NCBI GenBank assembly: GCA_964017045.1
Contig: OZ024809.1
Location: 682,001 to 746,000 of the forward strand
DNA length: 64,000 nucleotides
Direction of reading: 5' to 3'
Source: Omphiscola glabra
Lineage: Eukaryota; Mollusca; Gastropoda; Lymnaeidae
Shown here: positions 1 to 64,000 of the stretch, in pieces
Numbering within the stretch: the first letter of the stretch is position 1
Layout of the letters: each line of letters starts with the position of its first letter
Position numbers and translations under genes: made by a program
Notes under the pieces: generated by a model
The model's database searches: none
The model's input: the letters and a program-made list of their open reading frames with translations, nothing else
Told to the model about the DNA's origin: nothing

Positions 1-832
1 CATAAGACATGGGACATAACCCACCTGACCATAAGACAAGGCACATAACCCACCTGACCATAAGGCATGGCACATAACCCACCTGACCATAAGGCATGGT
101 ACATAACCCACCTGACCATAAGGCATGGGACATAACCCACCTGACTGTAAGACATGGGACATAACCCACCTGACTGTAAGACATGGGACATAACCCACCT
201 GACTGTAAGACATGGGGCATAACCCACCTGACTGTAAGACATGGGACATAACCCACCTGACTGTAAGACATGGGATATAACCCACCTGACTGTAAGACAT
301 GGGGCATAACCCACCTGACTGTAAGACATGGGACATAACCCACCTGACTGTAAGACATGGGACATAACCCACCTGACTGTAAGACATGGGACATAACCCA
401 CCTGACTGTAAGACATGGGACATAACCCACCTGACTGTAAGACATGGGATATAACCCACCTGACTGTAAGACATGGGACATAACCCACCTGACTGTAAGA
501 CATGGGGCATAACCCACCTGACTGTAAGACATGGGGCATAACCCACCTGACTGTAAGACATGGGACATAACCCACCTGACTGTTAGACATGGGACATAAC
601 CCACCTGACCATAAGGCATGGCACATAACCCACCTGACCATAAGGCATGGCACATAACCCACCTGACCATAAGGCATGGCACATAACCCACCTGACCATA
701 AGGCATGGCACATAACCCACCTGACCATAAGACATGGGGCATAACCCACCTGACTGTAAGACATGGGGCATAACCCACCTGACTGTAAGACATGGGACAT
801 AACCCACCTGACCATAAGGCATGGGACATAAC
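1..832. repeat. 29-bp minisatellite, ~29 copies, cut by window edge
   Basis: Unit contains ACATAACCCACCTGACTGTA then AGACATGGG. Two subtypes alternate in blocks (CTGACTGTAAGACATG and CTGACCATAAGGCATG). It lies in the INTS4 intron after exon 17 and continues beyond base 1. Confidence 0.97.
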
Positions 833-954
833 AACCTCTGTGTCCAGTCTGTGCCTCAGATTACTCAGCCTTGTCCATCCTGATTTGGGTGGACAGACCA
901 GCTGACTCTGCTGGTCAGGGTACTTAACCTGATGGGGAAATAAATTTGTCACTA

Positions 955-1450
955 TAAATTATCTATTCACATTCATATGTCATTTCATTATAAATTAAAT
1001 AGTCATAATCATATATAATTTCATTGTAAATTATCTAGTCACAATCATATATCATTTCATTATAAATTATCTAGTCACAATCATTTATCATTTCATTATA
1101 AATTTTCTAGTCACAATCATATATCATTTCATTATAAATTATCTAGTCACAATCATATATCATTTCATTATAAATTATCTAGTCACAATCACATATCATT
1201 TCATTATAAATTAACTAGTCACAATCATGTATCATTTCATTATAAATTATCTAGTCACAATCATTTATCATTTCATTATAAATTTTCTAGTCACAATCAT
1301 ATATCATTTCATTATAAATTATCTAGACACAATCATGTATCTTTTAATTATAAATTATCTAGTCACAATCATATATCATTTCATTATAAATTATCTAGTC
1401 ACAATCATATATCATTTCATTATAAATTATCTAGTCACAATCTTATATCA
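955..1450. repeat. 36-bp AT-rich minisatellite, ~14 copies
   Basis: Unit contains TCACAATCATATATCATTTC followed by ATTATAAATTATCTAG. Followed at 1545-1672 by a degenerate AT-rich array (CATATATCACTATAACTT-like) that reaches within 5 nt of the exon 17 donor. Confidence 0.95.
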
Positions 1451-1676
1451 CAGTTGATGACATCAGAGCACTTTGAGCATGCTAGAACTAGAATAACATG
1501 GACACAAGAGCTATAAAAGTAATCAATCATCATATCACTATAAATGATATCGCAATATATGCATATATCACTATAACTTCATATCACTATACATTCATAT
1601 AAAACTATAGCTTCATATATCATTATAACTTCATATATATAGCTTCATATATCACAATAACTTCATATATTCATAC

Positions 1677-2016
1677 CCATGTTTCAAATGCTAATATTTC
1701 AACACCATTTTGACCAACCTTAATTTTCACAGTCTTCACATCAGTGACATTTTCGATCATCGCCACCACACGAAGGCCAGCGGTCAACCCGGCGGCCATT
1801 TTGATCGCAGTCTCTTGATTTTCCACCGGCTCCTCTATGGTTGCGCTGACCTTCCGCACCCCACGGAGATGCGGGACGGCACTAGGTCTCAGGAGAGACA
1901 ATCCCGTCTGCAGTATGCTGTGTGTGACTTGGAGGTGGGAGGAGTCAATCAGGTCAAAGTTGGACAGTAAGTGATGGGTCACCACATCAGATGGACAGCC
2001 CTCGGCCTCCACTGAC
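1677..2016 (-). CDS. INTS4: INTS4 exon 17 (residues 762-875), not the last exon
   Basis: Acceptor TTTTCTGCCAG. It encodes [19 protein letters not shown], then VSATIEEP and [17 protein letters not shown] and [12 protein letters not shown]. This is the start of the C-terminal beta-domain (human ASATIIEP, VVALDVDATLEHV). It ends at TGG/GTATGA. The rest of this domain, involved in INTS9/INTS11 contact in the family, must lie left of the window. Confidence 0.94.
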
Positions 2017-5000
2017 CTGGCAGAAAAGATACATGATAATTTGTATTAAAAAAACTAAGCTGTGCCCCAAACTACCACCACAACCAATCACCACAAACTA
2101 TCACCACAAAATACCACCACAAAATACCACCACAAACAACCACCACCAAAAACTACCATCCCAAACTATCACCACAAACTATCACCACAAAATACCACCA
2201 CAAACTACCACCACAAACAACCACCACCACAAACTACCATCCCAAACTACCACCACAAACTATCACCACAAACTACCACCACAAATAACCACCACAAACA
2301 CCTACCACAAACAACCACCACAACTCAAGTCCAGTTAAAAGAAATAGAGGAAAATGAAAGACGATAGCTTTACAGTTTGTTACCAATTTCTTGTTAGTCT
2401 TGCTGAAACAATTACAAGAACAAGTCTTAGACCGTCTGGCTTACCTTCTGATGACTGAAAGGTACTGTTTAAATATTTCACAAGTTCGAATCTTCTCTGC
2501 CAGTGACCCACGGCTGAGCACCACCACGGCCAGGAGAGTCAAGGCTTTTAACTCGATCTGTCGGACTGACCACAGCAGGCTGCTGCTGAGTCCAAGGTAC
2601 ATCGTTTGCAGCTTGGTGGTCAGTTCCAAAATCTGATAGGAATTGGAAAAGGGGGTGGAGGTGGGGGGGTATCAGGAAGGGAGAGAGAATGGCTTGTATA
2701 TCCACAACGTCAGGGGCACCAAACTACGGCCCGCGGGCCGGCGCTGGACGGATCCGCCCATGAGGCCAGTTCATCCGGCCCGCTGGCCATACTTGCACTT
2801 GCTTGATAAAACGTATGGAATACGAGATGTTGTGATACTATTTCAATTTCAATATTATGTTTAGAATTTTAGGAGATCTTCACTCGTGCAGAGACCTCCT
2901 GGCTGCTATGACCTCCAGGCTGCTATGACCTCCTGGCTGCTATGCGCCTTAATTTACTCTTTTTTATTTTAAATTATTGTATGTAGACTTTCTTGTTTAT
3001 TAGACCTGTTTACCCTCGAACTCCTAAAATCGTACAATATTGTCTCAAAATCGTACTATAAGGTATATTAATAGTAAATAAATAAACATACAGAATGTAA
3101 AATGAATACAATAACTACTCGCATCGCAGTGCCTAGCGGGATCGATGCAGTGCCTAGCGGGATCGATGCAGTGCCTAGTGGGATCGATGCAGTGCCTAGT
3201 GGGATCGATGCAGTGCCTAGCGGGATCGATGCAGTGCCTAGTGGGGTCGATGCAGTGCCTAGTGGGATCGATGCAGTGCCTAGTGGGATCGATGCAGTGC
3301 CTAGTGGGATCGAGTTAAGCTGGCGGAAAAGAAATTTAACTACTAAAAGTAGATGACCGACGTTTATAATACAATCTGCGGTCACTTTGTTTTGCAAATG
3401 TGTATTTGCTATTGATATTAATTTGTATTGAGTGGACGTACAGATCACATGATCACAGTCTATCACTGGTAAACATAAATTTACTGGTGAAATTTAAACG
3501 TGGTTCAAACTCGAAGTCATATCAGCATAAAACAAGATGTATTTTAATAAGAATTAATTAACTAATGACATCATTTAGAAAACCTACCAAGTAACCTGAG
3601 GTTGTTGTTTTTAGGAAAAGCTGGTTTGAAAAAAATTGTAAAAAGAATCAATTTCCATTCATTAAGCTTATTCCTGCTAATATATTTTAGTCTGATAACT
3701 ACCAAAAACTGGGTAGAAAATGGGTGAAAGAAAGAAGAGTGTTGGAAACATATGGGGACATAAAAACTAACTGCCCTTTGGCAAGGTCAGTTGTGCGGAA
3801 AACAGAAGAATTTTGAGAGAAAATAGTGCTACAGATACGTGAGAAAGCTAGGAACTTGATGTGATATTTTCTGGCACTGGTTGAGTCTACTGATCTCTCA
3901 CAACTTCTCGTGTTTATTTGTGGTGTCAATTTGGACAAGGTAATGAGTTGGCATCCGTTTGCAGCATGCATGGAACAACTTATGTCTGTGAGCAAACATT
4001 TAAAAAAATAAAGTATGTGAATTCAACACAATGAATGAGAGAGATTGATGAACATTTGAAAACAATTCTTTTGAATAGATGTGTCAATTCCAAACCAAAC
4101 ATTGATGATGTCTCGAAAGCCAAACGTCAGTTTCACAAATCTCACTAATCTTTTTTTACTGCTTAGTTTGTGAGATTTGAATATGTGCTGAACTGCTACA
4201 GGAATACCTCTAGTGTTGGCAGCATGCTGGAAATACTGGGCTGGTCACCATTGGAGAAACCACAACGACTATCCAGGCTCTCCATGATGTACAAGATAAT
4301 TAATGGGCTGGACCACAGCTCAATTATTAAACAGAAACTCATCCCACTCCCCCATAGACGGCGACGAGGCCATGACAGGCAGCTCCGGCTCATACCAGCA
4401 AGAAGCCAGTACAGAAACTGCTCATTCCTGCCAAAGACAATCAAGGACTGGAACAAGCTTCCAAAAGGAACAGTTGAGGCGACAAGACTTGACCCATTTG
4501 TGTCTATTGCCTCAGGCCTTACAACCCCAGCTGAGTAGCCCTTTTAACCAGTGAAATATCCTCTTCAACACCAGGCACAGAAACATTGCAAATGCCATCT
4601 ACAAAATCAAAGGAACCAGAATGATCAATAAAACGGTTCGTGGGCCCTTAATATATATGGAAGAAGAAGGTCTGATGTAACTATCATTTTGTTAACGTCG
4701 CCTTCTTCTTTGCTAACTTTTTTAGTAAATAAATATGTTGGTTGTCTTTGCTTTTTTGCATTGCACCTCACTCACCCATGATTAACATGGAATACTAAAC
4801 TTAGTTTTGTGTATTTTTCCCGAGCTTTCGTTCCAGCTTGACAGTACTGTACAGAATGATTCTCTGGCCTGCGCTCGTCATTTTTTCCCGTTATCCGGCC
4901 CGCCGTGAAACAAGTTTGGTGACCCCTGATCTACGTAGATGATTTTAAGTTTGAAATACAGAAAACTTTGAAGTTTCAAATACAGAAAACTCACATTTAA

Positions 5001-8000
5001 AATATCATTGAAGAACAAAAAGGTCATTTTTATTATTTTATAAAATTATTACTTTCTCTTGCCGGGCAGTTCTACCTACTTGTATATACATTTTAGTTGG
5101 CTATTTCTCTGAACAATTCAATTGTTAATTTTTCATTGAATGTCCCGTATGTAACCTTACCTTGTCAACAGCAGACGTGGCCATTGATGTATCTGATTCA
5201 CACTGGGAAGGATCATTCACCTTTGTCAGAAGCTGAGGAAAATTTAACTTTGTAATTGAAAGGAAAATTAAATGCTACTTGACAAAGAAAATATATATAA
5301 TACTTAAAAATGATAATAAATATAATACATGACAAAGATAATATAAATAATAAATATAATACATGACAAAGATAATATAAATAATAAATATAATACATGA
5401 CAAAGATAATATAAATAATAAATATAATACATAACAAAGATAATATAAATAATATAATACATGACAAAGATAATATAATAAATATAATACATGACAAAGA
5501 TAATCACCTAAATATTATCAAACAAAAGCTTATTGAAACTAATTTTTATATCATCAGTAACAAATTTTTTTTTATTCCTCTGCTTTTTAAATTGCAAAGT
5601 TAAAATGCTACTAGCTAGTAAAACTGGGATTAAAAAATATTGTTTGTATTTTAACAAGTTTTATTCAGTTTCTAGTTTCCCACATTGTGCCTCATTACAT
5701 TTTCTAAATGTAGAAAAAGGGGAGAGGCGGGGGGGGGGGGGGGGGGGGGGGGGAAGCTGGATAAAAATAAATCATTTACCCACCTTTGTAAACAACAGCT
5801 GAGACTGGAGAAACACACAAGCACAATCAGCTGATGCTGAAACTCTCTTGTCCAGAAGTTTAGCTCTATCCATGTCCCTGCCATTAAGAACGTTTTAAAA
5901 TGTTAAACTACATGACAAGTTTAGTCAAGATTTTGTAGAGTAAAAAAAGAACAACTGCTGTACAGGTTTGTATAGTTACTGGAAATTTCTTTGAAAGAAA
6001 TTCAGTTGAATGGAAATTGGTTCGAATGTTTTGCTTTTTGGTTCGGAAATCCAGAAATTTGTTAAAGTTTGTTTGAATTTTTTTTAAAAATGTTTTGTTG
6101 AAATGGTTTTAAGTCCAAGAGTTTTGGGGTGATTTGTTCTCAATGAATTTTTTTTTCCATGTTGTTAACTATGGTTTCAACAGAAGAAAAATGAGTTTGC
6201 CAGGGTTAAATAATTCAATGCATCATTTACAAAATATAATGGGAGAGTCACATGTAGTTATAGCATTACGTTTAATCCTGTTCATTTTTTAAATTCATTT
6301 GAGTTGTTGGATATGCTTGATAATGATCATGCTTTTTGCAGTTACAATACTATTAGCAGTTACAATTCGACATAGATGTCAAATCCTGTTGATATCAGAT
6401 TGTTTAATTCATCAAGTTCTTTTACACATTGTAATGCGTCTTACTAGCACTGAATCAACTTAAGTCCTTTTTCAGAATAAATGCCACTTTAATATCTAAT
6501 GTAAATTCACAGACTGTTAATTCCATGTACACAATGGACAGCCCAATGTCCACAATGAACAGCCCAATGTACACAATGAACAGCCCAATGTACACAATGA
6601 ACAGCCCAATGTACACAATGAACAGCCCAATGTACACGATGAACAGCCCAATGTACACAATGAATAGCCAAATGTACACAATGAACAGCCCAATGTACAC
6701 GATGAACAGCCCAATGTACACAATGAACAGCCCAGCTCGCTATCAGAGAGAAATAAAACACAACCTCTTTTCATGACTGCCACCCGACTAAAATATACGT
6801 CACAAAACAGACTATACAATACGTCACTAAAACATACGTCACAAAACAGACTAGACAATACGTCACACTAAAACATATGTCACAAAACAGACTAGACAAT
6901 ATGTCACACTAAAACATACGTCACAAAACAGACTAGACAATATGTCACACTAAAACATATGTCACAAAACAGACTAGACAATACGTCACACTAAAACATA
7001 CGTCACAAAACAGACTATACAATACATCATAATAAAACTACGTCAAGTCAAGCACAGGAATAGCGAACGCTTACTAATTAATCTCTCAAAAACACACTGC
7101 GTGTAATAAAAAATAATATCCAATCACAACAATTATTGATAAACTCCCATACTTGACGATGGATGTCAAGGTCATGAAATCTGAGGTAGTGTGTGTGTTG
7201 TGATGTTGTCACACTGGGTTATGTGAACGAGTGTCAACTGTTTTCAAGTCATGGACACTTGAACAAATCTCCCCATTCTAACTCATACATATAATTATAA
7301 TACTTAACATTTGAACAAATCTCCCCATTCTAACTCACACATATAATAATACTTGAACAAATCTCCCCATTCTAACTCACACATATAATACTTAACATTT
7401 GAACAAATCTCCCCATTCTAACTCACACATATAATACTTAACATTTGAACAAATCTCCCCATTCTAACGCACACATATAATACTTAACATTTGAACAAAT
7501 CTCCCCATTCTAACTCACACATATAATACTTAACATTTGAACAAATCTCCCCATTCTAACTCACACATATAATACTTAACATTTGAACAAATCTCCCCAT
7601 TCTAACGCACACATATAATACTTAACAACAAAATATTTCAAATATAAAAATAAAAATTTAATACAATCTCCGTTCAAAGAAACGTCCGTTCCACCAAATG
7701 TCACTTTGACCAAACTTTTATTCAACTAAATTTCCATCTATCTATTTTCTGTAGAACAAATTTCTTGTCAACTAATTTCCAGATTGAGGTTTGATTAGTA
7801 AAGAAAGATGTGCTGTACACGTTTGATTGTAAATAAAAACTTTGGTGTGGGGTTTTGAGTGAATTATTATTGTGAACATTGATGATATGTCATGAGAAAT
7901 TACCTGTCAGAAATAACAAGACATATTTTTTAAGCTCTACATAATTACACATATATTAAGTATTGGCCAACTAACTTCTAACATTGACCAAATAACTTCT

Positions 8001-11000
8001 AACATTGGCCAGCTAGCTTCTAACATTGGCCAACTAACTTCTAACATTGGCCAACTAACTTCTAACATTGGCCAGCTAGCTTCTAACATTGGCCGATGAT
8101 GTGGCAGGGGCAATTGATCAGTAATCTGCCAGTTGATTATCTGTACAACCCTACTGGGTATGCAGTTACCTGACAGTCAGGTCTGTACAACCCTAATGGG
8201 TTCACATTTCTCTTACCTGACAGCCAGGTCTGTACAACCCTACTGGGTACAGTTACCTGACAGCCGGGTCTGTACAACCCTACTGGGTACACCTTTACCT
8301 GACAGCCAGGTTTGTACAACCCTACTGGGTACAGTCACCTGACAGCCAGGTCTGTACAACCCTACTGGGTACAGTTACCTGACAGCCAGGTCTGTACAAC
8401 CCTACTGGGTACACAGTTACCTGACAGCCAGGTCTGTACAACCCTACTGGGTACACAGTTACCTGACAGCCAGGTGTGTACAACCCTACTGGGTACAGTC
8501 ACCTGACAGCCAGGTCTGTACAACCCTACTGGGTACAATTACCTGACAGCCAGATCTGTACAACCCTACTGGGTACACAGCTACCTGACAGCCAGATCTC
8601 TACAACTCTACTGGGTACACAGTTACCTGACAGCCACCTCTAATATAGAAACAACAGCTGAGAACTCCATGGACTGGATGTTACGCAGTCTATGGGTCAG
8701 CTCCTCCAAGAACTGGTTGGTGTCAGTCTGACTGGCGGTTGTGGAGCTCTTCTTTGTGATGATGAGGTCTTCTGACATTTCTAGACTCTGTGTTAGTAGA
8801 AACAACAAGGACATATTGATATTTTGATCAGCTGATCATGCACCAATACAATACTTAGAAAAAAACAAATAACCATTTCTGAAACATTAATTTTTCTATC
8901 ATTATATGGATAAAATCCAAATCTCCTTTGGCTAGAAAATAATGACCTTGTGTTTATTCAACACACATTTACCCAACCCACCATACAACCAATACAACCA
9001 TTTGGTAGCTGTATTATCCTTGTTTATGGCTCCTGACAACCAAACTACATTACACACAACTGCTCATGCTTACATGTAGTTACGTCTTTGGAGAGGGTTT
9101 ACAACAAAACTTGGGCAGGTGACAACGGGTATATTACCATATTTTTGAGTACATAAGACGTGTCTTATATAAAGTTTAACATACCCCGCACCCAGGGTGC
9201 GTCTTATATATGGGTATGTCTTATGTAAAATATGTTTGACATAAATTGTCAAAAGCCCTGTCTTATATATGGGTACGTCTTATGTAAAATATGTTTGACA
9301 TAAATCGTCAAAAGCCCAGTCTTATATATGGGTACGTCTTATGTAAAATATGTTTGACATAAATCGTCAAAAGCCCTGTCTTATATATGGGTGGGTCTTA
9401 TAATTAGGTGTGTCTTACACATTAAGTATTTTTTAACACAAACGAACGGTACAGTGTGTGATAATAAAGGGCGATTATTGCAGTCGATATTCACGTTTCA
9501 CGATTTTCCTTCCTAGTTGTAAAAACAATTCTGTAAGTGTTCGGTAATTATCACGTGTACCAATCCAATGCTGGCCACTTCAAGTTTCAAATCTTTTCAT
9601 TTCAATGTTTTGTATATCAACGAAGCCGCCTTTACATCTAGCGTTTATTGTTTCTAGAATCTAAATATAGGTACTCAACCCATCCGCTATTGGCACACCA
9701 TGTACTCAACCCATCCGCTATTGGCCCGGTGGCAGATAAGAATAAACATTAGTCGTTGCCGCCCTGTCTTGGACAATTCTTTGATCGATTGGTAAACTAA
9801 AAATGGTAACGAAGCATTGTTTACATCCGACGGGTGATGAAACATTGGACACATTTTCATTATGATAAAGAAAAATAATCCACTGGATATAACTTTCTCA
9901 GTGCGGCAGATGTTTAGGCTGCGTGGGTCTTATGTAATTTTTGTTTGCACAAATCGTCAAAACCAGCGTCTTATATATGAGTGCGTCTTATGTAAAATAT
10001 TTTTTATACAAATCATCAAAACCTGCATCTTAAATAGGGGTGAATCTTATATATGGGAGCATCTTATATATGGGAGCATCTTATATGTGTGAAAATATGG
10101 TATTTGGCATGTGTTTTTACCTACCTTGATGATGGGGACAAAATCTGGCAAGCTGGACCGCAGATAAGAGTAATGCCTGCGAGTGTGCTCCTGAAATAAC
10201 GGAACCATGGTGGGGGTGATGGCGGCAGCATTAAACACTAGGACCAGGACTGTGATGTCTGACCTCATTTTAAGGAATGTTCTTTTAAGCTCAAAAGCAA
10301 TCAATACTCAATGATAAGTAAATAGAAGGCAAGTTTCTTATGATCTGAAAACACACTTCCCTAACACATCATGATCTGAAAACACACTTCCCTAACACAT
10401 CATGATCTGAAAACACACTTCCCTAACACATCATGATCTGAAAACACACTTCCCTAACACATCATGATCTGAAAACACACTTCCCTAACACATCATGATC
10501 TGAAAACACACTTCCCTAACACATCATGATCTGAAAACACACTTCCCTAACACATCATAATGGGAATGCACATAAGATGTTTAAGTAACACATTTCATTT
10601 CTTTTTATCATCACAACTTTGAACAATAGAAATCTAAAGATGTTGTTGGAAATATTATTTTAAAAAAATCTTAACCAGGGATCAACACATCAAATTACAC
10701 CAAGGACATCATGGAGACAATGTCCATGGTAATTGCCTCAATGCACCTACAGATATCATGATATTCAATTAGAGACACCATTCACATTGGGGACACCATT
10801 CCCATTGGGGACACCTTTCCCATTGGGGACACCATTCACATTGGGGACACCATTCACATTGGGGACACCAGTCACATTGGGGATACCAGTCACATTGGGG
10901 ACACCATTCACATTGGGGACACCATTCACATTGGGGACATCATTCACATTGGGGACACCATTCACATTGGGGACACCATTCACATTGGGCACACCAGTCA

Positions 11001-14000
11001 CATTGTGGACACCATTCACATTGGGGACACCATTCCCATTGGGGACACCAGTCACATTGGGGACACCAGTCACATTGGGGACACCATTCACCTTGGGGAC
11101 ACCATTCACAGTGGGGACACCATTCACATTGGGGACACCATTCACATTGGGGACACCATTCACAGTGGGGATTGCTTGGAGGACTTGAAGGACTCAAACT
11201 TAAAATAATAAATTATTGATGATGAATAAAAGCATCACTTTAAAGTTGAGAAGTTTTGACATCGGCCACAAGTTTGACATCGGCCACAAGTTTGACATCT
11301 GCCACAAGTTTGACATCGGCCACAAGTTTGACATCGGCCACAAGTTTGACATCGGCCCCAAGTTTGACATCGGCCCCAAGTTTGACATCGGCCACAAGTT
11401 TGACATCGGCCACAAGTTTGACATCGGCCACAAGTTTGACATCGGCCACAAGTTTGACATTGGCCATCGGCCATAAGTTTGACATCGGCCACAAGTTTGA
11501 CATCGGCCCCAAGTTTGACATCGGCCCCAAGTTTGACATCGGCCACAAGTTTGACATCGGCCACAAGTTTGACATCGGCCACAAGTTTGACATCGGCCAC
11601 AAGTTTGACATTGGCCATCAGCCACAAGTTTGACATTGGCCACAAGTTTGACAGTATCGACACTACTAAGGTATGAGAGCAGGTGATGGTATTGTATAGG
11701 ATGAATGTGACAGGATAAGCCATTGACACCCTGAGTACAGTAAAATGTTCTGTCTGTGAGCACAGTAAAATTTTCTGTCTGTGAGCACAGTAAAATGTTC
11801 TGACCCTGAGCACAGTAAAATGTTCTGTCCGTGAGCACAGTAAAATGTTCTGTCGCTGAGCACAGTAAAATGTTCTGTCCCTGAGCACAGTAAAATGTTC
11901 TGTCCCTGAGCACAGTGAAAAGGTCTGTGCTTAGGATTGGAATCAGATTGATTAAGGAACTTAAGTACATCCACTCCAACCCAAAAGTCAGACCAGACAC
12001 CTTTCTACTGGTGTCTTTTATAAACTGGTGTCTGGTTGGACACCTTTAAACTGGTGTCTGGTTGGACACTTATAAACTGGTGTCTGTTTGGACACCTTTA
12101 AATTGGTGTCTGGTTAGACACCTTTAAACTAGTGTCTGGTTGGACACCTTTAAATTGTTGTGTGGTTGAATACCTTTAAATTGCTGTCTGGTTGGGAGAA
12201 ACGATGAGAAAATTGACCTGTGGTGTAATGCTTGCGGGTGGTCACTGTTTTCCTGCTTACTGCAACATAGCCACACCCACCATTTCTTTATAATCTAATC
12301 AGTCAGACAACATAGCCACACCCACAATATCTTTATAATCTCATAAGTCAGACAACATAGCCACACCCACCATTTCTTTATAATCTAATCAGTCAGACAA
12401 CATAGTCACACACACCATTTCTTTATAATCTCATCAGTCAGACAACGTAGCCACACCCACCATTTCTTTATAATCGAATCAGTCAGACAACATAGCCACA
12501 CCCACCATTTCTTTATAATCTAATCAGTCAGTCAACATAGCCACACCCACCATTTCTTTATAATCTCATCAGTCATACAACATAGCCACACCCACTCTTT
12601 CTTTATAATCTAATCAGTCAGACAGATACAAGGATACACGCTGGATCATCCATGTCCGGCTCAGGTGTGTCCAAATAGGGATGCAGGCACAGCAGGTCAG
12701 GTGCTAATGCCAGGGTGTGTGCTGGATGTCTGTGACCAAGCTTCTGGGCACACCTGCACAAGAAATGGTCATTCAAAACATTCATGAGGTAAGCATTTCT
12801 GACTAAATTGGTCACCAAGTGCTACAGCAAGATGTAGGATAACAAGATGTAGGTAAATAAGATGTAGTTAAATAAGATGTAGTTAAATAAGATGTAGGTA
12901 AATAAGATGTAGGTAAATAAGATGTAGGTAAACAAGATGTAGGTAAATAAGTTTCGGTAAATAATATGAAAATAAATAAGATGTAGGTAAAAAAGATGTA
13001 GGTAAATCTGATTTAGGTAAATAAGATATAGGTAAATAAGATGCAGGTAAAAAAGATGTAGGTACACATGATTGAAATACCTCCACACTGAAACTCTGTC
13101 CTGTGGATATCGCTGCAAGTTATCTAGAAGGGCCATAATGCAGCTGTTGATGCAGGCTTTGGTGGCAAGTCTTACGTGACCTAACATGTCCCGTAAAGCC
13201 TCACGTGACCCATGGGAAAAATCCTGGAAAGAATGGTTCCTTAAATATTATTTTAAAATTCCTTTTTATAACACTTAAATCTTTGACTAATGCCAAACCC
13301 AATGTCTCTGACATGGTCCACTGTGTTCCAATGATTTGTTCCGTGTAAATCAAAGTCTCTAACTGAGATAAACAACTCTCTCATTGTCTCTAACTGAGAT
13401 GAACAAGTCTATCATAGTCTCCAACTGAGATGAACAAGTCTATCATTGTCTCTAACTGAGATGAACAAGTCTATCATTGTCTCTAACTGAAATGAACAAG
13501 TCTACCATTGTCTCCAACTGAGATGAACAAGTCTATCATTGTCTCTAACTGAGATGAACAAGTCTATCATAGTCTCTAACTGAGATGAACAAGTCTATCA
13601 TAGTCTCTAACTGAGATGAACAAGTCTATCATTGTCTCTTACTAAGATGAACAAGTCTATCATTGTCTCTAACTAAGATGAACAAGTCTATCATTGTCTC
13701 TAACTGAGATGAACAAGTCTATCATAAGAACTGCCTTCAAACCTGCAAAACACCGAGGATAATCTCTACTTGATCTTCACGTAACAGCAGGTGGTGGCTA
13801 ATTTTCTGCAGGCTGTTGATGGCATTCAGTCGGACACTTTCAATCTCATCATTGAACATGTCAATGATGCTGTCCTGGGACAGGTTAGAGAACTGGGGGG
13901 AGTTGGATGCGAGTTCGCACAACGAGTCGAGGGCTGCATTACGAACCTCTGTGTAAACAAAGAAAGTTTTGGCAACATATGTCGAGATTGATAAGTTCAT

Positions 14001-17000
14001 CCAGCGGTCTCAAGATTATCTAAAACATGGGATAATAATCTGAGAACGGTGCATGATGATAAGTTCTTGGATAACTTAGGTGAAGATTTGCAGGTCTCAC
14101 AAAAATATAAAAAGCTTGAGTGCTTTACATTTGTCTACACAGTTATTTGTCAACAACAGTTGGTGATAGTAAAGTAAGAGACAAAGTTAAGTCTGTGGCA
14201 GTGGTTCAGTAAACGAATACCAGACCAGACCTACCGGTGTTCTTGTCAGTGAGTCAACATCAGCTTATTCCGGCGGGAATGATATTGCTGTAGGGGGGGT
14301 GATATTACTGGGGAGGGGGGGGCTGATATTACTTTGGTTGGATGATACTACTGTAGGGAGCTGATATTACTGAAGGGGGGCCGATAGTGCAATGGGGGGT
14401 GGAGCTGATGTTACTGAAGGGAGGCTGATATTACTGAAGAGGGGCTGATATTACTGTAGGGGCTGATATTATGTATTGGCCTACTAACTTCTAACTTTGG
14501 TCAATGATGTAGCAGGGGCAATTGAGTAATCTGCCAGTTCATTGTCGGTACAACCTTACTGGGTACACAGTAACCTGACAGATCAACAAAGGCTTCTTGC
14601 GGACATGTACATATCCATAAATGGTCACATAAGAACAAAATGACATACCTAAAAATTCATCCTCAAGGCCGTGGATGAAGGCACCACATGCCCCAATATT
14701 CAGGAGATTGACAGAGTCGGGGTCAACGTCCTCTTTTGGAGCATCATCTGCCCACTTCTGACCAGTTGACCATTCCCCTGACACATAGTTGTCTCTGGCT
14801 CTCTCGTGAGCTGATCTTTTTCTCTGGAATTGAAGTACAAAACATTCTTTGTATAAATCAATCTTTGTACAAGTTAATCTTTGAACAAGTCAATCTTTGT
14901 GCAGGTCAATCTTCAAATAAGTCATCTTCATATCAGTCAATCTTTATTTAAGTCAATCTTTGTATAAGTCAATAAAAAAAATCAAATAACACAACAGGAA
15001 AAATATCATGGAAACAGCTGATCTCTGAAGGCTGATGATTGTGTGTTCTCATGGACACAACAAGCAGTGATCTCATGGACACAACAAGTAGTGATCTCAT
15101 GGACACAACAAGTAGTGATCTCATGGACACAACAAGTAGTGATCTCATGGACACAACAAGTCGTGATCTCATGGACACAACACGTAGTGATCTCATGGAC
15201 ACAACAAGTAGTGATCTCATGGACACAACAAGTAGTGATCTCATGGACACAACAAGAAGTGATCTCATGTACACAACACGTAGTGGTCTCATGGACACAT
15301 CAAGTAGTGATCTCATGGACACAACAAGTCATGATCTTATGGACACAACAAGAAGTGATCTCATGGACACAACACGTAGTGGTCTCATGGACACATCAAG
15401 TAGTGATCTCATGGACACAACAAGTAGTGATCTCATGGACACAACAAGTAGTGATCTCATGAACACAAGTAGTGATCTCATGGACACAACAAGTCGTGAT
15501 CTCATAGACACATCAAGTCGTGATCTCATGGACACAACACGTAGTGATCTCATGGACACAACAAGTAGCGATCTCATGGACACAACAAGTCATGATCTCA
15601 TGGACACAACAAGTAGCGATCTCATCGACACAACAAGTCGTGATCTCATAGACACATCAAGTCATGATCTCATGGACACAACAAGTAGCGATCTCATGGA
15701 CACAACAAGTCGTGATCTCGTAGACACATCAAGTTGTGATCTCATGGACACAACACGTAGTGATCTTCCATCTCCACAAACACCTGCCTTACCACCATTT
15801 CCACACATTCAACATTGTACAGATATGTGCCAAGATATTGTACAGATATGTGCCAAGATATTTTACAGATACGTACCAAGACTTCGGGTTCTAGTCGACT
15901 TAACTGCCTAACAAGCTCTTATAGGAGAATCCACTCTAATGGACAAAAGGATCCACCATAGGGGACAAGATTATTCACTATATGGGACAACAGGATCCAC
16001 TATATGTGACAAGATGATCTACCATAGGTCAAAAGAAAAGAGGATCTACAATAGAGGACAAGACAATCCACCATAAGGGACAAGAGGATCCACCTTAGGA
16101 GACAAGATAATCCACCACAAAATAGCCGAATACTGTTGAAATGGATATCAAAATTGTAAAAAAAAAAAAAAAAAAAATTCTTGATGACAAGGTGACAAAA
16201 AAATTAAGTCCAAAATTACTTCCTAACTTATAGGAGAAGACAAAGGTTATAATCCTTCATGAGAAGGCAAAGGTTATAATCCTTCATGAGAAGATAACAG
16301 TTATAATCCTTCATGAGAAGGCAACAGTTATAATCCTTCATGAGAAGACAAAGGTTATAATCCTTCATGAGAAGGCAAAAGTTATAATCCTTCATGAGAA
16401 GGCAACAGTTATAATCCTTCATGAGAAGACAAAGGTTATAATCCTTCATGAGAAGACAACAGTTATAATCCTTCATGAGAAGGCAACAGTTATAATCCTT
16501 CATGAGAAGACAAAGGTTATAATCCTTCATGAGAAGACAAAGGTTATAATCCTTCATGAGAAGGCAACAGTTATAATCCTTCATGAGAAGACAAAGGTTA
16601 TAATCCTTCATGAGAAGACAACAGTTATAATCCTTCATGAGAAGACAAGGGTTATAATCCTTCATGAGAAAGCAACAGTTATAATCCTTCATGAGAAGAC
16701 AAAGGTTATAATCCTTCATGAGAAGACAATAGTTATAATCCTTCATGAGAAGGCAACAGTTATAATCCTTCATGAGAAGACAAAGGTTATAATCCTTCAT
16801 GAGAAGGCAAAGGTTATAATCCTTCATGAGATGACAACAGTTATAATCCTTCATGAGAAGACAAAGGTTATAATCCTTCATGAGAAGGCAACAGTTATAA
16901 TCCTTCATGAGAAGACAAAGGTTATAATCCTTCATGAGAAGACAACAGTTATAATCCTTCATGAGAAGGCAACAGTTATAATCCTTCATGAGAAGACAAA

Positions 17001-20000
17001 GGTTATAATCCTTCATGAGAAGACAAAGGTTATAATCCTTCATGAGAAGGCAACAGTTATAATCCTTCATGAGAAGACAACAGTTATAATCCTTCATGAG
17101 AAGGCAACAGTTATAATCCTTCATGAGAAGGCAACAGTTATAATCCTTCATGAGAAGACAAAGGTTATAATCCTTCATGAGAAGACAACAGTTATAATCC
17201 TTCATGAGAAGGCAACAGTTATAATCCTTCATGAGAAGACAAAGGTTATAATCCTTCATGAGAAGACAAAGGTTATAATCCTTCATGAGAAGACAACAGT
17301 AATAATCCTTCATGAGAAGACAAAGGTTATAATCCTTCATGAGAAGGCAACAGTTATAATCCTTCATGAGAAGACAAAGGTAATAATCCTTCATGAGAAG
17401 ACAAAGGTTATAATCCTTCATGAGAAGGCAACAGTTATAATCCTTCATGAGAAGACAAAGGTTATAATCCTTCATGAGAAGACAACAGTTATAATCCTTC
17501 ATGAGAAGACAAGGGTTATAATCCTTCATGAGAAGGCAACAGTTATAATCCTTCATGAGAAGACAAAGGTTATAATCCTTCATAGAAGACAACAGTTATA
17601 ATCCTTCATGAGAAGGCAACAGTTATAATCCTTCATGAGAAGACAAAGGTAATAATCCTTCATGAGAAGACAAAGGTTATAATCCTTCATGAGAAGGCAA
17701 CAGTTATAATCCTTCATGAGAAGACAAAGGTTATAATCCTTCATGAGAAGACAACAGTTATAATCCTTCATGAGAAGACAAGGGTTATAATCCTTCATGA
17801 GAAGGCAACAGTTATAATCCTTCATGAGAAGACAAAGGTTATAATCCTTCATGAGAAGACAACAGTTATAATCCTTCATGAGAAGGCAACAGTTATAATC
17901 CTTCATGAGAAGACAAAGGTTATAATCCTTCATGAGAAGACAAAGGTTATAATCCTTCATGAGAAGACAACAGTAATAATCCTTCATGAGAAGACAAAGG
18001 TTATAATCCTTCATGAGAAGGCAACAGTTATAATCCTTCATGAGAAGACAAAGGTAATAATCCTTCATGAGAAGACAAAGGTTATAATCCTTCATGAGAA
18101 GGCAACAGTTATAATCCTTCATGAGAAGACAAAGGTTATAATCCTTCATGAGAAGACAACAGTTATAATCCTTCATGAGAAGACAAGGGTTATAATCCTT
18201 CATGAGAAGGCAACAGTTATAATCCTTCATGAGAAGACAAAGGTTATAATCCTTCATAGAAGACAACAGTTATAATCCTTCATGAGAAGGCAACAGTTAT
18301 AATCCTTCATGAGAAGACAAAGGTTATAATCCTTCATGAGAAGGCAAAAGTTATAATCCTTCATGAGAAGGCAACAGCTATAATCCTTCATGAGAAGACA
18401 AAGGTTATAATCCTTCATGAGAAGACAACAGTTATAATCCTTCATGAGAAGGCAACAGTTATAATCCTTCATGAGAAGACAAAGGTTATAATCCTTCATG
18501 AGAAGACAAAGGTTATAATCCTTCATGAGAAGGCAACAGTTATAATCCTTCATGAGAAGACAAAGGTTATAATCCTTCATGAGAAGACAACAGTTATAAT
18601 CCTTCATGAGAAGACAAGGGTTATAATCCTTCATGAGAAGGCAACAGTTAAAATCCTTCATGAGAAGACAAAGGTTATAATCCTTCATGAGAAGACAACA
18701 GTTATAATCCTTCATGAGAAGGCAACAGTTATAATCCTTCATGAGAAGACAAAGGTTATAATCCTTCATGAGAAGGCAAAGGTTATAATCCTTCATGAGA
18801 AGGCAACAGTTATAATCCTTCATGAGAAGACAAAGGTTATAATCCTTCATGAGAAGGCAACAGTTATAATCCTTCATGAGAAGACAAAGGTTATAAGCCT
18901 TCATGAGAAGGCAACAGTTATAATCCTTCATGAGAAGACAACAGTTATAATCCTTCATGAGAAGACAAAGGTTATAATCCTTCATGAGAAGGCAACAGTT
19001 ATAATCCTTCATGAGAAGGCAACAGTTATAATCCTTCATGAGAAGGCAACAGTTATAATCCTTCATGAGAAGGCAACAGTTATAATCCTTCATGAGAAGA
19101 CAACAGTTATAATCCTTCATAAGAAGGCAACAGTTATAATCCTTCATAAGAAGACAACAGTTATAATCATTCATGAGAAGACAACAGTTATAATCCTTCA
19201 TGAGAAGACAACAGTTATAATCCTTCATGAGAACTAAATAGTTGAATTTCCAATTGAGTTGTCATAAGGTTAAACAGATGAGACTCTGCTCTGTCAATGT
19301 TCTTTTAATTCTATCTTGATTCATTTGGTAGCAAGGCCTTCAAGTTCAACTCACCCTCAGTTGAGACATAATCTTCTTGTCCAGGGTCTGCTCCAGAAAC
19401 TTTGGGCTCACAAGATGAAGAGACCCCTGAAAACAGACAAGAAAGTTCAAACAAATGAAATTGGAGCAGCGAGCTCGTTTATTTAAAATGCCATAGCAAT
19501 CATACATGATACAGGCTGTACCAACAATAAACAAAACATGTGCTGTACCAACCATATTAAAGACATGGGCCGTACCAACCATTAACATAACAAGGGCTGT
19601 ACCAACCTTTAACATAACAAGGGCTGTACCAACCATTAACAAAACAAGGGCTGTACCAACCATTAACATAACAAGGGCTGTACCAACCATTAACATAACA
19701 AGGGCTGTACCAACCATTAACAAAGAAAGGCCTGTACCAACCATTAACATAACAAGGGCTGTACCAACCATTAACATAACAAGGGCTGTACCAAACTTTA
19801 ACATAACAAGGACTTTACCAACCATTAACATAACAAGGGCTGTACCAACCATTAACATAACAAGGGCTGTACCAACCATTAACATAACAAGGGCTGTACA
19901 TTACATAGCCCATACCTATCAATAACTGGCAATCTTTTTGACTGAGATGTCTGTTACCATGTCCGTACCTACCAATAACTGGCAAGCTTTGACCTTGACT

Positions 20001-23000
20001 TTGACTGAAATGTCTGTTACCATGCTGCAAATTTTAGCAAAGCCATCATCCAGCAATCTCAATTCTTCCATGGAATCTGTGACAGGCACAAAGCTGGAAA
20101 AAATGGCAAGTTAATCATGTCTGAAATTATGGGAAATGGATGTTAAATAATAATATGATTAGCAATAACAGTAATATCACCCCCCTACAGTCAATCAAAC
20201 CATTACAACAAGGAAGTCAATCAAACCATTACAACAAGGAAGTCAATCAAACCATTACAACAAGGAAGTCAATCAAACCATTACAACAAGGAAGTCAATC
20301 AAACCACTACAACAAGGAAGTCAATCAAACCATTACACCAAGGAAGTCAATCAAACCATTACAACAAGGAAGTCAATCAAACCATTACAACAAGGAAGTC
20401 AATCAAACCATTACAACAAGGAAGTCAATCAAACCACTACAACAAGGAAGTCAATCAAACCATTACAACAAGGAAGTCAATCAAACCATTACAACAAGGA
20501 AGTCAATCAAACAATTACAACAAGGAGGTCAATCAAACCATTACAACAAGGAAGTAAATCAAACCATTACAACAAGGAAGTCAATCAAACCATTACAACA
20601 AGGAAGTCAATCAAACAACTACAACAAGGAAGTCAATCAAACCACTACAACAAGGAAGTCAATCAAACAATTACATCAAGGAAGTCAATCAAACCCCTAC
20701 AACAAGGAGGTCAATTAAACCATTACAACAAGGAAGTCAATCAAACCATTACAACAAGGAAGTCAATCAAACCACTACAACAAGGAAGTCAATCAAACAA
20801 TTACATCAAGGAAGTCAATCAAACCCCTACAACAAGGAGGTCAATTAAACCATTACAACAAGGAAGTCAATCAAACCATTACAACAAGGAAGTCAATCAA
20901 ACCATTACAACAAGGAAGTCAATCAAACCATTACAACAAGGAAGTCAATCAAACCATTACAACAAGGAAGTCAATCAAACCACTACAACAAGGAAGTCAA
21001 TCAAACCATTACAACAAGGAAGTCAATCAAACCATTACAACAAGGAAGTCAATCAAACCATTACATCAAGGAAGTCAATCAAACCATTACAACAAGGAAG
21101 TCAATCAAACCATTACAACAAGGAAGTCAATCAAACCCCTACAACAAGGAGGTCAATCAAACCATTACAACAAGGAAGTCAATCAAACCATTACAACAAG
21201 GTAGTCAATCAAACCATTACAACAAGGAAGTCAATCAAACCATTACAACAAGGAAGTCAATCAAACCATTACAACAAGGAAATCAATCAAACCATTACAA
21301 CAAGGAAGTCAATCAAACCATTACAACAAGGAAGTCAATCAAACCATTACAACAAGGAAGTCAATCAAACCATTACAACAAGGAAGTCAATCAAACCATT
21401 ACAACAAGGAAGTCAATCAAACCATTACAACAAGGAAGTCAATCAAACCATTACAACAAGGAAGTCAATCAAACCACTACAACAAGGAAGTCAATCAAAC
21501 CATTACAACAAGGAAATCAATCAAACCATTACAACAAGGAAGTCAATCGCACCATTACTACAACTGAAGTCAATCAAACCATTACAACAAGGAAGTCAAT
21601 CAAACCACTACAACAGGGAAGTCAATCAAACAATTACAACAAGGAAGTCAATCAAACCACTACAACAAGGAAGTCAATCAAACCATTACAACAAGGAAGT
21701 CAATCAAACCATTACACCAAGGAAGTCAATCAAACCATTACAACAAGGAAGTCAATCAAACCATTACAACAAGGAAGTCAATCAAACCATTACAACAAGG
21801 AAGTCAATCAAACCATTACAACAAGGAAGTCAATCAAACCATTACAACAAGGAAGTCAATCAAACCATTACAACAAGGAAGTCAATCAAACCACTACAAC
21901 AAGGAAGTCAATCAAACCATAACAACAAGGAAGTCAATCAAACCATTACACCAAGGAAGTCAATCAAACCATTACAACAAGGAAGTAAATCAAACCATTA
22001 CAACAAGGAAGTCAATCAAACCACTACAACAAGGAAGTCAATCAAACAATTACAACAAGGAAATCAATCAAACCATTACAACAAGGACGTCAATCAATTC
22101 ACTACAACAAGGAAGTCAATCAAACCACTACAACAAGGAAGTCAATCAAACCATTACAACAAGGAAGTCAATCAAACCATTACAACAAGGAAGTCAATCA
22201 AACCACTACAACAAGGAAGTCAATCAAACCACTACAACAAGGAAGTCAGTCAAACCACTAAAACAAGGAAGTCAATGAAACAACTAATAACAAGGGAGTC
22301 AATCAAATCACTGCAACAAGGAAGTCAATGAAACCACTACAACAAGGGAGTCAATCAAACAACTACAACAAGGAAGTCAATCAAACAACTACAACAAGGA
22401 AGTCAATCAAACCACTACAACAAGGGAGTCATTGAAACCACTACAACAAGGAAGTCAATCACACCACTATAACAAGGGAGTCAATTAAACACCTACAACA
22501 AGGAAGTCAATCAAACCACTACAACAAGGAAGTCAATCAAACAATTACAACAAGGGAGTCAATCAAACCACTACAACAAGGGAGTAAATCAAAGCACTAC
22601 AACAAGGGAGTCAATCAAACCACTACAACAAGGAAGTCAATCAAACCACTACTACAAGGGAGTCAATCAAACCACTACAACAAGGGAGTCAATCAAACCA
22701 CTGTAACAAGGGAGTCAATCAAATCACTACAACAAAGAAGTCAATCAAACCACTACAACAAGGGAGTCAATCAAACCACTACACAAGGAAGTCAATCAAA
22801 CCACTACAACAAGGGAGTCAATCATACCACTACAACAAGGGAGTCAATCAAACCACTACAACAAGGAAATAAATCAAACCACTACAACAAGGAAGTCAAT
22901 CAAACCACTACAACAAGGGAGTCAATCAAACCATTACACCAAGGAAGTCAATCAAACCATTACAACAAGGAAGTCAATCAAACCATTACAACAAGGAAGT

Positions 23001-26000
23001 CAATCAAACCATTACAACAAGGAAGTCAATCAAACCACTACAACAAGGAAGTCAATCAAACCATTACAACAAGGAAGTCAATCAAACCATTACAACAAGG
23101 AAGTCAATCAAACAATTACAACAAGGAGGTCAATCAAACCATTACAACAAGGAAGTAAATCAAACCATTACAACAAGGAAGTCAATCAAACCATTACAAC
23201 AAGGAAGTCAATCAAACAACTACAACAAGGAAGTCAATCAAACCACTACAACAAGGAAGTCAATCAAACAATTACATCAAGGAAGTCAATCAAACCCCTA
23301 CAACAAGGAGGTCAATTAAACCATTACAACAAGGAAGTCAATCAAACCATTACACCAAGGAAGTCAATCAAACCATTACAACAAGGAAGTCAATCAAACC
23401 ATTACAACAAGGAAGTCAATCAAACCATTACAACAAGGAAGTCAATCAAACCACTACAACAAGGAAGTCAATCAAACCATTACAACAAGGAAGTCAATCA
23501 AACCATTACAACAAGGAAGTCAATCAAACAATTACAACAAGGAGGTCAATCAAACCATTACAACAAGGAAGTAAATCAAACCATTACAACAAGGAAGTCA
23601 ATCAAACCATTACAACAAGGAAGTCAATCAAACAACTACAACAAGGAAGTCAATCAAACCACTACAACAAGGAAGTCAATCAAACAATTACATCAAGGAA
23701 GTCAATCAAACCCCTACAACAAAAAGGTCAATTAAACCATTACAACAAGGAAGTCAATCAAACCATTACAACAAGGAAGTCAATCAAACCACTACAACAA
23801 GGAAGTCAATCAAACAATTACATCAAGGAAGTCAATCAAACCCCTACAACAAGGAGGTCAATTAAACCATTACAACAAGGAAGTCAATCAAACCATTACA
23901 ACAAGGAAGTCAATCAAACCATTACAACAAGGAAGTCAATCAAACCATTACAACAAGGAAGTCAATCAAACCATTACAACAAGGAAGTCAATCAAACCAC
24001 TACAACAAGGAAGTCAATCAAACCATTACAACAAGGAAGTCAATCAAACCATTACAACAAGGAAGTCAATCAAACCATTACATCAAGGAAGTCAATCAAA
24101 CCATTACAACAAGGAAGTCAATCAAACCATTACAACAAGGAAGTCAATCAAACCCCTACAACAAGGAGGTCAATCAAACCATTACAACAAGGAAGTCAAT
24201 CAAACCATTACAACAAGGTAGTCAATCAAACCATTACAACAAGGAAGTCAATCAAACCATTACAACAAGGAAGTCAATCAAACCATTACAACAAGGAAAT
24301 CAATCAAACCATTACAACAAGGAAGTCAATCAAACCATTACAACAAGGAAGTCAATCAAACCATTACAACAAGGAAGTCAATCAAACCATTACAACAAGG
24401 AAGTCAATCAAACCATTACAACAAGGAAGTCAATCAAACCATTACAACAAGGAAGTCAATCAAACCATTACAACAAGGAAGTCAATCAAACCACTACAAC
24501 AAGGAAGTCAATCAAACCATTACAACAAGGAAATCAATCAAACCATTACAACAAGGAAGTCAATCGCACCATTACTACAACTGAAGTCAATCAAACCATT
24601 ACAACAAGGAAGTCAATCAAACCACTACAACAGGGAAGTCAATCAAACAATTACAACAAGGAAGTCAATCAAACCACTACAACAAGGAAGTCAATCAAAC
24701 CATTACAACAAGGAAGTCAATCAAACCATTACACCAAGGAAGTCAATCAAACCATTACAACAAGGAAGTCAATCAAACCATTACAACAAGGAAGTCAATC
24801 AAACCATTACAACAAGGAAGTCAATCAAACCATTACAACAAGGAAGTCAATCAAACCATTACAACAAGGAAGTCAATCAAACCATTACAACAAGGAAGTC
24901 AATCAAACCACTACAACAAGGAAGTCAATCAAACCATAACAACAAGGAAGTCAATCAAACCATTACACCAAGGAAGTCAATCAAACCATTACAACAAGGA
25001 AGTAAATCAAACCATTACAACAAGGAAGTCAATCAAACCACTACAACAAGGAAGTCAATCAAACAATTACAACAAGGAAATCAATCAAACCATTACAACA
25101 AGGACGTCAATCAATTCACTACAACAAGGAAGTCAATCAAACCACTACAACAAGGAAGTCAATCAAACCATTACAACAAGGAAGTCAATCAAACCATTAC
25201 AACAAGGAAGTCAATCAAACCACTACAACAAGGAAGTCAATCAAACCACTACAACAAGGAAGTCAGTCAAACCACTAAAACAAGGAAGTCAATGAAACAA
25301 CTAATAACAAGGGAGTCAATCAAATCACTGCAACAAGGAAGTCAATGAAACCACTACAACAAGGGAGTCAATCAAACAACTACAACAAGGAAGTCAATCA
25401 AACAACTACAACAAGGAAGTCAATCAAACCACTACAACAAGGGAGTCATTGAAACCACTACAACAAGGAAGTCAATCACACCACTATAACAAGGGAGTCA
25501 ATTAAACACCTACAACAAGGAAGTCAATCAAACCACTACAACAAGGAAGTCAATCAAACAATTACAACAAGGGAGTCAATCAAACCACTACAACAAGGGA
25601 GTAAATCAAAGCACTACAACAAGGGAGTCAATCAAACCACTACAACAAGGAAGTCAATCAAACCACTACTACAAGGGAGTCAATCAAACCACTACAACAA
25701 GGGAGTCAATCAAACCACTGTAACAAGGGAGTCAATCAAATCACTACAACAAAGAAGTCAATCAAACCACTACAACAAGGGAGTCAATCAAACCACTACA
25801 CAAGGAAGTCAATCAAACCACTACAACAAGGGAGTCAATCATACCACTACAACAAGGGAGTCAATCAAACCACTACAACAAGGAAATAAATCAAACCACT
25901 ACAACAAGGAAGTCAATCAAACCACTACAACAAGGGAGTCAATCATACCACTACAACAAGGAAGTCAATCAAACCATTACAACAAGGAAATAAATCAAAC

Positions 26001-29000
26001 CACTACAACAAGGAAGTCAATCAAACCATTACAACAAGGAAATAAATCAAACCACTACAACAAGGAAGTCAATCAAACCACTACAACAAGGGAGTCAATC
26101 AAACCACTACAACAAGGAAATAAATCAAACCACTACAACAAGGAAGTCAATCAAACCACTACAACAAGGAAGTCAATCAAACCACTACAACAAGGAAGTC
26201 AATCAAACCATTACAACAAGGGAATAAATCAAACCACTACAACAAGGAAATAAATCAAACCACTACAACAAGGGAGTCAATCAAACCATTACAACAAGGA
26301 AATAAATCAAACCACTACAACAAGGAAGTCAATCAATCCATTACAACAAGGAAGTCAATCAAACCATTACAACAAGGAAGTCAATCAAACCATTACAACA
26401 AGGAAGTCAATCAAACCATTACAACAAGGAAGTCAATCAAACCATTACAACAAGGGAATAAATCAAACCATTACAACAAGGAAGTCAATCAAACCACTAC
26501 AACAAGGGAATAAATCAAACCATTACAACAAGGAAGTCAATCAAACCACTACAACAAGGGAATAAATCAAACCATTACAACAAGGAAATAAATCAAACCA
26601 CTACAACAAGGAAGTCAATCAAACCATTACAACAAGGAAGTCAATCAAACCACTACAACAAGGAAGTCAATCAAACCACTACAACAAGGGAATAAATCAA
26701 ACCATTACAACAAGGAAATAAATCAAACCACTACAACAAGGAAGTCAATCAAACCATTACAACAAGGAAGTCAATCAAACCATTACAACAAGGAAGTCAA
26801 TCAAACCATTACAACAAGGAAGTCAATCAAACCACTACAACAAGGAAGTCAATCAAACCATTACAACAAGGAAGTCAATCAAACCATTACAACAAGGAAA
26901 TAAATCAAACCACTACAACAAGGAAGTCAATCAAACCACTACAACAAGGAAGTCAATCAAACCATTACAACAAGGAAGTCAATCAAACCATTACAACAAG
27001 GAAGTCAATCAAACCATTACAACAAGGAAGTCAATCAAACCATTACAACAAGGAAGTCAATCAAACCACTACAACAAGGAAGTCAATCAAACCATTACAA
27101 CAAGGAAGTCAATCAAACCATTACAACAAGGAAATAAATCAAACCACTACAACAAGGAAGTCAATCAAACCACTACAACAAGGGAGTCAATCAAACCACT
27201 ACAACAAGGAAGTCAATCAAACCATTACAACAAGGAAGTCAATCAAACCATTACAACAAGGAAGTCAATCAAACCATTACAACAAGGAAGTCAATCAAAC
27301 CATTACAACAAGGAAGTCAATCAAACCATTACAACAAGGAAGTCAATCAAACCACTACAACAAGGAAGTCAATCAAACCATTACAACAAGGAAGTCAATC
27401 AAACCATTACAACAAGGAAATAAATCAAACCACTACAACAAGGAAGTCAATCAAACCACTACAACAAGGGAGTCAATCAAACCACTACAACAAGGAAGTC
27501 AATCAAACCACTACAACAAGGAAGTCAATCAAACCACTACAACAAGGGAGTCAATCAAATCATTACAACAAGGGTGTCAATCAAACCACTACAACAAGGG
27601 AGTCAATGAAACAACTACAACAAGGGAGTCAATCAAACCACTACAACAAGGGAGTCAATCAAACCACTACAACAAGGGAGTCAATCAAACCACTACAACA
27701 AGGGAGTCAATCAAACCACTACAACAAGGGAGTCAATCAAACCACTACAACAAGGGAGTCAATCAAACCACTACAACAAGGAAGTCAATCAAACCACTAC
27801 AACAAAGGAGTCAATCAAACCACTACAACAAGGGAGTCATTGAAACAACTATTTTGGTTTCATTCTTCATTGTTAAAATATAAACATATTATATTTTTAC
27901 CTTAATTATTTTGTTAACAAAAATTAATCAAAGATGAGACCAGGCAGAAAAAAGATGAGACCAGATACAAAAAAGTTGAGACCAGACATACAAAAGATGA
28001 GAAATATGAGACCAGAGACACCAAAGAATGAGAAATATAAGACCAGACACACAAAGATGAGTCCTGACACACATAAAATGAGACCAGACAAAAAAGTAAG
28101 ACCAGACACAAAAAAGATGAGACCAGATGCACAGAAGTTGAGACTTGACACACAGAAGATGAGAACAGACTCACAAAAGATGAGACCAGACACACACCAC
28201 TGACATAGCAATAGCATACAAATATGTACACCTTAAGAAGTCTACAAAATGTGAATTCCTAAATAATGTATTTAGGGTACCACGACATTTGAAAATGAAC
28301 AACTTAAAAACTCAGATTTATTATATAATTACAATATAAGTGAAGGTAGAAAAAGTAGTTCCGCGACTTTTGGGGGTGGAGGCAGAACTCTTACCTTTCT
28401 GGGTACAGGTGACTCAAGACCCAAATAAGTTGAATCGCTGCAAGTCGGACACCCTCATAGTCATCTGAGAGGGCTGAGCAGGCTTGGTGATATACTGATA
28501 GGCTCAAATATTGGCCACTGTTGTGAAGTGTGAGCTGAAAGGAAGAGAGACTATGTACTCAGTGTACAATGATTGGCCACTGTTGTGAAGTGTGAGCTGA
28601 AAGAATGAGAGACTATGTACTCAGTGTACAAAGATTGGCCACTGTTGTGAAGTGTGAGCTGAAAGAATGAGAGACTATGTACTCAGTGTACAAAGATTGG
28701 CCACTGTTGTGAAGTGTGAGCTGAAAGGAAGAGAGACTATGTACTCAGTGTACAAAGATTGGCCACTGTTGTGAAGTGTGAGCTGAAAGAATGAGAGACT
28801 ATGTACTCAGTGTACAAAGATTGGCCACTGTTGTGAAGTGTGAGCTGAAAGGAAGAGATACTATGTACTCAGTGTACAAAGATTGGCCACTGTTGTGAAG
28901 TGTGAGCTGAAAGAATGAGAGACTATGTACTCAGTGTACAAAGATTGGCCACTGTTGTGAAGTGTGAGCTGAAAGAATGAGAGACTATGTACTCAGTGTA

Positions 29001-32000
29001 CAAAGATTGGCCACTGTTGTGAAGTGTGAGCTGAAAGGATGAGAGACTATGTACTCAGTGTACAAAGATTGGCCACTGTTGTGAAGTGTGAGCTGAAAGA
29101 ATGAGAGACTATGTACTCAGTGTACAATGATTGGCCACTGTTGTGAAGTGTGAGCTGAAAGAATGAGAGACTATGTACTCAGTGTACAATGATTGGCCAC
29201 TGTTGTGAAGTGTGAGCTGAAAGAATGAGAGACTATGTACTCAGTGTACAATGATTGGCCACTGTTGTGAAGTGTGAGCTGAAAGAATGAGAGACTATGT
29301 ACTCAGTGTACAAAGATTGGCCACTGTTGTGAAGTGTGAGCTGAAAGGATGAGAGACTATGTACTCAGTGTACAAAGATTGGCCACTGTTGTGAAGTGTG
29401 AGCTGAAAGAATGAGAGACTATGTACTCAGTGTACAATGATTGGCCACTGTTGTGAATTGTGAGCTGAAAGAATGAGAGACTATGTACTCAGTGTACAAA
29501 GATTGGCCACTGTTGTGAATTGTGAACTGAAAGAATGAGAGACTATGTACTCAGTGTACAAAGATTGGCCACTGTTGTGAAGTGTGAGCTGAAAGGATGA
29601 GAGACTATGTACTCAGTGTACAAAGATTGGCCACTGTTGTGAAGTGTGAGCTGAAAGAATGAGAGACTATGTACTCAGTGTACAAAGATTGGCCACTGTT
29701 GTGAAGTGTGAGCTGAAAGAATGAGAGACTATGTACTCAGTGTACAAAGATTGGCCACTGTTGTGAATTGTGAGCTGAAAGAAAGAATGAGAGACTATGT
29801 ACTCAGTGTACAAAGATTGGCCACTGTTGTGAAGTGTGAGCTGAAAGAATGAGAGACTATGTACTCAGTGTACAAAGATTGGCCACTGTTGTGAAGTGTG
29901 AGCTGAAAGAATGAGAGACTATGTACTCAGTGTACAAAGATTGGCCACTGTTGTGAAGTGTGAGCTGAAAGAATGAGAGACTATGTACTCAGTGTACAAA
30001 GATTGGCCACTGTTGTGAAGTGTGAGCTGAAAGAATGAGAGACTATGTACTCAGTGTACAAAGATTGGCCACTGTTGTGAATTGTGAGCTGAAAGAATGA
30101 GAGACTATGTACTCAGTGTACAAAGATTGGCCACTGTTGTGAAGTGTGAGCTGAAAGAATGAGAGACTATGTACTCAGTGTACAAAGATTGGCCACTGTT
30201 GTGAAGTGTGAGCTGAAAGAATGAGAGACTATGTACTCAGTGTACAAAGATTGGCCACTGTTGTGAAGTGTGAGCTGAAAGAATGAGAGACTATGTACTC
30301 AGTGTACAAAGATTGGCCACTGTTGTGAAGTGTGAGCTGAAAGAATGAGAGACTATGTACTCAGTGTACAAAGATTGGCCACTGTTGTGAAGTGTGAGCT
30401 GAAAGAATGAGAGACTATGTACTCAGTGTACAAAGATTGGCCACTGTTGTGAATTGTGAGCTGAAAGAATGAGAGACTATGTACTCAGTGTACAAAGATT
30501 GGCCACTGTTGTGAAGTGTGAGCTGAAAGAATGAGAGACTATGTACTCAGTGTACAAAGATTGGCCACTGTTGTGAAGTGTGAGCTGAAAGAATGAGAGA
30601 CTATGTACTCAGTGTACAAAGATTGGCCACTGTTGTGAAGTGTGAGCTGAAAGAATGAGAGACTATGTACTCAGTGTACAAAGATTGGCCACTGTTGTGA
30701 AGTGTGAGCTGAAAGAATGAGAGACTATGTACTCAGTGTACAAAGATTGGCCACTGTTGTGAAGTGTGAGCTGAAAGAATGAGAGACTATGTACTCAGTG
30801 TACAATGATTGGCCACTGTTGTGAAGTGTGAGCTGAAAGAATGAGAGACTATGTACTCAGTGTACAAAGATTGGCCACTGTTGTGAAGTGTGAGCTGAAA
30901 GAATGAGAGACTATGTACTCAGTGTACAAAGATTGGCCACTGTTGTGAAGTGTGAGCTGAAAGGAAGAGAGACTATGTACTCAGTGTACAAAGATTGGCC
31001 ACTGTTGTGAAGTGTGAGCTGAAAGAATGAGAGACTATGTACTCAGTGTACAAAGATTGGCCACTGTTGTGAAGTGTGAGCTGAAAGAATGAGAGACTAT
31101 GTACTCAGTGTACAAAGATTGGCCACTGTTGTGAAGTGTGAGCTGAAAGGAAGAGAGACTATGTACTCAGTGTACAAAGATTGGCCACTGTTGTGAAGTG
31201 TGAGCTGAAAGAATGAGAGACTATGTACTCAGTGTACAAAGATTGGCCACTGTTGTGAAGTGTGAGCTGAAAGAATGAGAGACTATGTACTCAGTGTACA
31301 AAGATTGGCCACTGTTGTGAAGTGTGAGCTGAAAGGAAGAGAGACTATGTACTCAGTGTACAAAGATTGGCCACTGTTGTGAAGTGTGAGCTGAAAGAAT
31401 GAGAGACTATGTACTCAGTGTACAAAGATTGGCCACTGTTGTGAAGTGTGAGCTGAAAGAATGAGAGACTATGTACTCAGTGTACAAAGATTGGCCACTG
31501 TTGTGAAGTGTGAGCTGAAAGGAAGAGAGACTATGTACTCAGTGTACAAAGATTGGCCACTGTTGTGAAGTGTGAGCTGAAAGGAAGAGAGACTATGTAC
31601 TCAGTGTACACTCAATATAGAGGAGCAAATAAACATATCATTCAGTTTCACTAACAGAAACTAGAGGAAATATTTACAATAAGAAGAACAGTACCATTAG
31701 AGAAAATGTACATTATAATTATTGTTGCTATAACAAAGCCAATAAGAATAAGAAAAACTGTGATAATATTTAATGAGAGGTCAGCTGCTTCTGTTGTTGT
31801 TGGGGCACCTAAAGAATGACCCACAATGCACAGCTTTAGGTGTCTGGGGTTAAAGGGTCCTATTATGTCTGTTGGGGCACCTAAAGAATGACCACAATGC
31901 ACAGCTTTAGGTGTCTGGGGTTAAAGGGTCCTATTATGTCTGTTGGGGCACCTAAAGAATGACCACGATGCACAGCTTTAGGTGTCTGGGGTTAAAGGGT

Positions 32001-35000
32001 CCTATTATGTCTGTTGGGGCACCTAAAGAATGACCCACAATGCACAGCTTTAGGTGTCTGGGGTTAAAGGGTCCTATTATGTCTGTTGGGGCACCTAAAG
32101 AATGACCCACAATGCACAGCTTTAGGTGTCTGGGGTTAAAGGGTCCTATTATGTCTGTTGGGGCACCTAAAGAATGACCCACAATGCACAGCTTTAGGTG
32201 TCTGGGGTTAAAGGGTCCTATTATGTCTGTTGGGGCACCTAAAGAATGACCCACAATGCACAGCTTTAGGTGTCTGGGGTTAAAGGGTTCTATTATTGTT
32301 GTTGGGGCACCTAAAGAATGACCACGATGCACAGCTTTAGGTGTCTGGGGTTAAAGGGTTCTATTATTGTTGTTGGGGCACCTAAAGAATGACCATGATG
32401 CACAGCTTTAGGTGTCTGGGGTTAAAGGGTTCTATTATTGTTGTTGGGGCACCTAAAGAATGACCACGATGCACAGCTTTAGGTGTCTGGGGTTAAAGGG
32501 TCCTATTGTTGTTGGGTCACCTAAAGAATGACCACGATGCACAGCTTTAGGTGTCTGGGGTTAAAGGGTCCTATTATTGTTGTTGGGGCACCTAAAGAAT
32601 GACCACGATGCACAGCGTTAGGTGTCTGGGGTTAAAGGGTTCTATTATTGTTGTTGGGTCACCTAAAGAATGACCACGATGCACAGCGTTAGGTGTCTGG
32701 GGTTAAAAGGTTCTATTATTGTTGTTGGGGCACCTAAAGAATGACCACGATGCACAGCTTTAGGTGTCTGGGGTTAAAGGGTCCTATTGTTGTTGTTGGG
32801 GCACCTAAAGAATGACCATGATGCACAGCTTTAGGTGTCTGGGGTTAAAGGGTTCTATTATTGTTGTTGGGGCACCTAAAGAATGACCACGATGCACAGC
32901 TTTAGGTGTCTGGGGTTAAAGGGTCCTATTGTTGTTGGGTCACCTAAAGAATGACCACGATGCACAGCTTTAGGTGTCTGGGGTTAAAGGGTCCTATTGT
33001 TGTTGTTGGGGCACCTAAAGAATGACCACGATGCACAGCTTTAGGTGTCTGGGGTTAAAGGGTTCTATTATTGTTGTTGGGTCACCTAAAGAATGACCAC
33101 GATGCACAGCTTTAGGTGTCTGGGGTTAAAGGGTTCTATTATGTCTGTTGGGGCACCTAAAGAATGACCACGATGCACAGCTTTAGGTGTCTGGGGTTAA
33201 AGGGTTCTATTATTGTTGTTGGGGCACCTAAAGAATGACCACGATGCACAGCTTTAGGTGTCTGGGGTTAAATGGTTCTATTATGTCTGTTGGGGCACCT
33301 AAAGAATGACCACGATGCACAGCTTTAGGTGTCTGGGGTTAAAGGGTTCTATTATGTCTGTTGGGTCACCTAAAGAATGACCACGATGCACAGCTTTAGG
33401 TGTCTGGGGTTAAAGGGTCCTATTGTTGTTGGGTCACCTAAAGAATGACTACTATGCACAGCTTTAGGTGTCTGGGGTTAAAGGGTCCTATTGTTGTTGG
33501 GTCACCTAAAGAATGACTACTATGCACAGCTTTAGGTGTCTGGGGTTAAAGGGTCCTATTGTTGTTGGGTCACCTAAAGAATGACCACGATGCACAGCTT
33601 TAGGTGTCTGGGGTTAAAGGGTCCTATTGTTGTTGGGTCACCTAAAGAATGACTACTATGCACAGCTTTAGGTGTCTGGGGTTAAAGGGTCCTATTGTTG
33701 TTGGGTCACCTAAAGAATGACCCACAATGCACACTTTTAGGTGTCTGGAGGTTAAAGGGTCCTATTGTTGCTGTTGGGTCACCTAAAGAATGACCCACAA
33801 TGCACAGTTTTAGATTTCTTTGGAGATAGATAGAATTTATGTTTTTCTTCATGTAATAAAAATAAAATTATTTAATATGTTAATAATATATTAAAATTAT
33901 GATGGTCGTTACACAGAAAGTTTGAACATCAAGAAACGCCTTTAGTGTAAAGTATGAACATGAACATTTACCATGGCTTCAAAAGCACTGCATCTAACCC
34001 GAGGGTCCTCATCACTTATGTATCTGGTTAGCACTTCTTGAATTGAAACTGGCCAGTCTGGAGATGCTGGTGTGTCCTTCCGCTGCTGTTCACATGAAGC
34101 GAGACAGCCGATCAGCTGTAAGCAGCTTTTGCGTACTTGGTGGTCGCTGTCAGACACATTCTTTAGAAAAATATGTTTCTACCCATTATAAACTTATTAA
34201 AGCAATGAATTAAAAATTGACTAGTTGATGTTGTAAAGCACATTAGAAACATTTATGAGAGATATAATAAATGTTATTTTTTTTTTTATTTTTTTTTTTT
34301 CTAACATTTATAAGAGATATTATTATATTTCTCATAAATGTTAGAAACATTTATGAGAGATATAATAAATGTTATTTTTTGCAAGTTCACACATTTTTAT
34401 ATAATTTTGTTTATCATACAATCATTTAGAGCTTTAACATTGATTTTTTCCGGATAAATGGATGACAGGTGATACTTCAGAAAAGAAATATTTTACCTTA
34501 AAAGCCGCTCGCATGAACCGCTGGATATAAGGGCTGCTTGGAGAGAGCATCTGACTAACAGATCGAGCTGTGGTGAAAATCTGACCAAGGGCTTTGTGAG
34601 AAGCTGGAAATAACAAGGAAGAATCCCGTTTTAAAAAAATGTTGAATTGACTTCTAAAATAAAGTAAAGTATGATTGGGAATTAAACAAATATTTATTCT
34701 CAAAATTCACATCAACAAGACACAAATTACATTAACAAATTCACATCAACAAGACACCAATTACATTAAAAAATTCACATCAACAAGACACCAATTACAT
34801 TAACAAATTCACATCAACAAGACACCAATTACATTAACAAATTCACATCAACAAGACACCAATTACATTAACAAATTCACATCAACAAGATACGAATTAC
34901 TTTAACAAATATTATTTCAAATCATTCAAAAAATTTCATTTTTCATTGAGCTCAGTGGCCAGACAATTGTTAAGATCCAAAATTAAAAATATATTGACAA

Positions 35001-38000
35001 ACTTTCTGATTGAATTCTATTCAGCAAATCATCAGCCAGCAACTGAATATTGAATCCAGGAACAAGAGCTAATCTTGCAAACATGGATATTATTTTGCAC
35101 CGGACAATAGCATCTCGCTCTCCTATTAGATGTTCCGTAAGCTCCGTATAAATAGCCTCAGCTCCTTCTTTATCAGTGGGAACATTTTCTTCAAGTTTTA
35201 GCAAGAGGAAAATAGTTTCTTGTGAAGAGTTTGAACTCGTCAGATTGAGAGATATGGTCGGAGCAACACAGCGCTGTATAAGTCTAAGTTTCTTGACTGG
35301 TTGAGGTGGCTCCTCCTATAATGATATAAATAAAAGCAAGATACCAGTAAAGCTTAGCTTATTAAACAGGTTATTTCCAATAAATTGGTTTGGACAAGTT
35401 CAAGTAGGTTATATAATTTATTTTTTATGCCTATAATACTTAGGCCTGAACTATAAATAATTATAAAGTAGCCATAGGCCTACTTAGCAAACACTTTTAA
35501 GATTAAAACTTTTTACTAGTATAAGGTCTAAGGCATTGCATTGCTTAAGTCTTAATTAAGGTTAAATTAGCCTTTTAAGTTAACATTGGCTTAATTAGGA
35601 CTTTTAAGGCTTTACTGACAACAGCTTCCCAAACAATTTTAAGCTATTCGACGCTTCCCCATTTGATAGAAGCAAATTACTGCGACACCCATATTTGTAT
35701 CTTTTAAAAATTAATCAAACTAGGTACTTCGGGTAATGCATGGGAGACTACTTCAAAATTTCTATGGGAAATGGGCGTCGGCGCAGAAGAATCCAAGTTT
35801 TTAATTTTTGGACACTGGTGATTTTCCATTAATAAAAGGACTCTTTTGTCATAAATTTTGTGATATCCTCCCACATGTTCACAATAGGGAACATCTTGAC
35901 CTACATTCACATCTTCCCCTTGAAAATTGTTTGAAGAAATTTAAAGATCATGTCTTTCACATTAAGAATTATATATATGTATATGGCTGCCGATTCTAAT
36001 TAATGTAGGTCATGTCCGACATTCGTTACACTTGTCCCAGTAACCTGCATTTACATAAGGTAGCTCAGGCTAAATTTGGACCATGGTGTGGGCTGCCCCC
36101 TTTGTAATGGTAGAATATGCCAATATTTAGGAACTATTCAATTAGTACCACTATTTACATCAAAATTTTGATAAATTGTGTTTTATAATGAACCTAGAAG
36201 TAATTTAAACAAATATATTTTAATTTGATTTTTGATAACACGGTAGAGTCCATTTTATAAATGATCATAATTTGCAGTGTGCAAAAAGCTCTCATAGGCA
36301 GCCATTCACAGTCACTTGTGTAACGACTATGCAATAGACTCAATAGTAATATCTAAGAGTTTCATTCATAAGAGTTTGTCGTGTGCAAAAACTATTAAAC
36401 CATTTGTCAGGGAAAGCTTTAATTAATTAGTTATGTGCCAAAGTTGAAAGTTCAAAATAAGTAGTCCATAAACATTATTTTATTAATAATAATAAGGGGA
36501 TGTATTGCCTTTTATAAACTATATAGTCATTGCGCACGATGAAATCAGTGGCATGAGGTCACAAAATGTGGATGTTTCGACCATAGTAGAAAATACCAAA
36601 CGAACTCGCACTTTAAAATGCGCATAGCCGCTTTAGACTAAATGCTATTCGGATGTCATTTATGGTAGTTTATTTTAATTTTAGTTAAACTAGGTACTTT
36701 GAAGGTCTCACGCGCACGCGGTTTGCGCATCCGAAAAATGACGGAAAAACTGTTGTTGCCATTTTACATTCGGCTCGGGGAGGACTTCGTTGTTTTGTGT
36801 TTTACGTCACAGTTTTCTAAGAATAAATTGTTTTGACATCAGTGACGTAGAGCGCATATTTTTCCAAACACGGCGATATATTTGCATCATGGTGAATTTT
36901 GAGACTGTCATCAAATTTATTATTTTGTAACGGTATATACTTTAATGGCTTAACACTTTTTTGTGTAAAGTCGTAGGACATAGTGGTTTTACCGTAGTAA
37001 TGCTGTGATCCTTCACACAAAAGAATAACTTTACTTCGTTAAGAATGGTTCTTGCAAGAAAAAGTTATGAATTTTCAAACTTCAATTAAATTATCAGTTG
37101 TCACCAGTTGTCACCAGTTATCCCCCTTCACAAATAAAACTTGGGTTGTCGGAAATGGCTCTTCTCATCAATTTTATATAATGATATAAAAATATTTTTA
37201 TTATTGTTCATATCGAAAAATCCGCTAAGCACTAACCAATTAATAAATGAGAAACAGTTTTACAATATTATTAGAAGTTAATACAACCGAATAATTCAAG
37301 AAGTTTATATAAATTCAAGTTTTTGTAATCTGTTGAATTTCTGACAAGTTTTGTCCCTTGATATACATAAATAGCTATTATACGGTATAATAGTAAATTA
37401 ATACATAATATAGCATCAAATTACGTCAAAAACTGTAAGTTTATTTAGTTAATGTCTAAACATTTTATATGTTCTCCTTTACTGAACCAATAATAGGAAT
37501 AATAATAATTTTATCCTTTCGCTAGGGATATTAAACAGAATATATTTAATACATTATACTAAATTTAAATATTACTAACTAATACAACCACACTTACATG
37601 CCTATTAGTATCTTTTTAATTTAATAAAATATTAAAATATAAATTTTAAATAATTGTTAAGTTAATGTAACATTCTAATACTTACCCTTCCTACTGTGTG
37701 TCCTTACCGTTAGTCTTATAACTTATGGATGATTTTAATTTTTTTGAGTAATTTTTATTTATAATTATATCCATCAATTTTAGATATAAAAAAAGAATAC
37801 TTACCTTTTTATAAATATGACAATTGATTTAAAATTTAACAATAGCTTAAGCTTAGTAAAATTAGTTTAAATTAAATAAACATATTATTTTCTGCTTTTT
37901 TTCTTCAGAAATAATGATTGTTCCAATTTTTCCATTCACTTTTTTCGTAACATACCCACAAATAAAATTATCCAAAATGCAAATTCTTGATGTTATGTAA

Positions 38001-38711
38001 AAGTTTTGTTGTTCATTGAGTTGTATATTGCATTGAGAATGTTTCCTGAAAATTTGGTTGCATTATCTTTTCAAATAAAAAAGTTGTTGGCAAAATAAGG
38101 CAGAAATTTGGAAAGTCGGTCACAAGTTTTTACAATTAAATACAAAGATAAAGAAGGGGGTTAAAAAATTCACACAAAAAATCATAACTTCATTTCTATA
38201 AAAGCTAGAAAGATGAAATTGGTATATTTGCAAAGCTTATAGCTAGCCCTTTAAAATGATGTATCATTTATGGCAATAGGACAATATTGAAAATTTCTGT
38301 CAAAGTACCTAGTTAAACTGAAGAATTAAGTTTACAAACATATATTTTTGATAGTCCATTCAATTATCTTCCATTAGATACCAAATTTTGTCTTACAAAT
38401 CCAACAACATTATTTTATTTATTTTTTAAATCCCAACCATTCACTTCTGATACCCAGGTTCGACTAGCTACTTCATAAGTCATAATAATATAATTAATAA
38501 TATTTCAAAATATGTGAGTGTCTTCCTTTGAGTAGGCTAAACAAAATCAAATACATTTTTTATCGAAATAATATTAAAATAATGAATTCAATTTATATAA
38601 AGTAAAATGAATATTTTTAAGAAATCGCTCAAAATATTGTGTAAGATGAATTCTTACAGTAACAACATGACTAAATTCAGCTAATGCCCGTTTTTTCAAC
38701 TTTGCAGCCAT
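1677..38711 (-). CDS. INTS4: Integrator complex subunit 4, 17 of its coding exons (3' end outside window)
   Basis: INTS4 is a nuclear HEAT-repeat scaffold that joins the endonuclease pair INTS9/INTS11 in the Integrator cleavage module, which processes snRNA 3' ends and cuts nascent RNA at paused polymerase II. I assembled exons at 38658-38711, 35003-35315, 34497-34603, 33972-34160, 28395-28534, 19973-20093, 19355-19426, 14649-14823, 13743-13948, 13081-13223, 12638-12753, 10125-10258, 8627-8787, 5784-5877, 5161-5232, 2445-2632 and 1677-2016. They total 2625 nt with all phases consistent. Family landmarks, compared with human INTS4 from memory, include MAAKLKKR at the start, [51 protein letters not shown] and VSATIEEP. 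Human INTS4 is about 960 residues, so about 90-110 C-terminal residues should lie left of base 1. Introns make up about 93% of the span and are mostly minisatellite. Confidence 0.97.
2065..2332. repeat. ~13-bp minisatellite, CCACCACAAACTA type
   Basis: Interwoven variants CCACCACAAACTA, TCACCACAAA and CCATCCCAAACTA. INTS4 intron 16. Confidence 0.9.
2445..2632 (-). CDS. INTS4: INTS4 exon 16 (residues 700-762)
   Basis: Acceptor CCTATCAG, donor AAG/GTAAGC, ends in phase 2. It encodes [27 protein letters not shown] and [11 protein letters not shown], aligning with human LQAKALQLIVTARTTRG and KFLQEVDFFQRY in the helical C-terminal half. Confidence 0.9.
3127..3312. repeat. 21-bp minisatellite, ~9 copies, inside the hAT
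   Basis: Unit GTGCCTAGCGGGATCGATGC plus A, with C/T variation at the CpG. Confidence 0.97.
3770..4148 (+). pseudogene. hAT transposase remnant (GTF2IRD2/ZBED-like type)
   Basis: One frame reads [10 protein letters not shown], stop, [15 protein letters not shown], stop, then [20 protein letters not shown]. That resembles the ESTD region of hAT transposases exapted in GTF2IRD2/ZBED genes. Further on, [23 protein letters not shown] and [17 protein letters not shown] with a TAA at 4146 match the C-terminal dimerisation end. The middle is missing and there are in-frame stops, so it is inactive. Confidence 0.7.
4182..4672 (+). mobile_element. 5'-truncated LINE fragment, same family as 41530-44534
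   Basis: Encodes [20 protein letters not shown], then [19 protein letters not shown] and [16 protein letters not shown], the C-terminal end of the RT protein of the LINE at 41.5-44.5 kb. It ends with GTGGGCCCTTAATATATATG and a short GAA repeat, the same 3' end as that LINE. It is inserted inside the hAT, just after the transposase remnant. Confidence 0.85.
5161..5232 (-). CDS. INTS4: INTS4 exon 15 (residues 676-699)
   Basis: Acceptor TTTTCCTCAG, donor AAG/GTAAGG, phase 0 at both ends. It encodes [20 protein letters not shown] and ends in AVDK, a poorly conserved stretch placed by its splice sites, open frame and position. It is the weakest of the INTS4 exons. Confidence 0.75.
5322..5505. repeat. 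34-bp AT-rich minisatellite, ~5 copies
   Basis: Unit contains ATGACAAAGATAATATAAAT and AATAAATATAATAC. INTS4 intron 14. Confidence 0.93.
5729..5753. repeat. 25-nt G homopolymer
   Basis: An uninterrupted G run 31 nt downstream of the exon 14 donor; on the transcribed strand it is a C run. Its length is probably unreliable in the assembly. Confidence 0.9.
5784..5877 (-). CDS. INTS4: INTS4 exon 14 (residues 644-675)
   Basis: Acceptor AATGGCAG, donor GTGGGT, ends in phase 0. It encodes [19 protein letters not shown] then [11 protein letters not shown], which aligns with human IRDLQRL through YLRCQLLLIK and supports the exon 13/14 junction. Confidence 0.88.
5878..6520. other. Intron 13 sequence without recognisable feature
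   Basis: AT-rich unique sequence. I see no exon, array or transposon end in it. Confidence 0.6.
6525..6732. repeat. 21-bp minisatellite, ~10 copies
   Basis: Unit AATGTACACAATGAACAGCC plus C. The period is a multiple of three, so it is open in several frames by chance. INTS4 intron 13. Confidence 0.96.
6790..7030. repeat. 41-bp minisatellite with TACGTCA motifs
   Basis: Unit contains GTCACAAAACAGACTAGACA and ATACGTCACACTAAAACATA. Most units keep one or two TACGTCA (TGACGTA) words, which resemble CREB/ATF sites. Confidence 0.93.
7255..7627. repeat. 46-bp minisatellite, ~8 copies
   Basis: Unit contains AACATTTGAACAAATCTCCC and CATTCTAACTCACACATATA. INTS4 intron 13. Confidence 0.96.
7955..8095. 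repeat. 21-bp minisatellite, ~6 copies
   Basis: Unit GGCCAACTAACTTCTAACAT plus T. It directly precedes the 42-bp array. One copy of both lies together again at 14470-14580. Confidence 0.94.
8130..8635 (-). repeat. 42-bp minisatellite carrying the exon 13 5' splice site, ~12 copies
   Basis: Read on the INTS4 strand, each unit contains GGCTGTCAG/GTAACTGTGT, then CCCAGTAGGGTTGTACAGAC. The copy at 8621-8635 is the genuine exon 13 donor; the others continue into intron 13. Many copies keep the CAG/GT core. If a downstream donor were used, the frame would hit TAA immediately after the normal junction. Confidence 0.93.
8627..8787 (-). CDS. INTS4: INTS4 exon 13 (residues 591-644)
   Basis: Acceptor CTAACACAG. 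It encodes a variable linker ([16 protein letters not shown]) then [18 protein letters not shown]. It ends GTCAG/GTAACTG in phase 2. The last ~10 exon bases and the donor are repeated about 12 times downstream as a 42-bp minisatellite. An alternative donor inside LEV (GAG/GTGGCT) is less consistent with exon 14. Confidence 0.88.
9137..10100. mobile_element. Tc1/mariner-like element or MITE flanked by TA (INTS4 intron 12)
   Basis: The left end CCATATTTTTGAGTACATAA and the right end in reverse complement (CCATATTTTCACACATATAA) are imperfect inverted repeats, each bordered by TA. Subterminal regions carry repeats of GTCTTATATATGGGTACG and GTCAAAAGCCC (57-bp period, 9200-9400). The centre (9430-9900) has no long open frame or recognisable transposase. 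Confidence 0.55.
10125..10258 (-). CDS. INTS4: INTS4 exon 12 (residues 546-590)
   Basis: The acceptor is GAGGTCAG with a weak pyrimidine tract; a second AG eight nt inside the exon would shorten the product. It encodes [19 protein letters not shown] and [16 protein letters not shown]. Donor GTAGGT, phase 0. Confidence 0.92.
10335..10556. repeat. 31-bp minisatellite, 7 copies, nearly identical
   Basis: Unit contains CATCATGATCTGAAAACACA and CTTCCCTAACA. The copies are almost perfect, suggesting a young array. INTS4 intron 11. Confidence 0.97.
10770..11170. repeat. 18-bp minisatellite, ~22 copies
   Basis: Unit CACATTGGGGACACCATT with CACCAGT variants. INTS4 intron 11. Confidence 0.97.
11253..11655. 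repeat. 18-bp minisatellite, ~22 copies, different unit
   Basis: Unit GGCCACAAGTTTGACATC. A block of copies with GGCCCC variants occurs twice, indicating an internal duplication of about 160 bp. INTS4 intron 11. Confidence 0.97.
11735..11920. repeat. 25-bp minisatellite, ~7-8 copies
   Basis: Unit contains GAGCACAGTAAAATGTTCTG and TCCCT. Confidence 0.95.
12005..12195. repeat. 26-bp minisatellite, ~7 diverged copies
   Basis: Unit contains TGGTGTCTGGTTGGACACCT and TTAAAC. The pieces GTGTC...GACAC make a small inverted repeat in each unit. Confidence 0.92.
12255..12625. repeat. 45-bp minisatellite, ~8 copies, beside the exon 11 donor
   Basis: Unit contains CAACATAGCCACACCCACCA and TTTCTTTATAATCTAATCAG. 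The last unit ends about 13 nt from the exon 11 5' splice site. Confidence 0.95.
12638..12753 (-). CDS. INTS4: INTS4 exon 11 (residues 507-546)
   Basis: Acceptor TCTTGTGCAG. It encodes [18 protein letters not shown] and [11 protein letters not shown] placed the donor at GCGT/GTATCC because only that choice, joined to exon 12, restores [16 protein letters not shown] as in human INTS4. A 45-bp minisatellite begins about 13 nt downstream. Confidence 0.92.
12830..13065. repeat. 15-bp minisatellite, ~15 copies, fills intron 10
   Basis: Unit GGTAAATAAGATGTA. On the INTS4 strand it reads TACATCTTATTTACC and starts about 15 nt after the exon 10 donor. Confidence 0.95.
13081..13223 (-). CDS. INTS4: INTS4 exon 10 (residues 460-507)
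   Basis: Acceptor TTCTTTCCAG, donor GTATTT, ends in phase 2. It encodes [14 protein letters not shown] and [16 protein letters not shown], aligning with human REALHELL and LLKNLTKYPTDRDSIW. A 15-bp minisatellite starts about 15 nt beyond the donor and fills most of the 327-nt intron. Confidence 0.95.
13345..13725. repeat. 31-bp minisatellite, ~12 copies, beside the exon 9 donor
   Basis: Unit contains GTCTCTAACTGAGATGAACA and AGTCTATCATT. It starts about 18 nt after the exon 9 5' splice site. Confidence 0.96.
13743..13948 (-). CDS. INTS4: INTS4 exon 9 (residues 391-459)
   Basis: Acceptor TTTACACAG, donor CAG/GTTTGA, ends in phase 0. It encodes [30 protein letters not shown] and [14 protein letters not shown] (HEAT repeats). 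A 31-bp minisatellite begins about 18 nt after the donor. Confidence 0.96.
14275..14580. repeat. G-rich short repeats, then single copies of the 21-bp and 42-bp intron-13 units
   Basis: 14275-14470 holds degenerate GGGGCTGATATTACTG copies. 14470-14580 is homologous to 8060-8175 in the same order: ACTAACTTCTAAC, GCAGGGGCAATTGA, GTAATCTGCCAGTT, then TACTGGGTACACAGTAACCT. It lies about 70 nt beyond the exon 8 donor. Confidence 0.85.
14649..14823 (-). CDS. INTS4: INTS4 exon 8 (residues 333-391)
   Basis: Acceptor CAATTCCAG, donor GTATGT, ends in phase 1. It encodes [32 protein letters not shown] and [15 protein letters not shown], all near-identical to human INTS4. This is the loop and helix region before the second HEAT block. 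Confidence 0.97.
14840..14975. repeat. ~16-bp degenerate minisatellite
   Basis: Unit approximately TCAATCTTTGTATAAG, with variation. INTS4 intron 7. Confidence 0.85.
15045..15770. repeat. 24-bp minisatellite, ~30 copies
   Basis: Unit contains GATCTCATGGACACAACAAG and TAGT. Open in several frames because 24 is divisible by three. A second diffuse array of AGGATCCACCATAGGGGACA-like units follows at 15920-16115. Confidence 0.97.
16215..19235. repeat. 27-bp minisatellite, ~111 copies, with higher-order repeats
   Basis: Unit contains TTATAATCCTTCATGAGAAG and ACAAAGG, in AAGG/AACAG and AAGACA/AAGGCA variants. The rare variant TTCATAGAAG occurs at 17581 and again 674 bp later, and GACAAAGGTAATAATCC at 17371, 17640 and 18045, showing block duplications of 674 and 269 bp. 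INTS4 intron 7. Confidence 0.98.
19355..19426 (-). CDS. INTS4: INTS4 exon 7 (residues 309-332)
   Basis: Acceptor TGTTTTCAG, donor GTGAGT, 24 codons, phase 0 at both ends. It contains [19 protein letters not shown], one of the most conserved INTS4 stretches. Confidence 0.96.
19510..19895. repeat. 27-bp minisatellite, ~14 copies
   Basis: Unit contains CCAACCATTAACATAACAAG and GGCTGTA. INTS4 intron 6. Confidence 0.96.
19911..19961 (-). pseudogene. Partial duplicate of the INTS4 exon 6 tail and donor
   Basis: CAATAACTGGCAA, TTTGACTGAGATGTCTG and TTACCATG repeat the end of exon 6 (19964-20024), minus a 10-nt stretch. On the INTS4 strand it reads MVTDISV, then hits stops and a GTATGG donor-like site. 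It is a pseudo-exon fragment in intron 6. Confidence 0.85.
19973..20093 (-). CDS. INTS4: INTS4 exon 6 (residues 268-308)
   Basis: Acceptor TTTTTTCCAG, donor GTAGGT, ends in phase 0. It encodes [20 protein letters not shown] and continues to ACQLL, aligning with human NEEIRLVDDAFGKICHMV. A second, shorter copy of the exon tail and donor sits directly downstream at 19911-19961. Confidence 0.94.
20185..27850. repeat. 26-bp minisatellite, ~295 copies, with a ~3.0 kb higher-order repeat
   Basis: Unit contains TCAATCAAACCATTACAACA and AGGAAG. Rare variants repeat at a fixed 3017-bp offset: TCAATCGCACCATTACTACA at 21543 and 24560, CAACTAATAACAAGGG at 22281 and 25298, AACAAAGAAG at 22731 and 25748. 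A 416-bp sub-block starting at 20331 recurs at 22932 and 23348. INTS4 intron 5. Confidence 0.98.
27940..28200. repeat. ~20-bp degenerate minisatellite
   Basis: Unit approximately ATGAGACCAGACACACAAAA, variable in length. INTS4 intron 5. Confidence 0.9.
28395..28534 (-). CDS. INTS4: INTS4 exon 5 (residues 222-268)
   Basis: Encodes [10 protein letters not shown] through [19 protein letters not shown] and SHLYPE, a HEAT repeat nearly identical to human INTS4. Acceptor TTCCTTTCAG, donor GTAAGA, ends in phase 2. The acceptor and the first 25 nt of the exon are also the repeating unit of the adjacent 62-bp minisatellite, so the real junction is the last of about 50 copies. Confidence 0.95.
28507..31612 (-). 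repeat. 62-bp minisatellite carrying the exon 5 3' splice site, ~50 copies
   Basis: On the INTS4 strand each unit reads pyrimidine tract and acceptor (CTCTCATTCTTTCAG), then CTCACACTTCACAACAGTGG and CCAAT (the first 25 nt of exon 5), then TTTGTACACTGAGTACATAG. The copy nearest the exon is the functional one; the rest extend 3 kb into intron 4. Copies are very similar, with AAGAATGAG and AAGGAAGAG subtypes. Confidence 0.96.
31795..33820. repeat. ~71-bp minisatellite, ~29 copies, each with a hairpin
   Basis: Unit contains GGGGCACCTAAAGAATGACC, GATGCACAGCTTTAGGTGTC and TGGGGTTAAAGGGTCCTATT. Each unit has a perfect 9-bp inverted repeat (CACCTAAAG and CTTTAGGTG, 18-nt loop). INTS4 intron 4. Confidence 0.96.
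33972..34160 (-). CDS. INTS4: INTS4 exon 4 (residues 159-221)
   Basis: Acceptor TTTCTAAAG, donor GTAAAT, phase 0 at both ends. It carries the HEAT pair around [12 protein letters not shown] and [14 protein letters not shown], matching human RNKCLQLLG and DQDPRVRTAAIKAM. Confidence 0.95.
34240..34385. repeat. Short inverted and direct repeat in intron 3
   Basis: AACATTTATGAGAGATATAA occurs twice in direct orientation, with an inverted copy (ATTTCTCATAAATGTTAG) between, separated by T runs. It could form a long hairpin. Possibly a foldback MITE remnant. Confidence 0.6.
34497..34603 (-). CDS. INTS4: INTS4 exon 3 (residues 123-158)
   Basis: Acceptor TTATTTCCAG, donor GTAAAA, ends in phase 0. 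It encodes SHKALGQIF through RFMRAAFK, a HEAT-repeat segment that lines up with human SHQVLAQLL. The join to exon 2 restores a threonine codon. Confidence 0.92.
34715..34915. repeat. 34-bp minisatellite, ~6 copies
   Basis: Unit contains AACAAATTCACATCAACAAG and ACACCAATTACATT. INTS4 intron 2. Confidence 0.95.
35003..35315 (-). CDS. INTS4: INTS4 exon 2 (residues 19-123)
   Basis: The acceptor CATTATAG opens onto [12 protein letters not shown], the conserved basic stretch before the HEAT repeats. It then runs through the first HEAT helices (for example [18 protein letters not shown]). Phase 1 at the end, donor GTTTGT, a weaker consensus than at the other exons. Confidence 0.93.
35316..36635. 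other. INTS4 intron 1, 3' half, unique AT-rich sequence
   Basis: No exon or array seen. AACTAGGTACTT at 35718 matches the ends of the element at 36688-38314. Confidence 0.55.
36688..38314. mobile_element. Putative 1.6-kb element with perfect 15-bp inverted termini (INTS4 intron 1)
   Basis: AACTAGGTACTTTGA at 36688-36702 is the exact reverse complement of 38300-38314. The outer flanks (GCTATTCGGATGTCATTT at about 36650 and the 38315-38480 segment) match the foldback element at 39150-39575. No long open frame inside. Class not recognised. Confidence 0.5.
38658..38711 (-). CDS. INTS4: INTS4 exon 1 (residues 1-18)
   Basis: Begins with ATG at 38711 and encodes [18 protein letters not shown], close to the human N-terminus (MAAHLKKR...). 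It ends in phase 0 at a GTAAGA donor. I chose this start because it matches the family and no upstream in-frame extension resembles INTS4. Confidence 0.93.
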
Positions 38712-39145
38712 TTTGTAAACATTATAACTCTTTTTTGTTAAAGATTTTTGTAAAGGATCATATAATCGTTAAAAATACAATTTTAAATTAAAAGAAAACA
38801 AAGCAATAGGGAAAATGTAATCAAACGAAATATTTTTTGTGGAGACGACACAATTTATTATAAGCGTCATAAACGCTGCACGTTTGTTTAAAAAAATTTT
38901 TTATGAGAAAACTCTAGGGCTCTAGGGAACTTATTTTTGTAATAAAATTATAGAATATATTGGTGTTTTGTTTTTAATTCCCATCTTATTTTAGGCAAAA
39001 TCCCCAAAATTAAAATAAATGAATGACATATGAATAATTGAATATGAGATCTTTTTATTCTTCAGACTTATTACTAAGTTACTAAGTCTTAGATTTTTAA
39101 TCAATTATTGCAAAGGTGTTTCTTTTTAACACATTAAAAAGTACG
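38712..39145. promoter_or_regulatory. INTS4 5' flank
   Basis: AT-rich sequence directly upstream of the start codon on the minus strand; the promoter should be here. I see no clear TATA or initiator and no CpG island, so no site is called. Confidence 0.3.
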
Positions 39146-39149
39146 AAGT

Positions 39150-39575
39150 GGCTATTGGTACCCGTGTACCAGAAGTGAGAAGTTGGGATTAAAAAACGAT
39201 TTAAAATATTATTGTTGGGTTTGTAAGACCAAATGAGGTATCAAATGAAAAATAATTGAATGTACTATACGTTTGTAATCTTAATTCTTCAGTTTTACCC
39301 ATACAAACTACCACAAATGACATCCGAATAGCATCAAGTCTAATGGTACCCGGGTGCGAATGGCGGCGCTACGTGTCTGGGTCCATTTTGACTAAAGCTA
39401 TTCGGATGTCATTTGTAGTAGTTTTTTTTAAGTTAAAATGAAGAATTAAGTTTACAAACGTATAGTACATTCAATTATATTTCATTTGATACCTCATTTT
39501 GTCTTACAAATTCAACAATTATATTTTAAATCGTTTTTTTATCCCAACCTCTCACTTCTGGTACCCGGGTACATA
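39150..39575. mobile_element. Foldback (palindromic) element
   Basis: The left arm (39150-39341) and right arm (39390-39575) are near-perfect inverted copies around a ~48-nt centre. Tip motifs are GGTACCCGTGTACC and GGTACCCGGGTACA, then GAAGTGAGAAGTTGGGAT, GAGGTATCAAATGAAA and GACATCCGAATAGC. Other arms lie at 38315-38480 and 60515-60690. Confidence 0.8.
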
Positions 39576-39579
39576 TAGG

Positions 39580-40840
39580 TGCAGCCTAAAAAGTATTATG
39601 AGGTCGGCAGTGTGTTGCACCAGTTCAAAGATTTGTGTATTTTTTTCCATTAAACCTTTTACCACCAACAGCACTTCTGACATTACTAACTCATTCTTCT
39701 CTTTCCTGTAGAACCTTATGTCTCTCCGCCCTTGTACTTAACAGCAATAAATGCTGTGTCTCCCTCAGGGTGGGCCTAAATAAAATGTCACCCGAGTATA
39801 CCCATTACCCCTCCCCTGCCACACCACTACCATAACCCCCAAAATGTCAGTGGCCTTTATTCTTAATGCATCAATTTGAAGGACAACGGTACTGTTGTCA
39901 ATGACAACGCAGTAAACAACACGACACCGTTGTTCCCTGCAATAGACCAAGACTTGTGGGTCTTATTTAAAACAAAACAAAAACACAGTGTCACCGCTTC
40001 CCCATTCCATTGGTAATTCGTGCGTTTGGAGTTGTCTTTTCTTTTGTTATTTTACTTGGTCCAACACAGCACCTCTTGACAGTTACACATGTGTTATTAC
40101 CATATCGTTCAAAATGGTTTTTTTATACCCCTGTGGAAACCTAAAATTAAATTCATGTCACAGGAATCAATGGTTCTTAATTGTTTTGCAGCGTCACACC
40201 CTCTCTCGATTTTAAAAACAACATATATATATGACAATAATTTAGTGATATGCCTTCCTGCCTGACACCCCCCCCCCCCCCCCCGGGTCGACGCTGTGCA
40301 GAAACTCTGCCTTGAAAGCCTACGATTTATTTTAAATACACTGCTTATACATTTTATATAACTTTTAGATTTATTTTATTTCTCAAAGCCCCCCAAGCGA
40401 TTTCCCACTGACTCCTTGTCTTTACGAAGAGCTCGTTTGAGAAACTCTGTGACTTAACATAATGCAAATATTGATGGGGTCATGACCACTGTTATCTAAC
40501 CGAAACCTCCAGACCCCCACCCCCAACTCCCACACAAACAAATAAAACACAACTGAGACATAAGCGTTGCATTAACACTATTTAAATAGGCTGTTTTGTC
40601 TTTTATACAATGGAGAACCAATATGAGGACGGTTTTCTATGCATTCCAACCTCTTGCAACCTCAATCTCACCTCTTCCAAACTCCTCCCTTATCCCAATA
40701 CTATCTTTCCCATGCCCCCTCCACATCTCCCCCAACACTCTGAAATCTTACTTTCTCATCCCTTTCTAAAAAGGCTCCTCTCAACTCTAATCCCATTAGC
40801 CCCCCGCCCCTTTCGAAACACCACCCATCTAACCCTCTCT
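39580..40840. other. No gene recognised
   Basis: Unique, pyrimidine-rich sequence with a C run at about 40268-40283. 40741-40840 is duplicated at 45076-45165. Confidence 0.5.
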
Positions 40841-40849
40841 ATCCACTGA

Positions 40850-41250
40850 CACAATAACACTCCCTCCACTGACACCCTAACCATCTCTCCGCTGACACAC
40901 TCTCTCCATTGACACCCTCTCTCAATTAACTTCCTAAACCTCTTTCCCCTGACACCCTAAAACCCTCTCCATTGACAAACTAACCATCTCTCCACTGACA
41001 CCCTCTCTCCACTGACACACTCTCTCCACTGACACACTCTCTCCATTGACACCTTCTCTCAACTGACACCCTAAACCTCTCTCCCCTGACACCCTAAACC
41101 CTCTCCATTGACAAACTAACCATCTCTCCACTGACACCCTCTCTCCACTGACACCCTCTCTCCACTGACACCCTAAACCCCTCTCCATTGACAAACTAAC
41201 CATCTCTCCACTGACATCCTCTCTCCACTGACACCCTAACACACTTTTTA
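40850..41250. repeat. Minisatellite of CTGACACCCT / CTCTCCA units
   Basis: Irregular 16-25 bp units built from CCACTGACACCCTCTCTC and CTAACCATCTCTC. Related to the array at 45175-45735. Confidence 0.9.
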
Positions 41251-41399
41251 GTCCTATGTTGCTACACACTTCCTGATCTCCCATTACATCTCCCGAGACT
41301 AAAATTACAAAAGAAAAAATTACAAAAATGCTTCTTTTGTTTTAAGCAACACGCTGTTTCCAACAAAGCACTAAAGTTATAAAATAAATGTCCCCCACA

Positions 41400-41529
41400 A
41401 CTTCAGAGTTGTTACAGTTATGACTTCAGATTTGTTACAGCTATGACTTCAGAGTTGTTACAGTAATATAACTTCAGAGTTGTTACAGTCACATGACTTC
41501 AGAGTTGTTACAGTCACATAACTTCAGAT
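41400..41529. repeat. ~25-bp minisatellite, left part
   Basis: Unit contains ACTTCAGAGTTGTTACAGTC. The same array resumes at 44535-44620, on the other side of the LINE. Confidence 0.9.
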
Positions 41530-44500
41530 TTCTTCTTCTTCTTCTATATATTAAAGGCCCACGATCAATTTATTGATCATTATGGCTCCTATGAATGTAA
41601 ATGGGATTTGCAATGTCTCTGTGCCTGGTGTTGATGAGGATATTTCACTGGTTACAAGAGTAACTGTTTGAGGGTATCATGCACTAGGGGTTGGAAGGCC
41701 TGAGGCAATAGACGCAAATGAGTCAAGTGTTGTCGCCTCAACTGATCCTTTTGGAAGCTTGTTCCAGTCCCTGATTGTCTTTGGTAGGAATGAGAAGTTC
41801 CTATACTGGCTTCTCGCTGGTATGAGCCGGAACTGCCTGTCATAGCCTCGTCGATGTCTATGGGGGAGATGGACGAGTTTCTGTTTAATGCCAGAACAGT
41901 GCACTAGCCCATTATGTATTTTGTAAATCATGGAGAGCCTGGACTGTCGTCGTCGTTCCTCCAATAGTGACCAGCCCAGTGTTTCCAGCATGCTGCCAAC
42001 ACTAGAGGTATTTCTGTAGCGGTTCAGGACAAAACGTGCTGCCCGTCGCTGTACTGCCTCCAACCTGTCGATGCTCTTCTGAGTGAATGGGTCCCAGACC
42101 GAAGATGCATAATCTAAAAGCGGCCGGACAAAGGCTTTATAGGCTCTTTCTTTCACACCGGAGTTGCTGATCTTTAGATTACGCCTTAAGAACCCCAGGG
42201 TCTTGTTTGCCTGGTTGCACACATTAAATTGTTAATATGCTCGTCCCAGCGGACCTCTCTCTGAATGGTAACACCCAGGTACCTTACGGAGGAAACTGAC
42301 TCAAGCAAATGACCATGCAATTCATAGTGGTAGCGTAGAGGAGTACAACTTCTAGAGACTGACAGTGTCTGGCACTTGGCTGGATGAAATTCCATGTCCC
42401 AGCTCGCCTCCCACTCAGCTAACCGATTGAGATCCTCTTGTAGCTGGTCCTGGTCAGATCTGTTGGTGATCGTCCTGTACACGGCTGTGTCATCTGCGAA
42501 CAGTCTTGCGTGGGATGTCAATTTCTCGGGTAGGTCATTGATATATGCTAGGAACAAACAGGGGCCTAGCACCGAGCCCTGGGGTACCCCTGACTTAACA
42601 TTGACAAAGGACGAGCTTGCACCGTCCACCACTACTGCTTGACATCGGTTGTTGAGGAAGCTAGAGATTCATGTTATAGTAGTGCCTTGGATTCCATATC
42701 TCTGAAGTTTGTGTAGAAGCAAACTATGATTGACACGGTCAAAGGCCTTCGAGAAGTCCATCACCAGCACATCAGTTTGCTTGCTGTTTTCTAGATTTGT
42801 CATCAAGACTTCAACAAACTCAAGGAGCTGGGTCTCACATGATCTATTGACTCTGAAGCCATGCTGACACTCATTGAGTATATTTTTGCTTTCAAGATGC
42901 TTCATGACTGCGCTTACGATTATGTGCTCCAATAGTTTGCATACTATGCTGGTGAGGGATATCGGACGATAATTGGCAGGGTCAGAATGCTCCCCTTTCT
43001 TGTAGACTGGAGTGACATGGGCTGTTCTCCAGTCTGCTGGAACATTGCCAGAGCACAACGATGATTGGAAGAGGATTGTCAGTGCAGGAGCGATTTCTTT
43101 GGCCAATTCTTTGAGCACTCGTGGTTTTATACTGTCAGGACCACATGCTTTGTATGGGTTAATGGTTTTGAGGAGGGCAAGCACCCCCTGTCCTGAAATC
43201 TGAATATCTTCCATGACGGGGTAGGCTGTGTTCATCATGTTGGTTTTTAGGTGGAACTCAGCCTCTGAGTACTCTCTGCCGTCACCAAAGACCGACTGGA
43301 ACTGCCGATTGAGTATATCAGCCTGTGTTTTTGGGTCAGATGACAAATGGCCATTCCATCTCAAGGGGGGAAACTCCAACGTTTGAGGACTTTTGGTGCT
43401 TCATATAGCTCCAGAAGCGCTTGTTCCTGACACCCTTGGTCGGAGTGTCTTCCTCTGAGAAAATGCCATTCAGGTAGTTCCAATACGATCTGCGCAGTTC
43501 GGCGGAGTCTCAGTACCTCCTCTCTCAGTTCAACGGAGCCATTTTTCTTCAATAGCTTGTATTGGCGGTCTCTCCTGTGGATTAGCCCACGAATTTCAGC
43601 CGTGACCCATGGCTGATTTATCTTAGGTTTGGTGGTCTTGTGTGGTATATATTTCTTCACTGCATCAGTGATAGTTGTCTTAAACTTCACCCACAGCTCT
43701 TCTGTTGTCGCTGTTCCCTGTATCGCCCGCATGCCTGAGCTCAGTTCTGTCGTTACAACTCTCAGGCCATCCCAGTCTGCCTTGGCATAAATAGGGATTT
43801 CTCGTATGACCTGCTTCTTTTTTAGTGTATTAACCTGAAATTCACAATATGGTATGCAGTGGTCTGAAATACCGGGGATGACCTCAACTTTTGGGATGAG
43901 ATGTGGACTATTGGTGAGGAGTAGGTCAAGAGGGTTTCCCCCCCTCGTTGGTTCTTTAACCAACTGTTCCAGACCATGGTTGTTAATCATCTCCATGAAG
44001 TCTGAGTGTAGGACAGGGTATGGTGACTTGGGCTTTAAGGCAGGAATCTGCCAGTTCCAACCAGGAAAGTTAAAATCCCCCCTATAAGGAGAAAAGCGTT
44101 CTTTGACTGTGTTGCTCTCTGAAGCGATAATTCGAGCCTCCTGAGGCTGGGTTCATCTGCTGCGTTGGGTCTGTAATAGGCACAAACATAAAGTGTGCGT
44201 CTACCCTTCAGTTTCACTTTCACCCACAGGAGCTCGCAGTCATCAACATCTAGTTCTGGAGCAGCGTGGCAGTCCAGGTTGTGATGGACAGCAACAAGTA
44301 CTCCTCCTCCTCTGTCTTTTCTGTCTCGCCGGAATAATATATAATTATCCGGTACAACCTCTGCGTGGGCTATGGAGGGATTCAGCCATGTTTCTGTACC
44401 CAGTATGATGTCAGGTTTTAGGCTGTTGATCAGGTTTGCTATCTCGACTCTCTTCCCGCTTGCAGACTGAAAGTTCACGTTCAATATGCGCAATGGTCTG

Positions 44501-44534
44501 TGTTTCCATTTGTCCTGCTGACTGCAGCACATAG
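41530..44534 (-). mobile_element. Broken EN-RT LINE (CR1/Rex1/Jockey-like)
   Basis: Minus-strand non-LTR retrotransposon with an endonuclease domain (LKPDIILGTETWLNPS, then GDFNFPGWNW) and a reverse transcriptase (YKKGEHSDPANYRPISL, DFSKAFDRVNHSLL, SGVPQGSVLGP, FADD). A C-terminal region follows ([32 protein letters not shown]). The endonuclease frame shifts near 44080, another shift lies near 43490, a TGA replaces a Trp codon at 42669-42671, and a further shift lies near 42200. It starts inside the endonuclease with no ORF1, so it is 5'-truncated. The 3' end is GGGCCTTTAATATATA plus a GAA repeat. It is inactive. Confidence 0.9.
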
Positions 44535-44620
44535 GATTTTGTTACAGTCATATGAATTCAGAGTTGTTGCAGTCATATGAATTCAGAGTTGTTGCAGTCA
44601 TATGACCTCAGAGTTATAGT
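44535..44620. repeat. ~25-bp minisatellite, right part
   Basis: GAATTCAGAGTTGTTGCAGT with CATAT. Continuation of the array at 41400-41529, split by the LINE. Confidence 0.88.
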
Positions 44621-45174
44621 CATATCACTTTTGGAAGAAAAAAAACATGCGTGGTGTGGGTGCCAAACTCTGCCGAAATAGGGTGTCATCATTTATGTGA
44701 TGAACCTTTTGTGTGTTTTTTTTTGTTCGGCTACGCCAGTGGTTCCTAGAATTTTTAAATTTTCGTCGCTCTTGATAATTTAGGTTTTTACAAGGCGCAC
44801 TATATACAGATAGCAATTTTTAATATTTTTTTTTGCTGGCATCCGTCCGTCACTAGGTGACGATGGTGTGGAAATCGCAGGACGAAATCCCCAAGGCCTG
44901 GGATTATTCTTCTAGGATGATAAGCTGGGTCCCACCAGCAAATCGCCTCTCTCCACGCCGTTGGATTGTTCCAAGGAACATCATGTGGATGATACAGCTT
45001 GGCACCAGTGGCGTCGCAGTAGTTGTCGGAATGTTTCATTGTATCAATGTTATCCTCATCTTCTCTTAGAGTGGTGCTTCTTACTTTCTCACCCCTTTCT
45101 AAAAAGGCCCTCTCAACCCTAATCCCATTAGCCCTCCACCCCCTTCGAAACACCACCAATCTAACCCCCTCTAA

Positions 45175-45735
45175 CCACTGACACCCTAACCATATCTCTC
45201 CGCTGACACACTAACCATATCTCTCCGCTGACACCCTAACGATATCTCTCCCCTGACACCCTAACCATATCTCTCCGCTGACACCCTAACCATATCTCTC
45301 CGCTGACACCCTAACCATATATCTCCGCTGACACCCTAACCATATCTCTCCGCTGACACCCTAACCATATCTCTCCGCTGACACACTAACCATATCTCTC
45401 CGCTGACACCCTAACGATATCTCTCCCTGACACCCTAACCATATCTCTACGCTGACACCCTAACCATATCTCTCCGCTGACACCCTAACCATATATCTCC
45501 GCTGACACCCTAACCATATCTCTCCGCTGACACCCTAACCATATCTCTCCGCTGACACCCTAACCATATCTCTTCGCTGACGGCCTAACCATATCTCTCC
45601 GCTGACACCCTAACCATATCTCTCCGCTGACACCCTCACCATATCTCTCCGCTGACACCCTAACCATATCTCTCCGCTGACACCCTAACCATATCTCTCC
45701 ACTGACACCCTAAGCATATCTCTCCGCTGACACCC
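45175..45735. repeat. 25-bp minisatellite, ~22 copies
   Basis: Unit contains CTGACACCCTAACCATATCT and CTCCG. Confidence 0.97.
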
Positions 45736-45758
45736 AACCCCCTCTACACTAACACACT

Positions 45759-45827
45759 GGTGGGGATTGAACTCCAGACCATCAACTTGAGATTTGCTCA
45801 GTTTAGACCACTCGGCCACCCAACGAT
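45759..45827 (-). repeat. tRNA-derived SINE-like segment
   Basis: On the minus strand GGTGGCCGAGTGGTCTAAAC is a tRNA-Leu/Ser-like A-box region and GGAGTTCAATCCCCACCA a B box with 3' acceptor-like end, separated by a CTCAAG anticodon-like stretch. The stems do not pair cleanly, so it is not called as a functional tRNA; a SINE head fits better. Confidence 0.5.
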
Positions 45828-46079
45828 AAAAGGCTGCCTCTTTCGCTTTGCCCTGCATGCGTATAACGCCGGCACCACAGGGTGACGTGGCACCACAGGT
45901 GACGTGGCACCACAGAGTGACGTGGCGCATATTTTGAGAACTACTGGGCTCACAGAACATCTGTGAAAACACATGACACATTTTTCAACTGTGACGTCAT
46001 AATTGTGTATAATTAAATTGATTTTTAGGGGGTGGGGGGTAAGAGTCAAAAGCCCATTAAACGCACCAATCTCCTACAG

Positions 46080-46286
46080 CAGGGGTCTCCAAACTACGGC
46101 CCTCGGGCCGGATCCGGCCCACGAGGCCAGTTCAACCGGCCCGCCGACGGTACTTGAAATTTCGTTCTGGCCTGAAATTATTGTACGTAATCATTATGCG
46201 ACCCACGCTCGTCATTTTTTTGTTTGTTTGTTGTTTTTATTTGTTTGTTATTCAGCCCGCCGTGAAAAAAAGTTTGGAGACCCCTG
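46080..46286. mobile_element. 207-bp non-autonomous hAT (MITE) with intact target duplication
   Basis: Begins CAGGGGTCTCCAAACTACGG and ends AGTTTGGAGACCCCTG, 16-bp near-perfect inverted termini. It is flanked on both sides by TCCTACAG (46072-46079 and 46287-46294), the 8-bp duplication expected of hAT transposition. Internally similar to the ends of the 2711-4928 element (ACGAGGCCAGTTC, CCGGCCCGCC). Confidence 0.92.
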
Positions 46287-46436
46287 TCCTACAGGATCAT
46301 TCTCAAGTGACTGGAAGTAATGCCCATTCAAGCATTTTATGTGTCCCTTCTGTATGTAGCAATTTGGGAACCTCCGGACCATACCATTTGTAATCTCTGT
46401 GATAATAGCTTGCAAGTAGTTTTTTAAATGTCCAAT

Positions 46437-46640
46437 AAGGAGTGTCTTTGTCTAGGAGTGTCTTTGTCTAGGAGTGTCTTTGTCTAGGAGTGTCTTCGTC
46501 TAGGAGTGTCTTCATCTATGAGTGTCTTCGTCTAGGAGTGTCTTTGTCAATGAGTGTCTTCACGTATGAGTGTCTTCGTCTAGGAGTGTCTTCGTGTAGG
46601 AATGTCTTCGTCTAGGAGTGTCTTCGTCTAGGAGGGCCTT
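46437..46640. repeat. 16-bp minisatellite, ~12 copies
   Basis: Unit GGAGTGTCTTCGTCTA. Confidence 0.95.
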
Positions 46641-47640
46641 CGTTCCAATAAGACTAAGACCGTCACCAATTTTAAAAAAACCACCTACCACTAGACAGAA
46701 GGGAAATATTGAATCCATTACAAATTGATTATATTAGACCAATCCATAACAAATTGATTATATTAGATCGATCAGTGTCAAATGAAATTCACTGGACATG
46801 TTTTAAAAGCATTTTTTCTCCTAACAGACGATGGCTGCTCAGTTTAGTTTCAAAACTTTTTTTGGTAAAGAATTACTTTTTTTTTTTCAAATATGCCTTG
46901 TACCAGGTACATTAACACACCCATACACATATAAAAAATATGTCATACACATGCCTTGTACCAGGTACAATAACAAAATCCCCCCCCCCCCCCAAACCTG
47001 TAAGATTAAATTGAAAATATTCTTACACAAGCCATTGTCCCATTTCTCGATCAGAATACAAAGTAGGCAACACAGAATTTCGGCGTGCATAATATTTTGT
47101 TTTTGTTGAAGGAACTATGTATTAACCATTGGTAAGCCCAGCTGAATGTATTGACATTCTTGATTTGCAATACTAAACAAACCATATACACATTTGCAAA
47201 CACATATACATTAAAAAATTAACTACACATTCATGATGTAGGGTTTTTTTATAAATAAAAATTGAATTTATTGTTGGCAAAAATACAATTTATTTTGGCT
47301 GGTTATCACAAGCTCGACACAGTCGTAAAATGACGTAATGATGAGATTCTAACATTTGATATCACAATGGATGGACTGATCCTTGGACGGCTCAGGGTTA
47401 ACTTATTGTTTTTAAACAATTAAAAAATAGAATACTAGGCTATTTACACTTTTAGTTTATAAGTAGCGTCCCATTTCAGGTCACCACCCCACACTCCCAA
47501 AAAAAAATTGAACTTAGTAAATATCTTCTGGACTATAAAAAATTAAAGGAAAATAGGTAAGGGTTGAGAACATATTTTTAAAAAATATTGATCTAAAAAA
47601 TCATTATCACAGTCAAGCTAGTAAAATAATTTACAAGAAT
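46641..47640. other. No gene recognised
   Basis: AT-rich unique sequence. Holds a short direct duplication (ATGCCTTGTACCAGGTACA at about 46895 and 46950) and a C run at 46980-46993. Confidence 0.5.
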
Positions 47641-47649
47641 ATTGTTTGA

Positions 47650-48190
47650 CTTCAGTGGTGAGTGTCAAGGGTGGGTGCCATGGGTGGGTGCCAAGGGTGA
47701 GTGACAAGGGTAGTGCCAAGGGTGAGTGACAAGTGTGAGTGCCATGGGTGGGTGTCACGGGTGGGTGCCAAGGTTGTCTGCACGGCAAACAGTCAAGGGG
47801 ATTACAAAACATGATTGGATGTAGATAAATACTTGGCTAACAATGAAACTTGAAAACAATATAAACATGACAAACAATTTCTTGAAATCTGCCCCTGGTC
47901 TGGTGCAATCCATGTTATATAGGAGAATCTGTAAATAAAAGAATAACAAGGGTTACAATAAGGGATAGTGAGTTACATTCGGGGACATAATGGTGGGGCA
48001 TTTGGTAACAATGGTGGGGCATATGGTGACATAGTGGTAGGACATTTGGTGACATGGTGAAAGGGCATTTGGTGACATAGTGACATGACATTTGATGACA
48101 TTGTGGTGGTGCATTTGGTGACATAGTGAAATGGGCACTTAGTGACATAGTGAAATGAAATTTGATGAGATAGTTACGGGTCATTAGGTG
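47650..48190. repeat. Two irregular short-unit arrays
   Basis: 47650-47775 has GGGTGGGTGCCAAGGGTGAG-like units of about 10-20 bp. 47980-48190 has GGCATTTGGTGACATAGTGA-like units of about 22 bp. Confidence 0.8.
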
Positions 48191-48414
48191 GCAGTTCATA
48201 TCTGGCGACAGAAGGTGATGTATTTGTTATGTCAGCTCTATGTCATCTAAGCGTGTATGTAATAAAATGTTTTAATGTCATAAAGCAACTAGTGCTAAAA
48301 GATCAAATAAGAATACTATATAATTACCCCATCCTTACCATAGTTCGTTGAAGGGATTAATAGATGGTAAATGGGGTAATAGATGGTAAATGGGAGTAAC
48401 AGGATATAATGGGG

Positions 48415-48800
48415 GTGTGTTTCTTTCTGAGATGATTAGTGTGGGTGTGTGTGTGAGATGGTTAGTGTGGGTGTGTGTCTGAGATGGTTAGTGTGGGTGT
48501 GTGTCTGAGATGGTTAGTGTGGGTGTGTGTCTGAGATGGTTAGTGTGGGTGTGTGTCTGAGATGTTTAGTGTGGGTGTGTGTCTGAGATGGTAAGGGTGG
48601 GTGTGTGTCTGAGATGGTTAGTGCGTGTGTGTCTGAGATGGTTAGTGTGGGTGTGTGTCTGGGATTAATAGATGGTAAATGGGGGTAATAGATGGTAAAT
48701 GGGAGTAACAGGATATAATGGGTGTGTGTGTCTGAGATGATTAGTGTGGGTGTGTGTATGAGATGGTTAGTGTGGGTGTGTGTCTGAGATGGTTAGTTCA
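48415..48800. repeat. 26-bp GT-rich minisatellite
   Basis: Unit contains GAGATGGTTAGTGTGGGTGT and GTGTCT, interrupted by two copies of AGATGGTAAATGGGGGTAAT. Confidence 0.93.
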
Positions 48801-48840
48801 GAAGGGAATATATATATCATAAGAAAACCCCAAGAGCAAT

Positions 48841-49008
48841 CTATTGACCTCTGCCTCTGCCGCCACTCAGTGACCCCATCAACAGTTCGAATGTGTAGTC
48901 TCGCTGCTCGGTGTTCTCAGCCTGGGGTGATTGCTCTTGTTTGGTTTCTTGGGCTGCCCCACTGTCACTGGACTGTCCATGGGCGGATTTAGAACCTTTG
49001 CAACCCAT
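48841..49008 (-). CDS. Candidate 55-residue N-myristoylated protein
   Basis: The frame starts MGCKGSKSAHGQSSDS, runs through an acidic, Gln/Glu-rich middle and ends DYTFELLMGSLSG then GGRGRGQ and TAG. Gly2, Ser6 and Lys7 fit the N-myristoyltransferase consensus, and Cys3 could be palmitoylated, so it may be membrane-tethered. The sequence is not repetitive. A 3' splice site (CTCCATTTCAG) sits four to six nt before the ATG, so this would be the coding exon of a gene with a noncoding first exon; 59540 is a candidate. I do not recognise the family. It could be a chance frame. Confidence 0.45.
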   Translation of the reverse strand: MGCKGSKSAHGQSSDSGAAQETKQEQSPQAENTEQRDYTFELLMGSLSGGRGRGQ

Positions 49009-49027
49009 TGCTCTGAAATGGAGCAAA

Positions 49028-49137
49028 ACACAGTGATATAAAATGGCGGACAACACTGTGATATAAAATGGCGGACAACACTGTGATATAAAATGGCGGA
49101 CAACACTGTGATATAAAATGGCGGACAACACTGTGAT
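49028..49137. repeat. 25-bp minisatellite, ~4 copies
   Basis: Unit AACACTGTGATATAAAATGG plus CGGAC. It lies immediately upstream of the candidate exon's acceptor. Confidence 0.95.
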
Positions 49138-49224
49138 AGAAATATATAAAGACGAACCTGTTTTATTTTATTATAAAAAATGCTTTTGTAATGATCCCAT
49201 TTTTATGTTGACTTGAACAATGTC

Positions 49225-49465
49225 AATTGCCCTACACAACTGTGACCCACGCCTTGGAGACTGTTCTACACAACTGTAACCCACGCCTTGGAGACTGTTC
49301 TACACAACTGTAACCCACGCCTTGGAGACTGTTCTACACAACTGTAACCCACGCCTTTGAGACTGTTCTACACAACTGTAACCCACGCCTTGGAGACTGT
49401 TCTACACAACTGTAACCCACACCTTGGAGACTGTTCTACACAAGTGTAACCCACGCCTTGGAGAC
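49225..49465. repeat. 34-bp minisatellite, ~7 copies
   Basis: Unit contains TACACAACTGTAACCCACGC and CTTGGAGACTGTTC. Confidence 0.96.
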
Positions 49466-49489
49466 TGTTCCTGACATAATTCATCTGGC

Positions 49490-49867
49490 TGATTCACATA
49501 CACAATGTTGTTGGCTCACATACACAATGTTGTTGGCTCACATACACAATGTTGTTGGCTCACATACACAATGTTGTTGGCTCACATACACAATGTTGTT
49601 GGCTCACATACACAATGTTGTTGGCTCACATACACAATGTTGTTGGCTCACATACACAATGTTGTTGGCTCACATACACAATGTTGTTGGCTCACATACA
49701 CAATGTTGTTGGCTCACATACACAATGTTGTTGGCTCACATACACAATGTTGTTGGCTCACATACACAATGTTTTTGGCTCACATACACAATGTTGTTGG
49801 CTCACATACACAATGTTGTTGCCTCACATACACAGTGTTGTTGGCTCACATACACAATGTTGTTGGC
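49490..49867. repeat. 22-bp minisatellite, ~17 copies, nearly perfect
   Basis: Unit GGCTCACATACACAATGTTG plus TT. The few variants are near the right end. Confidence 0.97.
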
Positions 49868-50379
49868 GTTTGTAAAGTTAACAAGAACGTATGCTTACAC
49901 ATCGTGTTTGAGCATCTTTAGTATAGGTCACAAACTCTCAATGGTTCAATTTGAGAACCTTCGCGGTGCAAAAAATAATTTTTAATTTGACAGTCTTAAA
50001 GGCAGATAGATACTCCCAGAACAAAAAAAAAGATGGAGAGGTTATTTGGTACCACCGATTTTAGTTCTCAAAATAAAACTGAAAATTGTTTCAATTATTT
50101 TATGGCTCAAACAACTTCAAATAGGGGAGTTAACGCCCTTGAATTTGACCCCCATCCCCAGACTTTTATTACAATCCCCACCCCCCAATTTTTACCCCAA
50201 CCCAGACTATGACCCCCACTTCCAAGACTTTGATCCTCAACCCCAGACTTTGACCCCCACCCCCGAGACATTGACCATGTTCTCGAACTGGGACGATCGA
50301 CCCAATCCATATAACGTGTGCTGTTTAATGCTTCTAATCTCAAGAGGGCGCTGGGCGTGTAATCTGTCACAGTAAGAAG

Positions 50380-50535
50380 TCAATCCCGGCACCTCATATA
50401 CAACAGACTGTCTAGCTGAGTGACCGGCACCTCACATACAACAAACTGTCTAGTTGAGTGACCGGTACCTCACATACAACAGACTGTCTAGCTGGGTGAC
50501 CGGCACCTCACATACAACAGACTGTCTAGCTAAGT
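50380..50535. repeat. 38-bp minisatellite, ~4 copies
   Basis: Unit contains GACCGGCACCTCACATACAA and CAGACTGTCTAGCTGA. Confidence 0.94.
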
Positions 50536-50794
50536 AATTATTGTAATCCAACATTCTAGGAACATTCTTAACCTTCAGCATTCCTGAACGGACGTCCACC
50601 TTACCCCCTGCACAGTCACGTGGTCGCAGGGAGTCTCGGATATTTAAGGGGCCCAAAGTTTTGATGTCGAAATAAAATGAATCCATCATGCAGGGGTTCT
50701 AAATCGAAAGTAGCAGGGCGACCCCAAACGTGACGAAATGGTTCTACCCCAAATCCCCTACACCCACTTTGTTTACATGATTCTTATTAGGACA

Positions 50795-51575
50795 ACTATG
50801 TCTCCACAGTGTCCCATTAGGACCACCATGTCTCTACAGTGTCCCATTAGGACCACCACGTCTCTACAGTGTCTCATTAGGACCTCCATGTCTCCACAGT
50901 GTCCCATTAGGACAAACATGTCTCTACAGTGACTCATTAGGACCACCATGTCTCCACAGTGTCTCATAAGGACCACCATGTCTCTACAGTGTCTCATTAG
51001 GACCTCCATGTCTCCACAGTGTCTCATTAGGACCTCCATGTCTCCACAGTGTCCCATTAGGACCACCATGTCTCTACAGTGTCTCATTAGGACCACCATG
51101 TCTCCACAGTGTCTCATTAGGACCTCCATGTCTCCACAGTGTCTCATTAGGACCTCCATGTCTCCACAGTGTCCCATTAGGACCACCATGTCTCTACAGT
51201 GTCTCATTAGGACCACCATGTCTCCACAGTGTCCCATTACGACCTCCATGTCTCCTCAGTGTCCCATTAGGACCACCATGTCTCTACAGTGTCTCATAAG
51301 GACCACCATTTCTCCACAGTGTCTCATTAGGACCTCCATTTCTCCACAGTGTCCCATTAGGACCTCCATTTCTCCACAGTGTCCCATTAGGACCACCATT
51401 TCTCCACAGTGTCCCATTAGGACCAGCATTTCTCCACAGTGTCCCATTAGGACAAGCATTTCTCCACAGTGTCCCATTAGGACCACCATTTCTCCACAGT
51501 GTCCCATTAGGACCACCATGTCCCCACAAGGTCACATCAGGACCACCACGTCTCCACATTGTCACATTGTTACAA
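50795..51575. repeat. 30-bp minisatellite, ~26 copies
   Basis: Unit contains GTCCCATTAGGACCACCATG and TCTCTACAGT. The left part has CATGTCTC, the right part CATTTCTC, two homogenised subfamilies. Confidence 0.97.
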
Positions 51576-51674
51576 CCACCAAGACCCTAGTCTATCCTCT
51601 GCCTATACAACAATAACTTAACATAAATATCGAACCACTAATCTACACTTTGCAACTGCGTGCGCGGCACCACA

Positions 51675-51815
51675 CGGGAGCCAAGACACGGGAGCCCAGA
51701 CACGGGAGCCCAGACACAGGAGCCCAGACACAGGAGCCCAGACACGGGAGCCCAGACACGGGAGCCCAGACACGGGAGCCCAGACACGGGAGCCCAGACA
51801 CGGGAGCCCAGAAGG
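51675..51815. repeat. 14-bp minisatellite, ~10 copies
   Basis: Unit GGGAGCCCAGACAC. Confidence 0.96.
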
Positions 51816-51842
51816 ACTATTTGGTCACGTATCGCGGGACAA

Positions 51843-54400
51843 AGAGAATGTGGCGGGATCAAGAGAATGTGGCGGGATCAAGAGAATGTGGCGGGATCAA
51901 GAGAATGTGGCGGGATCAAGAGAATGTGGCGGGACCAAGAAACTGTAAAGGGGGACCAAGAGAATGTAGCAGTACCAAGAGAATGTAGCAGTACCAAGAG
52001 AATGTGGCGGTACCAAGAGAATGTAGCAGTACCAAGAGAATGTAGCGGTACCAAGAGAATGTAGCAGTACCAAGAGAATGTAGCGGGACAAAGAGAATGT
52101 AGCGGTACCAAGAGAATGTAGCGGTACCAAGAGAATGTAGCGGTACCAAGAGAATGTAGCGGTACCAAGAGAATGTAGCGGTACCAAGAGAATGTAGCGG
52201 GACAAAGAGAATGTAGCGGTACCAAGAGAATGTAGCGGTACCAAGAGAATGTAGAGGTACCAAGAGAATGTAGCGGTACCAAGAGAATGTAGCAGTACCA
52301 AGAGAATGTAGCGGTACCAAGAGAATGTAGCGGTACCAAGAGAATGTAGCAGTACCAAGAGAATGTAGCAGTACCAAGAGAATGTAGCAGTACCAAGAGA
52401 ATGTAGCAGTACCAAGAGAATGTAGCAGTACCAAGAGAATGTAGCAGTACCAAGAGAATGTGGTGGGACCAAGAGAATGTGGCGGGACAAAGACGAATGT
52501 AGTGGGACCAAGAGAATGTGGCGGGACAAAGACGAATGTAGTGGGACCAAGAGAATGTGGCGGGACAAAGACGAATGTAGCAGTACCAAGAGAATGTGGC
52601 GGGACAAAGACGAATGTAGAGGTACCAAGAGAATGTAGCGGTACCAAGAGAATGTAGCAGTACCAAGAGAATGTAGCGGTACCAAGAGAATGTAGCGGTA
52701 CCAAGAGAATGTAGCAGTACCAAGAGAATGTAGCAGTACCAAGAGAATGTAGCAGTACCAAGAGAATGTAGCAGTACCAAGAGAATGTAGCAGTACCAAG
52801 AGAATGTGGTGGGACCAAGAGAATGTGGCGGGACAAAGACGAATGTAGTGGGACCAAGAGAATGTGGCGGGACAAAGACGAATGTAGTGGGACCAAGAGA
52901 ATGTGGCGGGACAAAGACGAATGTAGCAGTACCAAGAGAATGTGGCGGGACAAAGACGAATGTAGCAGTACCAAGAGAATGTGGCGGGACCAAGAGAATG
53001 TAGCAGTACCAAGAGAATGTGTCGGGCCAAGAGAATGTAGCGGTACCAAGAGAATGTGGCGGGACCAAGAGAAGGTAGTGGGACCAAGAAAATGTGGCGG
53101 GAGCAAGAGAATGTGGCGGGACCAAGAGAATGTGGCGGGAGCAAGAGAATGTGGCGGGACCAAGAGAATGTGGCGGGACTAAGAGAATGTGGCGGGACCA
53201 AGAGAATGTGGCGGGACAAAGACGAATGTGGCGGGACAAAGACGAATGTAGTGGGACCAAGAGAATGTGGCGTGACAAAGACGAATGTAGTGGGACCAAG
53301 AGAATGTGGCGGGACCAAGAGAAGGTAGTGGGACCAAGAGAATGTGGCGGGACCAAGAGAATGTGGCGGGACTAAGAGAATGTGGCGGGACCAAGAGAAT
53401 GTGGCGGGACAAAGACGAATGTGGCAGGACTAAGAGAATGTGGCGGGACCAAGAGAATGTGGCGGGACAAAGACGAATGTAGTGGGACCAAGAGAATGTG
53501 TCGGGCCAAGAGAATGTGGCGGTACCAAGAGAATGTGGCGGGACAAAGACGAATGTAGTGGGACCAAGAGAATGTGGCGGGACCAAGAGAAGGTAGTGGG
53601 ACCAAGAGAATGTGGCGGGAGCAAGAGAATGTGGCGGGACCAAGAGAATGTGGCGGGACTAAGAGAATGTGGCGGGACCAAGAGAATGTGGCGGGACAAA
53701 GACGAATGTAGTGGGACCAAGAGAATGTGGCGGGACAAAGACGAATGTAGTGGGACCAAGAGAATGTGGCGGAACAAAGACGAATGTAGTGGGACCAAGA
53801 GAATGTGGCGGGACCAAGAGAAGGTAGTGGGACCAAGAGAATGTGGCGGGAGCAAGAGAATGTGGCGGGACCAAGAGAATGTGGCGGGACCAAGAGAATG
53901 TGGCGGGAGCAAGAGAATGTGGCGGGACCAAGAGAATGTGGCGGGACAAAGAGAATGTGGCGGGACTAAGAGAATGTGGCGGGACCAAGAGAATGTGGCG
54001 GGACCAAGAGAATGTGGCGGGACAAAGACGAATGTGGCAGGACTAAGAGAATGTGGCGGGAGCAAGAGAATGTGGCTAGACCAAGAGAATGTGGCGGGAC
54101 CAAGAGAATGTGACGGGACTAAGAGAATGTGGCTAGACCAAGAGAATGTGGCGGGACCAAGAGAATGTGACGGGACTAAGACGATGGGGCGGGACTAAGA
54201 AAATGTGGTGGGACCAAGAGAATGTGGCAGGACTAAGAGAATGTGGCGCGGGACCAAGAGAATGTGGTGGGACCAAGAGAATGTGGCGGGACCAAGAGAA
54301 TGTGGCGGGACCAAGAGAATGTGGCGGTACCAAGAGAATATGTCGGGCCAAGAGAATGTAGCGGGACTAAGACGATGGGGTGGGACCAAGAGAATGTGGA
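51843..54400. repeat. 19/20-bp minisatellite, ~130 copies
   Basis: Units GTGGCGGGACCAAGAGAAT (19) and GTGGCGGGACAAAGACGAAT (20), with GTAGCGGTACCAAGAGAAT subtypes at the left. The mix of 19 and 20 shifts frames along the array. Larger blocks are duplicated (for example 52450-52570 and 52800-52920). Confidence 0.97.
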
Positions 54401-54745
54401 CTTATATTGATCAACTGTTACGACCTCTGTACGCGTTACTTCCTGTTGTGCTGCACAGTCTAAATAATGTGACGAAAATGGCTATCTACAGCATAACGTT
54501 ACTCCATAACTAGATAGTGCCTCATGAAAATAACGAATAGAGAATATTCAAAACAACAAAAACAACCTATGTATCAAACATTTAGATGTACAATAGAATA
54601 AAAAAAAAAAGGATTAAGATATTAATACAGCTAGCCCCCCCCCCCCCCCCTTTTTTTTTGGCCAAACCCTTCCACGCTAAGATAATGCATTTAAAAAATT
54701 GTTAGAAATTAAATAAAATGAGGATGAATTTAGGTTTGCTTCTAT
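54401..54745. other. No gene recognised
   Basis: Short unique stretch between the 19/20-bp and 48-bp arrays, with a C run at about 54637-54650. Confidence 0.5.
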
Positions 54746-54746
54746 G

Positions 54747-57700
54747 AGGACTTAAACATAAGCCATTGGCGTGGAAGGCCCTATTACCCACATCAGGACT
54801 TGTACATAAGCCATTGGCGTGGAAGGCCCTATTACCCACATGAGGACTTGTACATAAGCCATTGGTGTGGAAGGCCCTATTACCCACATGAGGACTTAAA
54901 CATAAGCCATTGGCGTGGAAGGCCCTATTACCCACATCAGGACTTAAACATAAGCCATTGGCGTGGAAGGCCCTATTACCCACATCAGGACTTAAACATA
55001 AGCCATTGGCGTGGAAGGCCCTATTACCCACATCAGGACTTAAACATAAGCCATTGGCGTGGAAGGCCCTATTACCCACATGAGGACTTGTACATAAGCC
55101 ATTGGTGTGGAAGGCCCTATTACCCACATCAGGACTTAAACATAAGCCATTGGCGTGGAAGGCCCTATTACCCACATCAGGACTTGTACATAAGCCATTG
55201 GCGTGGAAGGCCCTATTACCCACATCAGGACTTGTACATAAGCCATTGGCGTGGAAGGCCCTATTACCCACATCAGGACTTAAACATAAGCCATTGGCGT
55301 GGAAGGCCCTATTACCCACATGAGGACTTAAACATAAGCCATTGGCGTGGAAGGCCCTATTACCCACATCAGGACTTAAACATAAGCCATTGGCGTGGAA
55401 GGCCCTATTACCCACATGAGGACTTAAACATAAGCCATTGGCGTGGAAGGCCCTATTACCCACATCAGGACTTGTACATAAGCCATTGGCGTGGAAGGCC
55501 CTATTACCCACATGAGGACTTAAACATAAGCCATTGGCGTGGAAGGCCCTATTACCCACATGAGGACTTAAACATAAGCCATTGGCGTGGAAGGCCCTAT
55601 TACCCACATCAGGACTTAAACATAAGCCATTAGCGTGGAAGGCCCTATTACCCACATCAGGACTTAAACATAAGCCATTGGCGAGGAAGGCCCTATTACC
55701 CACATGAGGACTTAAACATAAGCCATTGGCATGGAAGGCCCTATTACCCACATGAGGACTTAAACATAAGCCATTGGCGTGGAAGGCCCTATTACCCACA
55801 TGAGGACTTCTACATAAGCCATTAGCGTGGAAGGCCCTATTACCCACATGAGGACTTAAACATAAGCCATTGGCGTGGAAGGCCCTATTACCCACATCAG
55901 GACTTAAACATAAGCCATTGGCGTGGAAGGCCCTATTACCCACATGAGGACTTAAACATAAGCCATTGGCGTGGAAGGCCCTATTACCCACATCAGGACT
56001 TAAACATAAGCCATTGGCGTGGAAGGCCCTATTACCCACATCAGGACTTAAACATAAGCCATTGGCGTGGAAGGCCCTATTACCCACATGAGGACTTAAA
56101 CATAAGCCATTGGCGTGGAAGGCCCTATTACCCACATGAGGACTTAAACATAAGCCATTGGCGTGGAAGGCCCTATTACCCACATGAGGACTTAAACATA
56201 AGCCATTGGCGTGGAAGGCCCTATTACCCACATCAGGACTTAAACATAAGCCATTGGCGTGGAAGGCCCTATTACCCACATCAGGACTTAAACATAAGCC
56301 ATTGGCGTGGAAGGCCCTATTACCCACATGAGGACTTAAACATAAGCCATTGGCGTGGAAGGCCCTATTACCCACATCAGGACTTAAACATAAGCCATTG
56401 GCGTGGAAGGCCCTATTACCCACATCAGGACTTAAACATAAGCCATTGGCGTGGAAGGCCCTATTACCCACATGAGGACTTAAACATAAGCCATTGGCGT
56501 GGAAGGCCCTATTACCCACATGAGGACTTAAACATAAGCCATTGGCGTGGAAGGCCCTATTACCCACATCAGGACTTGTACATAAGCCATTGGCGTGGAA
56601 GGCCCTATTACCCACATGAGGACTTAAACATAAGCCATTGGCGTGGAAGGCCCTATTACCCACATGAGGACTTAAACATAAGCCATTGGCGTGGAAGGCC
56701 CTATTACCCACATGAGGACTTAAACATAAGCCATTAGCGTGGAAGGCCCTATTACCCACATCAGGACTTAAACATAAGCCATTGGCGTGGAAGGCCCTAT
56801 TACCCACATGAGGACTTAAACATAAGCCATTGGCATGGAAGGCCCTATTACCCACATGAGGACTTAAACATAAGCCATTGGCGTGGAAGGCCCTATTACC
56901 CACATGAGGACTTCTACATAAGCCATTAGCGTGGAAGGCCCTATTACCCACATGAGGACTTAAACATAAGCCATTGGCGTGGAAGGCCCTATTACCCACA
57001 TCAGGACTTAAACATAAGCCATTGGCGTGGAAGGCCCTATTACCCACATGAGGACTTAAACATAAGCCATTGGCGTGGAAGGCCCTATTACCCACATCAG
57101 GACTTAAACATAAGCCATTGGCGTGGAAGGCCCTATTACCCACATGAGGACTTAAACATAAGCCATTGGCGTGGAAGGCCCTATTACCCACATGAGGACT
57201 TAAACATAAGCCATTGGCGTGGAAGGCCCTATTACCCACATGAGGACTTAAACATAAGCCATTGGCGTGGAAGGCCCTATTACCCACATGAGGACTTAAA
57301 CATAAGCCATTGGCGTGGAAGGCCCTATTACCCACATGAGGACTTAAACATAAGCCATTGGCGTGGAAGGCCCTATTACCCACATCAGGACTTAAACATA
57401 AGCCATTGGCGTGGAAGGCCCTATTACCCACATCAGGACTTAAACATAAGCCATTGGCGTGGAAGGCCCTATTACCCACATGAGGACTTAAACATAAGCC
57501 ATTGGCGTGGAAGGCCCTATTACCCACATCAGGACTTAAACATAAGCCATTGGCGTGGAAGGCCCTATTACCCACATCAGGACTTAAACATAAGCCATTG
57601 GCGTGGAAGGCCCTATTACCCACATGAGGACTTAAACATAAGCCATTGGCGTGGAAGGCCCTATTACCCACATGAGGACTTGTACATAAGCCATTGGCGT

Positions 57701-58150
57701 GGAAGGCCCTATTACCCACATCAGGACTTAAACATAAGCCATTGGCGTGGAAGGCCCTATTACCCACATCAGGACTTAAACATAAGCCATTGGCGTGGAA
57801 GGCCCTCTTACCCACATGAGGACTTGTACATAAGCCATTGGCGTGGAAGGCCCTATTACCCACATCAGGACTTAAACATAAGCCATTGGCGTGGAAGGCC
57901 TTATTACCCACATCAGGACTTAAACATAAGCCATTGGCGTGGAAGGCCCTATTACCCACATTAGGACTTAAACATAAGCCATTGGCGTGGAAGGCCCTAT
58001 TACCCACATCAGGACTTAAACATAAGCCATTGGTGTGGAAGGCCCTATTACCCACATCAGGACTTAAACATAAGCCATTGGCGTGGAAGGCCCTATCACC
58101 CACATGAGGACTTAAACATAAGCCATTGGCGTGGAAGGCCCTATTACCAA
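54747..58150. repeat. 48-bp minisatellite, ~71 copies, open in a minus-strand frame
   Basis: Unit contains AGGACTTAAACATAAGCCAT, TGGCGTGGAAGGCCCTATTA and CCCACATC. On the minus strand one frame stays open for 1172 codons (54702-58220), repeating 16 residues (HANGLCLSPDVGNRAF). The recurrent variants I read (Asp/His, Leu/Thr, Ala/Thr) mostly change the amino acid, there is no signal peptide, and nothing unique is at either end. I treat it as noncoding. Confidence 0.93.
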
Positions 58151-59535
58151 CAACGTCTCCACTTGCTACAAGCGTGTGCAAAGAAATCAATTGATATTTA
58201 ATGCTATTCTTTAAAAACAAATCACATAATGGTGTGTCCGTGATCGAAATAAAGGGAACTGATTCCGGATTATTCCCCCTTTGTTAGCATCGACACAACG
58301 CTCATGCTTACACTTTGTAACTATGTGGTTACGTCACACCGATTGCAATATCGATAAAATACGAATACGGTTATACAATCATGTTATCATATACCAACTT
58401 CTTTTGTTATGTAGAGCAAGGGACATTACTGTTCAATAAAAAAATGTTTTGTTCAACACGCTGATTGTCTTTAGATTTCCCTTGCGCTGTTTAAAAACGT
58501 GTTTTGTTATAGATAACAGGAAATGTCGCCCTAGTGATATCGATATTATTAAATAATTTGGGCTTTGCCGTAGCTATTATAATATTAAACCTAGTGGCAG
58601 CAGTTCGTAGCCTATGACAATAAAGCCTGTTGTAGGAAGACATTTATGTCAGCATACATCGATTGAACAGGCTAATCGATAAATAATTAATCTAACACTA
58701 TTAGATAAAATTTGCATTTGTAAAACGTCAAATAAAAATATTATTTAAATAAATAAATATACATACATGTGACATGTGTTTAAAATAAATTATGTATATA
58801 TATAATATATATAATAGGCCTATAGGCCTATATTTAATAAATAAATCAATTTAGAGTGCTTTATATATATATAATACAAAAAAATAACATTCTCACTCTG
58901 GGTAAAGAAGTTAGGGAAATTTAGTGGTTAAAATTTAAACAAAATGTAATATTTTTTAAAACTTTACAAGTTGCTCTTAAAAGTTAGTTCTGGCATTAGT
59001 AACCGCGATGTGACGCCACAGAATGGCTGGTTTCTGTCTTTGATAAATTACTTTCAAAAATGTCTTATTTAAATTTAAATGTTGTTAAAACTTTCTGGGA
59101 TTTTAGCTTATGGTATGAAAATTAGAATTTGTTACGAACCAAATACAAAATAAAAAGTCCATTTATTTGGTTCAATAAAAGAATCTTCTTATCAGATCTT
59201 TCTTAGAAATAAAAATAGAAACGACCGTCTTACAACTTTCTGGCATCTTTCCGACAACTGTTTTATAATTTTTCGACAACTTTCATACAACCCTTTTACA
59301 ACGTTACAAACAACTTTTTGACAATTTTCTTACAACTGTTTTACAAATTTCTAACAACTTTCTGACTACTGACTCGTTTAACAATCCAATCGTTGTTTCA
59401 ATCATCTCGATGATTGTTTTATGAATATTGTTAATATTTTATTTTTGCACCAATCAAATCTTATGAAATATATGACACGAAGATGCAGATCAAATGGAAA
59501 AAGTTAACAGTTAAAAGTTAACAATTCACCCGACT
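58151..59535. other. No gene recognised
   Basis: AT-rich unique sequence with a TA-rich core (58790-58880) and a run of ACAACTTTCNNACAACT-like words at about 59230-59370. Would be intronic if the candidate first exon at 59540 is real. Confidence 0.5.
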
Positions 59536-59539
59536 CACC

Positions 59540-59622
59540 TGAGAACTGTTTCTGGAAGCTAAGTTTAACACGTTGGGAAGTGAACCTGTGACAAGAGACC
59601 TCACTGGGACAAAGCTATTTAA
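59540..59622 (-). promoter_or_regulatory. Candidate TATA-like promoter and noncoding first exon
   Basis: On the minus strand a TATA-like CCTTAAATAGC at about 59622 is followed about 30 nt later by GTCACAGG, and at 59540 by a perfect 5' splice site, TCTCAG/GTGAGT. This layout fits a short 5' UTR exon that could splice to the acceptor at 49012. No transcript evidence. Confidence 0.35.
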
Positions 59623-59659
59623 GGCGATATCACGTCCCGCGAGGCTACGCTACCTCGCG

Positions 59660-60085
59660 CGAGACATCGCTCTCCTGGGGAGTGCGCAAGTGCAGACAGA
59701 TTCCGTGTGATTGAAGAGCCAGTGTTTAAAAAAAAAAAAAAAACTATGGTTATTAAAGTATTTCCCCCATGAAGGCAGAAGGAAGTGTGTGCTAAAACAT
59801 AGATCTCTTAAGGAAGTGTGTGCTAAAACATAGATCTCTTGCAACGGAGTGGAAAAGGGGGGTGGGTAAAAATGGATTGGTATCTCAGTGCATTGTGGAT
59901 TTGGGGGGGGGGGGGGGGGGGGTTACAGTGTCTCATTGCGTGGTGACGTGGTGACGTGGTGACGGAGTTCTTAGTGTCTGCCTGTTTGCAATCATTGTTC
60001 TAAAACTTGATGTGTGACACAGGCCAGTTCAGGGGGGGGGGGGGCGATCGTACACGCAGCCCACGCAGCCCACGCAGCGCACTGT
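59660..60085. other. Low-complexity stretch without gene
   Basis: Contains a duplicated GGAAGTGTGTGCTAAAACAT, G runs at about 59905-59922 and 60032-60044, and GTGACGTG repeats. Confidence 0.6.
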
Positions 60086-60089
60086 GACT

Positions 60090-60225
60090 ATCCATCCCAC
60101 AACACTGCCCACCCAGCACACTATCCATCCCACAACACTGTCCACCCAGCACACTTTCCATCCCACAACACACTGTCCACCCAGCACACTATCCATCCCA
60201 CAACACACTGCCCACCCCACACCTC
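60090..60225. repeat. ~33-bp minisatellite, ~4 copies
   Basis: Unit contains CCATCCCACAACACTGTCCA and CCCAGCACACTAT. A single related stretch (ACAACACACTGTCCACGCAG) recurs at about 63885. Confidence 0.9.
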
Positions 60226-60514
60226 ACTGCTCACCCTTTTTTTTTTCACGAGTTTGGACCCCAAACAAGTGAATATAACCAGACATAATATATTAGTGTG
60301 TCGTGTTTTCATGTTTACGACATTTTTTTTTTTAATAAGCATATTAGAATATTTGGAGGCGTTATCTTAGCGTAACAAAATTTTAAAATTTAACCGATGC
60401 TGATTTCTTATTTCTGGATAAATGTTAAATAAATGTTTAGCCTCCTGTCATTTTATTAAAAATCTGGCTAATAATAATTATGCTAAAACGATTTGACGTC
60501 AATTAATATTCCGA

Positions 60515-60690
60515 AGTGGCTATTGGTACCCGGGTACCGGAAGTGAGAAGTTGGGATTAAAAAACGATTTAAAATATTATTGTTTGGTTTGTAAGACCAA
60601 ATGAGGTATCAAATGAAAGATAATTGAATGGACTATACGTTTTTAATCTTAATTCTTCATTTAAACTAAAATAAACTAATATGCCTTAAT
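60515..60690 (+). mobile_element. Solo arm of the foldback element family
   Basis: GAAGTGGCTATTGGTACCCG through GAAGTGAGAAGTTGGGAT, GAGGTATCAAATGAAA and CTTAATTCTTCA matches the left arm of 39150-39575 closely. No inverted partner next to it. Confidence 0.85.
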
Positions 60691-61570
60691 ATTCAGGCAA
60701 CAACAAAACATTTCTGTACACTGGCAAGTGTGCTTTGGTCGACGTCTGCTGACGTAGTTTTAATGACTAGCACGGCTGACGAACGTGTAGACAAAAGGGA
60801 CCCTATTCTTATGCATGTGTCCGTACTTATGTTTTACTGCTGCCTAGCAACCGGCGTAAACAACACTGTCTCAGTTTTAATTGTGCAAGGGGCATTACAT
60901 GTGGTGGCGTCACTAGGGGATGCGGGGGTGCAGCAAATGTAAAATGGCAAATTTGACAGAGCTCGCCGGAGTCGTTTTCGTAACATAGACTATACAAGGT
61001 AAATACAAGGGCCAGAGTGCCATCAGAGCGTATAGTGCTTTCCTACAACTACAAGATGAGTGCCAGGGCATAAATTTGTTCACTTTTTAGGATCGTTCAC
61101 TTCGTAAAAACAAACAGTTGAACTTGTATGCCCATTCCCTTTTTATGGTGAATTGTCTGATAGTGAACTTCTACTTGAAATACCACGTCTACGTCTGATA
61201 GTGAAATTCTACTCGATGAAGTGATTGACATGTTTGATGAAGTGATTGACTGGTTTAGTGAAATGATTGAAGATTTGATGGAGTGTTTGACTGGTTTGAT
61301 GAAGTGATTGACAGGTTTGCATCTTTGAAGACGAGGAAAGTAAACGTTAACCTTAAAGTCTGTGGTGTCAATGGAAAGATAAGTAAACACTGCTTCCTTA
61401 AAGTCTATGTTTTCTTCTCATGTCTACAGGTGGACGAGGACTAAATTTACTAACAATACTACAAGCCAGGATATTCATAATGCCAAGCGACAAAAGCAAA
61501 AATAGAGGGTGGCAAAAAATTCTCGAAAAGTTTGTTGATATTTGTGTTTTGTTGTATCAATTTCCTATTA
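60691..61570. other. No gene recognised
   Basis: Unique sequence. 61190-61320 has irregular GAAGTGATTGACAGGTTTGA copies. GGCGTCACTAGGGG at about 60906 may be a transposon end. Confidence 0.5.
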
Positions 61571-61574
61571 AAAA

Positions 61575-62145
61575 AACTGATATAACAGCAGGCCTAAGTA
61601 TGATCCAAAATAACAGCAGGCCTTAAGTATGATCCAACATAACAGCAGGCCTAAGTATCATCCAACATAACAGCAGGCCTAAGTATCATCCAATATAACA
61701 GTAGGCCTAATTATCATCCAATATAAAAACAGTACGCTTAACTATTATCCAACATAAAAACAGTAGGCCTAACTATCATCCAATAAAACAGTAGGCCTAA
61801 CTATCATCCAAAATAACAGTATGTCTAACTATCATCCAAAGGAACAGCAGGCCTAAGTATCATCCAAAATAACATTAGGCCTAACTGTCATCCTATATAA
61901 CAGTAGGCCTAACTATCATCCAATATAACAGTAGGCTTAACTATCATCCAACATAAAAACAGTAGACCTAACTATCATCCAATATAAAAACTGTAGGCCC
62001 AACTATCATCCAATAAAACAATAGGCTTAACTATCATCCAACATAAAAACAGTAGACCTAACTATCATCCAATATAAAAACAGCAGGCCCAACTATCATC
62101 CAATATAACAGTAGGCCCAACTATCATCCAATATAACAGTAGGCC
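61575..62145. repeat. ~28-bp minisatellite, ~20 copies
   Basis: Unit contains AACAGTAGGCCTAACTATCA and TCCAATAT, with AAAAACAG insertions. Confidence 0.95.
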
Positions 62146-62489
62146 TATCATTGAATATAAAGAATTAATCGATTCAAGTCGTTTGGGGGGGGGGAGGGGG
62201 GTGATTGACACCCTGATTTTCCAGCAGCGGGGGACACCTACACTTGTGACGCCCTTGAATACATGTCTAAAATGGTGCCCTTCAATGTGTCTGTAGTTTA
62301 AGTAAAAAAAATAATCAGTATTTTTAAATCCCACTTTTATTTTACTCTAAATATTGCACACGCACGAAATTATATTAGTAATATGATTGCACGTGTACCT
62401 GACCTACAGCTACATTACATTTAAAAAGGGCATAAGCTGGTAAGAAAAAAAATAGAAAGACAAAAATAGTCTGAAGAAAGAGGGACAGG

Positions 62490-62960
62490 GGAGCGAGAGA
62501 AATAGGGGGGGGGAGAAAAAGCGAGAGAGAAGAGAAAGAGAGAAGTAGTGGAGAGGGGAAAGAGAGATAGGGGAGAGAGAGGGGGAGGTAAAGATAAAGT
62601 AAGAGAGGAGGAGGGAGTGGAGAGAGAGAATGAGAGGTAGAGAAGAGAGAGAGGTGAGAGGAGGAAGGGAGGACTTAAAGAAGCGAGAGAGGGAAGAGAG
62701 AGAGAAGCGAGAGAGAGAAGCGAGAGAGAGAAGCGAGAGAGAGAGAAGCGTGAGAGATAAGCGTGAGAGAGAAGCGAGAGAGAGAAGCGTGAGAGAGAAG
62801 CGAGAGGGAGAGGCGAGAGAGAGAAGCGTGAGAGAGAAGCGAGAGGGAGAAGCGAGAGAGAGAAGCGTGAGAGAGAAGCGAGATGGAGAAGCGAGAGAGA
62901 GAAGTGAGATGGAGAAGCGAGAGAGAGAAGTGAGAGTGAGAGAGAGGGAGAGATGGACAG
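62490..62960. repeat. GA-rich (purine) tract
   Basis: AGAGAGAGAAGCGAGAGAGA-like units on the plus strand, about 470 bp nearly all purine. Followed to about 63420 by unique sequence with a C run at 63352-63368 and no recognised gene. Confidence 0.93.
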
Positions 62961-63419
62961 AAACAATACTATACATGTTGGAACAAGTGCCAGGTCGAGA
63001 CTGGCGGAGGCACATACAGTCAAACTCCACGCCACCCCAAAAAAATTGTTTTAAAAAAATCACTACAGGCAAATCAACTGTTGTTCTGTTTTACATGTGT
63101 TGACACTTCTTCCTAGACTCATCTCACGCTTGCCCTTTCTGCCCCTCCACCCTTGCTGTCGTCAAAAGAAGAGGACGCTAAATCCACAGCCTCCCACCCC
63201 CACTCATCCCCTCTCCCCGTCGCAGTTTTACGTCTCAAGAAAAGTTAACGGCTTTTCTTGTCTCCCCTAGTTCTATAACTTATTCTGTATAGAGAAGCCC
63301 ATTACTGCCATAAATGAAGTCATTGCAAGTATGTTCTAGAGCAAATCAATTCCCCCCCCCCCCCCCCCACACACCAATGTGTATGCCTTCGAAACTCGAG
63401 TGATCCCTTTTCTTTTCCA

Positions 63420-63775
63420 AGTTGAGCCGTTTTCCTCTGGGGTTTTGGTGGTGTACCCACTTCACTCCCCTGTCATTCTGCATTCTTTCTAAGCGTCCCG
63501 TCCAGCGCAGCCCGCCCTTTCTTTATTTCTGCTACTAGCGTGGGATCCGCATATAGACTTTACAATTCCTGGTTGGCTCGTATTCTCCATCCATATTCAT
63601 CCTTTGTTGGTCCGTATAGTTTCCGAAGAACTTTTCTCTCACAAGTGTTAAACAGGTTTTCTGCCGTTTGTTTTACGGTCCCAGTTTCACTTGCATATGT
63701 TACAACTCGTCTGATTACAGTTTTATAAATAATTTTCTTTGTTTTTCTTGTAATGCTTTTGCTTTTCAGTATTTT
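63420..63775 (-). pseudogene. LINE C-terminal fragment (RTE/craniofacial-protein-like type)
   Basis: The minus strand reads KIIYKTVIRRVVTYASETG, ENLFNTCERKVLRKLYGP and GWRIRANQEL, then a TAA, SLYADPTLVAEIKK, and after a frameshift RWTGRLERMQNDRGVKW. This is the conserved C-terminus found after the reverse transcriptase in several non-LTR families (L(K)YGP...WR.R.N.EL, RW.G..ERM). One stop and at least one frameshift show decay. Confidence 0.75.
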
Positions 63776-64000
63776 CTATTTACTGAAGTTTGCCCTCTTT
63801 CCAGCCTATATTCTTTTTTTTAAAAATATTTTTCAGTTAGTAATTCGTTTCCTTCATTTAATAAAGATCCTATGCTTTATATCCACAACACACTGTCCAC
63901 GCAGTACACTATCCACCCCACAACACAGCCTATATCCTTTTGTTTATTATTTTCAGTTAGTAATTCGTTTCTTTCGTTTAATAAAGATTCTTTGCTTTTG

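Follow-up and report, generated by a model that had tools for sequence, protein, structure and literature searches.

Tandem duplications of exon/intron boundaries, known as 'mirages', have been described in lancelets, where the portions of text available from the two papers that treat them place such arrays in Adh3, the globin genes BflGb6 and BflGb9, troponin C and PGBD5 (PMC3087553; PMC3902484), the PGBD5 mirage being added and the troponin C case cited in the second of the two. For these mirages, RT-PCR reportedly points to normal splicing (PMC3087553; PMC3902484), and the BflGb6 mirage differs between haplotypes, with 6 vs 3 copies (PMC3087553). In the open-paper literature we found only these lancelet papers, with no report of junction minisatellites in a mollusc and none of a junction array in INTS4; in the accessible part of PMC3862624, the sole mention of 'minisatellite' stands in the title of a reference.

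In the window, that is, the whole stretch of 64,000 nucleotides that was analysed, we modelled 17 exons of INTS4 on the minus strand, running from position 38711 down to 1719 (exons 17 to 1, 1719..38711). When joined, they encode a product of 861 aa that matches residues 1-863 of human INTS4 (7cun_D, E=2.2e-200) and has no gap at the join between exons 4 and 5. The 3′ remainder of INTS4 was located beyond the modelled exons, and a motif look through the next 20 kb revealed no clear further INTS4 exon; there were no Rfam matches at gathering scores. Exon 5 (28395..28534, minus strand) is 140 nt long and lies between an intron 4 of 5.4 kb and an intron 5 of 8.3 kb. Elsewhere in the genome, the 32 matches to the haemocyanin beta-sandwich family Haemocyan_bet_s (PF14830), which we take to be molluscan, all lie at 37.05 to 37.41 Mb of contig C9, and 14 control genomes had none, so that the host is a mollusc and not a lancelet.

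The first-pass annotation had proposed that a 62-bp minisatellite repeats the 3′ splice site of exon 5 about 50 times, and Tandem Repeats Finder indeed returned an array of period 62 with 50.0 copies and 98% matches on the minus strand (28505..31610), whose units are all copies of the acceptor junction between intron 4 and exon 5. The 50 acceptor copies consist of 49 upstream units (48 of 62 nt and one of 66 nt) and a final copy that continues into exon 5, whose first 28-30 nt are thereby part of the last unit. In most units, a branch-like CTGAG, whose A precedes the exon position by 24 nt, is followed by a pyrimidine tract, by CAG and by CTCACACTTCACAACAGTGGCCAAT. The latter corresponds to the opening 25 nt of exon 5, and 5 of the 50 copies depart from it by one or two bases; the composition of the unit was thus as annotated. 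The CTGAG would be the branch site. The match to the unit reaches base 30 of exon 5, with one substitution in most units, and a comparison of the two array ends points to a seed with 34 intronic and 28 exonic nt whose breakpoints share a 2-bp match (TG), which bears out the earlier idea of an array seeded by duplication of a splice junction. The 48 ordinary upstream units are of 9 kinds, defined by 6 variable positions, and the variants are interspersed. In the last unit, the intronic half (28535..28568, minus strand) has CTGAG, an uninterrupted pyrimidine tract and CAG, and is presumably the acceptor in use. The array lies on contig C17, and all 21 matches to a 301-base query from its end fell inside the array itself when the genome was searched (745 Mb in 37 contigs, very common words being skipped).

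We then examined what each acceptor would do to the reading frame. The donor of exon 4 (33972..34160, minus strand; CATG/GTAAAT) has to be spliced to the last acceptor. In a scripted joining of each copy onto exon 4, only this one of the 50 left the INTS4 frame open, and the 17-exon model through this copy supports the annotation's choice of the exon-proximal copy as the true junction. All 49 decoys ran into an early stop, 48 of them into TAG. The frame penalty that the annotation had foreseen for use of an upstream unit therefore held for every decoy, but the TAG that it had named for the nearest one did not, as the decoy nearest exon 5 meets the only TGA. In all 49 cases, 112 nt or more of the extended exon remain downstream of the stop. 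Under the usual 50-nt rule for decay targeting, this distance makes the decoy transcripts candidates for decay, and they would probably be its targets.

The strength of the acceptors was compared using a small matrix built on the 15 other INTS4 acceptors. The true exon 5 acceptor scored 8.28, 37 decoys scored 7.43, six were identical to it over the scored bases, and the remaining ones gave one score of 9.0 and five from 4.3 to 7.07. Hence, 42 of the 49 decoys fell below the true site, most by less than 1 bit, and seven did not. As these seven are not weaker, and as AGs within the neighbouring 71-bp array of intron 4 reach 9.42 by the same matrix, strength alone does not single out the correct acceptor, although it may contribute. 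Only five of the 49 decoys would yield an exon shorter than 500 nt. The exon 5 donor (AAG/GTAAGA) ranks second among the 17 donors of INTS4 by the gene's own matrix, and a short exon between the long introns 4 and 5 is a setting for exon definition. Human data, as given in the accessible text of Carranza and others, indicate that long flanking introns shift the choice between competing sites towards the one nearest across the exon (PMC9225289). For human 3′ sites, the same text reports that long flanking introns lessen the upstream preference, with a reversal not being stated there (PMC9225289), and the decoys may therefore leak.

We next looked at the other tandem arrays of the gene. Among the 118 Tandem Repeats Finder rows of the window, 40 were kept as lying within the INTS4 span or at most 500 bases from it, and these hand-thinned rows, some of which still overlap, occupy 23.0 of 37.0 kb. 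Intron 4 holds a second minisatellite, of 71 bp and 28.6 copies (31795..33813, minus strand), which is wholly intronic. At the donor of exon 13 (8627..8787, minus strand), there is an array of 12 copies spaced 40-47 nt apart (8140..8636, minus strand; Tandem Repeats Finder periods 82 and 122), whose unit is GGCTGTCAG/GTAACT and variants of it; the real donor is the first copy, and an immediate TAA would follow from the use of any of the 11 decoys. The end of exon 6 and its donor are present in two imperfect copies (19908..20023, minus strand, with hand-counted ends), the first with GTAGGT and the second with ATAGGT. About 107 bp of the exon 13 donor array recur in intron 8 at 85%. All 12 matches of a genome search fell within the two INTS4 introns concerned, which agrees better with a duplication inside the gene than with a dispersed repeat.

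In a null model of blind seeding, the 40 arrays were each reduced to a single unit, which was given a random position. Two of the 40 straddle a junction, compared to 1.6 expected (P of 2 or more 0.49), and none is wholly exonic, compared to 5.7 expected (P=0.002), counts that refer to the hand-thinned, partly overlapping rows, with the donor array entered as period 41 (listed as 82 and 122) and the exon 6 duplication outside the set. Junction duplications therefore behave as intronic ones: they are tolerated in the same way, and it is the exonic duplications that are missing. This agrees with the option of a tolerated expansion, which the annotation had offered. A targeted seeding at junctions was also considered and was rejected, as the blind rate accounts for the straddling count.

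In the rest of the genome, we turned to protein kinase exons, for which 129 of 908 candidates were scored, giving 143 exon-wise matches. Together with flanks of about 600 or 1500 nt, 134 of the 143 were examined, six of the others being unfetched and three falling outside the fetched stretches. Seven of the 134, on five contigs, carry a clear junction array (six at donors, one at an acceptor) in which the splice signal and the coding sequence are in register, a rough figure, given that profile ends are not always exon ends and that all of the loci are kinases. The donor arrays have units of 23 bp (L050, 9.6 copies, GT kept in 8 of 9), 28 bp (L120, 17 copies, GTAAG kept in all 17), 17 bp (L070, 8.2 copies, GT kept in 7 of 8), 52 bp (L080, 7.6 copies), 29 bp (L079) and 30 bp (L118), the last two with at least 21.7 copies each and both reaching the end of the fetched stretch; several copies in L118 read AGCAGCTATG, without GT. 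The acceptor array (L081) has 3.5 copies of 69 bp, the outermost without AG. L120 and L079 are similar exons 250 kb apart on contig C18. No array of score 50 or more lies wholly inside a kinase match. The seven were kept after reading the 13 direct-repeat rows listed at kinase matches; those dropped were L100 (three rows, whole-exon copies 5 kb apart), L039 (junction not clear), L046 (no AG seen at the edge of the array) and L119 (profile match extending through an intron). L074, which came from a separate listing, was likewise dropped on reading, as its array begins after the likely donor. At a lower threshold, two more rows came up: one of 15 bp and 1.9 copies, which crosses an end of the L036 match, and one of 23 bp and 2.0 copies, which touches the first base of the L025 match.

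The annotation's statement that an array of this origin is unusual thus did not stand, given the donor array and the donor duplication in the same gene, the seven kinase exons and the lancelet mirages. When the INTS4 cases are included, eight donor cases stand against two acceptor cases (binomial P=0.055), a count in which the exon 5 case was given rather than sampled and that of exon 6 consists of just two copies; the smaller number of acceptor cases is a hint that arrays at acceptors are not entirely neutral.

This hint bears on a reading in which the array regulates by competition between acceptors, the 49 decoys sending a part of the transcripts to decay and the array length tuning the dose of INTS4. 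In favour of such a device are the position of the decoy stops and the closeness of the decoys in strength to the true acceptor, as well as the smaller number of acceptor cases. However, the junction arrays of INTS4 occur at about the blind rate and similar ones are found at the kinase exons on several contigs, which argues for a by-product over a dedicated device, and we consider the regulatory reading unlikely. The annotation had also suggested a recursive splicing device, in which intron 4 would be removed stepwise through the units, and the regular spacing of the acceptors would suit this. A recursive (ratchet) site requires AG followed by GT, yet this occurs in none of the 50 copies, 49 of which have AG/CT and one AG/TT. 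Moreover, the GTs within the units score from -0.04 to -3.71, below 16 of the 17 INTS4 donors (1.97 to 11.38), a comparison that is no proof by itself, as the accepted exon 11 donor scores -1.96. Recursive splicing is hence barely conceivable here. The units were also rejected as micro-exons, the best unit GT scoring -0.04, although the accepted exon 11 donor lies lower.

An artefact of assembly, in which the true array holds just a few units or the assembled copy number is too high, has in its favour that long tandem arrays are difficult to assemble and that, in the accessible text on the lancelets, one mirage was apparently mis-assembled in a draft (PMC3087553). Against this, the variants are interspersed, with 9 kinds among 48 units, and tandem arrays make up 12% of 245 kb sampled elsewhere in the genome, so that we regard an artefact as very improbable. 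Some introns arise from introner or transposon elements, and the unit could in principle have come as such a mobile element carrying a splice site. The exon half of the unit, however, is native INTS4 coding sequence, and the genome matches to the array end lie in one place (very common words skipped), making this origin extremely unlikely. A 28-base pattern was found in no stretch of the viral contigs.

The explanation that we favour, and consider highly likely, is that of self-buffering and near-neutral duplications, with the exon-proximal acceptor chosen by exon definition. A tandem duplication of about 62 bp (34 intronic and 28 exonic nt) would have arisen across the intron 4/exon 5 junction and would then have expanded to 50 copies through ordinary minisatellite turnover. 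At any copy number, the exon-proximal copy would still be an intact junction in its native surroundings, and the remaining copies, including their pieces of exon, would turn into intron. The exon-proximal acceptor would be used because exon 5 is recognised as a unit together with its strong downstream donor, by exon definition over its 140 nt, and any decoy that was used instead would lead to a premature stop and probably to decay. This suggests a reason why duplications of this kind are tolerated at junctions, yet missing from the interior of exons.

The 50 near-identical acceptors before one exon form a natural version of the classic experiments with duplicated splice sites, since rules of the first-transcribed site, of the strongest site and of the site nearest across the exon each predict different junctions at exon 5. 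It is quite improbable, in our estimate, that junction minisatellites are frequent throughout the genome with acceptor arrays acting as tunable decay switches, the length of the allele setting the loss of INTS4 pre-mRNA to the decoys; if this were true, a hypervariable repeat would control the dose of INTS4, a subunit of the snRNA-processing Integrator.

Compared to known systems, the locus shares with tandem acceptors, that is, NAGNAG and similar alternative 3′ sites, the competition of several acceptors for one exon, but in INTS4 there are 50 copies at a spacing of 62 nt, every one has a tract and a branch-like site to itself, and the frame is open only via the last. Intron gain by tandem genomic duplication (the Rogers model, as cited in the accessible text of PMC3087553) likewise starts from a short tandem duplication with splice signals, whereas in INTS4 an existing intron was lengthened and no new intron was made. 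The closest likeness is to the lancelet mirages. As far as the available descriptions of these go, they too have minisatellite-like units across intron and exon parts, at acceptors or donors, with AG or GT kept in many copies, and the range of the Adh3 unit, 10-72 bp, takes in 62. The differences lie in the copy number, with 50 in INTS4 vs 6 and 3 in the two described BflGb6 haplotypes, in the gene and in the mollusc host, and we claim no common descent with the lancelet arrays; a cephalochordate host, absent here, belongs to the reported distribution of mirages and not to their structural criteria. Duplication of boundaries thus occurs in a mollusc and at several exons, beyond the lancelets to which the literature that we found is confined, and it affects both acceptors and donors (the donor of exon 13 and the kinase arrays of either kind). 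In summary, the exon 5 array consists of minisatellite-like, head-to-tail copies of a unit that spans intron and exon across a real boundary, and it fits the structural definition of a mirage; it is a genuine and extreme case of a kind of array already described.

The donor of INTS4 exon 13 is repeated in a 12-copy array on the minus strand (8140-8636), and the decoys, i.e., the copies other than the inferred real junction, carry CAG|GT in register. Part of the unit of this donor array is included in a segment of about 107 bp that introns 13 and 8 of INTS4 share at 85% identity (8060-8210 and 14475-14581). A genome search with this shared sequence found no place besides these two introns, which fits an intragenic copy.

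Three arrays start 14-18 nt past the donors of INTS4 exons 9, 10 and 11 (13743, 13081 and 12638, respectively), and it is possible that array edges are clustered just inside introns. Most of intron 5 is occupied by a minisatellite of 294 copies of a 26-bp unit (20189-27846). At 41680-44541, long open frames on the minus strand look by eye like a putative non-LTR retrotransposon with reverse transcriptase.

Elsewhere in the same genome, two protein kinase exon matches, L120 and L079, lie about 250 kb apart on contig C18 and are similar exons (..LGVVSYVL and ..IGVICYVL). In L120 (1-1410), the exon donor, ACT|GTAAGT, lies inside a 17-copy array of a 28-bp unit, with GTAAG present in every copy (17/17), which makes it a clean case on which donor choice could be tested. 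In both matches, a donor array sits at the same end of the exon, built from a different unit in each.
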